A DNA stretch of 64,000 nt from Clostridium sp. BNL1100 (GTDB lineage: Bacteria; Bacillota; Clostridia; Acetivibrionales; DSM-1351): NCBI RefSeq assembly GCF_000244875.1, contig NC_016791.1, positions 3,353,001-3,417,000 on the forward strand, written 5' to 3'. The first letter of the stretch is position 1. Each line of letters opens with the position of its first letter. The notes under the pieces were generated by a model that saw only the letters and a program-made list of their open reading frames with translations, did not search any database and was not told the origin of the DNA. Positions 1 to 64,000 of this stretch are shown here, piece after piece. Position numbers and translations under genes: made by a program.

Positions 1-1083
1 AAATGGACCTGATATTGTCTGTATCTTTTGCAGTACTCCATCTGAGGTTTTTACTTCATATGTCAGGCCGGCATTTGCATAAGGATCGTTTAGCAAAGCT
101 ATTCCTAAAGGCTTGCAAAGCTTTATTGAGAAAAGAGAGTAAATAATATGTCCTATGCAAGCTTCGTTCAGATATAATTTGTCGCCTGTTTCATAAGGAA
201 TTTGACTTTCAGTTGCTACAAAGCCTACGGCACCTTTTGATTTTCCCGACTTAAAGATTTCCATCATTTTTTCATATCCGATATAGTCTTCTTTGTCAAA
301 TTGTATTTGCCACTGCTGTGCAAGTTCAAATATATTTCCGTGTTCGGAGGTTTCTCTTAAAAAGTTAGGCTGGTGAACTTCAAGCATTGAAAGTTCAAGA
401 CATTCCAGTCCGCCTTCATTTACAGGGAAGTCCCATTGACCGTCCTCACTCAAAAGTTTATCGTATATATTTAATCCGCCTTCAATTGATGAAATTGCAA
501 TATATCCGTACTCACTTGAACGACCTGCACGTATAAGAAGGACTTCCTGTCCGTTCCATGAAAATGACATGGATGCTCTAAGTGCAAGATTTTCAATTTC
601 AACACCAAAAATCTTTTTAACAACTTTCCATGATTTGGGGCCTTCAGTTGATACGATTGCCATTGTATCAAACAAATCTTTTATCTCAATTTCATATTCT
701 GACTCCTTAGCCTGTATAACAAGCCATTCTTTTACATCAGCTGCCTTCTCCCATGGGGAAATCACGATAAAATCATTTTCTCTGCGTACTATAAATACAT
801 TTCCTACAATTTCAGCCTCTTCATTGAGAAAATAACATTCGCTGACATTTCCTACATTAAGGTATTGTATGTCCTTTGTAGCGAGATTTTCAAGGAACAA
901 CTCAGCTTTATCCCCTTCTACTGAAAACAAGCCGTATGTACTGCAATCATAAAACATAGCACCTTCTCTAAGTGCCGTATACTCTTTTTGAAGGTTGCCT
1001 AAGGTTTTTACGACTTTCCGATCCTTAACTTCAATAAACTCTGCTCTTTCACTGTACTTATTTTCCAATTTGCTTGTTAACAT
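1..1083 (-). CDS. GcvT-like aminomethyltransferase/folate-binding protein (3' end beyond window)
   Basis: The reading frame is open from an ATG at 1083, with AGGAGG just upstream, to the window edge. This gives 361 codons without a stop, so the C-terminus is missing. The protein resembles the tetrahydrofolate-binding GcvT/YgfZ fold: an early segment around residues 40-60 on a small N-terminal domain, a central barrel, and a C-terminal barrel containing a GAVGFV strand. In the glycine cleavage system this fold moves a one-carbon unit to folate. Here it is the last visible gene of an operon with an acyl carrier protein, FabD, FabG, FabZ and an ABC exporter, and no gcvH or gcvP is seen. A role in tailoring a carrier-bound acyl product is therefore an inference. 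The family assignment is moderately sure and the substrate is unknown. Confidence 0.7.
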   Translation of the reverse strand, partial: MLTSKLENKYSERAEFIEVKDRKVVKTLGNLQKEYTALREGAMFYDCSTYGLFSVEGDKAELFLENLATKDIQYLNVGNVSECYFLNEEAEIVGNVFIVRRENDFIVISPWEKAADVKEWLVIQAKESEYEIEIKDLFDTMAIVSTEGPKSWKVVKKIFGVEIENLALRASMSFSWNGQEVLLIRAGRSSEYGYIAISSIEGGLNIYDKLLSEDGQWDFPVNEGGLECLELSMLEVHQPNFLRETSEHGNIFELAQQWQIQFDKEDYIGYEKMMEIFKSGKSKGAVGFVATESQIPYETGDKLYLNEACIGHIIYSLFSIKLCKPLGIALLNDPYANAGLTYEVKTSDGVLQKIQTISGPF

Positions 1084-1101
1084 ATAAACCTCCTATAAAA
1101 A

Positions 1102-1986
1102 TTATATTTCTTGTTTTTTGCGTCTGAAATTAATAAAAAACAGTATTAATGAAATCAGTAAAACTCCTAAGATAAATATGATTGAAATGTATGGCCTGAT
1201 TTCACTTCCATTCCAGTCCAGAACCACCCCAAATTCACGGGTGTAACTATCACGCACCGACATGGGAGCATTTTTAAAGCATAAATCAACCGACTCCTGC
1301 ATAAGTACACGTCTGAAAAGTGAAGCGATATGCCCGAACGGCAGGAACTTTAATACACTTTGAATGGTTTCGGGCAATGATCCCATAGGTACATAAAGCC
1401 CATTTAAAAACCCTATTGTTGTTCCGATTATCAGACTGGCTGATGAATATGCACTGTTTGTTGAAAAGAACGACACCATAAAGCCCATTAATGCAGCGCT
1501 CATCATAGCAGACAGGCAAATCAGTCCAAGACATTTTAAAATCATTCCGATACTGAAGAAATATCCGGTACCAAAATAAATGTAACCACCATAAACTGCA
1601 AAGGATATAACACTTATGATAGTTCCAACTGTAAATGATGTTATTACACATGAAACAGGATATGTCATTGCTGAAAGAGGGGAACTTTTAAAGTCCATAA
1701 CAATTCTGTTCTCCCGGTCATTTACCATTGTTCCTAATGCACCTAATGTACTTGTCAGTGTAGTAATGGACAACAGTCCTGCTAAAATCCAGCTATTTAT
1801 AAGATAGGATAGATCGTCTCCGTTAAGTACGCCATTTGTTTGCTGATTTACGGCATCTACCTGCAGCTTTGCCAAAAACAAAATATACAATGCTATCACT
1901 ATTAGAACTGCCAGCATAGAAAAAAATACTGACGTCCTGTCTCTAAAGTAAAGTTTGGAATTGCGATAAATTAGTTTTCTTAACAT
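1102..1986 (-). CDS. ABC-2 type transporter permease
   Basis: This is a 294-residue integral membrane protein with a short cytoplasmic start (residues 1-18), a first membrane segment around residues 20-40, a long loop, and five more hydrophobic segments, ending in a positively charged tail. That layout matches ABC-2 family exporters of drugs, polyketides or cell-surface lipids. Its start overlaps the end of the upstream ATPase gene by 7 bases, which suggests translational coupling, and GGGAGG precedes the ATG. Together with the ATPase it probably exports the product of the adjoining fatty-acid-like genes. The cargo is not visible from sequence. Confidence 0.85.
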   Translation of the reverse strand: MLRKLIYRNSKLYFRDRTSVFFSMLAVLIVIALYILFLAKLQVDAVNQQTNGVLNGDDLSYLINSWILAGLLSITTLTSTLGALGTMVNDRENRIVMDFKSSPLSAMTYPVSCVITSFTVGTIISVISFAVYGGYIYFGTGYFFSIGMILKCLGLICLSAMMSAALMGFMVSFFSTNSAYSSASLIIGTTIGFLNGLYVPMGSLPETIQSVLKFLPFGHIASLFRRVLMQESVDLCFKNAPMSVRDSYTREFGVVLDWNGSEIRPYISIIFILGVLLISLILFFINFRRKKQEI

Positions 1987-2900
1987 TCAGCTTCCTCCCG
2001 ACTTTGTCCTATTGCCTTTAAGAATACATCATCCATATTACCGTGTATCATTTCAAAAGAGGTAATAGAACCCTTTAAATCAGCTAATATGTTTATTGCA
2101 CTTTCAGCAGCCTTGATATTAACCGAAACTACATTCTTGTCCATGCTGTGAGGTATCTTTTTTTCGTTTAAATACCGAACCACTTCATCCTCGGCATCAT
2201 AAATCTTGAGTAAATCATCGGTGTACTTTTCCTTCAAGTTGTTTGGAGTACCTTCTGCGACAATTTTCCCTTGATTTATAATTGTAATTGTATCTGCATT
2301 TGCGGCTTCTTCCATGTAATGTGTTGTCAGAAAAACAGTCATTCCTAAATGCCTTTGCATTTCTCCGATTGTATTCCAAATGGACGTCCTGGTTTTAGGG
2401 TCAAGGCCTGTTGTCGGTTCATCTAAAAATAATATCTTTGGCTGATTTATCAATGCCCGTGCAATATCCGCCCTTCTTTTTTGTCCTCCGGAAAGCTTTC
2501 CATACCTACGATCCATGAATTCATCACATTCCGTTATTTTAGAAGCCTCGGATATCCTCTCCTTTAATGCAGAGCCGCTCAATCCGTAAAATGAGCCTCT
2601 TATAGACAGATTCTCTCTTACAGTAAGTAAATTATCCAAAACACTGTTTTGGAACACGACCCCGATATCTTTGCGGATTTTTTGGTCGTCTTTTCCCAGT
2701 TCCCACTCATTAATCACAACACTGCCGGAATTCTTTGTTATCAGTGTGGATAATATATCTATTGTTGTGGATTTACCCGCCCCGTTTGTACCTAAAAAAG
2801 CAAACAAACTTCCTTTTTCAACTTCAAAAGATATATTCTTTACAGCTTCAACGGATCCGTAATTTTTTATCAAATTACTTACTTTAATTATTTTTCCCAT
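1980..2900 (-). CDS. ABC transporter ATP-binding protein (DrrA/CcmA type)
   Basis: This 306-residue nucleotide-binding subunit has Walker A GTNGAGKST at residues 37-45, the signature LSGGQ at 136-140 and Walker B ILFLDE at 156-161, followed by the switch histidine in TTHYMEE. About 80 residues after the ATPase core form the C-terminal extension typical of DrrA-like exporter ATPases. It energises export through the permease encoded immediately downstream. AAGGTGG precedes the ATG. The gene follows the fabZ-like gene by about 45 bases in the same operon, so it is likely co-transcribed with the acyl-chain biosynthesis genes and may give export or self-protection for their product. Confidence 0.9.
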   Translation of the reverse strand: MGKIIKVSNLIKNYGSVEAVKNISFEVEKGSLFAFLGTNGAGKSTTIDILSTLITKNSGSVVINEWELGKDDQKIRKDIGVVFQNSVLDNLLTVRENLSIRGSFYGLSGSALKERISEASKITECDEFMDRRYGKLSGGQKRRADIARALINQPKILFLDEPTTGLDPKTRTSIWNTIGEMQRHLGMTVFLTTHYMEEAANADTITIINQGKIVAEGTPNNLKEKYTDDLLKIYDAEDEVVRYLNEKKIPHSMDKNVVSVNIKAAESAINILADLKGSITSFEMIHGNMDDVFLKAIGQSREEAEC

Positions 2901-2944
2901 GAATTAGCACCACCTTTTGTCTACTTTTAACGTTATGGAGTTTA

Positions 2945-3433
2945 TTAATTTTTTTCTGATACTGAAATCTTTCCTTCTGCAACGATTTCATTATCCACCA
3001 TAACTTTAGCCTCAATCAGAGAGAGCGAAGCAAATGTTGTTTTTTTCCAAACTTGAATATGTAAAGTATCACCAGGATGAACTGTTTTTTTGAATTTCAT
3101 TGATTTAATTTCGACAAGATATCCTACATGCTCTGCTATTTTCTTTGCAATATCAACCTCATTCAGGTTATTTGCCGAAGCGTCCTGTTTCATTGACTCC
3201 ATAAATTCAGCACAGTACATTACAGCAGTTACCTGTGCTATAGATTCTACAATAAGAACGCCCGGTAATATAGGTTCTGTAGGGAAATGACCTTGAAAGA
3301 ACGGTTCATCAATAGTCACATTTTTTATACCTAATGCATATTTGCCCGGTTCACACTCAATCACCTTGTCTACAAGTAAAAATGGGGCTTTATGGGGAAG
3401 TATCGACATAATTTCTTTGGTCGTAAATTTCAT
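2945..3433 (-). CDS. FabZ-like 3-hydroxyacyl-ACP dehydratase
   Basis: This is a 162-residue single hot-dog protein. The motif GHFPTEPILPGVL (residues 48-60) carries the catalytic histidine H49, and E63 lies 14 residues later, as in FabZ. The enzyme removes water from a beta-hydroxyacyl chain on acyl carrier protein to give an enoyl chain. The length is close to the usual 140-160 for FabZ. It sits 4 bases after the acyl carrier protein gene and before the ABC exporter genes. Placement in a cluster with an exporter and GcvT-like gene suggests a dedicated secondary pathway rather than housekeeping fatty acid synthesis, so no fab symbol is assigned. Confidence 0.88.
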   Translation of the reverse strand: MKFTTKEIMSILPHKAPFLLVDKVIECEPGKYALGIKNVTIDEPFFQGHFPTEPILPGVLIVESIAQVTAVMYCAEFMESMKQDASANNLNEVDIAKKIAEHVGYLVEIKSMKFKKTVHPGDTLHIQVWKKTTFASLSLIEAKVMVDNEIVAEGKISVSEKN

Positions 3434-3437
3434 TTAT

Positions 3438-3725
3438 TCAACCCTCGTTTTCCAGTTTTTGAACCTCTATATAGTCTGCCATTGTATTAACAGAACTAAA
3501 AATTGTAGTGTTGTCATCTGTTACAGATATTTCAAACCTGTCATATATACCAACAGCCAGCTCAAGAGCATCAATTGAGTCCAGTTCCAGACCACGTCCG
3601 AAAATTGGTTGATCATTGGTTATAAATTCAGGGTCCATTTCAATATCAAGCTGTTCAACCATCATACTCTTAATTTCCCTACAAAGTTTTTCTCTTTCTT
3701 CTGCTTTGTTATAAATATCATTCAT
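3438..3725 (-). CDS. Acyl carrier protein
   Basis: This is a 95-residue acidic helical protein with the phosphopantetheine attachment motif LELDSID, S50 being the modified serine. The motif has isoleucine where housekeeping AcpP has leucine (DSL), and the protein is about 18 residues longer than AcpP. Both points favour a specialised carrier. It would hold the growing acyl chain for the FabD, FabG and FabZ homologues encoded on either side. AAGGAG precedes the ATG. The gene is 51 bases downstream of the fabG-like gene and 4 bases upstream of the fabZ-like gene. Confidence 0.88.
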   Translation of the reverse strand: MNDIYNKAEEREKLCREIKSMMVEQLDIEMDPEFITNDQPIFGRGLELDSIDALELAVGIYDRFEISVTDDNTTIFSSVNTMADYIEVQKLENEG

Positions 3726-3776
3726 AGTTCATTCTCCTTACCTTAATTTTAATTTTTAATAAAAACAAGTTTTGTA

Positions 3777-4532
3777 TTAATCGATTAAGCCACCATCCAC
3801 TGTTAGAACTTTGCCGGTTATGTATTTTGAACGTGATGAAGCCAGAAATGCAACTGCATCTGCAATATCCTGAGGCTCTCCGAAACGCTTGAGAGATATA
3901 AAATCCATGTATTTGTCTTTAAGAGATTTACCTCCTGCGTCATTTGTCATATCTGTTTCAATAAATCCGGGTGCTACAACATTACATCTTATTCCGTATC
4001 TGGCATATTCCTTTGCAACTACCTTTGAGAAGGCAATTATGCCTGCCTTGGATGCAGAATAGTTAGCTTGACCCTCTTGTCCAACGATTCCGCTTGTTGA
4101 TGCAATATTAACTATTACTCCTTTTTTTGCAGAGCACATCATTTTCAATGCCTCCTGCGAAATCCTGAAGCAGCCTAAAAGGTTTGTATCTATAACCTTT
4201 TGAAAACTGGCCTCACTCATCATCATAAGATAACCATCCTTAATTATTCCGGCATTATTCACAAGAATGTCAATATGTCTAAACTGGCTTTTTATTTGCT
4301 TGAACATTTGCTTTATTTCTTCAGGGTTTTGCATATCTGCCTTAATAATAAGAGCCTGACGCCCCATTTCTTCTATTTCTTCCTTCAAAGATACAGCCAT
4401 TTCTTCATTGGAGCGATAATTTATTACAACATCAACTCCCTGCCTTGCCAATTCCAAGGCAATTGCCCTGCCAATACCTCTTGAAGCACCGGTTACTAAT
4501 GCTGTACATCCTTCATCAAATAACTTCCACAT
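3777..4532 (-). CDS. FabG-like 3-oxoacyl-ACP reductase (SDR)
   Basis: This 251-residue short-chain dehydrogenase has the cofactor motif TGASRGIG at residues 14-21, NNAG at 92-95 and the catalytic triad S145, Y158, K162 (YSASK), with spacing identical to FabG. It would reduce a beta-ketoacyl chain on the neighbouring acyl carrier protein with NAD(P)H. GAGGTG lies 6 bases before the ATG. The gene begins 14 bases after the end of the fabD-like gene, inside one operon. SDR enzymes are easily misassigned by substrate, but the FabD/ACP/FabZ neighbours make the acyl-ACP role likely. Confidence 0.88.
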   Translation of the reverse strand: MWKLFDEGCTALVTGASRGIGRAIALELARQGVDVVINYRSNEEMAVSLKEEIEEMGRQALIIKADMQNPEEIKQMFKQIKSQFRHIDILVNNAGIIKDGYLMMMSEASFQKVIDTNLLGCFRISQEALKMMCSAKKGVIVNIASTSGIVGQEGQANYSASKAGIIAFSKVVAKEYARYGIRCNVVAPGFIETDMTNDAGGKSLKDKYMDFISLKRFGEPQDIADAVAFLASSRSKYITGKVLTVDGGLID

Positions 4533-4546
4533 GTGTACACCTCATT

Positions 4547-5500
4547 TCATTCCTGGTTTATTTTTTTACTAAGTGTCATTAAACTTTTTTTATCTTCCGA
4601 GCACCAGACCTTTACTTCTTTTGTCAGATTTCTGAACAGTCCCGATAAAGAATGTCCAGGCCCAACTTCAATTATGACAGGGTTCTCAACTTCCAATAAT
4701 GTATTCATTGTCTGGAGCCACCGAACAGGCTTATGGCATTGTTCAATCAGCTCATTTTTTAAATCCTCACCATTGTTTTTTTCAATATAATAATCACCGG
4801 TACAATTTAGAATCACTGGTATTGAGGGCTCTTTAACTGAAATATCGTTAACATAATTTCTGAATTCCGGCAGCATTTCATCCATAATAGGAGTATGAAA
4901 GGCCTGTCCAACCGGCAGAATTGTTGCTTTGTATTCAACATTTTGCTTAATTTCTTCATAAAATTTTTCTATAGCAGGTTTTGCTCCGCCAACAACTATC
5001 TGTTTATTTGAGTTATAAAGAGCTATCTGCAGACAGTCATTTGAAGCTTTTGAAATATCAGAACACATTTGTTCTACATACTCTATAGACATACATGGAG
5101 AGGAAACAGCACATAAACGTCCATCCGTTTTCAATTCACTCATTAAGCGGCTTCGTTCTCTGATTAAGCAGCTTGTCTCATACAAATCAAGAACACCTGC
5201 GGCAACCAAAGCGCAGTATTGTCCCAAACTGTGTCCTGCTGTTACATCCGGCTTAATTCCAAGACCGCTTAAAACCTTCACATATGCCATATTCATAGCG
5301 AACATGACAATCTGTGTATAATTTGTGAGGCTCAGTTTTTCCTGTGTTGCACTTTCTAAAAAAGCTATGACATCAAATTTGCACGCTTCAGAAACAGTGT
5401 CAAATACCGGCTTAATTTCATTAAGCGAATAACCCTTAATATCTTGAAGCATCTGGGGATTTTGTGCCCCTTGTCCCGGGAAAATGAATATTTTTTTCAT
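4547..5500 (-). CDS. FabD-like malonyl-CoA:ACP acyltransferase
   Basis: This 317-residue acyltransferase begins with the FPGQGAQ motif (residues 7-13) and carries the nucleophile S91 in GHSLG. A conserved arginine pair follows near residues 115-117, and a histidine lies in the AFHTP segment. It loads an extender unit, usually malonyl, onto acyl carrier protein. The start at 5500 is preferred because AGGA lies 9 bases upstream; the ATG at 5509 would overlap that site. The gene follows the thioesterase gene almost directly. Extender choice (malonyl or methylmalonyl) cannot be settled by eye. Confidence 0.87.
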   Translation of the reverse strand: MKKIFIFPGQGAQNPQMLQDIKGYSLNEIKPVFDTVSEACKFDVIAFLESATQEKLSLTNYTQIVMFAMNMAYVKVLSGLGIKPDVTAGHSLGQYCALVAAGVLDLYETSCLIRERSRLMSELKTDGRLCAVSSPCMSIEYVEQMCSDISKASNDCLQIALYNSNKQIVVGGAKPAIEKFYEEIKQNVEYKATILPVGQAFHTPIMDEMLPEFRNYVNDISVKEPSIPVILNCTGDYYIEKNNGEDLKNELIEQCHKPVRWLQTMNTLLEVENPVIIEVGPGHSLSGLFRNLTKEVKVWCSEDKKSLMTLSKKINQE

Positions 5501-5510
5501 ATGCTTCATC

Positions 5511-5942
5511 CTAACTTTCTAAATAATCATTAATCAGTTTCTTAAAATTGTCGTCTAGACTCATATGTAGTCCGTTCTTTGCTGATAACACTCCTACAGT
5601 TGTAGTTGCAACGGCATATTCTTTACCATCAAATTCACCTGTCGCAATATGTTTAAAAACAAGTTTTGCAGCTTTAGGCTTTTCAAGTTTTGTACGCAAT
5701 ATCAAATGAGTACCCATAGGAATAGGCAGCAAGAACTTGCACTCGGCTTCAAGAACAGGAAATATAATTGAATCCCCTTGCTCTCTAGCAATTTTTTCTA
5801 CATAAGATGACAATTGCACCTGTTCGGCAATTGCAAATCTGGAATTTTCAAACCATACAAAATACTTGGAATTATAAACTGTTTTAGACGGGTCACATTC
5901 ATTAAATTCAACGATGTGTTTTTCATGATACCATTTACTCAT
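5511..5942 (-). CDS. 4HBT-family hot-dog acyl thioesterase
   Basis: This 143-residue single hot-dog protein belongs to the 4-hydroxybenzoyl-CoA thioesterase (YbgC/FadM) family. The usual active-site stretch is present in altered form as NECDPSKTVYNSKYF, with D17 and N24 at the expected places. It would hydrolyse an acyl-thioester and could release or proofread the product of the downstream acyl-carrier genes. It is the first gene of the eight-gene minus-strand operon, with GAGAGGGA before the ATG, so the operon promoter should lie in the 5943-6290 gap. A carrier-loading role instead of hydrolysis is also possible. Confidence 0.78.
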   Translation of the reverse strand: MSKWYHEKHIVEFNECDPSKTVYNSKYFVWFENSRFAIAEQVQLSSYVEKIAREQGDSIIFPVLEAECKFLLPIPMGTHLILRTKLEKPKAAKLVFKHIATGEFDGKEYAVATTTVGVLSAKNGLHMSLDDNFKKLINDYLES

Positions 5943-6290
5943 TTATCCCTCTCCCAACTTTGAATATTTTTAAAATATTACATTACTTTAGTTACCTTAC
6001 AATAGGTAAATAAATTCAATCAAACTGCACCAAAAGTTGCGGTATTAATATTTTTTACTTTTTTACATATTTTTGGAAGTGTTACTATAATATTACTAAA
6101 TGTTCCATTATGATTCAATATAATTTTTGTAAATTATTCAAAAATTTTGAATTTTATCAAAATATGCTAAAATATGAGTTTAATAATTAAGAATTTATGA
6201 GAATGTTTATGTATAGACATATTAAAACATTAAGAAAAGAGAACTTGTCTTTAAGAACATAATTTTTGACTTTATCTGTATATATTCTTA
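5943..6290. other. AT-rich intergenic region (348 bp)
   Basis: No gene is supported here. The stretch is very AT-rich and should hold the promoter of the acyl-carrier/ABC operon on the minus strand, but no -35/-10 pair stands out. A short plus-strand reading frame near 6192-6263 resembles only the first residues of an XRE-type regulator and stops at once, so it is not called a gene. Confidence 0.4.
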
Positions 6291-7022
6291 CTAAATATCT
6301 TTTATATTCCAACTATTATCTGCAAATTTTACAAAAGTTTTGGGTGAACATAATAGGGTATTAAGCTTTTGCTCTGTTTCATCTGAAAAACATCTATTAA
6401 AGGCATATTCTTCACCGGCTTGTTTAACAGACAATAAGTATTCATTGATTCTTTTACTCAGTTGTTTCTGGGAGAATAATTCTCCTTCAGGGCAAATAAT
6501 CTTGGTATAATTAATTCCATACAAAATATCAAATTGTTTTATTAATGCTTCGTAGTTGTTAATAGTCGAGTAAAAACCACAAGTTGAAATTAAGACAATC
6601 TCAGCGTGGTTTCCTTTATAGCGAAACGGATGATTACTCCCACCGTCATCACGATTGGTTATGTACGGTAATAATAAAGGCAAATTTCTATCCAGCAGTG
6701 CCTTAACCTTTGAAGGCATTCCATAGTAATAAAGCGGAAAACTCCAAACAATAATGTTTGCATTTATAATTTGGGACAAAATTTGTGTCATGTCATCATT
6801 TATAATACAACTTCCAGGAGTTGAAGTCCAACAACAAAAGCAACCTTTACAATGATTAATATTACTGGTGCTTACTATAACCGTTTCGATTTTAGCAAAT
6901 TCCTGATATTTTACCTTAATACCATCTAGAAATGCATTTGTTATTTTAAGCGTATTACTATTTATACCTTTAGGACTCCCATTAATAACAAGGATATTTA
7001 CTTTATTATTTTTTATATTCAT
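6291..7022 (-). CDS. Flavodoxin-like NADPH-dependent FMN reductase / iron-sulfur flavoprotein
   Basis: The protein begins with a flavodoxin-like strand and phosphate loop (INGSPKGINSNT) and has a cysteine cluster CKGCFCCW about 40 residues later, followed by a further cysteine and the DDM motif. This is the layout of iron-sulfur flavoproteins and related FMN reductases found in anaerobes. It should bind FMN, probably with an Fe-S cluster, and act as a cytoplasmic electron carrier or reductase. About 80 residues after the core have no clear assignment. The ATG at 7022 is used; a TTG at 7040 is the alternative, and neither has a strong ribosome-binding site. It stands alone between two terminator or promoter regions. 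Confidence 0.78.
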   Translation of the reverse strand: MNIKNNKVNILVINGSPKGINSNTLKITNAFLDGIKVKYQEFAKIETVIVSTSNINHCKGCFCCWTSTPGSCIINDDMTQILSQIINANIIVWSFPLYYYGMPSKVKALLDRNLPLLLPYITNRDDGGSNHPFRYKGNHAEIVLISTCGFYSTINNYEALIKQFDILYGINYTKIICPEGELFSQKQLSKRINEYLLSVKQAGEEYAFNRCFSDETEQKLNTLLCSPKTFVKFADNSWNIKDI

Positions 7023-7194
7023 ACAGGTTATTCCATTCAATAATATTTTTTCTAGTTTTTACATTTCCTTAAATAAATATTCAATCTTTGGGGGTCTCCT
7101 TTTTAATACATAGAATTATCTGTATATAATATATTTCTTCAATTCTATATTAATGCAATTTTCTAAATTAAAACTATATTCAATTTTTCTATAT

Positions 7195-7242
7195 ACAAAA
7201 AGAAGCATGACTATTATCCTGTTGATGCTCATGCTCTTTTGT
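7195..7242 (-). terminator. Rho-independent terminator after the radical SAM gene
   Basis: An inverted repeat pairs about 14 bases (AGCATGA with TCATGCT plus flanking A/T pairs), followed on the minus strand by CTTTTTGT. It lies about 80 bases downstream of the radical SAM gene end. Confidence 0.6.
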
Positions 7243-7324
7243 ATTATTTTTACATACAACTATGATATTATTCGTGTTTCAAAATAAGAGAATAAAATTG
7301 ATGAATGTGAAGATACTGTATTTA

Positions 7325-8413
7325 TTATAAACCCGTAAGTGCGTCAACCTCCGCTTTTTTCTCAAATAACATGCAGCCTCCCCTGTGGTCTCCCAGCAGC
7401 AGTCCTTCACTGTCAAGCCTTACGAACAATGGTGACTTCAAGGCTTCCTTAAGACCTACTTCCCTGAGACTTGTATCTGATTGAGGCGAAAATGGGCATG
7501 GCTCTGCCCCACCATCAGAATTTATATGGAAAAATCCTCTTCCTGCTGCCAAGCAGCCTCCAGTTGCTTTTTCATCTCCCGGAAACGACAAAAACAATAT
7601 GTCCTTGTAATTTGACCGCAGCTCTGTAAGTCTTTCTGCCAGCAATTCACGTTCCTTTTCCGTTGGAGCGAGATAATCGGTTCCTTCTTCTGCCGGAACA
7701 TATTCTACGTAAAAAATGATTTTACATCCCATATTTGATAGAATATCAATAAAATTTTTTCCGGAAACTTCCTCAATATTTTGTGTTGTTATCGTTACAG
7801 ATGCACCGTAAACTATTCCATTGTCATTCAGTCTGCTCATCACTTCTAACAATGCTTTGTATGTACCCTGTCCCCGCCTTTGATCAGTTTCCTCCTGATA
7901 ACCCTCAATGCTTAATACTGGTAGAAGGTTTCTGTTTTTGCTGAACAAGTCTATGTAAAAGTCATCTATCAGCAATCCATTGGAGAATATAGGGAAAATT
8001 ATATTTTTACTGTCTGCAGCTTTTACAACCACATCTCTTCTCATTAAAGGCTCTCCTCCGGCCAAAAGTATAAATGAAATCCCCAAATTCTCTGCCTCCC
8101 GGAATATTTCATTCCATCGCTGGCAGGTCATCTGACTATCCCTTACTTCATCAGAACAAGTATGTAATTCTCTTGCATAGCAGCCGCTGCATCTTAAATT
8201 GCAGCTTTTAGTTATGCTAGCTATCAGAAACGGAGGAATATGAAGTCCTGCTTTTTCACTTTTTAAACGTCTTACTGTTGCTATTTTTGTTGATAACAAA
8301 TATTTCATTAGAAAAGCTGTTTCCTTGGGATTTTTTAAAGTAGACCTGATGGTATGACTCACAATATTCTCTACGGTTCTGCTCATATATTCGGAAAGAC
8401 TGCTGCTATCCAT
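7325..8413 (-). CDS. Radical SAM protein
   Basis: This 362-residue protein carries the CxxxCxxC motif CNLRCSGC (C71, C75, C78) that holds the [4Fe-4S] cluster used to cleave S-adenosylmethionine, followed by the GGEP motif (LLAGGEPLM) for SAM binding. The C-terminal third has further cysteines (GGCLAAGR, EPCPF, GGCMLF) in a SPASM-like arrangement, suggesting a second cluster. Residues 1-60 form a helical extension. The reaction cannot be named: it could be a peptide maturase, a methyltransferase or an MoaA-like enzyme. AAGGAGGT precedes the ATG. It appears monocistronic, with terminators on both sides. Confidence 0.85.
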   Translation of the reverse strand: MDSSSLSEYMSRTVENIVSHTIRSTLKNPKETAFLMKYLLSTKIATVRRLKSEKAGLHIPPFLIASITKSCNLRCSGCYARELHTCSDEVRDSQMTCQRWNEIFREAENLGISFILLAGGEPLMRRDVVVKAADSKNIIFPIFSNGLLIDDFYIDLFSKNRNLLPVLSIEGYQEETDQRRGQGTYKALLEVMSRLNDNGIVYGASVTITTQNIEEVSGKNFIDILSNMGCKIIFYVEYVPAEEGTDYLAPTEKERELLAERLTELRSNYKDILFLSFPGDEKATGGCLAAGRGFFHINSDGGAEPCPFSPQSDTSLREVGLKEALKSPLFVRLDSEGLLLGDHRGGCMLFEKKAEVDALTGL

Positions 8414-8519
8414 AACTACCTCCTTGACCTTTCATATATAACATTAGAATTTTATAACAAAATTACTATTATTATATATTTACGTATAAACCACTATTTT
8501 GTCTACAGAGAAATTAAAT

Positions 8520-8557
8520 AAAGGGTAAATCCACACTTTTAATGGATTTACCCTCTT
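8520..8557 (-). terminator. Rho-independent terminator after the 79-residue gene
   Basis: AAGGGTAAATCCA pairs perfectly with TGGATTTACCCT around a 9-base loop, with a T-rich tail on the minus strand. It directly follows the stop codon of the gene at 8561. Confidence 0.65.
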
Positions 8558-8560
8558 TCA

Positions 8561-8800
8561 TTAATAAACTTTTTTTGTATCATCATCTTTACGAGACTTT
8601 AATTCATGTTCCGTAAGTTCATCCACATAGGACTTCAAGAGAAATTCTTCTGCTATGCAGCTTTGCTTGTAATACCAATCTTTTACGGTTTTCTCAATCT
8701 CTTCATCCGTACCGTCAATTTTATAGGGATATACAGCAAGAAGCTGTCTGGTCTCCTTATCCCTTATCCCGACTTTTTCAGCACCTTCGAATCTTCCCAT
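8561..8800 (-). CDS. Small acidic hypothetical protein
   Basis: This 79-residue soluble protein has no signal peptide, membrane segment or recognised domain. It starts with MGRFEGAEKVG, has a strand-like first half and a charged helical second half (EEIEKTVKDWYY onwards), and ends in a run of charged residues. AAAGAAGGGA precedes the ATG, and a good terminator follows, so it is probably a real short transcription unit. I do not recognise it. Its neighbours, a radical SAM protein and Ogt, give no functional hint. Confidence 0.65.
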   Translation of the reverse strand: MGRFEGAEKVGIRDKETRQLLAVYPYKIDGTDEEIEKTVKDWYYKQSCIAEEFLLKSYVDELTEHELKSRKDDDTKKVY

Positions 8801-8869
8801 AATAAATATCCCTTCTTTAATATTTAATATTAATTATTAAATAGGTTTACCTAGTTTATCTGAATAAAT

Positions 8870-9373
8870 TCAAAATTTTGATTTTTCAATTTCCAGAAGC
8901 TTCTGCTTTATTTCTAAGCCACCTCTATATCCGGTCAGTCTTCCGTTTGTCCCTACTACACGATGACAGGGTATAAATATGGGAATTGGGTTTTTATTGT
9001 TGGCCATCCCTACTGCCCGGCATGCCTTTGGGTTTCCTGCGGCTTCTGCAATCTGTTTGTAGCTTCTTGTATCTCCATATGGTATTGTATTCAGACAATT
9101 CCAAACGGTTTTCATAAAATCTGTTCCTTTTGGAGCCAGCGGCAAATCAAACGCCATCCTTTTGCCTTTCAGATACTCATCAAGCTGCTTAACCGCATCT
9201 ATCAAAAGTTCTGTTTCCTTAAAATAAAACCCTGACTGTTGCAAAAGCTTATCTCTATCTGAAACAGTATCCATATTAAAATCTGTTTCAAAAAATACGT
9301 TGATTATTCTGGTAGCTTCCTCTGCAATGCCTATTGTCCCTATTTGTGTTTCAAAAAAGTATATATTTTTCAT
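8870..9373 (-). CDS. ogt: Methylated-DNA--protein-cysteine methyltransferase
   Basis: This 167-residue protein has the suicide-acceptor motif PCHRVV with C136, preceded by the helix-turn-helix region of the family (YGDTRSYKQIAEAAG). It repairs O6-methylguanine and O4-methylthymine in DNA by transferring the alkyl group to its own cysteine. The length is normal for Ogt. An AGGGAAAAGGGAA stretch precedes the ATG. It lies downstream of the GH3 gene terminator and seems independently transcribed. Confidence 0.93.
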   Translation of the reverse strand: MKNIYFFETQIGTIGIAEEATRIINVFFETDFNMDTVSDRDKLLQQSGFYFKETELLIDAVKQLDEYLKGKRMAFDLPLAPKGTDFMKTVWNCLNTIPYGDTRSYKQIAEAAGNPKACRAVGMANNKNPIPIFIPCHRVVGTNGRLTGYRGGLEIKQKLLEIEKSKF

Positions 9374-9418
9374 TTTTTTCCCTTTTCCCTGCGATAATAT
9401 TTTTACGGGTTAATTATT

Positions 9419-9453
9419 AAAGGCATTACCGTTTGTTATCGGTAATGCCTTTA
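9419..9453 (-). terminator. Rho-independent terminator at the end of the sugar locus
   Basis: AAAGGCATTACCG pairs perfectly with CGGTAATGCCTTT around an 8-base loop, 15 bases past the GH3 stop codon. It marks the 3' end of the sugar-utilisation genes. Confidence 0.7.
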
Positions 9454-9467
9454 TATACTGCTTATAT

Positions 9468-11642
9468 TTATTTTAAATCAAAATCAGCTTTAAGTAAATC
9501 CTTGCAGGCAGAAGATGCACCAATCATTGCTACATATTCGATATCCTCAACCACCCATTGTTTTGATTGGGTGCAATAGTATGCCAGGTCGTCCTTATTT
9601 ATCTCAATTACGGCAGTTTTTTTCTCTCCCGGCTCAAGGTGAATTTTGGTAAAGCCTTTAAGATCCTTTACATGGCGTTCAACCTTTGAACCCCTGTAGC
9701 CAATATATAATTGTACGACTTCATCTCCGGCTATTTTTCCGGTATTGGATACATCAACTGAAACAGAAATTGTCTCACCCTTCTTTGATACTTTTGGGTT
9801 GCTGTAGCTGTAAGTTGTATAACTGAGTCCAAATCCAAAAGGATATGAAACAGGGTACTTTTTCTTATCCGCTAGGAAGTAGCCGTGGTAATAGTCATAT
9901 ACAATGGAAGTTGCATTCATATCATAGTAAGGCAATTGCTGCGGGGTTGCAGGTACTGTAACGGGTAGCTTGGCAGAAGGATTTACTTCTCCGAAAAGTA
10001 TATTTGCCAGAGCAGTTCCGCCTTCCATACCGGGATACCATTGGATAAGAATGGCCTTAGCCAAGTTCTTCCAAGGTTCAACTATAATAGTACTTCCACC
10101 CTGCAAAACAACAATTACATTCTTGTTTACCTTTGATACAGTCTCAATAAGATCTTCATCTTCCGGATGCAGTCCGAGATATTTCCTGTCGCCTCCCACA
10201 TCACCGCCATTTGTAATAAATTCTCCCTCATCAAGAGAAGTTAATCCGGCCACAATAACAACTGCATCTGCATCCTTTGATAGCTCCTGAGCCTGATGCG
10301 GTGTTCTTCCATCTACATACTTAACTTCTATTGCGCCTCCTACCTCATTTATAATACCCTGAAGAGGTGTTATTACATAAGGAGGGAATACAGCACTACT
10401 TCCCTTTAAATCACCTGTATTAGGTTCAACCGCCAACCTTCCAACGACTGTAATTTTCTTGATTTTATCTTTTTCAAGTGGAAGTATACCTTCATTTTTA
10501 AGTAGTACTGTGGACTTTTCTGAAACCTCTCGAGCCAGCTGGGCATGTTCCTTACTGCCCATTTTCTCCGGTGAATATTGTGCCTTATCTCCAACAAACG
10601 AAAATCTGATTTTTTGTCTCAATATTCTCTTTACTGCTGCATCTATCTTACTTTCATCTACTTTTCCGTCTCTTACAGCCTCAACAAGCCGTTTCCCAAA
10701 GAACTGAGTTGCATACATCTCCATGCATTGCCCGCCGTTTGCTGCATCTACAGTATCTCTGACACCCCATATGAAGTCAGACATTATAAATCCTTTGAAA
10801 CCCCATTCCCCATTTAGAATCTGATTGAGTAAATAATCATGGTGACCGCACCACTCGCCTCTTACACGGTTATATGAGCTCATAATTGCTGCAGCACCTG
10901 CATCTACACATGCCTTGAAATGAGGAAGGTATATTTCACGCAGGGTTCTTTCATCCATTTCAACACTGACTTTAAAACGTGCATTTTCCATACTGTTGGC
11001 AACATAGTGCTTTATACACGCCATCATATGCTTTTGAACGCCCTTTGTTAAAGCCGCACCCATTTTACCTAAAAGAACAGTATCCTCACCATATGTTTCC
11101 TGAGCACGTCCCCATGCAGGATGGCGAAGGAGATTTATACATACTCCTGCAAAGAAATTTGCACCACCGGAGCGGCCTTCTATACCTATTACATTCCCCA
11201 CACGTTCCTCAAGTTCCGTGTCCCATGTTGAACCACGAGCAATTGATACTGGAAAAGCCGTAGCATTATAGCTCATAACAATACCTGTAGGTCCGTCTGT
11301 AAATTTAACGGCCGGTATGTTCAATTCCAAGTCTTCACCTGCGTAGTATGGAATAAAGTTATATCTTGGCGGGTTTAAAGGTGCATATCGTGCGTCATTG
11401 TCACATGACATCTGGTAAACTTTCTGCTCCAGGGTCATTTCAGATAAAACATCTTGTGCCAACTTGTCGATTTCATCCTCTGACATCTCAGGAAGGTTCT
11501 CAAAGCGGCCCCATTCAGTATCCAGATGTTTTATGGGGTTTTCTTCCAGTTCATTTTTTATAATACTTTCAAATTCCTTTTTTTCTTCCCTTGAAAGTCG
11601 GAAGAATTCATCACAGTGAAAAATTCGAGTGTTTACAGCCAT
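9468..11642 (-). CDS. Glycoside hydrolase family 3 beta-glycosidase (cytoplasmic)
   Basis: This 724-residue GH3 enzyme has the (beta/alpha)8 domain at about residues 60-350 with KH at 211-212 and the nucleophile D289 in FIMSDF, where many family members have SDW. The alpha/beta sandwich follows at about 390-590 and a fibronectin-III-like C-terminal domain at about 640-724. It should release glucose or another sugar from the non-reducing end of oligosaccharides. No signal peptide is present, so it acts on imported sugars in the cytoplasm. It is the last gene after the ABC transporter, sensor and aldo/keto reductase genes. AAAGGAG precedes the ATG. Beta-glucosidase, beta-xylosidase and other GH3 activities cannot be separated by sequence reading alone. 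Confidence 0.9.
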   Translation of the reverse strand: MAVNTRIFHCDEFFRLSREEKKEFESIIKNELEENPIKHLDTEWGRFENLPEMSEDEIDKLAQDVLSEMTLEQKVYQMSCDNDARYAPLNPPRYNFIPYYAGEDLELNIPAVKFTDGPTGIVMSYNATAFPVSIARGSTWDTELEERVGNVIGIEGRSGGANFFAGVCINLLRHPAWGRAQETYGEDTVLLGKMGAALTKGVQKHMMACIKHYVANSMENARFKVSVEMDERTLREIYLPHFKACVDAGAAAIMSSYNRVRGEWCGHHDYLLNQILNGEWGFKGFIMSDFIWGVRDTVDAANGGQCMEMYATQFFGKRLVEAVRDGKVDESKIDAAVKRILRQKIRFSFVGDKAQYSPEKMGSKEHAQLAREVSEKSTVLLKNEGILPLEKDKIKKITVVGRLAVEPNTGDLKGSSAVFPPYVITPLQGIINEVGGAIEVKYVDGRTPHQAQELSKDADAVVIVAGLTSLDEGEFITNGGDVGGDRKYLGLHPEDEDLIETVSKVNKNVIVVLQGGSTIIVEPWKNLAKAILIQWYPGMEGGTALANILFGEVNPSAKLPVTVPATPQQLPYYDMNATSIVYDYYHGYFLADKKKYPVSYPFGFGLSYTTYSYSNPKVSKKGETISVSVDVSNTGKIAGDEVVQLYIGYRGSKVERHVKDLKGFTKIHLEPGEKKTAVIEINKDDLAYYCTQSKQWVVEDIEYVAMIGASSACKDLLKADFDLK

Positions 11643-11695
11643 AATGCAATCTCCTTTTTTATTATAATGTTTACTGCGAAGGTTAAGTTTATTCT

Positions 11696-12715
11696 TTATT
11701 TATGTTGAGCATAAAAATCGTTGTAATCCTGCAACTGTACTTTAAGAAGATTTGGAGTATCTATGCTATATGGGCAGTGATTTTTACATTGTCCACATTC
11801 AATACACTTATTTATTAGTTCCATCTTTTCTTTAAATTCATCACTCAAAAAAGGCTCATATGGTGCTCTTCGTAAAAGCAGGGACATACGTGCCTGAGTT
11901 GGAATCTCAATTCCTGCAGGACAAGGCATACAGTAGCCACAGCCCCTACAGAAATTCCCTGCCAGTTCTGTACGATCTCTTTTTATGACCTCCCATAATT
12001 CATTATTCAGTGTAGGAGGGTTTTTTTCTAATTCAAGGAACTCGTCAAGCTCAGCTTCCCTTTGTATCCCCCAAATGGGAACAACATTATCAAACTGCCT
12101 TAAAAAAGCAAAAGTGGACGCCGCATTTGTAATCAAACCACCTGACATAGCTTTCATGGCTATTAGGCCAACATCCTTTTTCCTGCATACCTCAACAAGT
12201 TCAAGGTCAATATCCGAAGAAAGGGAACTGAGGGGAAACTGCATTGTGTCATACAGACCGGATTCAACTGCTTCTAGAGCAGTTTTTATTCTGTGGTTTG
12301 TAATTCCTATAAAACGCACCATGCCCTTCTTTTTAGCTTCCATCATGCCTGCATATGAGCTTTCAGGATCCTCCGGGTCAGGAAGGACACCGGGATTATG
12401 AAGCTGAAGTATATCAACATAATCTGTTTTCATATTTTTCAGGCTGGTTTCGAGGTGCTCAAGCAGTGTCTTTCTGTCTGTTGCAACACTTTTTGTAGCA
12501 ATTATTATATCTTTTCTTATATCAGAAAAGGCATATCCCAGCTTCTCCTCACTATCTGTATACATACGGGCAGTATCATAAAAATTTATACCGCCGTTGT
12601 AAGCCCTTAAAAGAATTTTTCTTGCTTCATCAAATGAAATTCTCTGTATGGGAAGAGCTCCAAAGCTGCTCCTTGTAACCATCAGGTCTGTTCGTCCCAA
12701 TCTTGTTTTCTGCAT
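11696..12715 (-). CDS. Aldo/keto reductase with C-terminal 4Fe-4S ferredoxin domain
   Basis: This 339-residue protein has an NAD(P)H-dependent aldo/keto reductase barrel (about residues 1-250, with the tyrosine in ARMYTDSEEKLG) and a C-terminal segment with two cysteine clusters, CRGCGYCMPCP and CIECGQCKNHCP, expected to bind [4Fe-4S] clusters. This fused family is common in clostridia. It could link sugar or aldehyde reduction to ferredoxin, but the substrate is unknown. GGAGG precedes the ATG at 12715, which was chosen over one at 12730. It sits between the YesN regulator and the GH3 gene, so a role in handling the imported sugar is inferred from context. Confidence 0.87.
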   Translation of the reverse strand: MQKTRLGRTDLMVTRSSFGALPIQRISFDEARKILLRAYNGGINFYDTARMYTDSEEKLGYAFSDIRKDIIIATKSVATDRKTLLEHLETSLKNMKTDYVDILQLHNPGVLPDPEDPESSYAGMMEAKKKGMVRFIGITNHRIKTALEAVESGLYDTMQFPLSSLSSDIDLELVEVCRKKDVGLIAMKAMSGGLITNAASTFAFLRQFDNVVPIWGIQREAELDEFLELEKNPPTLNNELWEVIKRDRTELAGNFCRGCGYCMPCPAGIEIPTQARMSLLLRRAPYEPFLSDEFKEKMELINKCIECGQCKNHCPYSIDTPNLLKVQLQDYNDFYAQHK

Positions 12716-12747
12716 ATAAACCTCCATCATGTGTTATGTGTTAGTTG

Positions 12748-14319
12748 CTATATCTCAGGGTTGTTCTGCCTGTCCCTGAATTCTGTGGGGGAGAGGCCTG
12801 TATTCTTTTTAAACGCCAGAGAAAAATAATTCGTATCATGATATCCTACCTGTTCAGCTACCTCATAGGTTTTAAGTCTGGAAACAGTCAGGAGATGTTT
12901 TGCTTTTTCGATACGTTTACGAGTAATATATTCGTTGCAGCCCTCTCCCATTTCCTTCTTGAAAAGTCTGGAGAAATAATTTCTTGCAACATGGAACTGT
13001 TCTGCCAAAGTAAAAACTGTCAGATCCTCTGTAAGTCTTTGATTGATAAATACAGTTGCCGCCTCTATTATCTCATGCATTTGCTTCTTATTAGTATACA
13101 TTAGTTTTACAATAAACATTTCGGTAAATACACAGCAATTTTCTAAATCGTTGGTTTGAAGAGTTGTAATCAGTGTTTCCAGCCTGCCGTCCGCCGGATT
13201 TCCTGTAGTTTTAAGGTATTCCCAGTAAAAAGCCGATGCCAGATCGTAAAACTTTTGCTCGGCTATAGACTTTGAAACTCCTGATATTTTGACTTCGTTT
13301 ATGTATTTTTTAAGATATTCCTTTGCTACTTCGGTATCATGAAAGCTGGAAAGTATCTTTTCTTTTAGAGTTAAAAGTTTATCCTTTTTACTTACGTAGT
13401 CATTCCCAAGCTTAGAGTTATTGATTGTGTCAGAATTTAATTTCTTAATACCGCATTTTTCCCTTGCATTTCCATAGGAATATTTTATCCGTGACATATT
13501 CGGAACAACGGAGCCTATGCCAACCCTCATTTCTACATCAAATTCCACATTAATAATTTCCTGCAATTTTGAAATTTGTTCTTCTGCATTTTCAGATTTT
13601 TTATCTACATAAAATATAACAACTATATCGCCATCAGAATTCTGAAAGGTCCAGCCTGAATTTTTTGCATCCACCATATCAATAAAAAAACTCTTTACTG
13701 ACATCATAAGCAAATTCCTATGCTGATTCCATATACTATTCTCAGATATTTCAGGAGTAAGTACCGCAACCTGATATTCACAGTTATCTGCAAACTTTAT
13801 ACCTTCCGGTACTTCAATGGCATAAGCGTTATCAGCTACTTTTTCAGTAAGCTTAATCAGTGACTTTTCAAACTCTCTCTGGTTTTCAATCATCCTTTTA
13901 CGGCTCATAATGCTATTTTCAACTGCAGATTGTATTTCAGACTGAATATGGTCTATTTGTAGTTTTATACATTTAATAAGACTGCTTTCATCTACCGGCT
14001 TTAGTATAAAGTCCTTAACGCCTAGTGAACAGCTTTTTTGTGCATATTTAAAGTCATCGTAGCCTGTCAGGACAATTACTTTCAAATCAGGTACCTTTTC
14101 AAGTATAATTTTGGTCATTTCCAGGCCGTCCATTTCAGGCATACAAATATCCGTAAGCATTATATCCGGTTTGGTATCCTGAACTATTTTCAGGGCTTCC
14201 TTTGCACACGATGCTGTCAGAACATCGCTTACTCCTAAATTTGACCATGGTATCATATTGTAAAGACCATTGCGAATTATACTTTCGTCATCTACAATCA
14301 ACACTTTGTACAAATTCAT
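12748..14319 (-). CDS. YesN-type response regulator (receiver plus AraC HTH)
   Basis: The N-terminal receiver domain (about residues 1-120) shows the acidic pair in IVDDES and the phospho-acceptor aspartate in MLTDICMPEMDG. A central region of about 300 residues follows, then two AraC-type helix-turn-helix motifs in the last 100 residues (VFTLAEQFHVARNYFSRLFK, then TYEVAEQVGY). It should bind DNA and activate sugar genes when phosphorylated by the adjoining sensor. The ATG at 14319, with GGTGG a few bases upstream, gives a start at the receiver domain; an ATG at 14343 is less likely. The gene overlaps the kinase gene end by 32 bases, showing tight coupling. Confidence 0.9.
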   Translation of the reverse strand: MNLYKVLIVDDESIIRNGLYNMIPWSNLGVSDVLTASCAKEALKIVQDTKPDIMLTDICMPEMDGLEMTKIILEKVPDLKVIVLTGYDDFKYAQKSCSLGVKDFILKPVDESSLIKCIKLQIDHIQSEIQSAVENSIMSRKRMIENQREFEKSLIKLTEKVADNAYAIEVPEGIKFADNCEYQVAVLTPEISENSIWNQHRNLLMMSVKSFFIDMVDAKNSGWTFQNSDGDIVVIFYVDKKSENAEEQISKLQEIINVEFDVEMRVGIGSVVPNMSRIKYSYGNAREKCGIKKLNSDTINNSKLGNDYVSKKDKLLTLKEKILSSFHDTEVAKEYLKKYINEVKISGVSKSIAEQKFYDLASAFYWEYLKTTGNPADGRLETLITTLQTNDLENCCVFTEMFIVKLMYTNKKQMHEIIEAATVFINQRLTEDLTVFTLAEQFHVARNYFSRLFKKEMGEGCNEYITRKRIEKAKHLLTVSRLKTYEVAEQVGYHDTNYFSLAFKKNTGLSPTEFRDRQNNPEI

Positions 14320-16096
14320 CACCCACCGTTCTTTGTATTTCACTGCGGAGTCTGACGTTAACGGTTACTCCGCCATACTCATTGCTTTCATAATACAGTC
14401 CATAAGGGCTGCCAAGAAATAGTTTTATCCTCTGGTGTACGTTTCTGACACCATAGCCCACACTTGAATCATTATCCTCCAAGGTCTGGTTCAATTTGCT
14501 TATTTGCTCTAATGTCATTCCGGTACCATTATCAATGGTTTTAACAATAATGTCGTCTCCGTCTCTTTCAGCTGTTATTTTAATGAACCCCTTTGCTTCC
14601 CGTCCTCTTAATCCATGATATATTGCATTTTCAACCAAGGGCTGCAAAGTCATTTTCGGAATTTTAACGTCATAAAATTCCTCAGGAATGTCAATATAGC
14701 TTTCCATTTTTTCCTTATATCGTATTTCCTGTATGGTCATATAATTATCGACATGCTCTGCTTCATTTTTCAAAGGAATAATAGCCTCTCCCTTACTAAG
14801 GCTAATTCTATAGAAGCCCGCTAATGCCTTGACCATAGTAGAGATTTCATGGTGTCCACATAGCAGTGCCTGCCAATGGATGGACTCCAACGTATTGTAA
14901 AGAAAATGGGGATTAATCTGGGACTGTAGAGCCTTAAACTCTATTTCTTTCAGTTGCCTCTGTTCCTCATATATCTTTTTCATTAATTCATCTATATGCT
15001 CAACCATTATATTAAAGCCCTGTGAAACCTGCTGAAAATCAGGTCCGTAAGTAGGCAAACTTATTCTCGTTTCCATGTCTCCCGTTGACACTCTGGACAT
15101 TCTATATATAAGCTCATCAAAGGGTTTGAACAAATGCTTGCTGAATCCGTAAGAGATAAAAATACCAACTATAAATGTTATTATGACTATTATAAAAATT
15201 GCCAGCAGCATAACATTATTATCTCGAAGGAGATAACTGATAGGCAATGTACCTACGACATACCAATCCCAATCCTTTACATACTTATAAACAACTAGTT
15301 TCCCATTTATCTCCTTAGAACCATCCTGCTTGTGAACTATGTTTTTTAGTCCGGCATCGGCATATATCCTGTTTTTATTCATATGCGATATTATCATGCC
15401 ATTTCCGTCCATGATAAAGGTTTCCAGAGGAAGATTCGTATTTGTATGCGAATAGAATCTGGCAACAACATCCTCTGAAACGGATATACCCAGAATCCCT
15501 ATAGGCTGTCTTATTCTATAAATATCAAATATAGGTCGATAAATGGATAGGGTATATTCCTTGTTTATGACAGGATCTTTCCTAAAACTTGTTCTCATAG
15601 GACTGCCTGTTATATCACGTTTAGATAAATATCCTATACCCGTTGAAAAGTCCGACTTATTTCCGGCTTTTGTGGGCCCCAGATATAATTCCTTGCCATT
15701 GAGAAGTTTATAAACATATACATATAATATATTTCTTTTTGATCCAAGTATGTTGGACATTAATTTGTATACATCGTCAACCTTATCAGTAAACTCGAGA
15801 TTATCTTCATCGGGGTTTGAAAGGTATTCCTGAAGACTTTTGTCATTTATAATATTATCCGGGGTACTCTCAATATTTTTAAGATAGTCCTCCAGATTCA
15901 GTGTGTTCTGTTCCAGTTGTTGCATTGTCATGTTCTTTGCCTGCTCTTTTATTGATCGGCTTGTAATCGTGTATGAGCAAGCCACTACAATCAAAACTGT
16001 GATACAAATCGTTATTACAAGAAAATACGTAATTTTCGATCGGAATGTCAAATTTCTTATTGTTTTTTTTACTGACTGTAATAACCAATTTTTCAT
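14288..16096 (-). CDS. YesM-type sensor histidine kinase
   Basis: This 602-residue membrane sensor has a membrane segment near residues 20-44, an extracellular sensing domain of roughly 240 residues, a second membrane segment near 290-315 and a HAMP linker. The cytoplasmic His_kinase domain has the phospho-acceptor histidine in QINPHFLYNTLESIHW. The ATPase part has the N-box in PLVENAIYHGL and the DNGTGM box. It phosphorylates the YesN regulator encoded next. The preceding gene encodes a sugar-binding lipoprotein, so the extracellular domain may sense sugar through that protein. GGTGAGGA precedes the ATG. Confidence 0.92.
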   Translation of the reverse strand: MKNWLLQSVKKTIRNLTFRSKITYFLVITICITVLIVVACSYTITSRSIKEQAKNMTMQQLEQNTLNLEDYLKNIESTPDNIINDKSLQEYLSNPDEDNLEFTDKVDDVYKLMSNILGSKRNILYVYVYKLLNGKELYLGPTKAGNKSDFSTGIGYLSKRDITGSPMRTSFRKDPVINKEYTLSIYRPIFDIYRIRQPIGILGISVSEDVVARFYSHTNTNLPLETFIMDGNGMIISHMNKNRIYADAGLKNIVHKQDGSKEINGKLVVYKYVKDWDWYVVGTLPISYLLRDNNVMLLAIFIIVIITFIVGIFISYGFSKHLFKPFDELIYRMSRVSTGDMETRISLPTYGPDFQQVSQGFNIMVEHIDELMKKIYEEQRQLKEIEFKALQSQINPHFLYNTLESIHWQALLCGHHEISTMVKALAGFYRISLSKGEAIIPLKNEAEHVDNYMTIQEIRYKEKMESYIDIPEEFYDVKIPKMTLQPLVENAIYHGLRGREAKGFIKITAERDGDDIIVKTIDNGTGMTLEQISKLNQTLEDNDSSVGYGVRNVHQRIKLFLGSPYGLYYESNEYGGVTVNVRLRSEIQRTVGDEFVQSVDCR

Positions 16097-16107
16097 ATCC
16101 TCACCTG

Positions 16108-17406
16108 TTACTGATTATAGTATTGTTTTGTAATCTTTTCCAATTGCTCGGCTGCTCTTTTTGGGTCTTCCCCTCCGAATATACGTCGTGAAAGAATTAA
16201 ATGAGCTTCCGACAGCTTTGGAGGAAGGTACTGGTCATACCAGAATTGAACATTTGGAGATTGATTTATATAACCCAATATTTCATTAATCAAAGGATCT
16301 TCTATGTCCAGATCCTTGACAGGCGGTATTTTTCCTGCATCTATACGCTTTTTTACTGCGGTATCATCAATTAAGTACTTTATAAGCTCAAAGGCTTTAT
16401 CAGGATACTCGCACGAACTGGCAACGGAGTAATAATTATCCCCAAGTGTTCCGATAGTATTACAGGGATCACCTTTTCCCCCTGGAATTGAAGGAAATGG
16501 AAATACTCCTACCTTTTCCACAAAATCAGGCTTTTCGTATCTGACATTACTTATAAACCAACTACCGGCCAATGTCATACACGCTGAATTATTATACAAA
16601 AGATTTCTGGAATCTCCGGCATCTTCGTCCATCCAGTTGAAGCCTTTTGGGAAAGCCCCCATATTTACAAGCTCCTGCACCATTTTCCCAGCTTGCACAA
16701 ATACATCGTTATCAAATGAACCATTATTTTTTCTGTTTGCTGCATTGTCAAAAACAGAAGGCCCCCCAAGGCGATCTACAAAATACATGTAGAACATCGA
16801 CCCTGTCCAGGCGGTTCTGTTTGCGAGTGCAAATGGGATGTATTGCTTTTGCCTTAATTTAACTATTATATCCTTGAGCTCATCAAAAGTCTTTGGTTCG
16901 GATAACTTCAAGGCATTAAAGATGTCTTTGTTATAGAATATAAGAGCTATTGACATATTTTCAACAGGAACACCCCATATTCCGTTCTCATCGGTAACCA
17001 TCTTTAACGCCTTGTCATTAAACTTTAGACTGTAATTGTCGGTCTTCATATATTTTTCAAGATTTACTACTCCACCAATACTTATGTACTGCTTTAAAAT
17101 TCCTCCGGACCAGGTGGGAAAAACGTCCGGCATTTGATTAGTTGCTACACAAACAGATAGCCTGTTCTTGTACAAATCGTTGGGTATAAGTTCATGTACT
17201 ACTTCAAAACTACTGTTATCCTTTTCAAATCTGTACACAGAATCGGCAATTACCTGATTTACAGATGAATCACCCTGTATGGTATACAAAGTCAATTGCT
17301 TTTTCGAAGGGTTTGGCTTAACCAGCACGTTATCTCCGTCATAAAAGCACCCAGAAATAATTAGTACGATTATCAGTATAATAAGGGCTTTAAATATTTT
17401 TTTCAT
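16108..17406 (-). CDS. Sugar-binding lipoprotein, probable sensing partner of the YesM kinase
   Basis: This 432-residue family 1 extracellular solute-binding protein has a signal sequence ending in the lipobox IISGC, so it is tethered to the outer face of the membrane. It is a clear paralogue of the transporter binding protein at 19404-20762: both share WGVPVEN, then FYNKD, then a WTGSM.YMY stretch and an RI/PPVK motif near the end. It lies 11 bases upstream of the sensor kinase gene and not next to the permeases. In Ruminiclostridium cellulolyticum the CuaD-CuaS-CuaR set is arranged this way and was proposed to sense cellobiose. A sensing rather than a transport role is inferred here. The ATG at 17406 follows GAGGT. 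Confidence 0.87.
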   Translation of the reverse strand: MKKIFKALIILIIVLIISGCFYDGDNVLVKPNPSKKQLTLYTIQGDSSVNQVIADSVYRFEKDNSSFEVVHELIPNDLYKNRLSVCVATNQMPDVFPTWSGGILKQYISIGGVVNLEKYMKTDNYSLKFNDKALKMVTDENGIWGVPVENMSIALIFYNKDIFNALKLSEPKTFDELKDIIVKLRQKQYIPFALANRTAWTGSMFYMYFVDRLGGPSVFDNAANRKNNGSFDNDVFVQAGKMVQELVNMGAFPKGFNWMDEDAGDSRNLLYNNSACMTLAGSWFISNVRYEKPDFVEKVGVFPFPSIPGGKGDPCNTIGTLGDNYYSVASSCEYPDKAFELIKYLIDDTAVKKRIDAGKIPPVKDLDIEDPLINEILGYINQSPNVQFWYDQYLPPKLSEAHLILSRRIFGGEDPKRAAEQLEKITKQYYNQ

Positions 17407-17504
17407 ATTATACCTCATTAGTTAATTTATAGCCTTATTATATATCATCTGGAGGCTTCTGTCTGTAGCAAACTACTATGATTTTACCTTGTGTATTATT
17501 AATT

Positions 17505-18341
17505 CTATCCTTTAACTGCACCAGCCATCATTCCTTTTATGAGTTTATCCTGACCAATGGCAAAAGCAAGAATCATTGGCACTGCGCATAAGGTCAAAAC
17601 AGCCATAATCATAGGTATGTTAGCATTATACTGTCCCTGGAATTCCCATATTGAAAGGGGAAGTGTACGGCTTTTTTGTGATTGTGTAAGTACAAGTGCA
17701 AAACTGAACTCATTCCACATGTTTACACTGTTATATATGGCAAGGGTTGCAAGTCCCGGCTTTGAAAGTGGTGCTATAATGTTGAAGAATGTGCGATACT
17801 TACCGCATCCGTCAATTTCAGCGGATTCTTCCAGTTCTTTTGGAATTTGTGCCATAAATCCTGTAAGGATAAACACCGATATAGGCAGATTGAAAGCGGT
17901 ATACGGGCCTATGAGTGCAAATATTGTATCATACAGGTTCAATTTTTGTGTGAGCTGGAATACCGGGATCAAAGTTACATGTATCGGTACAGCCATTGCA
18001 GCAACTATTATTCCGAAAAGAGGCTTGTTTAGTTTAAATTTGAATCTTGAAAAAGGATATGAAGCAAACAGCGATGTAAATAATATCAATATTAATGATA
18101 CTCCAACTACAAACAAGCTATTGAATAGGTATTTATAAAAGTCACTCTCAATAACCTTTTGGAAGTTCTGCAAATACAGGCCTTTCGGCATTGCGAAAAC
18201 TCCTGCTGTAAATATTTCAAACTGTTCTTTAAAGGCTGACGCCACCATAAAGTAGAAAGGAGCACCCGCAATTGCAAGCCATATCAATGCCAGTAAGGCA
18301 ACGATTATTTTTCCGACTTTAAATTTCTTTTTCATGTGCAT
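17505..18341 (-). CDS. Carbohydrate ABC transporter permease (MalG type)
   Basis: This 278-residue inner permease has six predicted membrane segments, starting at about residues 11-33, and the cytoplasmic EAA loop (ELEESAEIDGCGKYRTFFNI) that contacts the ATPase. It belongs to the CUT1 MalG-like class for oligosaccharide uptake. Its start codon overlaps the stop of the MalF-type gene by one base, with GGAGG upstream. No ATPase gene is present in the locus, so a shared MsmK/UgpC-type ATPase elsewhere is expected. The cargo is probably an oligosaccharide that the GH3 enzyme can split. Confidence 0.92.
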   Translation of the reverse strand: MHMKKKFKVGKIIVALLALIWLAIAGAPFYFMVASAFKEQFEIFTAGVFAMPKGLYLQNFQKVIESDFYKYLFNSLFVVGVSLILILFTSLFASYPFSRFKFKLNKPLFGIIVAAMAVPIHVTLIPVFQLTQKLNLYDTIFALIGPYTAFNLPISVFILTGFMAQIPKELEESAEIDGCGKYRTFFNIIAPLSKPGLATLAIYNSVNMWNEFSFALVLTQSQKSRTLPLSIWEFQGQYNANIPMIMAVLTLCAVPMILAFAIGQDKLIKGMMAGAVKG

Positions 18342-19243
18342 CAGGCCTCCTCTTTTCCGTTTATGACTCTAAGTGTTACCAAGGAAATAACGGTAATTAT
18401 TATAAACATTCCGGACGCTACCGTAGCACCGTATCCCATTTTACCTATGGTAAATGCATTCTTATACATGTACGTCGCCATGAGCTCTGTGGCACCGTCA
18501 GGACCGCCTTGTGTCATAACATAAATCAAATCGAAATATTTGAGAGAACCTACAAGTGACAGGACAGCTGCACTTTTAATAGTTCCCTTCATAGATGGTA
18601 AAGCAACCCTCCAAAAATATTGGCCGTAGGATGCACCATCAATAATTGATGCTTCATATATTTCAACCGGCAACGAACTTAAAGCCGCCAGAAAGTAAAC
18701 CATGTAAAAAGGTATAAACTGCCAACATATAACTGCTATTACACCAAAAATAGCTCTATGCGGGTCTCCCAGCACATCAACCATTCCCTGTCCGCCTAAC
18801 ATAGTGTCAACTGCACTGATTAGACCGAACTGTGGGTCATATGTATACTTGAATAAGAATCCAACTGCTACTGATGACATTAGCATTGGAAGAAAATATA
18901 TCATTTTAAGGAAATTGAGTTTCTTTCCTCCCGTGTCGAGAAGAAAAGCAATAGCCATTGCTATAGGGAGCTGGATTGCAATGGACAAAACCACAATAAT
19001 CATATTATTCAAAAAAGCTTTGAAAAAGATTTTATCTCCCAATAGTGTCTTCCAGTTTTCCAGGCCCAAGAAAGCTTTTCCGGAAGTAATGCCGTTCCAT
19101 TCATGCAGACTCAGCCAAAATGAATCTATTATAGGATATATAATAAAAATAAGAATAAAAAAGAATACGGGCAGAAGAAATACTGTTGTGGCTGTGAACG
19201 TACTCCTTTTTCTGTATTCTGATAATGAGCGGGTAGCTTGCAT
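18341..19243 (-). CDS. Carbohydrate ABC transporter permease (MalF/UgpA type)
   Basis: This 300-residue permease has six membrane segments and an EAA loop (EIYEASIIDGASYGQYFWRV). It pairs with the MalG-type protein encoded next to form the membrane channel of a CUT1 sugar importer. GGAAGGGGAAG precedes the ATG. It begins about 160 bases after the binding-protein gene, and a hairpin lies in that gap, so its expression is probably lower than that of the binding protein. The substrate is inferred only from the neighbouring binding protein and glycosidase. Confidence 0.92.
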   Translation of the reverse strand: MQATRSLSEYRKRSTFTATTVFLLPVFFFILIFIIYPIIDSFWLSLHEWNGITSGKAFLGLENWKTLLGDKIFFKAFLNNMIIVVLSIAIQLPIAMAIAFLLDTGGKKLNFLKMIYFLPMLMSSVAVGFLFKYTYDPQFGLISAVDTMLGGQGMVDVLGDPHRAIFGVIAVICWQFIPFYMVYFLAALSSLPVEIYEASIIDGASYGQYFWRVALPSMKGTIKSAAVLSLVGSLKYFDLIYVMTQGGPDGATELMATYMYKNAFTIGKMGYGATVASGMFIIITVISLVTLRVINGKEEA

Positions 19244-19333
19244 TATATCTTCCCCTTCCTGAATTGCATTGATTTTAGAGAAATAAGGATTATATATCTT
19301 TTTTTCTTACGTTAAGTTTATTCTGTATAAATT

Positions 19334-19365
19334 GATTGGGTACCTGTAATATAAAGTACCCAATC
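19334..19365 (-). terminator. Intercistronic hairpin between binding protein and permease genes
   Basis: GATTGGGTAC pairs perfectly with GTACCCAATC around a 12-base loop. The T-tract after it is weak, so it is more likely a partial terminator or an mRNA 3' stabiliser that raises binding-protein mRNA relative to permease mRNA. Confidence 0.5.
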
Positions 19366-19403
19366 ATCTTATACTCTGAATTTACTTTACGTCACTCTAA
19401 TAC

Positions 19404-20762
19404 TTATTTTTTAGCTGCTAACTCCTTAGCCTTTGCTTCCATTTCCTTATCAACCTGGTCAGGAGTCTTTGATAATCCAAATAAAGCCTGTGTTGTACTC
19501 TTGTGAAGATCGCTCAATTCAGGTGAGAGGTATTGGTCATACCACAACTGAACAGAAGGAGCCTTTTGAACTGCATCCAAAACGTTCTGGAGAAGAGGAT
19601 CGCTAACCTTTACACCCTTCACTGGAGGAACTCTGCCTGCTTCGATACGTTTTGTAATTGCTGTATCATCTATCATGTACTGGATAGCCTTGAATGCGCC
19701 TTCAGGATCTTTACAGCTCTTTGCAATATGATAGAAGTTATCTCCAACAGTACCAACAACTGCATCCGGTTCACCCTTACCGCCTTCAGCAGCTGGGAAT
19801 GCGAATGAGCCTACTTTTTTCATAAAGTCTTTGTTTTCGCCTGCAGCTGTTGAAAGGAACCATGAACCCATAAGAGTCATAGCTGCTTTTTCAGTGTACA
19901 GAAGTGTACGGGATTGTCCTGAATCTTCATCAAGACCGTTGAATCCCTTGTTAAAGTAATCCTTTTTTACCCAATTTTGTAAAACAGTTCCTGCCTGTTT
20001 AAATGATTCATCTTCAAATGATCCGGTACGTGCGGCTGCATTTTTGAATGCATCTGCTCCACCAATACGGTTAGCAAGGTACATATAGTACATTGAACCT
20101 GTCCATTGGGTCTTGTTTGCCAGTGAGAATGGGATTATGCCGTTCTTCTTCAAAGTATCACATACAGTTTCAAGTTCTTTTATAGTTTTTGGAACCTGAA
20201 GGTTGTATTTAGCAAATAAGTCTTTGTTGTAGAAGAACATTGCAACTGATGTGTTTTCTACAGGAACACCCCATATCTTATCTTTGTATGTAGCCTGATT
20301 AATACCTGCATCCATGAAACGATCCTTATAATTGTCTTTATCCATGAAAGGTGTTAAATCTACAATCTTGTCTGCATCAACATATTCATTCATTGGGCCG
20401 CCGGTCCAGCTGAAGAATATATCAGGTGCAGTATTTGAACTTAATGCAATTTTCAGTTTTGTTTTGTATGCATCATTCTGCATAGCCTGAACATCTACTG
20501 AATACTTTGGATTGTCTTTAGTGAACCTGTCAATATCCGCCTTAATGTTGGATGTCATAGGCTCGGTTGTCTGAATATGCCACAAAGTCAGTTTTACAGG
20601 ATCGCCTGATGCTGCAGTACTTGTTGTAGCGGCTGATGAAGAACTTGCTGCCGACGAAGAGGATGATGATTCGGATTGGTTCCCTGAACCACAAGCCGCA
20701 ATTGATACTGTCATAGCTAGTGCTAAAGCGGCAGAAAGGGTTTTTCCAATTACTTTTTTCAT
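19404..20762 (-). CDS. Sugar ABC transporter substrate-binding lipoprotein
   Basis: This 452-residue family 1 solute-binding protein has a lipoprotein signal with lipobox SIAAC, followed by a Ser/Ala/Thr-rich linker of about 30 residues. It should capture an oligosaccharide outside the cell and deliver it to the two permeases encoded downstream. The ATG at 20762 is chosen because AAAGGAGG lies 6 bases upstream; a longer frame from 20801 lacks this. It is the first gene of the uptake operon and is paralogous to the protein at 16108-17406. Confidence 0.92.
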   Translation of the reverse strand: MKKVIGKTLSAALALAMTVSIAACGSGNQSESSSSSSAASSSSAATTSTAASGDPVKLTLWHIQTTEPMTSNIKADIDRFTKDNPKYSVDVQAMQNDAYKTKLKIALSSNTAPDIFFSWTGGPMNEYVDADKIVDLTPFMDKDNYKDRFMDAGINQATYKDKIWGVPVENTSVAMFFYNKDLFAKYNLQVPKTIKELETVCDTLKKNGIIPFSLANKTQWTGSMYYMYLANRIGGADAFKNAAARTGSFEDESFKQAGTVLQNWVKKDYFNKGFNGLDEDSGQSRTLLYTEKAAMTLMGSWFLSTAAGENKDFMKKVGSFAFPAAEGGKGEPDAVVGTVGDNFYHIAKSCKDPEGAFKAIQYMIDDTAITKRIEAGRVPPVKGVKVSDPLLQNVLDAVQKAPSVQLWYDQYLSPELSDLHKSTTQALFGLSKTPDQVDKEMEAKAKELAAKK

Positions 20763-20932
20763 ATTTTTGCCTCCTTTATTAATATGTTCTAATTCTAACA
20801 CGATAAAGGAGGTATTTTAATTTAGAAAACTTACTTCTTCATATAAAATTGTGACATTTATATAATTTTGTTACTATAACTTAGCAGTATTGCATAATAC
20901 AATAATTAGTGCCCATACAAGGGTGATATTCA

Positions 20933-22375
20933 TCAAAACTGAAAATAAATAAAGGAACTGGTATTAAAAACTCCAAATATAATAATGAAGATTAATGCCG
21001 AATAGTAAATAATCCACCTATATACAACATGTTGCGTATTTAGCTCATTGATTATTTTTTTATTTCTTTGAAATAACTGCACTGCCAATAATAAAACAAT
21101 TACTCCAAAGCATAATGATAGTTGGTATCTGGAAACGCCTGCTCTTCCTATATCAATTTTCAGGCTGAAATCCATAAAAATTCGCTTAATAATTGTGACG
21201 GCCTCTGTAAACGAACTCGCTCTAAAGAATATCCATGAAAAGCATATCAAATTAAATGTACAAAATACTTTAACCATTTTGTTTACATTAGGGAACTTAT
21301 CAATGCCTGTCCATTTAGTAATTTTGCCTCTTATGTTTTTACTAATTATTGCAAAGACTAAGTAGAAGCCGTTCAATCCGCCCCAAATAACATACGTCCA
21401 ATTGGCTCCATGCCAAAGTCCGCTAAGGAGAAAAACTATCATAGTATTATGAAACCATTTCCATTTAGCACATCTGTTTCCACCTAAAGGAATATATACA
21501 TAATCAGTAAACCAACTTGAAAGTGATATATGCCATCTCCTCCAAAATTCAGATATTGTCTTTGAGAAATAGGGTCTTTTAAAATTCTGCATCAATTCAA
21601 TTCCCATTACTCTTGAAGCTCCACGTGCAATATCTGTATATCCTGAGAAGTCACAGAATATTTGAAAAGCAAAGAAATAGGTTGCAATTACTAAGGAAAA
21701 ACCGTTTACTGAAGTTGGATTTCCATAAACACTATTTACTACCAGCGCCAGATTATCTGCTATTACTATTTTCTTGAAGAACCCCCATGCCGTAAGCTTT
21801 AAACCATCTGAAACTCTCTGGGCATCAAAACTATGCTCTTTATGAAATTGCCACAGCATATTTTGAGGTCTTTCAATTGGCCCGGCAACTAGCTGTGGGT
21901 AGTACATAACATATAAAGCATAAATTCCAAAATGCTTCTCCGGCTCTTGTTTTCCCCTATATACCTCAATTATGTAGCTCATGCTCTGGAATGTGTGGAA
22001 TGAAAGGCCTATGGGTAATATAATTGAAAGACTACTTATTGGATAATTCCAGTTTAATAAGTCAGACAAATGCTTTATATTTTCATTGAAGAAGTTAAAA
22101 TATTTAAAGACAAATAACATTCCTATGTTTGTAATTAAGCTTACAATAAGAAATATTCTCTTACTTTTACCTTGCATCCGAGAAATAATTATCCCCGCAA
22201 AGTAATCAACAACAATAGTAATTCCAAGTATTAATATGTATCTAGGAACAAATGCCATATAAAAGATACAGCTACTAATTAAAAGCAAAAACCAACGAAT
22301 TTTGTGTGGTAATAAAAAGTACAACAATGTTACTACAGGAAAGAATATTAAAAACTCGATTGAATTAAACAGCAT
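20933..22375 (-). CDS. MBOAT-family O-acyltransferase (AlgI/DltB-like)
   Basis: This 480-residue multi-spanning membrane protein has the MBOAT hallmark histidine in LSGLWHGANW and the arginine-rich region before it (FWRRWHISLSSWF). AlgI/DltB-type proteins move acyl groups, usually acetyl, across the membrane onto extracellular polysaccharide or teichoic acid. AAGGAGA precedes the ATG, and the gene starts 2 bases after the SGNH-like partner gene. That pairing is typical of exopolysaccharide O-acetylation systems. No polysaccharide synthesis genes are near, so the acceptor is unknown. Confidence 0.9.
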   Translation of the reverse strand: MLFNSIEFLIFFPVVTLLYFLLPHKIRWFLLLISSCIFYMAFVPRYILILGITIVVDYFAGIIISRMQGKSKRIFLIVSLITNIGMLFVFKYFNFFNENIKHLSDLLNWNYPISSLSIILPIGLSFHTFQSMSYIIEVYRGKQEPEKHFGIYALYVMYYPQLVAGPIERPQNMLWQFHKEHSFDAQRVSDGLKLTAWGFFKKIVIADNLALVVNSVYGNPTSVNGFSLVIATYFFAFQIFCDFSGYTDIARGASRVMGIELMQNFKRPYFSKTISEFWRRWHISLSSWFTDYVYIPLGGNRCAKWKWFHNTMIVFLLSGLWHGANWTYVIWGGLNGFYLVFAIISKNIRGKITKWTGIDKFPNVNKMVKVFCTFNLICFSWIFFRASSFTEAVTIIKRIFMDFSLKIDIGRAGVSRYQLSLCFGVIVLLLAVQLFQRNKKIINELNTQHVVYRWIIYYSALIFIIIFGVFNTSSFIYFQF

Positions 22376-22377
22376 TT

Positions 22378-23430
22378 CTATATCTCCTTGTCAATTTTAT
22401 TCCATAAATCTTGTGCAATAAAAGAATATCCATCCGGCAGTAAATGTACATAATCGGAAAAAAGTTTATAGTCAACTTTATTATTGTAATTTAAAAATTT
22501 TACATTCTTATCGTTAAAAAGCTTTTCTATAGCATCGATATTATCCTTATAGCCCTGTTTTGACGTCTCATTTTCAAGTAATTTGTTATTCGCTGCATTT
22601 AATACAAATATTATTTTTTTATCCTTTTGCAACTCAATAATCTTGTTTATAAAATAAATTTGAACACTGTTTTCGGTCAGATTAAACTTCTTATCAGAAA
22701 AATACCATTTATTTTCGGGCTTTGTCATAGCATTTTTTAAATCTGCTTTTGAACTCCATACACTTAAAGCCGGTTTTGATTCTCTTAGCAAGTTATTTGT
22801 TATTGATTTTATCTTATTTGTTACAAACCCACTATTTCCAATAATCCCGATATTTCTATTGGCAAAATGATATATCTCTGCTTTAATGTTTTTCCAAAGC
22901 GAATCTTCTTTTATTGCACCTGATTCAACCATTTTTTTATAGCTATTATTGTCCAACTCCTTTAAATAATGGTTAAACCAGTATGTTGGGGTCTTTGCAT
23001 TTATCTCCCAATAAGAAAAATTTAAAATAACGTTATTTATTGAAATACCATATCTTTTCAACAAAAGCAAAACTGTATAAAAATCTCCGAACATAGTTGA
23101 CGGCAATGCTAAATTAAAAAACCTGATATCTTTTCCTTCTTTTTTTGAAATAACATTTAAGTAACTGCTAATTGTTTTGTCTGGTGGACATGGCGTTCCA
23201 TACCCTACCGAATCTCCAATAAATATATAGTAATTATTAATTTTTTCTCTTGAAATAGTTTGTTTAATGGATTTAACAGCCAACTCTATAGAATAAACAT
23301 TATCCTTGAACACATCATAATTAATTCTTTGATTATAAACATATCTTGCGGGGAAAGCATATACAAAAATAATCTCTGTGGATATAAGAAAAATTATTAA
23401 AAATATAATTGTTTTTCGTAGAATTTTCAT
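22378..23430 (-). CDS. Membrane-anchored SGNH-like protein, partner of the MBOAT acyltransferase
   Basis: This 350-residue protein has one N-terminal membrane anchor (about residues 5-25) and an extracytoplasmic domain with the SGNH-type nucleophile motif IGDSVGYG and a late D/H pair in DYVHLLPDG. This resembles the AlgJ/AlgX/DltD class of proteins that finish acyl transfer to a polymer outside the membrane. The ATG at 23430 follows AAAGGA at proper spacing; an upstream ATG at 23469 lacks a site. It forms a two-gene operon with the MBOAT gene. Confidence 0.78.
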   Translation of the reverse strand: MKILRKTIIFLIIFLISTEIIFVYAFPARYVYNQRINYDVFKDNVYSIELAVKSIKQTISREKINNYYIFIGDSVGYGTPCPPDKTISSYLNVISKKEGKDIRFFNLALPSTMFGDFYTVLLLLKRYGISINNVILNFSYWEINAKTPTYWFNHYLKELDNNSYKKMVESGAIKEDSLWKNIKAEIYHFANRNIGIIGNSGFVTNKIKSITNNLLRESKPALSVWSSKADLKNAMTKPENKWYFSDKKFNLTENSVQIYFINKIIELQKDKKIIFVLNAANNKLLENETSKQGYKDNIDAIEKLFNDKNVKFLNYNNKVDYKLFSDYVHLLPDGYSFIAQDLWNKIDKEI

Positions 23431-23535
23431 ATTTAATCCTTTGTTTGAATTATTTACTACATCTTCCACATAATACTATATCCCTATTTTATTTTCAATA
23501 TAGAGTTAGATACATATACAACAATTTATAAAAAA

Positions 23536-23588
23536 ATGCGGAAAGTGTATTCCAGGTTTATATTTAACCCGAAATACACTTTCCGCAT
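23536..23588 (-). terminator. Strong rho-independent terminator after the nspC-like gene
   Basis: A perfect 16-base stem (ATGCGGAAAGTGTATT with its complement) has an inner GGGTT/AACC pairing and is followed on the minus strand by seven T residues. It ends the spermidine gene transcript. Confidence 0.88.
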
Positions 23589-23611
23589 CACCAGAAATAC
23601 CGTCTATCAAT

Positions 23612-24760
23612 TTACGACAATCTTCCTTCAAAATCCTCATACGCAAACTGCTTTATTATCCTTATTCCTTCCTTTTCGCTGTAGAGTGCAATAGCGGGAA
23701 GGTTTACACCGTTGAAGGTATTGTTCTTAACCATTGTATAATGTGCCATATCACAGAAAACAAGTCTGTCGCCGGGCTTCAGGCTTTGTTTAAAGGAGTA
23801 GTCTCCGATAATGTCTCCAGCCAGACAGGTATGTCCTCCAAGCCTGTAGGTTACCGGATTTTCATCCGGCTTTCCGGCACCGATTATGTTGGGCCTGTAG
23901 GGCATTTCCAGTACATCAGGCATATGGCAGGCTGCCGAAGTATCCAATATTGCAATATTCATTCCGTTTTCTACTGTGTCAAGTACCTTTGCTACAAGAT
24001 AGCCGGTATTTAATGCGACTGCCTCTCCGGGTTCCAGATATACGTCAATTCCGTATTTATCCTGAAAGTAATTAATTGAACGTACAAGTGCTTCTATGTC
24101 ATAATCAGGTCTGGTTATATGATGGCCTCCGCCGAAATTCAACCATTTCATATCCTTGATATAACTTCCGAATTTTTCATCAACCACTTTAATTGTTCTC
24201 TCAAGTGTATCTGAATTCTGCTCGCACATTGTATGGAAATGGAGCCCTTCAATACCTTCCAGTTCCTCAGGCTTGAAGCTGGGAAGGGTTACTCCCAATC
24301 TTGAGAATTTATAGCAAGGGTCATATATGGGATGCTCCAATTCAGAATACTCAGGGTTTATACGAATTCCACAGCCTATTTTTTTAGTTGATGCTTTAAC
24401 CTTGTCCTTATATTTGTTCCATTGGTGAAAAGAATTAAATACTATATGGTCACAGTATTTCATTATTTCATCAAACTCTTCTTCTATATACGCAGGGGCA
24501 TAAATATGAACCTCTTTACCCATTTTCTCGTAACCCAGTCTTGCCTCAAACAAAGAGCTTGAAGTAACTCCAGCCAGGTATTTACCAATAAGAGGATATA
24601 CAGAATGCATGGAAAAGCCCTTTTGTGCCAGAAGTATTTTGCAGCCTGTACGCTTTTGAACTGAATCCAGAATTTCAAGATTTTTTACTAGAAGACGCTC
24701 ATCAACTATGTAGCATGGCGTCGGCAAGCTTTTTATATCAATATCTAAATTATTAATCAA
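23612..24760 (-). CDS. nspC: Carboxynorspermidine/carboxyspermidine decarboxylase
   Basis: This 382-residue fold-III PLP decarboxylase has the PLP-binding lysine K47 in LLAQKGFS and a glycine-rich phosphate motif GGGHH near residue 205, followed by EPGEA. It removes CO2 from carboxyspermidine to give spermidine (or from carboxynorspermidine to give norspermidine). The family is close to ornithine/diaminopimelate decarboxylases, but the match of length and the synthase gene just upstream fix the assignment. A TTG start follows GGAGG at a rather long spacing. Its product step is in the cytoplasm. Confidence 0.9.
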   Translation of the reverse strand: MINNLDIDIKSLPTPCYIVDERLLVKNLEILDSVQKRTGCKILLAQKGFSMHSVYPLIGKYLAGVTSSSLFEARLGYEKMGKEVHIYAPAYIEEEFDEIMKYCDHIVFNSFHQWNKYKDKVKASTKKIGCGIRINPEYSELEHPIYDPCYKFSRLGVTLPSFKPEELEGIEGLHFHTMCEQNSDTLERTIKVVDEKFGSYIKDMKWLNFGGGHHITRPDYDIEALVRSINYFQDKYGIDVYLEPGEAVALNTGYLVAKVLDTVENGMNIAILDTSAACHMPDVLEMPYRPNIIGAGKPDENPVTYRLGGHTCLAGDIIGDYSFKQSLKPGDRLVFCDMAHYTMVKNNTFNGVNLPAIALYSEKEGIRIIKQFAYEDFEGRLS

Positions 24761-24806
24761 TTTTTATTAGCCTCCATGAGCCGAATTTTTTAATTGAAAG
24801 TTAAAT

Positions 24807-24858
24807 CAGCCGCCACCAGCCTAACTATTTCTGTAGTTTTGGCATTTGGCAGCGGCTG
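24807..24858 (-). repeat. Hairpin in the gap between the two spermidine genes
   Basis: CAGCCGCCA and TGGCAGCGGCTG form an imperfect GC-rich stem in the 113-base gap. It may attenuate the downstream decarboxylase gene or stabilise mRNA; the T-tract is poor, so it is not called a full terminator. Confidence 0.4.
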
Positions 24859-24873
24859 CTTAATGTACCCTTA

Positions 24874-26073
24874 CTAGTCGATAAGCTCTGGTGCAAAGCT
24901 TTCTTTCCAAGGAAGTCCGCATCTGTTCAGTTCTTCCATAAACGGATCAGGATCAAATTCTTCTATATTGAAAACACCCGGTCCTTTCCAAATTCCCTTG
25001 AGTATCATCATTGCACCTATCATTGCAGGAACTCCTGTTGTATAGGAAATTGCCTGTGAACCTACTTCCGCATAACATTCTTCATGTACACATACGTTAT
25101 ACACATAATACGTTCTTGGCTTTCCATCCTTTATACCTTGTATAATACAGCCAATATTTGTTTTTCCCTTAGTCCTTGGCCCAAGTGAAGCAGGATCAGG
25201 AAGTACAGCCTTTAGGAACTGTAGAGGAATAATCTTCTGGCCTTCGAAATCAACCGGTTCAATAGATGTCATACCTACGTTTTCAAGCACCCTCAAGTGT
25301 GTAAGGTATTTCTCCGAAAAAGTCATCCAGAAACGAATTCTTTTTACACCTTTTATATTCAGTGCCAAAGATTCAATTTCTTCGTGGTGCAGTAAATAAA
25401 CATCCTTTGGTCCTATTTCAGGAAGATTGTAAACCCTTTTTAATTCAAGGGGTTCTGTTTCAACCCAGTCTCCATTTTCCCAGTAGCTTCCTTTTGCAGT
25501 TATTTCACGTATATTTATCTCAGGATTAAAGTTAGTAGCAAATGGGTATCCATGATCTCCTGCATTTGCATCAACTATATCTATATAATGTATCTCATCA
25601 AAATAATGTTTCTGGGCATATGCGCAGAAAACACTTGTCACACCCGGGTCAAATCCGCTTCCCAAAAGTGCTGTTATTCCTGCCTTTTCAAATTTATCTC
25701 TGTATGCCCACTGCCATTTATATTCAAACTTTGGTATCTCAGGCGGCTCATAATTTGCAGTATCAAGGTAATGTACACCTGTCGCAAGGCATGCATCCAT
25801 AATAGTCAAATCCTGATACGGAAGTGCTACATTTATAACAATGTCCGGCCTGAATTTATTGATAAGGTCGATTAGCATATCAGTATTATCAGCATCCACC
25901 TGTGCTGTTAGAATTTTAGTTTTGCTTCCTGTCAATTTATTTTTTATAGCCTCACACTTTTCCAGTGTTCTGCTGGCTATACATATTTCTTCAAATACAT
26001 CGGGGTTCTGACAGCATTTATGGATAACAACACTTGCTACACCGCCCGCACCAATTATCAAAGCCTTTCCCAT
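24874..26073 (-). CDS. Carboxynorspermidine/carboxyspermidine synthase (saccharopine dehydrogenase family)
   Basis: This 399-residue protein has an N-terminal Rossmann motif (LIIGAGGVASVV, residues 4-15) and the saccharopine-dehydrogenase-like substrate domain. It joins putrescine with aspartate semialdehyde, using NADPH, to form carboxyspermidine. The next gene encodes the matching decarboxylase, so together they make spermidine without S-adenosylmethionine decarboxylase. The family also holds saccharopine dehydrogenases, but the neighbour favours the polyamine role. AGGAGGT precedes the ATG. Confidence 0.88.
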   Translation of the reverse strand: MGKALIIGAGGVASVVIHKCCQNPDVFEEICIASRTLEKCEAIKNKLTGSKTKILTAQVDADNTDMLIDLINKFRPDIVINVALPYQDLTIMDACLATGVHYLDTANYEPPEIPKFEYKWQWAYRDKFEKAGITALLGSGFDPGVTSVFCAYAQKHYFDEIHYIDIVDANAGDHGYPFATNFNPEINIREITAKGSYWENGDWVETEPLELKRVYNLPEIGPKDVYLLHHEEIESLALNIKGVKRIRFWMTFSEKYLTHLRVLENVGMTSIEPVDFEGQKIIPLQFLKAVLPDPASLGPRTKGKTNIGCIIQGIKDGKPRTYYVYNVCVHEECYAEVGSQAISYTTGVPAMIGAMMILKGIWKGPGVFNIEEFDPDPFMEELNRCGLPWKESFAPELID

Positions 26074-26244
26074 ATCATCAATACCTCCTGATTTACATAT
26101 CTTAATTACTTCACGGTGATTATACAGAAAATAATATCAAAAATCAATATAATTTATCTATATATGAATATATTATGTGATTATCATTAATTTTCTATCC
26201 GTTTACGACTATACTTAACAGTTTCTTACATACTTATAATTAAT

Positions 26245-26296
26245 AAAACGGAACCTGTAGATAGAAAAGGTCCTATTCATACAAGTTCCGTTTTTT
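26245..26296. terminator. Bidirectional terminator-like hairpin
   Basis: AAAACGGAAC pairs with GTTCCGTTTT across a 30-base loop, with T-runs on both strands. It follows the Spo0E-like gene on the minus strand. Confidence 0.55.
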
Positions 26297-26315
26297 AAAC
26301 ATATTTATTCTTATT

Positions 26316-26510
26316 TCAAGCAACTTCATTACTCTCTGTATTATGTTCGGGCTTTGCTCGTTTCATATATTCTACTATTAATTCATCGAGTTTTTGGCTC
26401 AAATCTAAAACTTCCAGACTCATGCCTCCATTTTCCAGGCAATCTTCCAGCTCTAGGTTAAGTCTTTCTCTTAATGTCTCCATTTCGTTATATAATTGTT
26501 GTATATCCAA
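26316..26510 (-). CDS. Spo0E-like aspartyl-phosphate phosphatase
   Basis: This 64-residue helical protein has the Spo0E signature SQKLDELI at residues 38-45. Members dephosphorylate Spo0A~P and so delay entry into sporulation. The length and the two-helix pattern fit the family. A TTG start is preceded by GGGGGAG. It lies 57 bases downstream of the gene for a repeat-containing surface protein and may be co-transcribed with it. Its presence supports an endospore-forming host. Confidence 0.85.
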   Translation of the reverse strand: MDIQQLYNEMETLRERLNLELEDCLENGGMSLEVLDLSQKLDELIVEYMKRAKPEHNTESNEVA

Positions 26511-26567
26511 TTAATGTTTCTCCCCCTTGACATAACAGAGAATACTCCGTATTTGATACGGCTGTTT

Positions 26568-27350
26568 TTACTGTGCTGCCTGTCCTGGTGCTGTTGTTGG
26601 CTCTGTCGGTGTTGTTGTTGGTTGTGCTGGTGTTGTTGTTGGCTCTGTTGGCGTTGTTGTTGGTTGTGCCGGCGTTGTTGTCGGCTCTGCCGGTGTTGTT
26701 GTCGGTTCTGCCGGTACAGTCGGAGTCGGGTTTTCAATCTCAACTACCTGTGAATCACTATCCCATTTTACCAATAATCCCATCTTCTCAACAATAAATT
26801 TTATTGGCACAACGGTTCTTCCGTTTATTGAACATGCAGGTACATCAATCGTTGACTCAACGCCATTTACATATATTTTATTATTATCTAATTGAAGAAC
26901 TATTTCAGTACTATCTTTTGTAATGACAACCTTTCTTTCCGCAGAAATCCATTTAACCTCAGCTCCGAAAGCTTCTGACAATGCCTTTACCGGAATTAGT
27001 GTTCTACCGGATTTTATAACCGGAGGTGTATCAAATTTTACTTTGGCACCCTTAACAATTATGTTTTCTACCGGCAATACTGCGACATTTTTATTATTCT
27101 TTTTGATTTTATCCCCTGCAAGTTTCAGTTTTGCAAGCTCATCCTCTGAATAAGTAGCTCTGATAGCTGCCTTTTCTGCTTCTCTTTCCTGCTTTTTAAT
27201 GCTGTTGGCATTTTTACCTGGTTTTTCGCTTTTAGCTGTCACATGCGTTGTGGGTGTATTACTGCTGTTTGCCAGCACACCCGGCATTACCAAAGATGTC
27301 ATAAGAATTGTAAATGCCAATGACCCAATCAATACTTTTTGAAATTTCAT
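26568..27350 (-). CDS. Secreted protein with copper-amine-oxidase-N-like domain and C-terminal Thr/Pro repeats
   Basis: This 260-residue protein has a signal peptide (about residues 1-27), a charged helical region, and a domain at about residues 95-215 with paired strand motifs (GRTLIPVKALSEAFGAEVKW, then GRTVVPIKFIVEKMG). That pattern is the copper amine oxidase N-terminal-like domain common on clostridial surface proteins, and it needs no copper. The last 50 residues repeat a seven-residue P-A/T-E/Q-P-T-T-T unit about six times. The ATG at 27350 follows a G-rich ribosome site. The role, probably cell-wall associated, is unknown. Confidence 0.82.
   Translation of the reverse strand: MKFQKVLIGSLAFTILMTSLVMPGVLANSSNTPTTHVTAKSEKPGKNANSIKKQEREAEKAAIRATYSEDELAKLKLAGDKIKKNNKNVAVLPVENIIVKGAKVKFDTPPVIKSGRTLIPVKALSEAFGAEVKWISAERKVVITKDSTEIVLQLDNNKIYVNGVESTIDVPACSINGRTVVPIKFIVEKMGLLVKWDSDSQVVEIENPTPTVPAEPTTTPAEPTTTPAQPTTTPTEPTTTPAQPTTTPTEPTTAPGQAAQ
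26571..26715 (-). repeat. 21-bp tandem coding repeat (Thr/Pro-rich)
   Basis: About six copies of a 21-base unit encode the PAEPTTT/PAQPTTT/PTEPTTT heptads at the end of the secreted protein. Such repeats can change copy number by slippage without shifting frame. Confidence 0.8.
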
Positions 27351-27443
27351 ACAAATTCCCCCCTGATAAATATAATTTGCAGACAATTTTTTGCTGCAAT
27401 ATATTCATTCGTCAAAGTTTGTTTTTTTGGGGGGGGAGCATTT

Positions 27444-28418
27444 TTAATAATTTCCTATAATTCCCCACTGATTCATCAGCTTATCAAATACATCGGCACA
27501 ATTTGCCGTATCTTCAAGGGGAATTATATCACTTTCAAGCTTGCCTTTTTCAAATAATTTATTAAAATGCCTTATTTGATAAACAAAACCATCCTGGCAG
27601 TCATCTTCAAAAGATTCAACCAGATTATTATAATTGTCGTAAAGCTCACATTTCTTTGAACTGAAAAACTCATACACTATAATTCTTCCATTTGTTCCGT
27701 AAATTCCGGCATCTCTGTTCACGTGAGCCCGGGTTCCACAGCTTAACATTGCCAGTGTACCTGATTTAAAGCTCATATTTATTACCGCAAAATCATCTAC
27801 ACCGGTCCCTGCTATAGTTGCAAATCCACTGACCGTTTCAGGCTTTTCTCCCAGAATTCCCGTTGTAAATTCTATAACATATACACCGGTATCATATAAG
27901 CTGCCACCTGCGAGTTGAGGATTAAACAATCTGTGTTTAGGGTCATAAGGTGCGTTAAAGCAGAATTTTGCATCTATCAGCCTAACATCACCTATTCTGC
28001 CTGAGTCTACCCATTCTTTTGCTTTTTGAAAGGAAGGAAGGCAGCGAGTCCACATAGCTTCCATTAAAAGCACTTTTTTACTCCTGGAAAGAGCAATCAG
28101 TTCTTCTGCGTCTTTTTTATTTATGGCAAGAGGTTTTTCACATAAAACGGCCTTACCGTTTTCAAGACACATCTTAACTATATCATAATGAAAATTGTGT
28201 GTGAGTGCGACGTATACGACATCTACTTCTTTATCATGTATCAATTCAATATAGCTGTCATAAATTTTTGATGCTTCAAATTTTTTGGAAAAAGCTTCTG
28301 CTCTTTCCCTGTTGCTGGAAGCTACAGCTGTTAGTTCTGCATCCGGAATGGTATTTAAAGCTCTGGCAAATACCTGAGCTATACCACCTAACCCTATAAT
28401 ACCATATTTGATATTCAT
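27444..28418 (-). CDS. Gfo/Idh/MocA family oxidoreductase
   Basis: This 324-residue protein has an N-terminal NAD(P) Rossmann motif (GIIGLGGIAQVF) and the family EKP signature (CEKPLAIN) near residue 95, followed by the alpha/beta dimerisation domain. It should oxidise or reduce a sugar, inositol or related polyol; the substrate cannot be named. The ATG at 28418, preceded by GGAGG, is preferred over one at 28460. It appears to be a single-gene unit between the repeat protein gene and the YetF gene. Confidence 0.88.
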   Translation of the reverse strand: MNIKYGIIGLGGIAQVFARALNTIPDAELTAVASSNRERAEAFSKKFEASKIYDSYIELIHDKEVDVVYVALTHNFHYDIVKMCLENGKAVLCEKPLAINKKDAEELIALSRSKKVLLMEAMWTRCLPSFQKAKEWVDSGRIGDVRLIDAKFCFNAPYDPKHRLFNPQLAGGSLYDTGVYVIEFTTGILGEKPETVSGFATIAGTGVDDFAVINMSFKSGTLAMLSCGTRAHVNRDAGIYGTNGRIIVYEFFSSKKCELYDNYNNLVESFEDDCQDGFVYQIRHFNKLFEKGKLESDIIPLEDTANCADVFDKLMNQWGIIGNY

Positions 28419-28440
28419 TTGGAACCTCCACATATAAAAT

Positions 28441-28471
28441 ACAGTGGTATAATGTAACATTATACCACTGT
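28441..28471 (-). terminator. Terminator after the minus-strand YetF gene
   Basis: ACAGTGGTATAATG pairs perfectly with its complement around a 3-base loop, followed on the minus strand by TATTTTATA. Confidence 0.6.
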
Positions 28472-28512
28472 ATTCAATTTTAAAACAATAGTTATTAAAA
28501 TACTTTTTTAAA

Positions 28513-29184
28513 TCATTTTTTGTAAACTACTACGTTCCATGAAGAGCCCAGCTCTGCAAGAAAAACTTCATGTACATAATCTTTTATTCCCTGTTTTTTT
28601 AATTCGTCTACCAGCCAGATTTCACTCTTACCAACATACTCAAGATTCTCCTGCACAATTTTTCCGTTCATTATCAGCGGCATACTGATTGGCTTACCGC
28701 AAACGTTGATATTCATATCCTTTTTGGTAACAGGCTTATTCTGTGACTTGGCAAAAACAGAAAGTGTACCGTTAGACTCTAAAACCGCTGCTTCAATATC
28801 TGAAACCCGGTCAAACCCTTGCTGCCTTATCATTCCGAAAAGCACATTCAAACTGATGTTCAGCCTTTTTATTTCATTAAAGTCTATTTGACCATTATTT
28901 ATAATAACTGAGGCACTATGCTCCATTACTTTTGTGAACCTGTCTGTAACAGCTATTCTTGACGTTATTAGAATTAATAAAATTAATAAACCTGTTCCGT
29001 AAACGGATTTAACCATTACCTTGTCTACCAGTGGTTCTGCTGCAACATTTCCTATAACCATGAGCCCTGCAATCTCATAAGCCGTCATCTGAGCAATTGC
29101 CTTTTTTGTAAGTATCCTTGTTGATAAATAAGTAAAAAAGTAGACTAAAACTACCCTTATAGAATAAATTAAAACTGTTTGCAT
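28513..29184 (-). CDS. YetF/DUF421 family membrane protein (copy 1)
   Basis: This 223-residue protein has three N-terminal membrane segments (within about residues 1-85) and a C-terminal cytoplasmic domain of two small lobes, including QGFDRVSDIEAAVLESNGTL. This is the DUF421/YetF layout, whose biochemical role is not settled. The ATG at 29184 follows GGGAG. It is the second gene of a two-gene unit whose first gene encodes a DUF4363 protein. A paralogue lies at 29684-30412 on the other strand. Confidence 0.85.
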   Translation of the reverse strand: MQTVLIYSIRVVLVYFFTYLSTRILTKKAIAQMTAYEIAGLMVIGNVAAEPLVDKVMVKSVYGTGLLILLILITSRIAVTDRFTKVMEHSASVIINNGQIDFNEIKRLNISLNVLFGMIRQQGFDRVSDIEAAVLESNGTLSVFAKSQNKPVTKKDMNINVCGKPISMPLIMNGKIVQENLEYVGKSEIWLVDELKKQGIKDYVHEVFLAELGSSWNVVVYKK

Positions 29185-29215
29185 ATTTTTCTCCCGCACT
29201 TATTTAAATGCTGAA

Positions 29216-29587
29216 CTACGGCTCTGCAAATGGTTTTACCGCATATCCAAGCGCCGCTTTCAATAATCCGCTGTATTCCATGGCACTATCCTGTTTATTC
29301 TTTACAGCAATAGCCAATTGTTCGACTGTATGATTAAATGTAATATTTATTTCGCTTGAATTATTAATAGCAATAAAGTACTTTCTGGCCTTGTAAATAG
29401 CTGTGAACTTCTCTGTTTCTTTTTCCGCCCTTGGCCAATCTTTATTTGTAACTGCCTGTTCAACAGCTTCCAATTGGCTTCGCATGGTTCCTGTCTTAAA
29501 ACACACAGTAAAAGCAATCCACATTAATAGAAACAGCACCAGCCACACAAATGCAAGTTTTCTTCTTATATCAGCCCCGATTAACAC
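29216..29587 (-). CDS. DUF4363 family membrane-anchored protein (copy 1)
   Basis: This 123-residue protein has one N-terminal membrane segment (about residues 9-30) followed by a helical domain with a tryptophan-aspartate segment (NKDWPRAEKETEKFTAIY). It matches DUF4363, which commonly travels with YetF/DUF421 genes in clostridia. The GTG start is preceded by GGAGGTGG. It is followed after 31 bases by the YetF gene. Function unknown; the pair is likely to act together at the membrane. Confidence 0.8.
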   Translation of the reverse strand: MLIGADIRRKLAFVWLVLFLLMWIAFTVCFKTGTMRSQLEAVEQAVTNKDWPRAEKETEKFTAIYKARKYFIAINNSSEINITFNHTVEQLAIAVKNKQDSAMEYSGLLKAALGYAVKPFAEP

Positions 29588-29683
29588 GAATTATCCACCT
29601 CCATTACATTATTCTGCTTTAATTGCATAAAAAATATTTACAACAGAATAATAACTTATTATCGGTTATCGGGAGGAATTGAA

Positions 29684-30412
29684 TTGAATGAAGGACTGGT
29701 AGTATGTGTCAGATCAATTATAAGCTTTTTTTCGCTGCTGATATTTACCAGGATATTAGGCAAGGAGCAGATAAGCCAACTGACATTTTTTGATTATATT
29801 CTGGGAATAACCATCGGCTCCATTGCGGCAACATTGTCAACAGACCTTTCCAGCCGTTCATGGCCCCACTGGATAGGGTTGCTCGTGTGGGCGGCTTTGG
29901 GTCTTTTGTTGGAATATATAACTTTGAGATGGAGATATGTAGCCAAGTACTTGGAAAATGAGCCTACTATAGTGATTATGAACGGTAAAATTATGGAGAA
30001 GACATTAAAAAAGATGAAGTTCAGAGTTTCAGATATTACTGAGTTGCTGAGAAACAAGGATATCTTTGATATGAATGAGGTTGATTTTGCCATCATTGAG
30101 CCAAATGGTCAGTTATCAGTTCTGAAAAAACCTGAATTCCAGAATCTTACCCCAAAGGACATGCATATTCAGAAAAAACCATCCGGTATAAGCAGTGAAC
30201 TTATTTATGACGGAATATTAATAGAGGAAAATCTAAGGCAGCTGGATAAGGATAAGAACTGGCTTTTAAATGAACTTAAAAAGCATAAAATTACAGATAT
30301 TTCGGATGTTTTCATTGCAACATTGGACCCATCAGGTTCCCTGTATATTGATTTATACAACGACCACATGACTAAAATCACTGATATCGGTGATTACAAA
30401 GGACCATATTAA
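29684..30412 (+). CDS. YetF/DUF421 family membrane protein (copy 2)
   Basis: This 242-residue protein has three N-terminal membrane segments and a C-terminal cytoplasmic domain with FDMNEVDFAIIEPNGQLSVL. It is a divergent paralogue of the protein at 28513-29184. The TTG start is preceded by GGGAGG at good spacing. Here YetF is the first gene and the DUF4363 gene follows 14 bases later, the reverse of the order in the opposite unit. The function is unknown. Confidence 0.85.
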   Translation: MNEGLVVCVRSIISFFSLLIFTRILGKEQISQLTFFDYILGITIGSIAATLSTDLSSRSWPHWIGLLVWAALGLLLEYITLRWRYVAKYLENEPTIVIMNGKIMEKTLKKMKFRVSDITELLRNKDIFDMNEVDFAIIEPNGQLSVLKKPEFQNLTPKDMHIQKKPSGISSELIYDGILIEENLRQLDKDKNWLLNELKKHKITDISDVFIATLDPSGSLYIDLYNDHMTKITDIGDYKGPY

Positions 30413-30426
30413 TGGAGTGAATCAAA

Positions 30427-30792
30427 ATGAGAAAATTTCTGGTTATAACCATTCCTATTGTTACACTGGTTTTGTTTATTCTTGTTATGGAAAGTGATAT
30501 TTTTTTGAAAAGACCCCTTGGGAAGAATGACAGTATACCTGAATCAATAAATGCTGTTATCAATGATATCCAAAAGGACGATTGGGATAAAGCAGTCAAA
30601 GATACAAACAATTTAACTGAAGTATGGAAGAAAATTGTCAGAAGGGTTCAGTTCAGCTCAGAACGTGATGAGATTAACGCATTTAGTATTAATCTGGCGC
30701 GTCTCCGTGGTTCAATACTGGCAAAAGACAGTGCGGGAGCTTTTTCAGAACTATATGAAGCATATGAACATTGGGAAGATTTGGGCAAATAA
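30427..30792 (+). CDS. DUF4363 family membrane-anchored protein (copy 2)
   Basis: This 121-residue protein has one membrane anchor (about residues 5-22) and a helical domain with QKDDWDKAVKDTNNLTEVWK, paralogous to the copy at 29216-29587. A GGAGTGA site lies near the ATG. It closes the plus-strand unit and is followed by a strong bidirectional terminator. Function unknown. Confidence 0.8.
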   Translation: MRKFLVITIPIVTLVLFILVMESDIFLKRPLGKNDSIPESINAVINDIQKDDWDKAVKDTNNLTEVWKKIVRRVQFSSERDEINAFSINLARLRGSILAKDSAGAFSELYEAYEHWEDLGK

Positions 30793-30802
30793 GACCATAT
30801 AT

Positions 30803-30845
30803 AAAGGCAGAGAACTGTGAATTTAGAAGTTCTCTGCCTTTTTGA
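30803..30845. terminator. Bidirectional terminator between DUF4363 and speA
   Basis: AAAGGCAGAGAACT pairs perfectly with its complement around an 11-base loop, with T-runs on both strands. It serves two convergent transcripts. Confidence 0.88.
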
Positions 30846-30861
30846 TTATTAAATTAAATTG

Positions 30862-32781
30862 TTATCTTTCGTAATAGGTGTACCCTCTCAATCCATTATC
30901 ATATGCCCTCATTATTTCAGGCCTTTCGCTGGCGCTTATTAAGCCTTCATGTATTGCCTGTTCAGCTTTTTCACGGAAGCTGACCAGCATGTCTTTTGGA
31001 TCAAATTCAACATATGAAAGCACATCAGAAACACTGTCGCCATGGATTTCCTTGACAAGGTCATAGGTTCCGTCACCATTTATTCTTACACTGACAACAT
31101 TTGTGTCTCCAAATAAATTGTGAAGGTCTCCCAAAGTCTCCTGGTATGCACCCACCAAAAATACTCCAAGATAGTAGTCCTGGTCGCTTTTGAACTCATG
31201 AAGCGGAAGTGTAGTCCTTACATCGTGTAAATCGATAAAATGGTCTATTTTTCCGTCGCAATCACAGGTAATATCAGCTATAACCGCATTTCTTTTAGGC
31301 AACTCAAGCAGTCTGTGCAATGGCATTATAGGGAAAAGCTGATCTATAGCCCAGCTGTCAGGTATTGACTGAAATACCGAGAAATTACAGTAGTAAATAT
31401 CGGCAATTGCACTTTCAATATCCTCTAAGTCGGGGGGAGCATTTTTCAGCTTTTGTTTTTCCTTTGCTATCTGGTTTATGGTATTCCAGAATATCTTTTC
31501 GGAAAATGCACGTTCTCGGAGGCTGATACGTCCATGTTTAAACATGTCGCGTATTTCATCCCTGTAGTAAAGGGCGTCGTTATAGCACTCCTGTATATTT
31601 TTAAGGGTTATATTCTTGTTTACATCAAACAGGTTTCTTATCTGCTCTGATGTATTTTCGTCAAGCTTGTCAGGTATATCATGTTCTTCAAATTTTTCAG
31701 TATCCAATACATTGAAAATGAGTACTGAATAATATGCAACTGTTGTACGCCCTGACTCTGTAACAATTACAGGGTGAGGTACGTCGCTTGAATCAAGGGT
31801 AGTCATAACAGCCTCTACAATATCCATGCAGTATTCTTCAACAGTGTAGTTTCGACTGTTGGTGTAATTTGTATTTGAACCGTCATAGTCTACTGCCAAT
31901 CCGCCGCCCAAATCAAGGTATCCCATGGGTGCACCTTCTTTTACAAGCTCGGCATAAACACGGGCTGCCTCCAGAACTGCCGAACGGATATCTCTGATAT
32001 TCGGTATTTGTGAACCCAGGTGATAGTGTAATAGTTTAAGGGAGTCAAGCATTCCCTCCGCTTTCAAAGTATCAACCATGGAAATCACCTGAGACATATT
32101 CAACCCGAATATGCTTCTGTCCCCACCGGATTCAGTCCAGTGTCCCCCCGCTTTTGCCGAGAGCTTTATACGTATACCAATATTAGGTTTGATTCCCAAT
32201 GCCCTTGAACGTTCAAGAACAATATCCAGTTCGCCGGGTATTTCTATTACAAAAAAGCATTTAAAGCCCATTTTTACTGCATATAGTCCCAAATCTACAA
32301 ATTCTTCATCTTTGTATCCGTTACAGATAAGACAGGCTTCTTTATCCTTCATTACTGAAAGTGCGGCAACCAGTTCAGCCTTACTGCCAACTTCAAGTCC
32401 GTGGTGGTATCTCTGACCGAATCTTGTTACTTCCTCTACTACCTGCTGCTGCTGATTTACCTTTATAGGGTAAACACCACGGTATGCACCCTTATAGTTA
32501 AGCTTGTGCATTGCTTCATTAAATGAATTATTTAAAAATGAAATCTGTGAGTCCAGCAAATTTTCAAAACGCAAGAGTACAGGCATGTCCAGTCCGCGTT
32601 CCCGAACCCCTGATATAATATCCATCAGGCTTACAGCCGCAGAGCCGTTATCCTTATAAGGATTTACCAACACCTCTCCATTGTCAGATACAGAAAAATA
32701 GCCGGCTCCCCAATTCTTAATTCCATATAGTTCTTCGGACTTTTCTTTAGTCCATCTACCTAAAAGTTCTGCTTTATTCAT
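30862..32781 (-). CDS. speA: Biosynthetic arginine decarboxylase
   Basis: This 639-residue fold-III PLP enzyme has its PLP lysine K107 in VYPIKVNQ and a glycine-rich region YLDLGGGLAVDYDG, and its length matches SpeA. It converts arginine to agmatine, the first step to putrescine in many bacteria. The putrescine would feed the carboxyspermidine pathway encoded at 23612-26073. No agmatinase or agmatine deiminase gene is in the window. The ATG at 32781 follows AGGAAGAGG; an upstream ATG at 32799 has no site. Confidence 0.92.
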   Translation of the reverse strand: MNKAELLGRWTKEKSEELYGIKNWGAGYFSVSDNGEVLVNPYKDNGSAAVSLMDIISGVRERGLDMPVLLRFENLLDSQISFLNNSFNEAMHKLNYKGAYRGVYPIKVNQQQQVVEEVTRFGQRYHHGLEVGSKAELVAALSVMKDKEACLICNGYKDEEFVDLGLYAVKMGFKCFFVIEIPGELDIVLERSRALGIKPNIGIRIKLSAKAGGHWTESGGDRSIFGLNMSQVISMVDTLKAEGMLDSLKLLHYHLGSQIPNIRDIRSAVLEAARVYAELVKEGAPMGYLDLGGGLAVDYDGSNTNYTNSRNYTVEEYCMDIVEAVMTTLDSSDVPHPVIVTESGRTTVAYYSVLIFNVLDTEKFEEHDIPDKLDENTSEQIRNLFDVNKNITLKNIQECYNDALYYRDEIRDMFKHGRISLRERAFSEKIFWNTINQIAKEKQKLKNAPPDLEDIESAIADIYYCNFSVFQSIPDSWAIDQLFPIMPLHRLLELPKRNAVIADITCDCDGKIDHFIDLHDVRTTLPLHEFKSDQDYYLGVFLVGAYQETLGDLHNLFGDTNVVSVRINGDGTYDLVKEIHGDSVSDVLSYVEFDPKDMLVSFREKAEQAIHEGLISASERPEIMRAYDNGLRGYTYYER

Positions 32782-32894
32782 GGCCCTCTTCCTTTCCATA
32801 TAACAATTTATTCTCTACCTAACAACGGATTATTCTTGAAAATTTCAAGGTGATTCACAAAGGTAAGAGTCAAAAAATTTTTTTCTAGAAGCAG

Positions 32895-32924
32895 ACAATA
32901 CCACACTTAAAGGACTGTTGTCAA
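32895..32924 (-). promoter_or_regulatory. Putative sigma-A promoter of speA
   Basis: On the minus strand TTGACA is followed after 18 bases by TATTGT, about 115 bases before the speA start. Confidence 0.5.
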
Positions 32925-32966
32925 TATAGTACGGCGCACTTGTAAATATTCCTAGTAAATCTTAAA

Positions 32967-34181
32967 TTATACATCTATATTTTTTAGAAAAAATTTTTTA
33001 AGGGATTTCATAAAGTAAAAAGGCGTTACTGTTACAATAACCAGCATGAGACTGGAAGTAATTATAGCTCTGATAGGAAAGTATCCTGCCAATATACCTC
33101 CCAGAGCCATTGCAAAAGGCGTCATGGACTGAGTTATCATACTCATAAATGCCATTACCTTACCTCTCATCTCTTGGGGAGCAGCCGATTGTACCGTTGT
33201 CATAATAATTACGTTTGCAATTGCATTTAGAAAGCCTCCAATAAGTAAAAACAGTATCATGGCAGTAAAACTTGTCAAATACGCTGAAATAATCAGACAA
33301 AGGTTTGAAATACCGTTTGCCAAGATAAGATAATCAAGTTTTCTTTTAAGTGGAACGGATACCGTTGAAGAAATGAAAAATCCTGCCATGGCTCCGCCCA
33401 TAAAGCAAGCCATTGCCATACCGTATTTACCCGGGCCCAAACTTGGGTTTTGTTCAAAAAAAGGCATAAACAAAACTATTGCAATGTAGGATAAAAAGTT
33501 CACCATTGCAGCTATTATTAATAACAGTCTCAGTCCCTTCATTTCCCACATAAATTTAAAACCGTCACGCATATCTTGGAAAAAGTAATTTTTATCTTTC
33601 TTTTTATTTCTGGGTATTTTCACAAAAAACAGCGATGAACCTGAGAAAAGATATGATAGTCCATTGATAAAAAATAAAAATGGTGCTCCCAAAAGCTGAA
33701 ACAAAAAACCACCCGCAACATTTCCAAGCATATTGGAACCCGTGGATACAATTGCGAGCATTGAATTTGCACCCGCAAGCTTGTTCTTAGGAACCAAATC
33801 CGGTACTGTTGAATTGACCCCCGGACGGAATACGGCTCCACAGATACTCAGTAATATACCTGTTGCAAACACCATCCAGATGGCAATCACCCCTTTGAAC
33901 GCTGCAACAGAGAGTGTAATAATAGATACTCCTCGTAAAATATCCATCAGAATCAATAAAAGCTTTCTATTGTTTCTGTCTATCAGAACTCCTGCAAATG
34001 GCGAAAACAATACTCCGGGAAAGGTCGACGCTGCCATAAGCGTCCCCATAAGTGCAGTGGAACCTGTTTTTGAAAGAACCCAGAAGCCCAACGCCACACT
34101 GTAAGCAGCGTCTCCCAATGTTGAAACCAACTGACTTTGCCATAATATGAAGAAATTCTTTGTCCATAGTTTTTTTTCCAT
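32967..34181 (-). CDS. MFS transporter, macrolide-efflux (MefA) type
   Basis: This 404-residue protein has twelve predicted membrane segments. It starts FFILWQSQLVSTLGDAAYS and has the loop motif DRNNRKLLLILMD after the second segment, as in the MFS_3 drug-efflux group. It probably expels a small toxic compound using the proton gradient. TAGGAGA precedes the ATG. It is the last of three adjacent minus-strand MFS genes. The substrate is unknown. Confidence 0.85.
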   Translation of the reverse strand: MEKKLWTKNFFILWQSQLVSTLGDAAYSVALGFWVLSKTGSTALMGTLMAASTFPGVLFSPFAGVLIDRNNRKLLLILMDILRGVSIITLSVAAFKGVIAIWMVFATGILLSICGAVFRPGVNSTVPDLVPKNKLAGANSMLAIVSTGSNMLGNVAGGFLFQLLGAPFLFFINGLSYLFSGSSLFFVKIPRNKKKDKNYFFQDMRDGFKFMWEMKGLRLLLIIAAMVNFLSYIAIVLFMPFFEQNPSLGPGKYGMAMACFMGGAMAGFFISSTVSVPLKRKLDYLILANGISNLCLIISAYLTSFTAMILFLLIGGFLNAIANVIIMTTVQSAAPQEMRGKVMAFMSMITQSMTPFAMALGGILAGYFPIRAIITSSLMLVIVTVTPFYFMKSLKKFFLKNIDV

Positions 34182-34220
34182 ATTAATCTCCTAACCCCCC
34201 AAAAGCCTATCTACAAATAA

Positions 34221-35447
34221 TTAATTACTATCGGCTAATTTTTTTATATTCGGCTTTTCATCATACTTTTTACTTCTTATCATATACCCTGTAACCGCAA
34301 TAAATTGTGTTAACAGACCGAATATGCATACCCCTGTCCATGAAAAATGTGCAAGGCTGAAGGAACCCAGAAATGAACCTGTTGCCCCTCCCACAAAATA
34401 TGATACCATAAATACCATATTTATCCTGTTTCTTGCTTCATCACTTAATCCATGAACTCTTGCCTGGTTTGAAATCTGGCATGACTGAACACCTAAATCC
34501 AGCAGTATTATACCTGTTATCAGTCCCCAAAGCTTAAATCCAAGGAACAGAAAGCACAGATATGCTGCTGTTACAATAAACATCCCTATTCCCACTGTAA
34601 ATCTGGGACTTCTTTTGTCTGCGATCCTGCCCACTACAGGAGCCGCAAGAGCACCTGTTATTCCTATAAGACCAAATAATCCTGCCGCATCTGCTCCCAT
34701 TTTGTATGTAGGGCTTTGAAGCAGAAATACAAGGGTTGTCCAGAATGCACTAAAAGCACCGAACATCATAGCTCCATTAAGGGAAGCCTCCCTCAAAACC
34801 GGTAGTTCTTTAGCAAGCTTCACCATTGACTTGAACAAATCTTTATAGCTTAGGCTTGATATCCCGGGACATTCCGGTATGAATTTTCTTAAAAATACAG
34901 CCAATACCAGCATCAATACCGCAGCAATCAGATATACAACCCTCCAGCCTAAATATTCACCTATCAACCCGCTAAAGGTACGTGATAAAAGTATACCGAT
35001 AAGTAAGCCACTCATTACAGTTCCTATAATCCGGCCCCTCTCCTTCGGGTCAGCAAGCTGTGCAGCCAAAGGTACTATAAGCTGAGGTACTACAGAAGTA
35101 AAACCTATAGCAAAACCTGAAAATGCAATCATTACGATGCTATTAGAAAAAAACATTAACAAAAGGGAGCCACACGCACAACAAAGCATTGTAATTATTA
35201 ATTTTCTTTTTTCCTTTATATCTGCAAGAGGCAGTAACAATAACATTCCCAGAGCATAACCAACCTGAGTGAGCATTGCCACAAACCCAACACTTACCTG
35301 TGTAACATTAAATTCTGCTGCAATTTCCGCAAGCAAAGGCTGAATATAATAAAGGTTTGCAACAGTAATTCCGGTTGCTGCAGCCATTATCAGTACCAAA
35401 AATTTGTTTAATTTAAAGCTGTTATAAATAACGTTATCGTTTTCCAA
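34221..35447 (-). CDS. MFS transporter (drug efflux type)
   Basis: This 408-residue, twelve-segment protein opens with an ANLYYIQPLLAEIAAEF segment and has the loop motif DIKEKRKLI, typical of the Bcr/YgaY-like efflux group rather than the MefA group of its neighbours. The TTG start is preceded by AAAGGAGCAAGG and overlaps the end of the preceding MFS gene by 14 bases. The substrate is unknown. Confidence 0.85.
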   Translation of the reverse strand: MENDNVIYNSFKLNKFLVLIMAAATGITVANLYYIQPLLAEIAAEFNVTQVSVGFVAMLTQVGYALGMLLLLPLADIKEKRKLIITMLCCACGSLLLMFFSNSIVMIAFSGFAIGFTSVVPQLIVPLAAQLADPKERGRIIGTVMSGLLIGILLSRTFSGLIGEYLGWRVVYLIAAVLMLVLAVFLRKFIPECPGISSLSYKDLFKSMVKLAKELPVLREASLNGAMMFGAFSAFWTTLVFLLQSPTYKMGADAAGLFGLIGITGALAAPVVGRIADKRSPRFTVGIGMFIVTAAYLCFLFLGFKLWGLITGIILLDLGVQSCQISNQARVHGLSDEARNRINMVFMVSYFVGGATGSFLGSFSLAHFSWTGVCIFGLLTQFIAVTGYMIRSKKYDEKPNIKKLADSN

Positions 35448-36663
35448 AGAGCCTTGCTCCTTTCAATAATATAAGTATAGGAATCATTAGTACGACTATC
35501 GCTGCACCGCAAGAGACAAAACCAATCCTGGCATCAAAGACTTGTGTCATCGCACCTGCAAACAAATTACCGATTGGTGTTGAGCCTGCGAAAACCAGCG
35601 TGTAAATGCTCATTACTCTTCCCCTGTACTCATTTTCAGTATTAAGCTGTAATGCAGAGTTGGAACTTGAGCTGAACATAACGAAGAAAAAGCCTGTTAC
35701 GGCAAGTGCCAGACCTGTAAGTATGAATTTATCCGTAAATGCAATTAAAATCAGAAGCAAACCAACCACAACCGGAACGGCACGAAGTATAAACCTTTTG
35801 GGGCCTGATCTGCTGAAAGAGGCTACGTAAACAGCACCAAACAGTGAACCAACCCCCATAAAGGACATAAGATATCCGAATCCCGCTTCTTCCATATGAA
35901 GAATCTTGGACGTAAATACCGGTACCAGAACGCTGAAGTTGGGTGCAAATGTACCCACTATAGCCATAATTATTATTGTGGAGAAAAGAATTTCATTTTT
36001 TAATATGTATCTAAGTCCTTCTCCTATATTTTGAAACATTGTTTTCCCCTTTTCAACTGCCTCATTCGCTATCTTTAGGGGCTTTATGAAAAACAGGCTT
36101 ATTAATACAGCTCCAAAGCTAACTGCATTTGCAAAAAAACAAAAAGCTACACCTGAGTATTCCATTAAAATACCTGCTATTGCAGGCCCTATAATTCTTG
36201 AGATGTTAAAAACAGTGGAATTCAGAGCAATTGCATTCATAAGGTCTTCTTTCCCCACCAATTCAATTACAAAGGATTGTCTTGCAGGCATATCCAACGT
36301 ATTTGCCATTCCAAGGGCCGTAGCCATTATTATCAGGTGCCAGTACCTTATTTCCCCTGTAAAGGCTAAAATGGCGAGAAATAGTGTTATTAACATAGAT
36401 GCTGACTGAGTAATTATAAGAATTTTCTTCTTGGGAAATCTATCGATTATAACCCCGGCAAACAAGGAAAACAACAGAACAGGCAAAAATTGAAGTGCAC
36501 CTACCAACCCAAGCAAAAAGGGAGAATCAGTTAGTTTATATGCAAGTAGAGGCTGGGCTATATTCTGCATCCATGTTCCTATTTGTGAAATACACATTCC
36601 GAACCAATAATACCTGAAATTTTTATGCCTCAATGATATAAACGGGTTGTTTAAATTTGCCAA
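35434..36663 (-). CDS. MFS transporter (EntS/MFS_3 type)
   Basis: This 409-residue, twelve-segment exporter begins [17 protein letters not shown] and contains the loop motif [13 protein letters not shown]. The TTG at 36663, preceded by AAGGCGG at 5-base spacing, is chosen over an upstream ATG without a site. EntS-like members export siderophores or drugs; no siderophore genes are seen here. It begins the three-gene MFS run. Confidence 0.84.
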
Positions 36664-36756
36664 TTGACCGCCTTCTTTCCAGTCTAACTGATAAATATTA
36701 TACAATCAAACAACCAAACTCTTCAACTATTTATATCCTCCGTTTTTTTACAGAAC

Positions 36757-37201
36757 TGTCTTATTACTCATTTGTTGCCTTATATGGAGTCAATCTGAAG
36801 CCTGATTATATTGAGAGAGCTTGCGATGCGTCCCTCAAAAGACTTAATACCGATCACATCGATGTATACCAGCTTCATGAAGGGAATATATTAATATCCG
36901 ATGTGGAACCCGTATGTATGACTCTTGACAAGCTTGTTAAAAAGGTAAGATTCGTACATATGGTTGGAGTACAGATTTTATTGATGGTGCTAAATTATTT
37001 GCAGAAAGACCCAATTGTTCTGTTATTCAGTACTGCTTAAATATTTTTGAGGATGCTCCGCAATTAGTTAAATTCTATGCCTGTTCCGGATTTAAAACCA
37101 TAAAGCAGGTTCAAGAAAACGCAAAAGCAATCCAATTTTGGTCCTTTATCTCAGCTCAAATGGATGAGATAGATGGAATTCTCTATCACAAAACTAGGTA
37201 G
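36757..37201 (+). pseudogene. Decayed aldo/keto reductase
   Basis: Plus-strand sequence in two frames still reads as an aldo/keto reductase. The first part ([16 protein letters not shown], then [10 protein letters not shown]) runs in one frame. After an A5 run at 36939-36943 the match continues in another frame ([18 protein letters not shown]); one extra A would restore the frame. The N-terminal third is missing, and about 100 residues are absent between [11 protein letters not shown] and the C-terminal GFKTIKQVQENAKAI. It is a non-functional remnant lying among MFS genes. Confidence 0.8.
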
Positions 37202-37218
37202 TATATCTGTTTATGTTG

Positions 37219-37251
37219 GGGCTTGTAAGTAATATTTGGGCTTACAAGCCC
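37219..37251 (-). terminator. Hairpin after the fourth MFS gene
   Basis: GGGCTTGTAAG pairs perfectly with CTTACAAGCCC around an 11-base loop; the T-tract is weak. Confidence 0.4.
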
Positions 37252-37268
37252 TATACTCAATTGTTGAT

Positions 37269-38498
37269 TTATACCTGTGTACTGGGTTTTCCCGCTTCTA
37301 AAAGAACCTTGTTCAAATATAGTGCAATTCCGATAAACACAATAAATAATCCTGTAATCCTCAGCAGCCACTCTATTCTTATATAATCCGCCAGAGGGCC
37401 AAACACAAGCATACCTGCAGGCATCATAGAGCTGGTTATCATGGACATAACTCCAAATACCCTGCCCATGTACTCCTCTTCAACCTTTTCCTGCAGCAGA
37501 ACAGTAGAAGGAATATTAAAAGCAGGCATTGATAAACCTATTGCTCCCATAAAAAACAGATATATCCAAAATACCGGTACTATGCCCAAAACTATGGTAC
37601 AAATGCCGGTTATTAATGTGGATAATGCCATGGTGTAGGCTTTGTTTTTAAATCCTCCCCATGACGCCATTATAATTCCGCCCAGACTCATACCAACGGA
37701 AAATACTATTTCAATTGCAGTAAGTCTCCACACATCGTTTCCAAAAGTCCTTGTAACCTGAAGAGGTGTCAGGAATGATGCCGGGGCTGCTAATATTAAA
37801 AATAATGCTACAAATATAAAAAATGTTTTAAGGTATCTATGGTTTTTTGTATAGATAAGCCCCTCATGGAAATCCTTGAAATAGCCACCAGAGCGTTTAT
37901 CCACAGCTTTTGCATGTACAGGGACATGTAAAAATAAAAGCAGAACCAAAACCCCTATTATTGCAGTAACAACGTCAATGAAAAATATAACTTTTATGGA
38001 GGTTACACTCATTAATGCACCGCTTAGCATTGGTGATGCAAGCATAACCAATGCTTGTATACTGCCGTTTATTCCATTTACTTTGGTGAGGTTTTCTTGG
38101 GGTACTATCTGAGGTATAAAAGCACCTACCGTAGGTGTCTGAACTGCCGTTCCCAGTGCCCTTATTGCAAGGACCACAAAGAGCAACCACATACTGTCGT
38201 ATCCGGCCATAAACAAAATGGCCATTATAAGCGTAGCCAGTGCTATTAAACTATCAGATACCATTATAAGTACTTTGCGGTTATATCTGTCTGCCCATAC
38301 GCCTGCGAAGGGTGAAAGGAAAAATGTCGGTACGAAGCCACAGATAATGGATATGGTCATCATTATACCAGACTGTGTAGTCATGGTTATATACCATATA
38401 ATGGCATACTGAACCAATGATGAGCCCAATAATGATATGGTCTGACTAGTCAAAAATAATACTATATTTCTGTTCCAATTATTGCTTAAATTACTCAC
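37269..38498 (-). CDS. MFS transporter (MFS_3 type)
   Basis: This 409-residue, twelve-segment protein begins NIVLFLTSQTISLLGSSLVQ and has the loop motif DRYNRKVLIMVSD. It is of the MefA-like group and not identical to the three MFS proteins on the other side of the pseudogene. The GTG start is preceded by GGAGG about 10 bases upstream. It lies just downstream of the ApbE gene on the same strand. The substrate is unknown. Confidence 0.85.
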   Translation of the reverse strand: MSNLSNNWNRNIVLFLTSQTISLLGSSLVQYAIIWYITMTTQSGIMMTISIICGFVPTFFLSPFAGVWADRYNRKVLIMVSDSLIALATLIMAILFMAGYDSMWLLFVVLAIRALGTAVQTPTVGAFIPQIVPQENLTKVNGINGSIQALVMLASPMLSGALMSVTSIKVIFFIDVVTAIIGVLVLLLFLHVPVHAKAVDKRSGGYFKDFHEGLIYTKNHRYLKTFFIFVALFLILAAPASFLTPLQVTRTFGNDVWRLTAIEIVFSVGMSLGGIIMASWGGFKNKAYTMALSTLITGICTIVLGIVPVFWIYLFFMGAIGLSMPAFNIPSTVLLQEKVEEEYMGRVFGVMSMITSSMMPAGMLVFGPLADYIRIEWLLRITGLFIVFIGIALYLNKVLLEAGKPSTQV

Positions 38499-38584
38499 GG
38501 GGGTCTAGCCTCCTTGTATATTAAGTTGTTATACATTATTTAACACTAAAATATTATAACAAAAAATATGACTAATACGATACC

Positions 38585-39637
38585 TTATTTATTTAGATAT
38601 CTATCGAAATTCTTACTATACTTTATTTTACCGTCTTTCGTAACCCACAGTGCCTCAGTATCAGGCAAAGAGTCTATCAATTTGTTTCCCTGTTCAAAAG
38701 GCATATTGAAAATGGCAGTAGATAATACATCAGCCATGCCTGAATCATGGGTGACTATAGTAACTGCTGAAAAGTATTCAGATGGAAATAGTGTATTGGG
38801 GTCTATTATATGGTGATACCTTTTACCGTTAACGGTATAGTATCTTTCATAATCTCCGCTTGAAACTACTGATTTATCTGCTACATATATGAGCTTTAAG
38901 GTTGAGTTTTCGCTTTCTGTGTCAGGATTCTGTATTCCAAGATTCCACAGCTGACCGTCAACACCCTTGTTTCCTATGGAACGTATATTTCCGCCCACGC
39001 TTATAAGTCCTGATTTAAAGCCATTTTTCTCAGCAATCCGGCTGACCTGCTCTGTTGCATATCCTTTGCCAACAGCTCCTACATCCAGACTCATTTCAGG
39101 ATCTTCCAGATAAACGGTAGAGTTTTTTTCATCTATTTTAACTTTATTTATATCCGTATGTTGTAATGCTTTCTTTAATATATCCATAGGAGGTATTTCG
39201 GCATTTTCTTCATTATCCAAACCTGCCGTACGGTAATCATGCCATATTTTTAAAACAGCACCGAAGGCAATGTTCATTTTACTGTCGGTTTTTTTATACC
39301 AATCCTTTGAAAAAAGCAGTAGGTCTATTATTTTTTTATCTACCTTAACAGGCTTTTTTCCTGCATTATCATTAATAGTCTTTATATTGTTCTTTCCGGG
39401 ATAAACATGATATATATCATATAATTCATGATATTCTTTAAGGTTATCATATATGAGCTGAGAATACTTTGTGAATTCTTCTTTGGATTCAGTATAGGCA
39501 ACAATTTTTGTTACAGTATCAAACAACACAAGAAATTCTGCCTCATATCTGGTTTTCTTTTTTTCTCCGCATGCCGTAAGATTTATGGAAAATGCCAGTA
39601 TAAGTATTATCGCTGTCAGTTTTTTTAACGTTTTCAT
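38585..39637 (-). CDS. apbE: FAD:protein FMN transferase, lipoprotein
   Basis: This 350-residue lipoprotein has the lipobox NLTAC and the ApbE signatures DVGAVGKGYATE and GLISVGGNIRSIG, and later SSGDYERYY. ApbE takes FMN from FAD and links it to a threonine (or serine) of extracytoplasmic target proteins. The gene directly upstream encodes a two-domain FMN-binding lipoprotein, a natural substrate, and the wider operon encodes an Ndh2/EetA/EetB-type system in which this protein is called FmnB. A hairpin in the 149-base gap may lower its expression relative to the carrier. Confidence 0.92.
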   Translation of the reverse strand: MKTLKKLTAIILILAFSINLTACGEKKKTRYEAEFLVLFDTVTKIVAYTESKEEFTKYSQLIYDNLKEYHELYDIYHVYPGKNNIKTINDNAGKKPVKVDKKIIDLLLFSKDWYKKTDSKMNIAFGAVLKIWHDYRTAGLDNEENAEIPPMDILKKALQHTDINKVKIDEKNSTVYLEDPEMSLDVGAVGKGYATEQVSRIAEKNGFKSGLISVGGNIRSIGNKGVDGQLWNLGIQNPDTESENSTLKLIYVADKSVVSSGDYERYYTVNGKRYHHIIDPNTLFPSEYFSAVTIVTHDSGMADVLSTAIFNMPFEQGNKLIDSLPDTEALWVTKDGKIKYSKNFDRYLNK

Positions 39638-39688
39638 TTTATATTAGCCTCCGTAAGCCATTCGGCACTTTTTTCATATCAAAAATTA

Positions 39689-39730
39689 AGCTTAAACGCA
39701 CGCTTTTTTAGCAAAGCGTGCAATTTAAGC
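39689..39730 (-). terminator. Hairpin between the FMN-lipoprotein and apbE genes
   Basis: GCTTAAA plus GCACGCTTT pairs with AAAGCGTGC plus TTTAAGC, with a short T-run on the minus strand. A partial terminator that favours the upstream gene is likely. Confidence 0.55.
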
Positions 39731-39786
39731 ATTGAATTTGTATTGATATTTATATTATTTGTGGATGAATTGTTTTAATTCAATAA

Positions 39787-40866
39787 TTATTTAGCATTTG
39801 CAGCTGCCTTAGCTATAACAGCCTGGTAGTCACCAATGTGGATAGTTACGGAGCTAGTCAATTCTGCCTGTGAAGGTACTCCTTCTGCATTAACTGCGAT
39901 ACCTTTGATTTCATCAATTGTCTTTCCTACAGCATATTTTGCAAGAGCTTCAGTCTGTTCAAACCATTCTTTTTTAATCTTTGAAGCCTTAGCAAGACCG
40001 TAATCTGCTCCAAGTTCGATTTTAGTCTTTAAAGGAGCTTTTAAGTCTGAAGTGATTTTTCCAGCCTTTGAGAAGTTTACATCTGACTGTGAAGCATCAA
40101 TGATACAGCTTGTTACTTTACCATCTGCACCAAATGTTGTAGCTGTGTAGTTTGAGTAAGCCTGTGCTACTCCGTCTTTTTCACCTGCATCAGTTGACTT
40201 GCTGATGTTTGTAGTAACACCAAGACCAAGCTTGTCTCCGGCTTTTGCACCAAGATCTTTCGCATTATTAACTGCCTTTTCAATTGCAGCAGTAAAGTCT
40301 GCAATATGTATTGACACTGTAGCTGAAAGTTCTTTATCGGATGGAACACCTTCTGCATTTACAGCTATTCCCTTTACTTCAGCAACTGTTTTACCTACAA
40401 CATACTTTGCGAAAGCATCGGCTTGTTCATTCCACTCTTTACCTATTTTAGAAGCTTTGCCTAAACCATATTCAGTTTTCAATTCCTGCTTTGATTTGAA
40501 TTCAGTTTTTAAGTCAGTAGTAAGTTTACCTGCTGCTGAAAAATTAATCTTTGTTTGTGCCGCATCAATAGCACACTTAACAATTTTACCGTCTTTATCT
40601 ACTGTAACTGCAACAACAGTTGAATCAACCTGTCCAAGACCATCTTCTTTTCCAGCATCTTTGGATTTTGCTATTGATGAAATAACAGCAAGTCCGGTTT
40701 TAACTGCGTCTCCATTTGCTTCACTGCTTACAGCTGCAGTAGAACTGCTTGCAGAAGTAGATGTAGCGGAATTTGTTGAATTACTTGTTTCGGATGATGA
40801 ACCACAGCCGGCTAGAAGTGATACAGCCAGAACCGAGCTCATTACTAGCGAAATAATTTTTTTCAT
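39787..40866 (-). CDS. PplA-like lipoprotein with two FMN-binding domains
   Basis: This 359-residue lipoprotein (lipobox LLAGC, C21) has a Ser/Thr-rich linker to about residue 50 and two tandem repeats of about 150 residues (about 55-200 and 210-359). Both share KGIAVNAEGVPS and an INFS/VNFS-.AGK segment. The first repeat has DKELSAT (177-183), close to the ApbE target motif D-x-x-(S/T)-(G/S)-A-T, making T183 the likely FMN site. The second has QAELTSS (333-339), with S339 in that place. In Listeria PplA carries electrons out of the cell through covalent FMN. Downstream lies apbE; upstream lie the eetB- and eetA-like genes. AGGAGG precedes the ATG. Confidence 0.85.
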   Translation of the reverse strand: MKKIISLVMSSVLAVSLLAGCGSSSETSNSTNSATSTSASSSTAAVSSEANGDAVKTGLAVISSIAKSKDAGKEDGLGQVDSTVVAVTVDKDGKIVKCAIDAAQTKINFSAAGKLTTDLKTEFKSKQELKTEYGLGKASKIGKEWNEQADAFAKYVVGKTVAEVKGIAVNAEGVPSDKELSATVSIHIADFTAAIEKAVNNAKDLGAKAGDKLGLGVTTNISKSTDAGEKDGVAQAYSNYTATTFGADGKVTSCIIDASQSDVNFSKAGKITSDLKAPLKTKIELGADYGLAKASKIKKEWFEQTEALAKYAVGKTIDEIKGIAVNAEGVPSQAELTSSVTIHIGDYQAVIAKAAANAK

Positions 40867-40901
40867 AAGTAGTCCTCCTATATAATTGTGTATGTTTTTA
40901 T

Positions 40902-41429
40902 TTAAACCAGCTTTTTAAGGGCCGGTAAAATAAACCTGAGTAAGGTAGATGTTGCTATCCCTGCGATTACTCCTGCAACTAAAAGCACAGGCAGATAAAC
41001 CCAAAGATACATGTTTGTATAAAGAATTGATATAATAATAAACTGGCCCACATTATGGGATACTGACCCAAAGATACTTAGAATCAGATATGAAACTCTA
41101 TCCTTAAAAACAAATACCAGCAGTGCCATTACAGCTATGGATAAAACTCCTCCGCCAAGGCTTAGTAAGCCTGCTATCGGTCCTCTTGTAGACAATACGA
41201 ACAGTGCCTTTAAAACAGCAATTGTAAATGCTTGCCTCTTGTATAGAAAGAATAGCGCAAACATTACTGCAATGTTTGAAAGTCCAAGCTTTATACCGGG
41301 AATTCCTGCGGATATAGGCGGAAAAGAATTCTCAACTACAGAAAGCACCAAGGCAACAGCAAAAAGTAATGCAGTAAGAACCAGTTGTTTAGTTTTTGTC
41401 ATACTGTTCCTTGAATTATTCATGAGCAA
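40902..41429 (-). CDS. eetB: EetB-like Gx-transporter family membrane protein
   Basis: This 175-residue protein has about five membrane segments and belongs to the family annotated as Gx transporter or heptaprenyl diphosphate synthase component I (PF07456). A segment near residues 40-52 reads ISAGIPGIKLGLSN. In Listeria a member encoded beside eetA is EetB, needed for flavin-based extracellular electron transfer; its exact job is unclear. The TTG start is preceded by AAAGG. It sits 11 bases after the EetA-like gene and before the FMN-lipoprotein gene. The gene symbol is given from context and should be read as provisional. Confidence 0.78.
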   Translation of the reverse strand: MLMNNSRNSMTKTKQLVLTALLFAVALVLSVVENSFPPISAGIPGIKLGLSNIAVMFALFFLYKRQAFTIAVLKALFVLSTRGPIAGLLSLGGGVLSIAVMALLVFVFKDRVSYLILSIFGSVSHNVGQFIIISILYTNMYLWVYLPVLLVAGVIAGIATSTLLRFILPALKKLV

Positions 41430-41440
41430 TATTGACCTTT

Positions 41441-41836
41441 CTATTTTCCTATTATCATGTCTATATCATCATCACTGCGGTTATTATTTTGAGGTACTAT
41501 TTTAAGAAAAACTTCATTGGGAAGGCATGCAGCAGTCTGTCCCACCTTGTCAAGCCACCCTGTATTTATGCAGATCTTATCCGGACAGTCTGAATCTTCA
41601 AAACGTATCCTGCCGTTGGCAGTAAGATGAAATACTACATGGTCGCTTTGGGGTATGCTGAAGGTTTTATCCTTACCCTTAGACAAATCAACGGTTTCAA
41701 TCAGTTGTGATTTATAGTATATTTCTGCTTTAGCGGGTTTTTTTGAAAAGGAGCTGTTATACACAGCCCACAAGACTCCTCCGGATATTAGAATTATTAA
41801 TATTATTAAGATGTCGGACTTTTTAGCAAATTTCAT
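41441..41836 (-). CDS. eetA: EetA-like NusG-II domain protein
   Basis: This 131-residue protein has one N-terminal membrane segment (about residues 8-25) and an extracytoplasmic NusG domain II-like region with a conserved pair of cysteines in DSDCPDKICINTGW and a third in TAACLPN. This is the small form of EetA-type proteins, membrane-bound partners in flavin-based extracellular electron transfer. AAGGAGT precedes the ATG. It follows the prenyltransferase gene by 18 bases. The symbol rests on domain type plus operon position, and is provisional. Confidence 0.76.
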   Translation of the reverse strand: MKFAKKSDILIILIILISGGVLWAVYNSSFSKKPAKAEIYYKSQLIETVDLSKGKDKTFSIPQSDHVVFHLTANGRIRFEDSDCPDKICINTGWLDKVGQTAACLPNEVFLKIVPQNNNRSDDDIDMIIGK

Positions 41837-41854
41837 ATTAACTCCTTAATTACC

Positions 41855-42763
41855 CTAGAATAACAATCCTCCTATAAAAATCAGCAATGATATAGAACCC
41901 ATTATAAGTACATAATTTTTTATGGAAACAATAAAAGTTGTTGCTTTATCCTGCTTCTTGAAAAACAGGTTTATGTTTTTCTGTACCGGATATAACGAAA
42001 TTAATAAAAACAGACTTACCCAAGGTAATTTGCCCAGCGCAACCATGAGTATGATATCCAGATACACCAGATAATACAACCCGGCAAACAGATAAACTGC
42101 TTTTCCTTTACCCAAATAGTAGGGCAGTGTAAACCTCTTTACCGTAATATCCCTTTCAAGGTCACATATATTATTTGCCAGCATTATATTTGCTGTAGTA
42201 CATACAGGTGGTATCGAAAGCAGAACTACTGTAATTAAAGGCATAATGTTCAATTGCAGATTTATTGCTGTAAAACTAACGCTAAAATTCAAAAGGGTTC
42301 CATTTGGAAGGTTTATATACAGAAGAATAAACGGTATAAGTAAACCATAAAATAATCCCGAAAAAATCTCTCCCAAAGGCTGCCTTGATATTGGTATAGG
42401 CCCGAAGGTGTACAGAATACCGCACATGAAACATACAGCACCAATAAGCAGTACTACCACATCACTGAGATATGCAAGATATAAACCAAGTGCCGTACTT
42501 ATACCCAGCATTACATATATAATAGCAAGAGCAGTTTTCCTTTTAAATCCAAGTGATTGATGATTGGTCTTTGAATCTATATAGTTATTTATTGCAGTAG
42601 TAGTCATATCAAATATGAACATTGATGCAAAAAATATCAACGTAAGCTGCCAGTTAACAGGATTTCCTATATAGAACAAATAAGCCATTGTAATAAGAAA
42701 TGCAAATGTACTGGTTATCTTAGTCTTTATCTCAACATAATTCAATAATCTGCCAATCACCAT
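41855..42763 (-). CDS. UbiA-family prenyltransferase, MenA-like
   Basis: This 302-residue, multi-spanning protein has the first aspartate-rich prenyl-diphosphate motif in the segment FDMTTTAINNYIDSKTNHQS and a second in NICDLERDI. UbiA enzymes attach a polyprenyl chain to a quinone head group. The neighbours suggest a MenA/DmkA-type role that yields demethylmenaquinone for electron transfer. The ATG at 42763 follows AAGAGGTGAT; an upstream ATG at 42778 has no site. No other menaquinone genes are visible, so the rest of the pathway must lie elsewhere. Confidence 0.85.
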   Translation of the reverse strand: MVIGRLLNYVEIKTKITSTFAFLITMAYLFYIGNPVNWQLTLIFFASMFIFDMTTTAINNYIDSKTNHQSLGFKRKTALAIIYVMLGISTALGLYLAYLSDVVVLLIGAVCFMCGILYTFGPIPISRQPLGEIFSGLFYGLLIPFILLYINLPNGTLLNFSVSFTAINLQLNIMPLITVVLLSIPPVCTTANIMLANNICDLERDITVKRFTLPYYLGKGKAVYLFAGLYYLVYLDIILMVALGKLPWVSLFLLISLYPVQKNINLFFKKQDKATTFIVSIKNYVLIMGSISLLIFIGGLLF

Positions 42764-42803
42764 ATCACCTCTTTTCATCTCATTTTAATTTTCATATTTA
42801 ACA

Positions 42804-44813
42804 TTAATCATTGTAAATATACCATTTTCTGACTACAGGGAGCTTTTTCCACTGTCTTTTCAAGAACGGCATTACATAATAATCAAGTCCGAAGGTTCTT
42901 CCGGCACCAATTAATACGGCAATTCCGGCAAATATCATCCAGAAAGTACCCAAATACAAACCAGTTGTACACACAAACATAAACTGCAATATAAGTGATA
43001 CTGCTGAAGCCGGTGTGGTGAACAAACCTCCTATCAATGCAAGACCTATTAAGATTTCGGCTATTACGATTGAAATCTGCATAAACATCTGTATAGAATC
43101 ATTTGCAAGTATAACTTTATAAACAAAAGTATTCATAAGCGGTATATCAAGTCTGAATGCAAAATCACTTAATGCAGACTCTGCAAGCTGCTTGCCGCTA
43201 ACAAATATAACACGGAAAAGGTGTAAGAAATCAAAGTTAATTATTGTTGTTCCTATCTTGTTGATTCCTTCTGCAACTGCTTCCCCGCCTCCTGCAGTTG
43301 TAGCCGAAGAAACTGCTTCTACAGCGGCCTTTCCTGCTTCACCGGTTGCACCGCTTGTCCCTTCTGTCACACCCTTGAGAATACTGTCATACCAACCGTT
43401 AGCTCCTCCGAAGAATCCTTCCAGATGCGGCTTGTTAAACCAGCCCTCAACTATCTTCATAATACCTTCAAAGAGCCAAACTGCACCAAGCCATACTCTC
43501 AGAGCCACAAGCAAAAAGCTTGGTGTTCTGTTAGAGAAATGTCCCCCAACGAAGCTTCTGCAATTTCTTATTGTAAAGAATTCATGTTTTATATAGCTGA
43601 ATATCTTGTTCCAGCCAAGTACCTGTATAAAATAAATAATATTTATAAAGTGTTTTGCAAACATCGCAAGAAAAGATGGCAGATTGAACATAAAGTTTGG
43701 CAATCCAACTCTTGCTACACCGTATCTTCCTCCTACACATACCATCATTCCGTGGAAGGAAGGCTTGTAAGCTGTCATTTCGCCTTTACCTGTAATAGCA
43801 CTGTAAATATTCTTTGCTACAACTGCCGCACTTTGTTCACAGTTCTCTACCATCTGCGGAACAGGTCTTTCCTCTCCTTCAGCTGTAAAGAGCATATTGT
43901 CTCCAACTACGTATACATGGTCGTTATCAAGTGAACGCAAGTATGAATCAAGCTTTATACGACCTCTTGCAGCAGATTGAAGAGTTTTTGCAGCCTCGTT
44001 GGTAATATCGGAGCTTTCGATACCCGCCGCCCATATAACTGTTCCGGCAGTATGTCTTGTAACCTTGTCCCCATTTTTGGTTTCAATAAAGTCCGCTCCG
44101 ACTCCTACAACACCATTATTAAGCATCATGGTAACGCCCATTTTCTTCAAGCGGTTTTCTACCTTGTTTGAAAGCTTTTCAGGCAAGTTAGGAACTGTAC
44201 GTGTCAATACGTCAACGTTGTATATACTTACGTCTTTTCTGTCTATTTCATATTTTTCACATAGGACAGGAACATATTCCGCAAGTTCCCCTACCATTTC
44301 AACTCCTGTAAAGCCTGCTCCGACAACATGGAAAGTCAGAAGTCTCTTTTTCTTTTCAGGATTTGTTTCTGTAGCAGCCTTTCTAAAGCAGTTATGAATA
44401 TGTTCTCTTAAATTAACAGCATCATCGAATGACCAGAGCTTATGGGAAAATTCCTCAGCACCGGGTACACCAAAATATGTCGGTTTTGAACCTGCTGCCA
44501 GTACAAGGTATTCATATTCATATGTGCTGCAGTTTCCGGTAACCTTATTATTTTCAAAATCAATGGATTCTACGGTATCCAGTACAACATTAACCTTTCT
44601 GCCTGCAAACACCTTACTCAAGCTGATTTTAATACTATCTTCATCAACACGATTTGCAGCTACCTCATGCAGTTCGGTGAGCATTGTATGAAACGGATTT
44701 TTATCAATAATAGTGATATTTACATCATCATTCTTTTTAAATTTTTTAGCCAGTTTCTTAGCAGTGAGTATTCCCGCATATCCTGCACCAATAATTAGTA
44801 TTTTGCTTTTCAA
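42804..44813 (-). CDS. ndh2: Type II NADH dehydrogenase with C-terminal membrane domain (Ndh2 of EET type)
   Basis: This 669-residue protein has an FAD Rossmann motif IIGAGYAG at residues 7-14, a second NADH-binding motif VVGAGFTGVEMVGE near 170 and the VYVVGD motif near 310. After about residue 400 it has a membrane-spanning DoxX-like extension of about 250 residues with several hydrophobic segments. Ordinary Ndh ends near 400 residues; the extra membrane tail marks the Ndh2 used in flavin-based extracellular electron transfer. It would pass electrons from NADH to a membrane quinone. A TTG start follows GGGGGAG. It is the first gene of the six-gene minus-strand unit. Confidence 0.88.
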   Translation of the reverse strand: MKSKILIIGAGYAGILTAKKLAKKFKKNDDVNITIIDKNPFHTMLTELHEVAANRVDEDSIKISLSKVFAGRKVNVVLDTVESIDFENNKVTGNCSTYEYEYLVLAAGSKPTYFGVPGAEEFSHKLWSFDDAVNLREHIHNCFRKAATETNPEKKKRLLTFHVVGAGFTGVEMVGELAEYVPVLCEKYEIDRKDVSIYNVDVLTRTVPNLPEKLSNKVENRLKKMGVTMMLNNGVVGVGADFIETKNGDKVTRHTAGTVIWAAGIESSDITNEAAKTLQSAARGRIKLDSYLRSLDNDHVYVVGDNMLFTAEGEERPVPQMVENCEQSAAVVAKNIYSAITGKGEMTAYKPSFHGMMVCVGGRYGVARVGLPNFMFNLPSFLAMFAKHFINIIYFIQVLGWNKIFSYIKHEFFTIRNCRSFVGGHFSNRTPSFLLVALRVWLGAVWLFEGIMKIVEGWFNKPHLEGFFGGANGWYDSILKGVTEGTSGATGEAGKAAVEAVSSATTAGGGEAVAEGINKIGTTIINFDFLHLFRVIFVSGKQLAESALSDFAFRLDIPLMNTFVYKVILANDSIQMFMQISIVIAEILIGLALIGGLFTTPASAVSLILQFMFVCTTGLYLGTFWMIFAGIAVLIGAGRTFGLDYYVMPFLKRQWKKLPVVRKWYIYND

Positions 44814-44842
44814 TTGGCTCCCCCTCTTTATTTACCAAATTT

Positions 44843-44889
44843 TCCTACTTTATTCTACATTTTTCTACACATTTCTACACTATTCTATC
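44843..44889 (-). repeat. 10-bp-phased direct repeats before ndh2
   Basis: The plus-strand sequence TTCTACA occurs at 44853, 44863 and 44873, with variants TCCTACT at 44843 and TTCTATC at 44883. The spacing is exactly 10 bases. It lies 30-80 bases upstream of the ndh2 start and could be a regulator-binding array. Confidence 0.7.
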
Positions 44890-45000
44890 AAAGGAATAAT
44901 AAATAATCAATCAAATTGTTAAATTGTAAACACACCAAATATTTACATAGGATGCACCCGTACAGCCCGTTGGTATATAGCACAATTAACTATAAAAAAA

Positions 45001-45059
45001 AGCAGCCATAGCCACAATTCGCATCATTTTCGCTTACTGTGGCTACGGTCGCTGTTTTT
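45001..45059 (-). terminator. Terminator after the LysM/GH18 gene
   Basis: AGCAGCCATAGCCAC pairs with GTGGCTACGGTCGCT in an imperfect stem, followed on the minus strand by eight T residues. Confidence 0.78.
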
Positions 45060-45089
45060 ATTCAATACCATGGAGTGGTAGCAATAAGA

Positions 45090-46370
45090 TTAGAGGAGCT
45101 TTCTTATATTGAAAATAGAGCTTAAAACTAACCAATTCTGTGGGAAGTAGCGATTTATTGTCCAGTAGCTTACTCCACCCAGCCTAAATTCATGAGCCAA
45201 AGTCAGTCTGGCAAAAATGCTTCTGGCATCCTCAAACCAGACTACATGCTGCCTTCCGTCATCAGCATAATAATAGAAGAAAGGTGCCTGTGATGTCTCA
45301 TCATACTGAATTTCTGCCCCTTCTCTTCTGGCAAGGTCAACTGCCCCTGTATTAGTGACGGTTCTTGCAGCAGTTCCGGGAGTATATGGCAGCGTCCAGT
45401 CGTACCCATAATTCGACATTCCCATAAATATCTTTCTTCTGGGAATTACTGTTACGGCATAATCAAGAACACGTCTTACCCCGGTTATAGGGGATACCGC
45501 CATCGGTGCACTGTATGTGAATCCCCATTCATAAGTCATAAGTATAACATGGTCAACCAATGCTCCATGAACAGGATAATCATGAGCCTCATACAATGTT
45601 CCCTGCTGAGTAGCTGATATCTTAGGAGCAAGTGCCGTAGTGATTGTATAACCAAGAGGTCTTAGAGTCCTTACAATTCTTCTTAGGAAGTTATTATAGC
45701 TCTCTCTGTCATATGGATATATATACTCAAAATCAATATCCAGACCAAAATAATTCTTCTCTCTTAAAATTCTTATAACATTATTAATAAGATTTGTCTG
45801 GGCTGTCTCGTTTGTAAGTATTGAATGTGCAATATCGCTATCAAAGCCTCCGCCCTCTTTTATGTTTGTAACAACCATAAGCGGAGCTACCCGCGCGGCT
45901 CTTGCAGCCTGAATAAGAGGCTCATCGGGTATAGAGTTTAGATTCCCGTCGGGACTTACCTGATAACTAAAAATACTCAGGTACGTCAGATTTGGCAGCG
46001 TCTTTCTTAAGACTTCCATATCAATATTAGGGAAGGCATAGCCATTAACTTCAATAGGCCCATAATCATAGGTTACCGGAGGTATGGTAATAACCATCCC
46101 CGGCTGTATTCTGGAGGGGTCCGTTATCTGAGGGTTGGCTGCCAGTAGTTCATTGACACTTATTTTATAAGATCTTGCTATGGAATAAACTGATTCTCCG
46201 GGTGCCACAACATGCCTTCGGGTTCCCTCAAGTATAACCAAAGTTTGTCCTACTACTAGCTGGCCCGGGTTGGTCAGTTCATTATCAGATATTATTTTTT
46301 GCGGTGAAACCCTGTATTGCTGTGCAATCGAATATATACTTTCACCTGGCTTTACAACATGAATTCTCAA
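45090..46370 (-). CDS. Spore cortex-lytic N-acetylglucosaminidase with two LysM domains (SleL/YaaH-like)
   Basis: This 426-residue protein has LysM domains at about residues 2-47 and 53-97 and a GH18 barrel at about 105-426 with the catalytic motif LDIDFE (D211, D213, E215). SleL/YaaH-type enzymes cut spore cortex peptidoglycan during germination. There is no signal peptide, which is normal for this spore-coat enzyme. The TTG start has only a weak GTGAG site. It stands alone with a strong terminator after it and supports sporulation in the host. Confidence 0.9.
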   Translation of the reverse strand: MRIHVVKPGESIYSIAQQYRVSPQKIISDNELTNPGQLVVGQTLVILEGTRRHVVAPGESVYSIARSYKISVNELLAANPQITDPSRIQPGMVITIPPVTYDYGPIEVNGYAFPNIDMEVLRKTLPNLTYLSIFSYQVSPDGNLNSIPDEPLIQAARAARVAPLMVVTNIKEGGGFDSDIAHSILTNETAQTNLINNVIRILREKNYFGLDIDFEYIYPYDRESYNNFLRRIVRTLRPLGYTITTALAPKISATQQGTLYEAHDYPVHGALVDHVILMTYEWGFTYSAPMAVSPITGVRRVLDYAVTVIPRRKIFMGMSNYGYDWTLPYTPGTAARTVTNTGAVDLARREGAEIQYDETSQAPFFYYYADDGRQHVVWFEDARSIFARLTLAHEFRLGGVSYWTINRYFPQNWLVLSSIFNIRKLL

Positions 46371-46430
46371 AGCAAATCACTCACTTTTATATATTTATAA
46401 TTCCAATATATGTGAGTTTAATTTGATTGG

Positions 46431-47273
46431 TTACTGTAATTTCTCCGGTTGGGTACCGTTATCTACAAACCTGCCCTGATGAGGAACTGATATTTCATTA
46501 AAATTCTGAACAAGGTATTCCATATGCCGTCTTAACTCCTCTCCATCCATTGGCATTCCGTGGCTTGGTATTGCCAGATGTGGCTTCAGTTCCGCAATAA
46601 GCTCTACGGACTTTCGTGCAGCATCCCAATCTGTAGTAAGGTATGCAGGAGGTCCTTTTATTTTTTCTTTCTGGGTAAGCACCGACATAAATGATTCCTG
46701 TTTTGTTGTGGTAAAAGCATCTCCTGCAATAAGGGTACTATCCTTTTCCCGGAATAAAGAAATATGCCCTCTGGTATGTCCGGGAGTATGAATCCATTTC
46801 CAGCCCTTCATGCCGGGTACACTTCCATCCTGAGGAAGTCCTGCTGCACGGTAGCCAAGATTAATACTGGTGTGCGGAAAAGCAGGAGACATTTTAGCTA
46901 CAAGTCCTTCATCCACCGATGAATCAGCCGTGGGGTAGTCCTTTTTTCCTGTGATGTAGGGCAATTCAAGAGAATGGGCGTATACCGGGACATCCCAGTC
47001 CTCAGAAAGTTTTATAACTGAGCCAACATGGTCAAAATGCCCGTGGGTCAGTATTATTGCCTTGGGGCGGCTTTCAACCCCAAATCGTTTTTTTGTACTT
47101 TCCATTATAAAGTCATGTGAGTTTTCAAGCCCGGTATCAACTAATACCCACTCCTTCGAATCTCCTACAATACAAGCACTGACAATTGTAAAATGAAGCA
47201 ACAGAATATCAGGTAAAACCTCCTCTGAGGAAGAAGTTAATTTCGACAAGCCATTGAGCATCTCATTTATCAT
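46431..47273 (-). CDS. MBL-fold metallo-hydrolase
   Basis: This 280-residue protein has the dinuclear metal motif THGHFDH (H77, H79, D81, H82), the HTPGHTRGH motif, and a late aspartate in LIAGDAF. It hydrolyses an ester, thioester or lactone-like bond; the substrate cannot be told. GGAGGA precedes the ATG. It follows the zinc alcohol dehydrogenase gene by 24 bases on the same strand, and the two may act together on an aldehyde-derived thioester. Confidence 0.88.
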   Translation of the reverse strand: MINEMLNGLSKLTSSSEEVLPDILLLHFTIVSACIVGDSKEWVLVDTGLENSHDFIMESTKKRFGVESRPKAIILTHGHFDHVGSVIKLSEDWDVPVYAHSLELPYITGKKDYPTADSSVDEGLVAKMSPAFPHTSINLGYRAAGLPQDGSVPGMKGWKWIHTPGHTRGHISLFREKDSTLIAGDAFTTTKQESFMSVLTQKEKIKGPPAYLTTDWDAARKSVELIAELKPHLAIPSHGMPMDGEELRRHMEYLVQNFNEISVPHQGRFVDNGTQPEKLQ

Positions 47274-47297
47274 AATTCAATCCTCCAAATCACATAG

Positions 47298-48425
47298 TTA
47301 GGGCTTTAATATGACCTTAATACAGTTATCCAGTTTTTTGTCAAATATTTCATAGGCATGTTCTCCCTCATCCAATTTGAGTTTATGGGTGATAATATCT
47401 GTAGCGTCAAACTTACCCTGCTTTATCAAATCCAGAATCCTCGGAACATAAGTCTGTGCAGGACACTGACCCATTTTGAGTGTAATATTTCTGGCAAAGA
47501 AATCTCCAAGTGGGAACATATTGTATCTCGCACCATAAACACCTACCATGGACACTGTTCCTCCTTTTCTTACAGCTTGGGTAGCTATTTCAATAGCAGA
47601 CTTTGAACCTCCCTGAAGTTTCAAAGCAGTCTCAATCATCTCAAATTTGGTCATCTTTCCATCCATTCCAACACAGTCAATTACCACATCTGCTCCGCCA
47701 TGAGTTATTTCCTTAATATATTCGCCTGTATTGTCGTGTTCCTCAAAATTGATAACTTCTGCTCCATACTGTTTTGCATGTTCAAGACGGTAATTAACGT
47801 AATCCACGGCAATTATTCTTTTCGCTCCATGGAAAGCCGCCCACTTTATGCTAAGAAGTCCTACAGGCCCACAGCCAAGCACTACAACCGTGTCGTCCTT
47901 CTTCACTCCACCGTTTTCTACTCCCCAATAAGAGGTGGGCAAAATATCTGTTAAAAAAAGCACCTGCTCATCAGCCAATTCTTCGGGAACAATAGTAGGC
48001 CCTACATTTCCATAGGGAACTCTCAGGTATTCAGCCTGTCCTCCGTCATATCCGCCGTAAGTCTTACTGTATCCTAAAATTCCGCCAACCTCTCCATTTG
48101 CGTTAGAATTATCGCATTGACTCCACAAGTCATGTTCACAGTACCAACAGTGTCCACATGAAACCGGAAAAGGGATTATAACCCTGTCTCCCTTTTTTAC
48201 CTTTTGAACGCCTTTTCCGGCATCTTCCACAATTCCCATAGTTTCATGTCCTAATATATATCCCAACGGCATATTGGGTATCATACCATGTATAAGGTGA
48301 AGGTCAGAGCCGCATATAGCAGTAGAAGTAACTTTTACAATTATATCGTCATCGTTTTTTATTTCGGGATCACCAACATTCCTTACTTTAACGTTTTTTA
48401 TTCCTTCATATAAAATAGCTTTCAT
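47298..48425 (-). CDS. Zinc-dependent alcohol dehydrogenase (FdhA/MDR type)
   Basis: This 375-residue enzyme has catalytic-zinc ligands C38 in AICGSD and H60-E61 in GHET, the structural-zinc cysteines C90, C93, C96 and C104, and an NAD motif VVLGCGPVGLL. It resembles glutathione-independent formaldehyde dehydrogenase-like medium-chain dehydrogenases. The ATG at 48425 follows GGAGG; an ATG at 48446 is less likely. It is divergent from the manganese catalase gene and upstream of the MBL gene. The substrate is unproven. Confidence 0.88.
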   Translation of the reverse strand: MKAILYEGIKNVKVRNVGDPEIKNDDDIIVKVTSTAICGSDLHLIHGMIPNMPLGYILGHETMGIVEDAGKGVQKVKKGDRVIIPFPVSCGHCWYCEHDLWSQCDNSNANGEVGGILGYSKTYGGYDGGQAEYLRVPYGNVGPTIVPEELADEQVLFLTDILPTSYWGVENGGVKKDDTVVVLGCGPVGLLSIKWAAFHGAKRIIAVDYVNYRLEHAKQYGAEVINFEEHDNTGEYIKEITHGGADVVIDCVGMDGKMTKFEMIETALKLQGGSKSAIEIATQAVRKGGTVSMVGVYGARYNMFPLGDFFARNITLKMGQCPAQTYVPRILDLIKQGKFDATDIITHKLKLDEGEHAYEIFDKKLDNCIKVILKP

Positions 48426-48582
48426 ATTATCCTCCATAAGCTGCATATTTTTGTTGTTGAAAACTATATTTAAAAATATCTTTGCCTATGAGAATAATTA
48501 ATATTCGATGCAATAATTGTAGAATATTTTATTAAATACTACAAATTCTAATACCAAATAGTTTAAAAAAGGAGATAACATT

Positions 48583-49275
48583 ATGTTTAAACATGATAAA
48601 GCACTTTTACAGGATGTTCAGGTAGACGGTCCAAATCCTAATTATGCAGCAATGCTTCAGGAACAGCTGGGCGGCCCTCAGGGTGAACTTAAAGCTGCGT
48701 TGCAGTATCTTTCACAGAGTTTCAGGATAAAAGATCCCGAGATAAAAGACTTGTTTTTGGATATCGCCTCGGAAGAATTGAGCCATATGGAAATGGTTGC
48801 ACAAACAGTAAATTTACTGAACGGTCATGTTCTTGATGCAAAAAATGCCACTGTAGGCAACATAGAAGCCCACGTTTTAACCGGACTTACACCTATGCTA
48901 AGCAATGCTTCAGGCCAGTTATGGACAGCTGCTTATGTTAATGAAACAGGAGACCTTCCGGCTGACATTCTTTCAAACATTGCAGCAGAGCAACGTGCCA
49001 AGGTAGTTTATGAATATCTTTACAGACAGATAACAGATAAAGGTGTAAGACGTACCATAGATTTTCTTCTGAACCGTGAGGAAGCCCATAACACTATGTT
49101 CAGAGAGGCCTTTAACAAAATTCAGGATACCGGTTCATTAAAGGACTGGGGAATCACTAAGGATTCAAAACTTTACTTTAACCTATCAACTCCGGGAGAT
49201 CAGTTCTTTAATGCCGATAACCCACAGCCTGCAAGTTTTCAAAATCCTAATCCACAACAGCCGCAGCAGCATTAA
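48583..49275 (+). CDS. Manganese catalase (CotJC-like)
   Basis: This 230-residue four-helix protein has the di-manganese ligands E35, E65 and H68 (EELSHME), with E/H pairs repeated in NREEAHNTMF. It should remove hydrogen peroxide. It is shorter than the usual 270-300-residue catalases and close to the CotJC spore-coat form; the Gln/Pro-rich tail also fits. AAAAGGAGA precedes the ATG. No cotJA or cotJB gene is adjacent. Confidence 0.88.
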   Translation: MFKHDKALLQDVQVDGPNPNYAAMLQEQLGGPQGELKAALQYLSQSFRIKDPEIKDLFLDIASEELSHMEMVAQTVNLLNGHVLDAKNATVGNIEAHVLTGLTPMLSNASGQLWTAAYVNETGDLPADILSNIAAEQRAKVVYEYLYRQITDKGVRRTIDFLLNREEAHNTMFREAFNKIQDTGSLKDWGITKDSKLYFNLSTPGDQFFNADNPQPASFQNPNPQQPQQH

Positions 49276-49279
49276 TCAC

Positions 49280-49318
49280 AAGAGGTGCATGGATTGTATT
49301 TATCCCTGCACCTCTTTT
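49280..49318 (+). terminator. Terminator after the manganese catalase gene
   Basis: AAGAGGTGCA pairs perfectly with TGCACCTCTT, followed by TTTAC on the plus strand. Confidence 0.75.
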
Positions 49319-49321
49319 ACT

Positions 49322-49492
49322 TTATTTTTTAATAAATTTGCTTTGTCCAAATATTATAGCAAGTGCTATAAGAATTATTATTATTGAGTTTACATTATCT
49401 GAGATAAAATGTGCCCTTTTTAATACAAGTGTCATTATTAATAAGAATGATAAAATGATCCTAACAATCAGAAGCTTTTTTTTACTTTTCAT
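49322..49492 (-). CDS. Small two-segment membrane protein
   Basis: A 56-residue frame starts with MKSKKKLLIVRIILSF and has two hydrophobic segments (about residues 7-24 and 34-49). AAAAGGAAA lies 6-8 bases before the ATG. It follows the frameshifted small membrane ORF and the P-loop kinase on the same strand. I do not recognise the family. It could be a leaderless membrane peptide or a chance frame, but the start signal and the repeated two-segment pattern next door favour a gene. Confidence 0.5.
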   Translation of the reverse strand: MKSKKKLLIVRIILSFLLIMTLVLKRAHFISDNVNSIIIILIALAIIFGQSKFIKK

Positions 49493-49532
49493 AGTTGTTT
49501 TCCTTTTAATACATTTTCTATTAATACATTTT

Positions 49533-49750
49533 CTATGTAGGATTTTTACTATTTATAGCTTTTAGAATAAAAAGGGTACATATTACTATTATTGAACAAA
49601 GGAACAATATAGTACACACTAAAGCCATAATACCACTATTAAAACCCGATGATGTCAATTCTCCTCCACCTGACTGACTAAAAATATCACCTATAAAAAA
49701 CCGATTATAAAGGTTAATATTCCGTATATGATAATCTTAAAGGTTTTCAT
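49533..49750 (-). pseudogene. Small membrane protein with a one-base frameshift in a T6 run
   Basis: The ATG at 49750 follows AGGAGGT. The frame MKTFKIIIYGILTFIIGF hits a stop, but adding one T to the T6 run (plus-strand A6 at 49695-49700) opens 72 codons: two membrane segments around a SGGGELTSSG loop, ending at the TAG at 49533-49535. It overlaps the end of the kinase gene by 14 bases. Either it is broken, varies by slippage, or the base is a sequencing error. Confidence 0.6.
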
Positions 49751-50282
49751 AAGTACCTCCTTTTTTGGTCAATAAAACAAGATCAAGGACAATGTTTAAT
49801 ATAATTTCCAAATTTAACAAACTATCAAGATAGTATTCGTCCTCTAATAATTCAATTTTACATTTAGAATAGTATGATAAAACTTCTTCAAAGGTTTTAA
49901 AATATTGATTCGGAGACGGATTAATAAATCTATCCTTAAGTCTATTCCTCCAAACATCCAAATCAGAACAATCACAATAAAAAGTAAATACTCTGCAATT
50001 CTTAAAATCAATTTTTGATAAGAACAAATTCCAACTATCAGTATTAGATAAGCCGATATCAACAATTATATCTGTACAATTATTTATGTTAGTCTGGATC
50101 ATTTTTGCTAACAAGTCGTAAGTAATGCTATTATTTAGTGAATTATCATCTATGTAATATGATATGACATCAAATATATTATCTTTTCTTAATATAGAAA
50201 CCTTTATTTTATCGCTCAAGGCATCTGTTATAGTTGTTTTCCCTGTTGCGGCCTTACCCCTGAAAAAGTAAATGTTAGACAT
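49737..50282 (-). CDS. P-loop kinase-like protein
   Basis: This 181-residue protein has Walker A GKAATGKT at residues 9-16 and a small nucleotide-kinase-like fold, with an aspartate-rich strand (TDIIVDIGL) at the Walker B position. Such proteins phosphorylate small molecules or nucleotides; zeta-toxin and chloramphenicol phosphotransferase-like members also occur. No antitoxin gene is next to it. GAGGT precedes the ATG. It follows the GyrI-like gene by 14 bases and overlaps the small membrane ORF downstream. Confidence 0.72.
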   Translation of the reverse strand: MSNIYFFRGKAATGKTTITDALSDKIKVSILRKDNIFDVISYYIDDNSLNNSITYDLLAKMIQTNINNCTDIIVDIGLSNTDSWNLFLSKIDFKNCRVFTFYCDCSDLDVWRNRLKDRFINPSPNQYFKTFEEVLSYYSKCKIELLEDEYYLDSLLNLEIILNIVLDLVLLTKKGGTYENL

Positions 50283-50296
50283 TTATTTACCTCATT

Positions 50297-50815
50297 TTAA
50301 ATAATTTTTTTACACGGCAAAAAATATCCGAAAGTGAAGATATTATTACCATCTTCTTTGATATTTGCATAATTATCGAATGAATAGTATTCCATTGAAA
50401 TCCCAACGATTGAGTAATCAGGCATATACCCGTTTTCTCTCATTATTTTCTCGGTTTTAGTATGTGCCCCCTTTTCCAGATTAGAAGTGTTTCCTTTTAT
50501 CCAGCCAATCCCTATTAGACAGTCAGGGATGTCACGATGTGAAAATCCGTTTGGAACCGTAGTATCCGGCTTTGTAAATATCCCTGCAATATAAGTAAAC
50601 TCTTTAGTCTTCGGATTGTAATCACCCATCCAACCAATTGTGTCCCCTCTGGGAGATACTCTCTCAGGCATGCTCTGAAGAAATTCATTTGTGCCATTAT
50701 TTAACATATTATTCCACAATTCCGGAACAGGATTTTTCTTGCCAACAATAATCTCCTTACCGATTAGTCTTACTGCCTTGAAGTTTTGCACTTCAAAAGA
50801 AATTTTCAACCCCAT
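50297..50815 (-). CDS. GyrI-like small-molecule-binding protein
   Basis: This 172-residue protein is a stand-alone effector-binding (GyrI/AraC-E) domain. It begins with the strand VQNFKAVRLIGKEI and has the family segments IGWMGDYNPKT and FTYIAGIF. These domains bind cationic drugs or other hydrophobic ligands, and have no DNA-binding part here. GGAGGA precedes the ATG. It heads a unit with the P-loop kinase, so the pair may handle a small toxic ligand; this is an inference. Confidence 0.75.
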   Translation of the reverse strand: MGLKISFEVQNFKAVRLIGKEIIVGKKNPVPELWNNMLNNGTNEFLQSMPERVSPRGDTIGWMGDYNPKTKEFTYIAGIFTKPDTTVPNGFSHRDIPDCLIGIGWIKGNTSNLEKGAHTKTEKIMRENGYMPDYSIVGISMEYYSFDNYANIKEDGNNIFTFGYFLPCKKII

Positions 50816-51209
50816 AACATCCTCCAGTGTCTTAATTTCAATAATTTTAATATAATAAAACTTGCCAGTCTATTATGGATGCAACAACAACTATCTGCTC
50901 CCTAACCAAAAAATAATAGTATATCAGAATATATAAAGTTGAAAATAAAAGAAATGATAATATGGCCAGTCTTATATTATTCCTCCTATAAATTTAGTCC
51001 TGTATATTATACCACATCGCTCTAAAATCAAATGCTTTAGCCATGTATTGCTTTTCCATCTCTTAAAAGGATATTTTATTTATTTTGTTTCTATTTATAA
51101 ATTAAAGCAGTTCTTTCGCTTCATATTTATTTGACTGCGAATAATTTCTTTTTATGGTCATCCTCTTTTTATATGGTGTATTATTTTATTCCTTAGCCAC
51201 TTATAAATA
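50816..51209. other. AT-rich intergenic region
   Basis: About 390 bp without a supported gene. On the minus strand an AGGAGG at 50982-50987 is followed by an open frame with one hydrophobic segment, but no ATG, GTG or TTG sits at the right distance. The right end leads to the promoter of the DUF1646 leader. Confidence 0.4.
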
Positions 51210-51238
51210 TTGTACAATTTTTTTCACCGTGTTATAAT
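51210..51238 (+). promoter_or_regulatory. Promoter of the DUF1646 leader
   Basis: TTGTAC at 51210-51215 is followed after 17 bases by TATAAT at 51233-51238. This places a start near 51245, about 200 bases before the first coding sequence. Confidence 0.65.
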
Positions 51239-51244
51239 AACCGT

Positions 51245-51350
51245 AAGTTAATAAAGTTCTTTTCGGTTGAACGGATAATTTCCGTTTTCAAGAGTTTTAG
51301 GCTTCTGGGGTGGGAAGCTCGTATGTTTACGAGTTTTCCACCTTTTTTGC
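51245..51350 (+). promoter_or_regulatory. Candidate riboswitch leader, possible Na+-I (DUF1646) class
   Basis: The leader contains a hairpin at 51267-51291 (ACGGA/TCCGT core) and a small GCTTC/GAAGC stem at 51301-51318. The right arm of that stem lies inside the left arm of a strong terminator at 51309-51342, so the two are mutually exclusive. This is the layout of a transcription-attenuating riboswitch. The DUF1646 RNA motif is reported as a Na+-sensing riboswitch in front of DUF1646 genes, and a DUF1646-like gene is downstream. The aptamer consensus was not checked, so the class is inferred. Confidence 0.6.
51309..51348 (+). terminator. Leader terminator before the DUF1646 operon
   Basis: GGTGGGAAGCTCGTA pairs with TACGAGTTTTCCACC (two G-U or mismatch positions) around a 4-base loop, followed by six T residues. 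Confidence 0.85.
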
Positions 51351-51445
51351 GTTCTTATTTAGAAAAATCTGGTTCTCGTAACATAAATTACTTCCCAATA
51401 TTTGAAAGTTCCCCGGCTGCATTTTGAGTAAAGGGGGTGACTCTA

Positions 51446-51538
51446 ATGAATAATATAAAAAGGCATCTTATTATGGTAATTTGCTATGTTGTAGCCGCAA
51501 TTGGAATTGTAATAGTTTTAGCTAACTTTATGAAATAA
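51446..51538 (+). CDS. 30-residue single-pass membrane peptide
   Basis: A short frame starts MNNIKRHLIMVICYVV and continues as one hydrophobic segment, ending ANFMK. AAGGGGGTGA lies 6 bases before the ATG, a very strong site. It ends 23 bases before the DUF1646 permease gene, so they share a transcript. Such peptides sometimes are small subunits of transporters (as KdpF is). I do not recognise this one. Confidence 0.65.
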   Translation: MNNIKRHLIMVICYVVAAIGIVIVLANFMK

Positions 51539-51561
51539 AAAGAACTTTTGGAGGATATTAA

Positions 51562-52617
51562 ATGATTATCGGACTTTTGATTGTACTAGCATTAATATTG
51601 ATACTACCCTTTGTATTTAAGCCCATAGAGCATAATCTGGAGTACTTTCTGCTTGTTATGGGAGTTGCAGCAACATTAATTTCAGGTACACTCTCTACAG
51701 GCTTACTTCTGCATATATTCGAAAACTATCTTCTTTATTTTATAACCGGTGCAGTGCTGGTGGCCGGATTTATTTTCAGGATTTCAGTGGGCAAAATCAA
51801 GAAATTTGTAGGATATGCCACAGAGCGTTTACCTATAAGCATCTTTGTTTTTCTGCTAATAATAGTCCTAGGTCTGGTTTCCAGTCTGATTACAGCTATA
51901 ATCGCCGCTTTGATACTTGTTGAGATAGTGCACGCCCTACCGTTCAAGCACAGTCAGAAGGTAAAGCTAACTGTAATATCCTGTTTTGCAATTGGTTTGG
52001 GTTCAGCCCTTACTCCTATCGGAGAGCCTCTTTCAACTATTGTTGTATCCTCTTTGAAAGCCGATTTTACGTATCTTTTCAGAAACATAGGTATATATGT
52101 TATTCCCGGAGTCCTTGTTATGGCAATACTAGGAGCTGTGGTTGCAAGAATGATGCATAAGGCAAACCAAAATGAAATTGTGGGTGAAAATAGCTGGAAG
52201 GACGAAAATGAAGGGGTTTTGGAACTGGAAAGCATAAAAGCAGTATTTATTCGTGCCATAAAAATATTTTTATTTATAATAGCTTTAGAACTGCTGGGTT
52301 CCGGGTTTAAGCCCCTTATAAACACATATGTCATTCATTTGCCCAGCATGGTTTTATACTGGATAAATATATCTTCTGCCGTACTGGACAATGCAACACT
52401 TGCAGCTGCCGAGGTAAGCCCTGCTATGAGTACTAAACAGATTCAGGCGATTCTTATGGGGCTGCTGCTAAGCGGTGGAATGCTTATTCCCGGCAATATT
52501 CCGAATATTATATCCGCAGGGAAACTGGGTATCAAGAGTCGTGAATGGGCAAAAATCGGACTTCCTCTGGGTTTGGTACTGCTTATTATTTATTTTTTAG
52601 TAGTATTCTTTATATAG
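51562..52617 (+). CDS. DUF1646-family cation permease
   Basis: This 351-residue protein has about ten hydrophobic segments. Two inverted-repeat-like signature regions (SALTPIGEPLSTIVV near residue 148 and MLIPGNIPNIISAGK near 310) resemble the ion-transporter fold of NhaD/ArsB-type antiporters. The length and motif fit DUF1646, a putative Na+ transporter family. GGAGG precedes the ATG. The leader and 30-residue peptide ORF upstream support regulated ion transport. The substrate is inferred from family knowledge. Confidence 0.78.
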   Translation: MIIGLLIVLALILILPFVFKPIEHNLEYFLLVMGVAATLISGTLSTGLLLHIFENYLLYFITGAVLVAGFIFRISVGKIKKFVGYATERLPISIFVFLLIIVLGLVSSLITAIIAALILVEIVHALPFKHSQKVKLTVISCFAIGLGSALTPIGEPLSTIVVSSLKADFTYLFRNIGIYVIPGVLVMAILGAVVARMMHKANQNEIVGENSWKDENEGVLELESIKAVFIRAIKIFLFIIALELLGSGFKPLINTYVIHLPSMVLYWINISSAVLDNATLAAAEVSPAMSTKQIQAILMGLLLSGGMLIPGNIPNIISAGKLGIKSREWAKIGLPLGLVLLIIYFLVVFFI

Positions 52618-52628
52618 GAAGATAAAAA

Positions 52629-52682
52629 AAATAAGCGTAATAACCGAAATTCATTTTAACACTTCGGTAATTATGCTTATTT
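52629..52682. terminator. Bidirectional terminator between DUF1646 and DUF1858 genes
   Basis: AATAAGCGTAATAACCGA pairs with TCGGTAATTATGCTTATT with two mismatches across a 17-base loop. T-runs lie on both strands. Confidence 0.78.
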
Positions 52683-52705
52683 TAGTCCTGCTATTCCTAT
52701 TAGAA

Positions 52706-52900
52706 TTATTCCTTTATTGCCTCATTAAGTTCTTTTATTAATTCATCTACATTTATACCGTGAGCCATGGCACCCTGTTCTATGTTCTCAAACCTTGCTG
52801 CCATACATCCGAAACAGTGCATTCCGTGGTTCATCAATATTTCTGCAGTTTTAGGATATTTTTCAACTATATCAGTTATTGACCAGTCCTTTGTTATCAT
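52706..52900 (-). CDS. DUF1858 domain protein (hybrid-cluster-associated redox disulfide)
   Basis: This 64-residue protein has the pattern WSITDIVEKYPKTAEILMNHG followed by a CxxC pair in HCFGCMAARFE. DUF1858 proteins are small redox-disulfide carriers often next to hybrid-cluster or other reductases. AGGAGGT precedes the ATG. It lies downstream of the Old Yellow Enzyme gene on the same strand, so it may serve as its redox partner; that is an inference. Confidence 0.85.
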   Translation of the reverse strand: MITKDWSITDIVEKYPKTAEILMNHGMHCFGCMAARFENIEQGAMAHGINVDELIKELNEAIKE

Positions 52901-52939
52901 TTTATCACCTCCTTACGGGATTAATTTATTAATCTCAAT

Positions 52940-53929
52940 TTATATACCCATTGCGCGGGCAGCCCAATCAGAATCATTCAAAATTGCTCTGCCTACTCCT
53001 ATCAAATCAGCCTTTCCATCAGCTAAAAGCTGTTCTGCCGACTCCGGCTCGGTAATTCCTCCGGTAAGTATAACAGGAATGGAAACCTGCTCCTTGATTG
53101 CCTTTGTCAAAGGCCAGAAGTAACCCTGCTCATTTATATCCGGCTTAATGTAGCCGCAAAAGCCCCCTGAAATATCCAGAGCTGCCACGCCTGCTTTTTG
53201 AAACTCACTGGCTGCTATAATGCTATCCTCTAATGTGGTACCACCCTCCATATAATCGGATGCCCCAAGTCTCAGAAAAACGGTAAAGTCCTCTCCTACT
53301 GCTTTTTTTACAGCATCAATTACCTGAAGGTGTATTTTTATTCTATTTAAAACATTTCCGCCATATTCATCGGAACGCTTATTACTAATCGGAGATAAAA
53401 ACTGGCTCAGAAGGTAACCATGGGCTGAATGTATCTCAACACCGTCAAAGCCCGCTTCCTTAACCCTTTTGGCAGCATTTGCAAACGAACTTATTACACT
53501 CTTTATTTCTTCCGTGGTAAGCTCTCCGGGAACGACATTCGGATTTCTCGGATGTGGTACGGCAGAAGGGCCTACAGGACTGTTTCCTGTTATTTCGGCA
53601 GACGTAGCACTTCCTGCATGATTAATCTGCATTATGGCTTTAGAGCCGTTTTTGTGGATTACATCCGATAATTTCTTTAGATTCTCTATTACACTGTCAT
53701 CAGCTATGGACAACTGATTAGCGCTGGCTTTGCCTTCCTTGCTTATATAACTGTGTTCAATAATTATAAGACCTATATGGCCTCCCTTTGACTTTTCATC
53801 GTAGTAGTCAATAATAGCCCGGCTTACTTTCCCGTCATCCTCTGACTTTGCAGTAGCCATGGGCGGCATAACCAATCTGTTGCTTAGTTTCAGATTTCCT
53901 ACACTTAACGGCTTATGCAGCAATTCCAC
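52940..53929 (-). CDS. Old Yellow Enzyme family NADH:flavin oxidoreductase
   Basis: This 329-residue FMN barrel enzyme has the family motif HSAHGYLLSQFLSP near residue 165, the RSDEYGG segment after it, and an ILTGGI strand near the end. It reduces C=C bonds in unsaturated aldehydes, ketones or nitro compounds. The GTG at 53929 is chosen because GGAGGTAG lies 5-7 bases upstream; the ATG at 53944 would place no site before it. It is divergent from an ArsR-type regulator with an inverted-repeat operator between them. Confidence 0.88.
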   Translation of the reverse strand: MELLHKPLSVGNLKLSNRLVMPPMATAKSEDDGKVSRAIIDYYDEKSKGGHIGLIIIEHSYISKEGKASANQLSIADDSVIENLKKLSDVIHKNGSKAIMQINHAGSATSAEITGNSPVGPSAVPHPRNPNVVPGELTTEEIKSVISSFANAAKRVKEAGFDGVEIHSAHGYLLSQFLSPISNKRSDEYGGNVLNRIKIHLQVIDAVKKAVGEDFTVFLRLGASDYMEGGTTLEDSIIAASEFQKAGVAALDISGGFCGYIKPDINEQGYFWPLTKAIKEQVSIPVILTGGITEPESAEQLLADGKADLIGVGRAILNDSDWAARAMGI

Positions 53930-54008
53930 AATATCTACCTCCATACATAATTATCAAACTTTAAAAGATACTTATTATTATATTCTAAAATTTAAAGTTT
54001 ACTTATGT

Positions 54009-54038
54009 TAAATAGTTCAAATATAATTGAACTATTTA
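54009..54038. promoter_or_regulatory. Inverted-repeat operator for the ArsR-type regulator
   Basis: A perfect 12-base palindrome (TAAATAGTTCAA and its complement) is separated by 6 bases. It lies between the two divergent genes, where an ArsR repressor could control both promoters. Confidence 0.75.
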
Positions 54039-54106
54039 AATATATCACAGCCTGTGGTATAATTCAATAGTATATTAAATTAAAATAATACAGGAGGTAC
54101 AGAAAC

Positions 54107-54406
54107 TTGCGGGAATTATTTCATCCTACAGCAGAACAAATGTGTTTATCTACTGTTTTAAATGCCCTTGGTGACCCTACCCGACTTCAGATTATTAAAA
54201 ACCTTGCCCATCAGGAGGAAACCACCTGTGCATGCTGTAATATAGACTTGACCAAGTCTGCCCTTTCCCATCACTTTAAGGTTTTAAGGGAATCCGGCAT
54301 TATAAATGTACGGATTGAGGGTAAACAAAGGTTTATGTCCATTAGGTATGATGAATTAGACGCAAGATTTCCGGGGTTATTGGAATCTGTAATAAGGAGT
54401 ATTTGA
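54107..54406 (+). CDS. ArsR-family winged-helix regulator
   Basis: This 99-residue protein has a wHTH with recognition helix LTKSALSHHFKVLRESG and a beta-wing with GKQRFMSIRYDEL. A CACC pair (near residue 43) lies just before the recognition helix and could sense metal or redox state. It starts with TTG after AGGAGGT. It is divergent from the Old Yellow Enzyme gene and probably represses it. A terminator follows. Confidence 0.87.
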   Translation: MRELFHPTAEQMCLSTVLNALGDPTRLQIIKNLAHQEETTCACCNIDLTKSALSHHFKVLRESGIINVRIEGKQRFMSIRYDELDARFPGLLESVIRSI

Positions 54407-54414
54407 TTTTCGTT

Positions 54415-54459
54415 AAAAAAGCATGAACCGGCAATTTTATGCCAATCCATGCTTTTTTT
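54415..54459 (+). terminator. Terminator after the ArsR gene
   Basis: AAAAAAGCATG pairs perfectly with CATGCTTTTTT and is followed by further T residues. Confidence 0.78.
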
Positions 54460-54516
54460 ATGTATATTAAATTAAATATCACACAGGAACTATTCTGAAC
54501 TTGAATTTATCAAATT

Positions 54517-55623
54517 TTAAACATTGCTTGACTTTATAATATAATCCAGATAAATATTTACAGGTCGTGTCTCAGAATCACCACCGGCGATAATATGAGT
54601 ATGGTTTCCATTATTATCCGTTACTTGACCTGAAGGATAATTGGCAACTTCATGGCCTGCGCAATAATTTTCTATATATTTATCCTGTGGCAGTTTGGGA
54701 GCGCTGTGAGTATGGGCACCGTCTGTTGATAAAGAAAAATTAGAGGTTCTTGGAAGAGAGGTTGAATAATCCTCTGTTTGCCCGACTCTGGTTGATCCAT
54801 GTACTCCTGACGTATCTGATGTATTTGAGTTTACACCTCGTACAAATAATCCTCTAAGATCCGGTACATTGAAATTGGTCTGATCTCCTCCGTATATATT
54901 GCAAATATTTTCATAAAGTTCAGGATATTTACTAACTTCATATGAACTGCCTACACATGGTAGCCAGCCGTTGGCAATCAGGTTATTGCTCTGATTTATT
55001 GCATCTCCTGCAAAGGAGACAATAGACCCTGCTGCTAATAACATAGCCTCATCATAGTCAGCTGAAGTGAATTTTATAATCCAATACATATACAGGTTTG
55101 CAGGTCTGGTTTCGCTGTCCCCGCCGGATATAATAGTATGAGAATGTTGTCCACCTTCTCCTGATGTAGCTGTACGTCCCGGGAAATTGGCACCTTCATT
55201 ATCGGTTATGGCACATGCGGCATTCCAGTAGTCTGTCGGCAGATGGTCAACAGAGTGGTTATGAGTACCCTGATCGTTTGTTATAAAGTTATTCTTTGGC
55301 TTGGCTGTTGCATAATCCTGAACCGAGCCCGTATTGTCTCCGGCCGCTGCTCCTGACCTTACCGCCTTACGTTGCTGTACATCAGGGTCATACCCTCTTC
55401 CATGATCGGTTGCACGGACAAATCTTCCTCGAAGATCAGGTATATAAAAATTAGGAATACCATCTCCTCCATATTTTGTTCCTATTACATTAAACAGTTC
55501 TGAATATTGTGTTTTATCTAACACTCTTCCGTCACAAGGAAGCCAGCCGGAAGATTTCAACTGGTCTTCTTTAAGTGGTCCGGCAAAAGGTATAACAATA
55601 CCTACGGGAAATTTTAAAGGCAT
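54517..55623 (-). CDS. Protein with two phage tail-collar domains (MdpB-like)
   Basis: This 368-residue protein has two tandem tail-collar domains (about residues 1-180 and 190-368). Each has a GWLPC segment and the FYIPDLRGRFVR or FNVPDLRGLFVRG motif, with GGDSETRP repeats near the ends. Such proteins are annotated as microcystin-dependent or tail-fibre-like, and usually make secreted or phage-tail-related assemblies. No phage genes are near. It lies 26 bases downstream of a one-domain homologue. Function unknown. Confidence 0.85.
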   Translation of the reverse strand: MPLKFPVGIVIPFAGPLKEDQLKSSGWLPCDGRVLDKTQYSELFNVIGTKYGGDGIPNFYIPDLRGRFVRATDHGRGYDPDVQQRKAVRSGAAAGDNTGSVQDYATAKPKNNFITNDQGTHNHSVDHLPTDYWNAACAITDNEGANFPGRTATSGEGGQHSHTIISGGDSETRPANLYMYWIIKFTSADYDEAMLLAAGSIVSFAGDAINQSNNLIANGWLPCVGSSYEVSKYPELYENICNIYGGDQTNFNVPDLRGLFVRGVNSNTSDTSGVHGSTRVGQTEDYSTSLPRTSNFSLSTDGAHTHSAPKLPQDKYIENYCAGHEVANYPSGQVTDNNGNHTHIIAGGDSETRPVNIYLDYIIKSSNV

Positions 55624-55649
55624 ATCTCTTCCTCCTATATAAATAAAAA

Positions 55650-56258
55650 TTATTTACTGTCTTTGCTGAATTTAATTAAGAAATGCAGATTCATATTTCT
55701 TGGACGGGTTTCAGGATCTCCTCCACCGACAATGTTATGAGAATGGGAACCGGATTCACCTGTTCTGGTATTGTCACCAGCCTCTTTTCCGCCATCCCTG
55801 CCTATACTGCCGGCATATGCATTGTGAGAGCCGTCAGGCAAGTGCGGTAAATTGTGTGTATGACTACCAGTTACATTAGTAGTAAAACTAGCCTTTGGAA
55901 GTCCTGTTGCAAAATCCTGATAGGAACCTACGTCATTTCCGGTATTTCCACCAGTTTTAGCAAATGTCCTCTGAGCTGCATCAGGGTCTAGTAGCTTACC
56001 TGATTCACTAACCGCATCCCCATTAACTCCTCTTATAAATTTGCTTTGCATATCAGGCAGATAAAAATAATTATTATCCCCTCCATGTGCATTCCCGATA
56101 GCCTGAAAAAGATCAGGATAATCGGCAATTTTCAATTTACTTCCATCACAGATAAGCCACCCCATTCTATACAATCTGTTAACCATCTCAGATTTAATCT
56201 CTCCTGCAAATGATATAACACTTCCTACAGGCATTCTCTCCGTAGCTGCCATAAGCAA
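55650..56258 (-). CDS. Protein with one phage tail-collar domain
   Basis: This 202-residue protein has one collar domain with LICDGSKLKIADYPDLF and FYLPDMQSKFIRG, and a GGGDPETRPRN motif near the end, paralogous to the next protein. The TTG start at 56258 sits 5 bases after GGAGG; an in-frame ATG at 56252 is the alternative. It is the first gene of a two-gene unit and is divergent from the chemoreceptor gene. Function unknown. Confidence 0.82.
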   Translation of the reverse strand: MLMAATERMPVGSVISFAGEIKSEMVNRLYRMGWLICDGSKLKIADYPDLFQAIGNAHGGDNNYFYLPDMQSKFIRGVNGDAVSESGKLLDPDAAQRTFAKTGGNTGNDVGSYQDFATGLPKASFTTNVTGSHTHNLPHLPDGSHNAYAGSIGRDGGKEAGDNTRTGESGSHSHNIVGGGDPETRPRNMNLHFLIKFSKDSK

Positions 56259-56538
56259 ACATTCCTCCTTCTTTTGGAATCAAATTTAATTTCATTTTTA
56301 TTCTATACACAATAATAAGTCATAATTAATGACATGTCAATATATAGTATCAAATTCATTTTTAGGTAATGGTCTGCAATTGTTCAACCAATAGGTTTTA
56401 AATGATAATATTTTTGTTCAATATTAATGACATGTTTTCTCAGAAACTTTATGTTAACATTTTGTCGTTAAATAGCATAAATTAAATTAATGGCTCAAAT
56501 TGCGTACGTACATATCCAAACTTAAGGAGGTAGGTAAT
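56259..56538. other. Divergent promoter region with a 13-bp direct repeat
   Basis: The gap between the divergent collar and chemoreceptor genes is AT-rich. The sequence ATTAATGACATGT occurs at 56325-56337 and again at 56423-56435. No coding sequence is supported. Confidence 0.45.
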
Positions 56539-58257
56539 TTGCCACTCACATTAAAATTTAAACTATTTTTATCATTCGGCATTATATCAGCTATTTTGAT
56601 AGGATTAGGAATATATGCATATGCAGGTGTCGGGCAAATTTATAAGAATGGTACTGAATTTGATAACATGTGGCTTTCAGGTGTAGAGGCAGCACACAAA
56701 ATAGAAACTTTGGGATATGAATATAGAACCAATGAATACAGGTTTATGATTTATAAAAATACTTACGCTGATAAAGGGGCCTTTGAGAAGTTTGAAAAGG
56801 ATATGAAAAGTATTGAAATAGAAACTGAAAAAATTATAAAAGAACGCAGAGATTCCGCTGTTTTACCTGAACAGGTTAATAAATGGGAACAGGTTAAAAT
56901 ACTATGGGAAAACTATATAAAAGCCAGCCGGAAAGTTGTTGATAACACAAAACAGGATAATTTCACAGAAAGTATCAATCTTTTATTTGTAGACAAATCA
57001 AGTCAGGCCTATGATAATTTACTTAATGCAACCGATACTCTGGTAAATTATAACCAAGAGAAAGTTGCTAAGGCCAGTGAAAACCGTCAGGATGACTGCA
57101 AAAATCTCAAAGATGTGCTACTAATATACATTACGGTGTCGTTGGGTGTCATTATTTTAATGACATTATATACCTGTACGGTTCTATCCGGGCCCATTAC
57201 CGGGTTAGAAGAAGTATCTCGTGCAGTGGCGGACGGCGACCTTACAATTAGAGCAGAAATTGAATCAAATTACAAACTTGGCCAATTAGCAGAAGCATTT
57301 AACTCTATGATTAAAAGGCTTAGAATTTTAATGCTGCAAATAAGCGAAAGTTCTCAGCACTTATCACCCTTATCAAAGGAGTTAACATCAAGTTCCCTGA
57401 AAAGTTCAAAGGTAATGGAAAAAATTGAGCTTACAAGCCAGAACGTAGCATTAAGTACCGATAAACAACTTTCAAGCATCAAGGAAGTTTTTGAGTCCAT
57501 TTCCCAAGTATCTGCCGGCCTGAACCAGATTTCAGTCAGCAGTCAGAATGTTACAGAGCTTGCACGGGCATCTGCTGATGCATCAAATAGGGGGATGGTT
57601 ACAGTCAATGCCGTAGCCAAACAAATGAAAGAGATTGACACTACTATTTCAAATACTGAGGACGTTATAAGGAATCTTAATAAAAAGTCAACTGAAATCT
57701 GTAAAATTATTGATATAATTTATGATATATCTGACAAGACTAACCTCCTATCTCTTAATGCTGCAATTGAAGCTGCCCACACAGGCGAATGCAGCAAAGG
57801 CTTTTGTGTTGTTGCCGACGAGATTAAAAAGCTGTCGAAACAGTGTAAAGTATCCGCAAGCCAAATAAGAAGCCTGGTATTAAGTATACGTGAAGAAACC
57901 AAAAATGCAGTTACAGCAATTTCAAAAGGTGCCGCTAAAGTTACTGAAGGCCTTGAAAAATCGCAGAAAGTAAGTCAGGTATTCGAGGAAATACAACAAT
58001 CGGTACAAAATGTAGATATACAAATTCTAGAGGTATTCTCTGCAACAAAACAAATTACAGCTGAAAGCAATAATATTGTGAAAACTATTGATATTGTAGA
58101 GAGAACAGCTGAACAAATCAATAGTACTTGTCAGGAAAATGCAGTTGCAACCCATGAGCAATCAAAGGCACTGAAAAAAATATCTTCCAATGCACAATCA
58201 TTATTAAAGTCTATGGAAGAATTAAATGCTATGATTTCACAGTTTAAAACCCGATAA
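56539..58257 (+). CDS. Methyl-accepting chemotaxis protein
   Basis: This 572-residue chemoreceptor has a first membrane segment (about residues 10-35), a helical four-helix-bundle sensing domain of about 160 residues, a second membrane segment near 200-220 and a HAMP domain. The signalling domain has its hairpin tip in [16 protein letters not shown] and [13 protein letters not shown]. It transmits an extracellular signal to CheA/CheW. The TTG at 56539, preceded by AAGGAGGT at 7-base spacing, is chosen; an earlier frame start at 56500 lacks a site. Confidence 0.9.
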
Positions 58258-58282
58258 GGTAACATCCTGCGTGTTTTTTTAC

Positions 58283-58312
58283 TTGACTAGTACAATTAAT
58301 GTGGATTACAAT
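58283..58312 (+). promoter_or_regulatory. Putative promoter of the thiamin operon
   Basis: TTGACT at 58283-58288 and TACAAT at 58307-58312 are separated by 18 bases. A start near 58319 would give a leader of about 90 bases to thiS. Confidence 0.55.
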
Positions 58313-58330
58313 ATATATAACTGAATAAAG

Positions 58331-58386
58331 AAGCACAAAATGGGGTACACCACCGCGGGTGTAATTTCATTTTGTGCTTTTTTTTT
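58331..58386 (+). terminator. Hairpin terminator between chemoreceptor and thiS genes
   Basis: AAGCACAAAATG pairs with CATTTTGTGCTT, with an inner TACACC/GGGTGTA stem and a run of nine or more T residues. It can end the chemoreceptor transcript, or act as an attenuator in the thi leader. Confidence 0.8.
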
Positions 58387-58411
58387 CGGAATTTTGGTGA
58401 AAGGAAATAAT

Positions 58412-58609
58412 ATGATGAAGGTAAACGGAACGTATATGGATTTAACAGTTAAACAAAGCCTGCAGGATTTTTTGGTTTCCCAAAACCATGATATTTCAAG
58501 AATTGCAGTAGAACTAAACGGCGAGATTGTTCCTAAAGCAATCTATTCCCAAGTAATGCTGGATAATGGAGATACTCTTGAAATTGTAAGGTTTGTAGGA
58601 GGAGGCTGA
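58412..58609 (+). CDS. thiS: Sulfur carrier protein ThiS
   Basis: This 65-residue beta-grasp protein ends in the conserved diglycine (VGGG), where the C-terminal thiocarboxylate forms. It donates sulfur to the thiazole ring of thiamin. The ATG at 58412, preceded by GAAAGGAAA, gives the usual family length. It is the first gene of thiS-thiF-thiG-thiH-thiE and ends 2 bases before thiF. Confidence 0.9.
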   Translation: MMKVNGTYMDLTVKQSLQDFLVSQNHDISRIAVELNGEIVPKAIYSQVMLDNGDTLEIVRFVGGG

Positions 58610-58611
58610 AA

Positions 58612-59415
58612 ATGATTATTACAATAAACGGAAAAAGAATGGATATCAAATTCAGAACAGCTTTTGAGGTGCGACGTGAATTTGGCAAGGAAACTGACAT
58701 AGTAATTTTAAACGGCTTCCAGATAGACACGGATTGCCAGCTTTCCGAGAACGACACCCTTGCTGTTATTCCCAAGGGTTGCATGCCTGACAGGGATGAA
58801 CTTGAAAGCATGATGATGGCACGACATACTCCAAATGTTCATAAAAAGTTGAAAGAAGGCCGTGTTGCCATTGCCGGGCTTGGCGGACTGGGTTCAAACA
58901 TAGCTGTCATGCTTGCAAGAATTGGTGTTGGCCACCTGCTTCTGGTAGATTTCGACGTGGTGGAGCCAAGCAATCTTAACAGACAAAGTTATTACATTAG
59001 TCATTTGGGTATGGAAAAGACTGCTGCTCTTAAAATGCAGCTCAAGGAAATTAACCCTTTCATAACCGTTGAAACACAGACCGTACGTGTAACAGAAGAT
59101 AATGTATGTGAGCTATTCAGGGACTACGGTATTATTTGTGAAGCCTTTGACAAACCGGAAGCTAAGTCCATGCTGGTCAATACTGTTCTGGAAAGGCTTC
59201 CGGGCAGTAAGATTGTTGCTGCCTCCGGCATGGCAGGATATGAAAGCTCAAATATTATTAAAACCGTAAGGCGAATGAAGGGTTTTTACCTGTGCGGTGA
59301 CTTTGAAAACGGAGCAGGTATCGGCCATGGTCTGATGGCGCCACGTGTACAGATTTGCGCCGGACATCAGGCCAACATGATTCTGAGGCTGCTCCTTGGG
59401 ATTGAAGATGTATAA
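58612..59415 (+). CDS. thiF: ThiF adenylyltransferase with N-terminal ThiS-like domain
   Basis: This 267-residue protein has a ubiquitin-like domain at about residues 1-65 that lacks a terminal diglycine (reads PKGC), then an E1-like Rossmann domain with IAGLGGLGSN near residue 86 and an aspartate in LLVDFDVVEPSNLNRQ. It adenylates the ThiS C-terminus. The fused ThiS-like domain is found in clostridial ThiF proteins. GGAGGAGG precedes the ATG. Confidence 0.9.
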   Translation: MIITINGKRMDIKFRTAFEVRREFGKETDIVILNGFQIDTDCQLSENDTLAVIPKGCMPDRDELESMMMARHTPNVHKKLKEGRVAIAGLGGLGSNIAVMLARIGVGHLLLVDFDVVEPSNLNRQSYYISHLGMEKTAALKMQLKEINPFITVETQTVRVTEDNVCELFRDYGIICEAFDKPEAKSMLVNTVLERLPGSKIVAASGMAGYESSNIIKTVRRMKGFYLCGDFENGAGIGHGLMAPRVQICAGHQANMILRLLLGIEDV

Positions 59416-59436
59416 ATAAACTACATATGGAGGTAA

Positions 59437-60213
59437 ATGAATTTTATGAATGATAAGTTAGTTATAGGCGGACATGAATTTGAATCAAGATTTATACTTG
59501 GCTCAGGAAAATTTTCTTTAGATATGACCAAGGCGGTCATTGAAAATGGAAATGTTGAAATGGCAACTCTTGCTCTTCGCCGTGCTAATGTTGGCGGTGA
59601 AGAAAATATTCTGGACTATATGCCGGAGGGTATAACTCTGCTTCCAAACACCTCAGGAGCCAGAAATGCCAATGAAGCTGTAAGAATAGCACGGCTTGCC
59701 AGAGAAATCGGCTGCGGAGATTTTGTAAAGGTCGAAGTGGTAAATGACTCGAAATATCTCATGCCGGACAATTACGAAACAATTAAGGCAACTGAGATTC
59801 TGGCAAATGAGGGCTTCATCGTAATGCCGTACATGTATCCCGACCTTAATGCAGCCAGAGCCATGGCGGAAGCCGGTGCAGCAGCAATTATGCCTCTTGC
59901 CGCCCCAATAGGTAGCAACAAGGGCCTTAGTACCAAGGACTTTATTCAAATCCTCGTGGACGAGATTAATTTACCGATTATTGTTGATGCGGGAATAGGC
60001 CGTCCGTCACAGGCATGTGAAGCAATGGAAATGGGTGTGGCTGCAATTATGTGCAATACTGCAGTTGCAACAGCTGGTGATGTGGCCTTAATGGCAAAAG
60101 CCTTTCGACTTGCAATTGAAGCAGGGCGTGCGGCTTACCTTTCAGGCCTAGGAAGGATATTAACCTACAAAGCGGAAGCATCCAGTCCCTTGACGGGCTT
60201 TTTGGAGGATTAG
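59437..60213 (+). CDS. thiG: Thiazole synthase
   Basis: This 258-residue beta/alpha barrel protein matches ThiG, with the GSGKF start region, a PNTSGARN segment, and the [18 protein letters not shown] phosphate motif near residue 185. It builds the thiamin thiazole from deoxyxylulose phosphate, dehydroglycine and ThiS thiocarboxylate. The ATG at 59437 lies 3 bases after GGAGG, and a second ATG at 59446 lies at 12 bases; both are possible. It begins 21 bases after thiF. Confidence 0.92.
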
Positions 60214-60215
60214 TT

Positions 60216-61364
60216 ATGGAAAAAACAAATCACATGGAATATCAAAATGGCATGGAGGCAATTGATTCCAATATAATGAATCAGGTTCTGAGTCTTACAA
60301 GTGAATACGACTATAGCAGGTATACCGACGGGGATGTTGAAAAAGTCCTGATGAAATCACGGCTATCCATAGATGATTATGGAGCTGTACTTTCTCCTGC
60401 CGCCGCACCTTTTCTCGAATATATTGCACGTAAGGCAGCAATGGAAACAAGAAAGCATTTTGGTAACTCAGTCAACATGTTTACACCTTTGTATATAGCA
60501 AACTACTGTGAGAATCATTGTGTTTACTGTGGCTTTAATTGTCATAATAAAATTCGTCGTGGAAAGCTTAACCCTGAGGAAATGGAGGAAGAACTGAAAG
60601 AAATCGCATCAACCGGGCTACGGGAGATATTAATATTAACCGGAGAAGCCCGTAATGCTTCAGGAGTTCAATATATCGGGGATGCCGTAAAGCTTGCATC
60701 CCGGTATTTTTCTACTGTGGGACTTGAAATATATCCTCTTAACTCAGATGAATATACATACTTACGTGAGTGCGGAGCGGACTTTGTCTGTGTCTATCAG
60801 GAAACATACAATACCGACAAGTACCAACAGGTTCACCCAAGCGGACCAAAGAGGATTTTCCCGTACAGGTTCAATGCTCAGGAGCGTGCGTTACTTGGAG
60901 GTATGAGGGGCGTTGCGTTTGGTGCTTTACTAGGTCTGGATGATTTCCGCAAAGATGCCTTTGCAGCAGGCCTTCATGCTTATTTCATTCAACAAAAATA
61001 CCCTCATGCAGAGATTTCATTCTCTGTTCCCCGGCTAAGACCATTTATAAATAATGAAGAGAATAATCCAAATGACGTACATGAAAAACAGCTTTTGCAA
61101 GTTATGCTTGCCTATAGGCTTTTCATGCCTTTTGCAGGGATTACTATTTCTACAAGGGAAAGAGCAGGTTTTCGTGACAATGTGGTGGGACTTGCAGCCA
61201 ACAAGATTTCGGCAGGGGTAAATGTAGGCGTAGGAGGCCACAAAAATGACGAAAAAGGCGATGAACAATTTGAAATCAACGATAGCAGAAGTGTTGAGCA
61301 GGTTCATGAAATGATTTTGTCAAGAGGCTTACAGCCTGTTTATTCAGATTACATCAGAGTTTAA
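60216..61364 (+). CDS. thiH: 2-iminoacetate synthase ThiH
   Basis: This 382-residue radical SAM enzyme has the cluster motif CENHCVYC (C98, C102, C105) and the later TGE motif. It cleaves tyrosine to dehydroglycine and p-cresol for ThiG, and its presence fits an anaerobe, where ThiO (oxygen-using) is not expected. It starts 2 bases after the thiG stop, and TTGGAGG precedes the ATG. Confidence 0.92.
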   Translation: MEKTNHMEYQNGMEAIDSNIMNQVLSLTSEYDYSRYTDGDVEKVLMKSRLSIDDYGAVLSPAAAPFLEYIARKAAMETRKHFGNSVNMFTPLYIANYCENHCVYCGFNCHNKIRRGKLNPEEMEEELKEIASTGLREILILTGEARNASGVQYIGDAVKLASRYFSTVGLEIYPLNSDEYTYLRECGADFVCVYQETYNTDKYQQVHPSGPKRIFPYRFNAQERALLGGMRGVAFGALLGLDDFRKDAFAAGLHAYFIQQKYPHAEISFSVPRLRPFINNEENNPNDVHEKQLLQVMLAYRLFMPFAGITISTRERAGFRDNVVGLAANKISAGVNVGVGGHKNDEKGDEQFEINDSRSVEQVHEMILSRGLQPVYSDYIRV

Positions 61365-61379
61365 AAGGAGAAAAACTAA

Positions 61380-62027
61380 ATGCTGATTTATGTAACAAAC
61401 CGTAATTTGTGCAGGGACGATTTTCTGAATAGAATAGCGTGTTTGGCCTCCGGTAAACCCCATGCCATAATATTGAGAGAAAAGGATTTAAGTCCTGAAG
61501 ATTATCAAACTCTTGCAGAAAAAGTCAAAGTTATATGTGACTCCGCAGGAGTTCAGCTTATTGTAAATAAATATATCACAGCTGCAAAAAATCTGGGAGT
61601 ATCCTCAGTACATGTTTCCATGGAGGATTTTCTAAAATACAGGGATGCATTGCAATCCTTTTCCAAAGTTTGGGTTTCGGTACATTCAGCAAAGGAGGCA
61701 CAAGAGGCATGCAACTCAGGTGCTTCCACCCTCATAGCCGGACATATTTATGAAACAGACTGCAAAAAAGGGGTATCCCCAAGGGGTTTGGATTTTTTAA
61801 GGGAGGTTTGCAGTTCTGTTTCCATTCCCGTTTTTGGAATAGGAGGTATTACACAAGACCGAATAAAAGGGGTAACCGGGGCAGGTGCAAAGGGTGTTTG
61901 CATGATGAGTGAAGCAATGACCTGCCTATCCCCCACCTCTCTTTCGTCACGGATACTAGCTTTTACACTTGAAGACTCCTGCTATACTGTCACAGATTGC
62001 TATTACAATAAAAACGGCGGCAAATAG
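61380..62027 (+). CDS. thiE: Thiamine-phosphate synthase family protein (ThiE/TenI)
   Basis: This 215-residue barrel protein belongs to the ThiE/TenI family, with a LREKDL start region, VHSAKEA.. helix and the phosphate strand VFGIGGIT near residue 155. It probably joins the thiazole and pyrimidine parts of thiamin. TenI, an aminotransferase-like relative, is the alternative; the operon position favours ThiE. AAAGGAG precedes the ATG. Its 3' end overlaps the convergent HAAS gene by 72 bases. Confidence 0.8.
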   Translation: MLIYVTNRNLCRDDFLNRIACLASGKPHAIILREKDLSPEDYQTLAEKVKVICDSAGVQLIVNKYITAAKNLGVSSVHVSMEDFLKYRDALQSFSKVWVSVHSAKEAQEACNSGASTLIAGHIYETDCKKGVSPRGLDFLREVCSSVSIPVFGIGGITQDRIKGVTGAGAKGVCMMSEAMTCLSPTSLSSRILAFTLEDSCYTVTDCYYNKNGGK

Positions 62028-62927
62028 CCAAAGGCCTCTCTGCCATATTAATGTTACTTGTGACAGCGTCAGGTTTGTAAGGCTTTCCAATAATTTTAGG
62101 AATTCATTATTGACCATATACCTATCCCGTACTATAAACAACATGAGAATGGCTGTGGCAATGTTTAAACCCGCATTTGCGGCGGCCAGAGGTATGCTCC
62201 AATATGGATAAATTGTCTTCCATACCAGAATACCAAGGCTTATAACCCCTAATAAAACTATACCGATTATATATGTATTCAATCTGTCGACATTGAGTAT
62301 TGGCACAAAATGGCTTCCGTTCAATGAAACGCCAATAACCCCAGGTCGGAAGATTAATACCACTGTAACTATAACTGTAAAAAGCATCTCTGCAGTTGTA
62401 GATACCCTTGATATTTTCTTTTTGCCATAGTCAGGTATATCGGGCAAATCTTTCAAAGTCCATTTTTTCTTTGTAAACGGGCTATGCCCCTCATGTACCC
62501 CGCTTCTTTCCATAATTACAAATACCAGGGTAACCCAGAAGGCTCCCTGCAAAGCCCCTTGGAAAAATGCAGATATGATATTTGCAATAACGTTTGCCGG
62601 CTTTTGTGCATCGGCAGGATCAAACAACCAGGCAAATATGGCTATAAATCCCATAGTCAGTGCAGCAATACATGTTACAATCTTTAGCAGGTTTATGTAC
62701 TGGTTATAGATACTTGGGCCTATCAGGTATCTTCTTTCAGGATTATATTCAACTGCAAGTTTTACAGGGTTACCCAATTCCTCAAGGACTTCCTTTATCT
62801 GGTCATCTGATGCATCCTCCGGCAACATATCCTGAATATTAGACCTAAGCTCCTTGCTTACATCCTCACGGATATTTTCCGGCAAGTGCTGTGTAACTGC
62901 ATATATATAACGGTCAATCATCTCCAT
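61956..62927 (-). CDS. HAAS-domain membrane protein
   Basis: This 323-residue protein has an N-terminal helical HAAS domain (about residues 1-80, with LPENIREDVSKELRSNIQ and VLEELGNPVKLAVEY) and about seven membrane segments after residue 80. HAAS proteins sit next to PadR regulators, as here. GGAGGAGGAAAGGG precedes the ATG at 62927, and the start overlaps the PadR gene by 14 bases. Its 3' end overlaps thiE on the other strand. Function unknown. Confidence 0.8.
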   Translation of the reverse strand: MEMIDRYIYAVTQHLPENIREDVSKELRSNIQDMLPEDASDDQIKEVLEELGNPVKLAVEYNPERRYLIGPSIYNQYINLLKIVTCIAALTMGFIAIFAWLFDPADAQKPANVIANIISAFFQGALQGAFWVTLVFVIMERSGVHEGHSPFTKKKWTLKDLPDIPDYGKKKISRVSTTAEMLFTVIVTVVLIFRPGVIGVSLNGSHFVPILNVDRLNTYIIGIVLLGVISLGILVWKTIYPYWSIPLAAANAGLNIATAILMLFIVRDRYMVNNEFLKLLESLTNLTLSQVTLIWQRGLWLFAAVFIVIAICDSIAGVFKCKS

Positions 62928-63270
62928 AATCCCTTTCCTCCTCCAATAAATTCTCCAAATTCCCGGACAGTGTTCTCCATTCCTCTTTGAGACACTGAAA
63001 AACTTTTTTCCCTTCTTCACTAATTACGTAGAATTTTCTTGGTCTGGCTTCGCTTGTATCCCAATTGCTTACCAAAAGCTGCTGCTTCTCTAGCCTGCGC
63101 AATAGCGGGTAAAGGGTTCCTGCATCAATAGGATTGTTTTTTTGCTCCAGCTTTTGTACAAGTGAATAACCATACTCAGGGTTAAATAGTTGGCTGAGCA
63201 CCGATAGTATCAGGGTTCCTCTCTTTAGTTCCACAACCAGTGAACTTAGTATGTCATCTGTAGTTTCCAT
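62914..63270 (-). CDS. PadR-family transcriptional regulator
   Basis: This 118-residue winged-helix protein has LSVLSQLFNPEYGYSLVQKL and LYPLLRRLEKQQLLVSNW, as in PadR. It should repress its own unit and the HAAS gene in response to a ligand or membrane stress. GAGGTGG precedes the ATG at 63270. It is the first gene of a two-gene minus-strand unit. Confidence 0.88.
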   Translation of the reverse strand: METTDDILSSLVVELKRGTLILSVLSQLFNPEYGYSLVQKLEQKNNPIDAGTLYPLLRRLEKQQLLVSNWDTSEARPRKFYVISEEGKKVFQCLKEEWRTLSGNLENLLEEERDYGDD

Positions 63271-63572
63271 TTTACCACCTCGATTAACATTATACTGTAT
63301 GTCGTACAATATTGTCAATTCATTATTATTGTTTATTTGTAATTAATATTAATTTATACATAAAAAAACTCCTATAGGTTAATTAGTTAACCCATGGGAG
63401 CTGTAAAACTGATTCTGAATATCTATAAGTCAATCTACTGTGGAATACCTTTTAGAATACGCTTCAAGAAGGAATTTGTATATATGGGCTTTCATCCTTT
63501 TCAATCAGGAAGTAAACTATACATTATTTCCCATATGTTATCACTTTACAGGTTCTTTCGTCAATGCCGCCT
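63271..63572. other. Intergenic region with terminator
   Basis: About 300 bp separates the PadR start and the ferredoxin-domain gene stop. A terminator is at 63368-63402. No gene is supported in it. Confidence 0.45.
63368..63402 (-). terminator. Terminator after the EFR1-type ferredoxin gene
   Basis: ACTCCTATAGGTTAA pairs with TTAACCCATGGGAG in a near-perfect stem, followed by seven T residues on the minus strand. Confidence 0.7.
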
Positions 63573-64000
63573 TCATTCTAACATTTCACTGATGCTTATA
63601 TTGGGATTGGTATACCTTCCCTTTTTCTCGGTGCCTTTCCCAAATTGTATTGCCTTTGTCGGGCAAAAATGTATGCATGCCAGACACTGGTTACATTCCT
63701 TCCCCCACTTCGGCCTTTTATCTACTTTAATACTCTTGCAGGTACACACCTTTTCACAGATACCGCATCCATTGCAATTATCAGTTGCATAAAAGCTATC
63801 GGTTTTAATGGCATGCTTGTTAAACATGGGACTTATTAAGCCTGTAAACAGCCCGGGTAATGGGCCCTTTACCACATTGTACATTACTGGCTTTTTTTCC
63901 GATACAATTTCGGATATTTTTTTAGTAGTATTTTCTGCTTCAGCAAGCTTTTTCTCTTCCTTCTCTTTTGAATCTATATTGCCCATAACTATATAGTTGT
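63573..64000 (-). CDS. EFR1-type flavodoxin/ferredoxin protein (5' end beyond window)
   Basis: The visible C-terminal half has two [4Fe-4S] motifs, CNGCGICEKVC and CNQCLACIHFCP, after a linker. Upstream in frame the residues NYIV continue to the window edge without a stop, as inside the flavodoxin domain of EFR1-family proteins. So the ATG at 63986 is probably internal, and the gene starts to the right. It would be a cytoplasmic electron carrier. Confidence 0.75.
   Translation of the reverse strand, partial: NYIVMGNIDSKEKEEKKLAEAENTTKKISEIVSEKKPVMYNVVKGPLPGLFTGLISPMFNKHAIKTDSFYATDNCNGCGICEKVCTCKSIKVDKRPKWGKECNQCLACIHFCPTKAIQFGKGTEKKGRYTNPNISISEMLE

Follow-up and report, generated by a model that had tools for sequence, protein, structure and literature searches.

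Six consecutive minus-strand genes in Clostridium sp. BNL1100, a Ruminiclostridium-type genome, probably encode a FLEET-like electron-export module that would use scavenged DHNA, a HepT encoded at a distant locus and a divergent pair of ApbE and lipoprotein. The genes occupy positions 38585..44813 of the window, the 64,000-nucleotide stretch of DNA that was analysed. All six open reading frames were confirmed, and the gaps between them, from ndh2 to apbE, are 25, 18, 11, 35 and 149 bases. An earlier note, made from the letters of the window, had described this operon, named its six genes and likened it to the Listeria extracellular electron transfer (EET) locus. The operon is as described, the likeness holds in gene content, and the identities agree with the family matches, with a reservation for the lipoprotein that is set out below.

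Gene content of the operon

Five of the products are identified by matches to ApbE (E-value 3.7e-69), PF07456 (1e-37, EetB), Pyr_redox_2 (2.4e-36, Ndh2), NusG_II (3.1e-26, EetA) and UbiA (5.6e-16, MenA). Residues 2-382 of Ndh2 match the solved FAD-dependent pyridine nucleotide-disulphide oxidoreductase 4nwz (8.9e-61), with NDH-2 entries ranking below it; hydrophobic segments at residues 433-451 and 580-643 lie C-terminal to the oxidoreductase part. The N-terminus of ApbE is also a hydrophobic segment. No FMN riboswitch was detected at the operon at Rfam gathering scores, and the sole Rfam match in the window is a Na+ riboswitch.

Table 1. Features of the operon, in window positions. Codon coordinates were computed from residue numbers.
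Feature	Position	Strand	Basis or remark
ndh2, type II NADH dehydrogenase with C-terminal membrane tail	42804..44813	-	669 aa, TTG start
menA/dmkA, predicted UbiA-family DHNA prenyltransferase	41855..42778	-	Pfam/NCBIfam matches, conserved residues
eetA, protein with NusG domain II and a single membrane segment	41441..41836	-	NusG_II match
eetB, membrane protein of PF07456; predicted FAD exporter (ECF-S) by Listeria homology	40902..41429	-	PMC9973259
PplA-like lipoprotein, two divergent FMN_bind-like domains	39787..40866	-	alignment, profile and fold matches
Ser185 codon, predicted FMN site, domain 1	40312..40314	-	Thr/Ser 51/51
Thr341 codon, predicted FMN site, domain 2	39844..39846	-	Thr/Ser 51/51
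possible attenuator: hairpin in the intergenic stretch from the lipoprotein gene to apbE	39638..39786	-	z -4.12
apbE, predicted extracellular flavin transferase, TL/E-Q clade	38585..39637	-	family match, tree, residues
ApbE Leu283 codon; Gly in comparison ApbEs	38789..38791	-
promoter-like site upstream of ndh2	44882..44910	-	9/12, extended -10; such sites not clearly above shuffles

The founding work on Listeria monocytogenes FLEET (Light 2018, 2019) reportedly describes Ndh2, DmkA, DmkB, EetA, EetB, a lipoprotein, ApbE/FmnB and FmnA. The window locus has in common with it Ndh2, a DmkA-type prenyltransferase, EetA, EetB, a lipoprotein of two domains and an ApbE/FmnB whose catalytic residues agree, whereas DmkB and the ECF-T component (FmnA) are missing from the locus and no DHNA synthesis was found. 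Because DmkB/HepT is not in the locus, we regard it as FLEET-like and not as a complete FLEET locus. A NosR-ApbE module from an iron-reducing Clostridium (PMC13134045) has likewise been proposed to support flavinylation-based, quinone-linked electron export, but it is built on a NosR-type FMN_bind membrane protein, and the main text of that article uses neither of the terms EetA and FLEET.

Quinone head group and prenyl chain

The earlier note read the full gene set as a sign of respiration-like electron disposal to minerals or shuttles, and proposed a search for men or futalosine-pathway genes. The implied quinone of the cell's own is not supported, as MenD, MenB and MqnA/MqnD gave nothing over cut-off in marker profile searches of the window genome. 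MenD was over cut-off in none of 19 genomes and in 2/60 genomes of a second set. At E 0.001 all 19 genomes had MenD matches, the best reaching 79.9 bits (cut-off 244.2), and so did 14/14 control genomes, seven of these below cut-off. The two over-cut-off MenD genes and one sub-cut-off gene adjoin genes for polysaccharide pyruvyl transferase or UDP-galactopyranose mutase, judged by Pfam matches of the neighbours. MenD matches were thus rejected as a sign of a quinone pathway, being weak, present in controls, or beside polysaccharide genes. MenB was over cut-off in 0/14 genomes, including the three with these MenD genes; the third of these has a sub-cut-off MenB match (139.7 of 342.7 bits). MqnA/MqnD were over cut-off in 0/19 genomes and matched in 0/60 at 1e-8. 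Across about 75 genomes with related Ndh2, the markers of DHNA synthesis are absent or found in sugar-polymer contexts only.

The prenyltransferase is retained. For the UbiA protein, the top NCBIfam models describe 1,4-dihydroxy-2-naphthoate polyprenyltransferases, with scores of 252.8 and 251.6 bits (cut-offs 316 and 289), while the classical menA model TIGR00751 gives only 22.6 bits. Residues N64, N65, N202, N203, D206, D210 and R215 are invariant in 37/37 proteins. These best models, although below the NCBIfam cut-offs, and the kept catalytic residues point to a DmkA-type DHNA prenyltransferase.

By analogy, the likeliest mode is that DHNA is probably scavenged from neighbours. Lactiplantibacillus plantarum, a quinone auxotroph with an EET module, is reported to perform EET on exogenous DHNA (PMC8837199, PMC10746273), and so shares with the window genome a module without head-group synthesis. 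The window host differs in belonging to another class and in its altered ApbE/lipoprotein pair, and its dependence on DHNA is a prediction. The earlier note had named the lack of a quinone pathway as evidence against its reading, yet with this precedent the lack changes the mechanism and not the class of system. Mutating dmkA, eetB/dmkB or eetA in L. plantarum reportedly leaves DHNA-dependent EET in place at a somewhat reduced level (PMC10746273), and Listeria without eetA is described as unaffected (PMC9973259); these genes may thus contribute less than our model says. A literature search by title and start of abstract, with most subscription papers outside its scope, returned nothing on whether clostridial EET loci depend on DHNA or on the lipoprotein motif change described below.

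DmkB/HepT is absent from the window locus and from the loci of its closest kin. A polyprenyl synthase (hepT) is encoded in a second EET-like locus on the same chromosome, which answers the search for DmkB/HepT that the earlier note had proposed.

Predicted flavin export

The earlier note correctly placed both DmkB and RibU outside the window, and a riboflavin-type ECF S component is indeed encoded elsewhere in the genome. For the ECF-T component (FmnA), no CbiQ/EcfT match falls within the window range and four occur elsewhere in the genome. We rejected RibU as the missing exporter, as in Listeria it is reported to be dispensable for export, and EetB to be the FAD-exporting ECF-S subunit (PMC9973259). 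The remark that a flavin transporter was not seen in the window therefore stands for RibU/FmnA and fails for EetB: by Listeria homology, the "missing" transporter is partly in the operon.

A lipoprotein with an altered putative flavin site

The lipoprotein has a lipobox, with C21 invariant in 51/51 sequences, and two homologous domains that are 57% identical. Neither domain scores above the gathering cut-off of Pfam FMN_bind (PF04205); the link to this family came from one match each at profile and fold level and from intermediate sequences. The latter carry SGVT, SGVS, TGVS or AGVS, and two of them (L169 and L172) pass the FMN_bind cut-off while L170 and L171 do not. A stretch of 2kzx also passes, and the Thr of its SGAT aligns with the conserved lipoprotein Thr. 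The best VIA fold match of a lipoprotein domain is 3o6u, which has TGAT. The VIA matches listed did not include RnfG or NqrC; IscU, which they did include, is counted as a common arrangement only. Foldseek searches against the PDB at E 0.001 gave no match with the full model or a single domain, and profile comparison of a lipoprotein domain with RnfG-type FMN_bind alignments was negative.

The motif [S/T]GA[S/T] occurs at the site in 0/64 proteins, none of which has Gly-Ala in the motif. The site Thr/Ser is kept in 51/51 sequences in each domain, and the final Thr/Ser in all 126 sites found by regular expression in the 64 lipoproteins, while the preceding residues vary. The domains look like divergent relatives of FMN_bind proteins such as RnfG, NqrC, 2kzx and 3o6u that lost [S/T]GA[S/T] and kept its final Thr/Ser. 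A Listeria orthologue is reported to have two SGAT motifs (PMC7074142), which the window protein lacks. Judged by its sequence, the lipoprotein is PplA-like and not PplA, because the standard flavinylation motif is missing; of the earlier "FMN-binding lipoprotein (PplA-like)", the lipobox and the two homologous domains stand, and the Pfam FMN_bind match and standard motif do not. In another protein, single G-to-A and A-to-V changes each reportedly cut flavinylation to about 50% (PMC12052999), so that with both combined it could be lost altogether. A search of the genus found one full-length lipoprotein match in each of 11 genomes. Further apparent paralogues cover at most about 110 N-terminal residues (signal peptide and Ser/Thr-rich linker) and were rejected as compositional.

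The ApbE clade

Taking the catalytic triad (Ser, His, Asp) from PMC8906456, we found Ser260, His276 and Arg265 kept in 60/60 ApbEs and Asp303 in 59/60. At two positions that are Gly and Asp in solved ApbEs, the window ApbE carries Leu and Glu. The 81 window-type ApbEs all group on a single long branch, and both changes persist across many families (Leu/Phe in 80/81, Glu/Gln in 80/81). Tree and alignment place the ApbE in a distinct clade with two conserved residues changed, Gly to Leu and Asp to Glu/Gln. The ApbEs accompanying the SGV[T/S] intermediates retain Gly and Asp (4/4), and ApbE and its lipoprotein target seem to have changed together. It is possible, at somewhat less than an even chance, that clostridial loci have a flavinylation code of their own, with an orthogonal ApbE clade (DPxTLxP, KGxAx[E/Q]), sites that drifted from [S/T]GA[S/T] through SGV[T/S] to x[A/S][S/G/T]V[T/S], and DHNA from neighbours.

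Distribution in relatives

Ndh2 of the window type was detected in 10/10 other genomes of the genus and in 19/393 genomes of the class; the 19 include the window genome and seven others of the genus. Named genomes with Ndh2 were scanned, and in the 80 loci retained tblastn found hepT (75 loci), menA (67), the lipoprotein (66), apbE (60), eetB (52) and eetA (42). The six-gene grouping is not due to chance, because its genes recur across these loci. The order ndh2-hepT-lipoprotein-apbE occurs in 59/80, with variable positions for menA and eetAB, and ApbE is present in 60/66 lipoprotein-bearing loci. A menA match is absent from the locus in 4/50 named genomes of the 60-genome MenD survey, the other ten lying outside the menA count. 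The low eetA and eetB counts and the loci lacking menA weigh against the electron-export model. Carriers of related Ndh2 loci include Ruminiclostridium, Butyrivibrio, Pseudobutyrivibrio and Anaerocolumna.

Proposed mechanism and alternatives

We infer that Ndh2 transfers electrons from NADH to a demethylmenaquinone-type quinone. From the quinol they would move to FMN on the lipidated two-domain surface protein, and from there to acceptors outside the cell such as soluble flavins, quinones and ferric iron, which would regenerate NAD+ outside the fermentation pathways. EetB and a shared ECF-T/A module would export FAD for the extracellular ApbE, which would attach FMN to the lipoprotein, probably on the final Thr/Ser of x-[A/S]-[S/G/T]-V-[T/S] and not at [S/T]GA[S/T]. 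The naphthoate head group, for which the genome has no known pathway, would be taken up as DHNA, and MenA may add a prenyl tail from the HepT of the second locus.

Several observations could be read differently. Loss of [S/T]GA[S/T] from 64/64 lipoproteins and of the Pfam FMN_bind match might mean that the site has decayed and the lipoprotein carries no covalent FMN, with ApbE serving another target or only hydrolysing FAD, and with electrons leaving by soluble flavin or quinone shuttles. Two ordinary FMN_bind proteins encoded in the genome and the wild-type current reported for L. plantarum deltapplA (PMC8837199) are consistent with this; we nevertheless consider it unlikely, given the final Thr/Ser kept at 126/126 sites while upstream residues vary, the pairing of lipoprotein and ApbE in 60/66 loci and the kept ApbE catalytic residues. 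Neutral drift in one lineage, with no functional link between the ApbE and motif changes, is a more serious contender that we still doubt. The single long branch for all 81 ApbEs implies one correlated event and not many, but the changes persist in 80/81 and 80/81 proteins across many families, and the SGV[T/S] intermediates have Gly and Asp (4/4).

The conservation of MenA without known DHNA synthesis would also be expected if the cell were self-sufficient through an unrecognised route to the head group. This is quite improbable, as the tested classical and futalosine markers are absent, no alternative gene set was seen at the locus, and known auxotrophs with an EET module are reported to use external DHNA (PMC10746273). 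It is very unlikely that the prenyltransferase acts on another aromatic acid and the operon has another redox purpose, such as iron assimilation or surface redox defence. MenA does score under the DHNA prenyltransferase cut-offs, and a role of EET in iron acquisition has been put forward for E. faecalis (PMC8837199), but the operon contains no iron-uptake gene and the models that MenA matches best are still DHNA prenyltransferases, with other menA models scoring far lower.

Implications

If the FLEET-like reading is correct, searches that rely on the FMN_bind domain or the SGAT motif miss these lipoproteins, and the altered ApbE/target pair would be a second, possibly orthogonal, flavin-attachment system. 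These fermenting Clostridia, among them the genera listed above, would own a respiration-like outlet that runs only on DHNA supplied by neighbours, and quinone cross-feeding would be a possible control point of fermentation balance.

The operon and its relatives

The six minus-strand ORFs claimed by the earlier note are present and their families match the gene identities proposed. The genes are separated by gaps of 25, 18, 11, 35 and 149 bases, and the lipoprotein has 359 residues. The 276-base gap upstream of ndh2 holds a promoter-like site, although the region shows no clear excess of such sites (38 versus 28.3 in shuffles, sd 6.2). The 149-base gap before apbE contains a strong hairpin fold (z -4.12), which may give apbE an expression level of its own.

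Features of the window and of its own genome (G000, 4.61 Mb, single contig C1; L-numbers are extracted loci)
Feature	Location	Strand	Remarks
Operon: ndh2, menA/dmkA, eetA (NusG_II), eetB (PF07456), lipoprotein, apbE	window 38585-44813	-	
Three MFS transporter genes (Pfam MFS_1/MFS_3)	window 34221-38498	-	just downstream of the operon
Na+ riboswitch (Rfam RF03071)	window 51265-51319	+	64.1 bits
DUF1646 gene	window 51562-52617	+	downstream of the riboswitch; the Rfam entry names such a gene as partner
Protein carrying two stretches of phage tail collar domain	window 54517-55623	-	
Thiazole synthesis genes	window 58612-61364	+	ThiF with ThiS-like part, ThiG, BATS-domain radical SAM protein (from its context ThiH-like)
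FMN_bind lipoprotein, ASAT-type motif	G000:C1 1298364-1299841 (L135:4365-5842)		immediately precedes the gene of a riboflavin-type ECF S component
Second EET-like block	G000:C1 2161011-2165839 (L113:11012-15840)		divergent ndh2b / apbE2-eetA2-eetB2-hepT; priA-, def- and fmt-like genes (by eye) follow
Third ApbE	G000:C1 4244502-4245937 (L136:3003-4438)		adjoins the gene of a small FMN_bind protein that is anchored in the membrane and has an ordinary SGAT motif

This Ndh2 occurs in all ten other genomes of the genus. The best match among named genomes is that of Ruminiclostridium papyrosolvens C7 (98% over Ndh2), on which the assignment of the organism to Ruminiclostridium rests. A related Ndh2 (E <= 1e-150) was detected in 19 of 393 genomes of the class, including G000 and seven of its genus. 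From 106 relatives found in a scan of named genomes, 80 loci were kept and searched by tblastn with the genes of the window and HepT from the second locus. Matches were obtained for hepT in 75 loci, menA in 67, the lipoprotein in 66, apbE in 60, eetB in 52 and eetA in 42; contig ends account for part of the misses, and divergence of EetA/EetB may account for others. The core order ndh2-hepT-lipoprotein-apbE is found in 59 of the 80 loci. The arrangement ndh2-hepT-menA-eetA-eetB-lipoprotein-apbE occurs in 11, in 24 menA sits on the opposite strand, upstream of ndh2, and in others eetAB follows apbE or was not found. In one fragmented genome (L016, G048:C39), the Ndh2 match carries an in-frame TAG.

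A divergent ApbE and lipoprotein pair

In 64 window-type lipoproteins (that of the window and 63 from the 80 loci), the flavinylation motif [S/T]GA[S/T] is never found at the expected site; it is present in two, both times away from it. The 126 regex sites all end in T or S, mostly as SVT or SVS, and T or S occupies the columns of the predicted FMN sites Ser185 and Thr341 (domains 1 and 2) in 51 of 51 aligned sequences. In the Klebsiella fumarate reductase, single G-to-A or A-to-V changes are reported to keep approximately 50% flavinylation (PMC12052999), so drift away from the motif is conceivable.

Among 60 ApbEs from the loci, including that of the window, Ser260, His276, Arg265 and Lys191 never vary and Asp303 is conserved in 59; among these residues are the counterparts of the FmnB triad and of its Arg262 (PMC8906456). 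The Gly of DPxTGxP is replaced by Leu in 59 of the 60 (Gln in the other), and the Asp of KGYAxD by Glu or Gln in 59 (Ser in the other). Both Gly and Asp are found in all five comparison ApbEs, two from G000 and three from loci of the SGV/AGV type. The five solved ApbEs compared also have both residues, whereas the window ApbE is changed at both; one of these structures, 7esa, is Listeria FmnB. In a phylum sample, an ApbE was present in 21 of the 29 short loci taken around the lipoprotein gene, with Leu in 20 and Phe in one, Glu in 20 and Gln in one, and never Gly or Asp; the four ApbEs from SGV/AGV-type loci in this sample each have Gly and Asp. A FastTree phylogeny of 88 ApbEs separates 81 window-type proteins from seven others (support 1.0, branch 1.40; the re-rooted tree showed 0.217 for this split, taken as a mislabelled edge). 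Because both changes fall on one branch, they count as one correlated event and not many.

Quinone head group and prenyl chain

The earlier note had proposed a genome search for men or futalosine-pathway genes, and MenD, MenB and MqnA/D are all below cut-offs in G000. MenD (TIGR00173) is above cut-off in none of the 19 genomes with a related Ndh2 and in two of 60 other genomes, Clostridium sp. KNHs205 (L042) and Muricomes intestini (L065); a third match, in Butyrivibrio sp. FCS014 (L056), is sub-cut-off. All three adjoin a polysaccharide pyruvyl transferase or UDP-galactopyranose mutase gene. These MenD-like ThDP enzymes (L128, L129 and L130) possibly catalyze another reaction, in glycan synthesis. 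MenB is above cut-off in none of 14 genomes (11 of the genus plus these three; the FCS014 match is sub-cut-off). MqnA/D (PF02621) does not pass its cut-off in any of the 19 genomes, although four sub-cut-off matches occur (one in G000, 22.3 bits versus 26), and is absent at 1e-8 from the 60. Of these 60, the locus gave a menA match in 46 and none in four, and the other ten were picked on Ndh2 alone; the two sets share four genomes (L022 = G001, L035 = G041, L082 = G010, L097 = G004), thus at most 75 in total. Among 14 known control genomes, MenD and MenB are each above cut-off in seven, and MqnA/D in four (19-genome search) or three (60-genome search).

In 37 aligned MenA orthologues, N64, N65, N202, N203, D206, D210 and R215 are unchanged and D68 is kept in at least 90%. 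That MenA is so strongly conserved in cells lacking any known route to the head group points to import of a precursor. A precedent comes from Lactiplantibacillus plantarum, reported to be a quinone auxotroph (PMC10746273) in which external 1,4-dihydroxy-2-naphthoate (DHNA) supports EET (PMC8837199, PMC10746273); the window organism is predicted to take up DHNA. For one gut Faecalibacterium strain without menaquinone genes, quinone dependence is also reported, although the strain was not rescued by DHNA (PMC5738691).

As previously noted, DmkB is not seen in the window: menA directly follows ndh2, with no hepT between. Among the 11 genus genomes (loci L001-L008 and L011-L013), this is the case in G000 and four close relatives (G002, G005, G006 and G009); in the six that remain, ndh2 is followed by a hepT match. 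Two polyprenyl synthase genes were found elsewhere in G000. The one at 2.165 Mb adjoins ndh2b in the second EET-like block, from which menA and the lipoprotein gene are both missing; the one at 2.567 Mb is probably a farnesyl-type enzyme, judged by length. By coordinates, G005, G006 and G009 share the hepT and ndh2b pairing, whereas G002 shows no ndh2b match but does have a synthase of similar size, so all five genomes lacking hepT at the main locus have such a synthase elsewhere. The distant HepT may supply MenA with its prenyl chain.

Flavin supply

In Listeria, EetB is reported to be a FAD-binding ECF-S subunit required, with FmnA and ECF ATPases, for FAD export, and RibU to act in uptake; in the same study ΔeetA is reported to have no EET phenotype (PMC9973259). 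The window eetB belongs to the same family, and EetB may likewise export FAD here. None of the four CbiQ/EcfT genes of G000 is linked to the operon; one (L138) has as neighbours, judged by eye, a pair of ATPase-like genes and an S component that is TrpP-like by Pfam. RibU is not seen in the window; at approximately 1.299 Mb, next to an ordinary FMN_bind lipoprotein, the genome encodes a riboflavin-type ECF S component.

A variant of a known module

The lipoprotein-ApbE-Ndh2-prenyltransferase module is a known class, with Clostridia among its reported carriers (PMC7074142). The motif divergence, the ApbE divergence and the systematic absence of DHNA synthesis did not turn up in searches of open-licence papers, and we therefore regard these as what is new within this class. 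The best reading of the operon is a flavin-based (FLEET-kind) electron outlet fed by the quinone head groups of others: DHNA made by other organisms would be taken up from outside, FAD would be exported for flavinylation, the divergent ApbE would attach FMN to the divergent lipoprotein, and electrons would leave the cell through this outlet.
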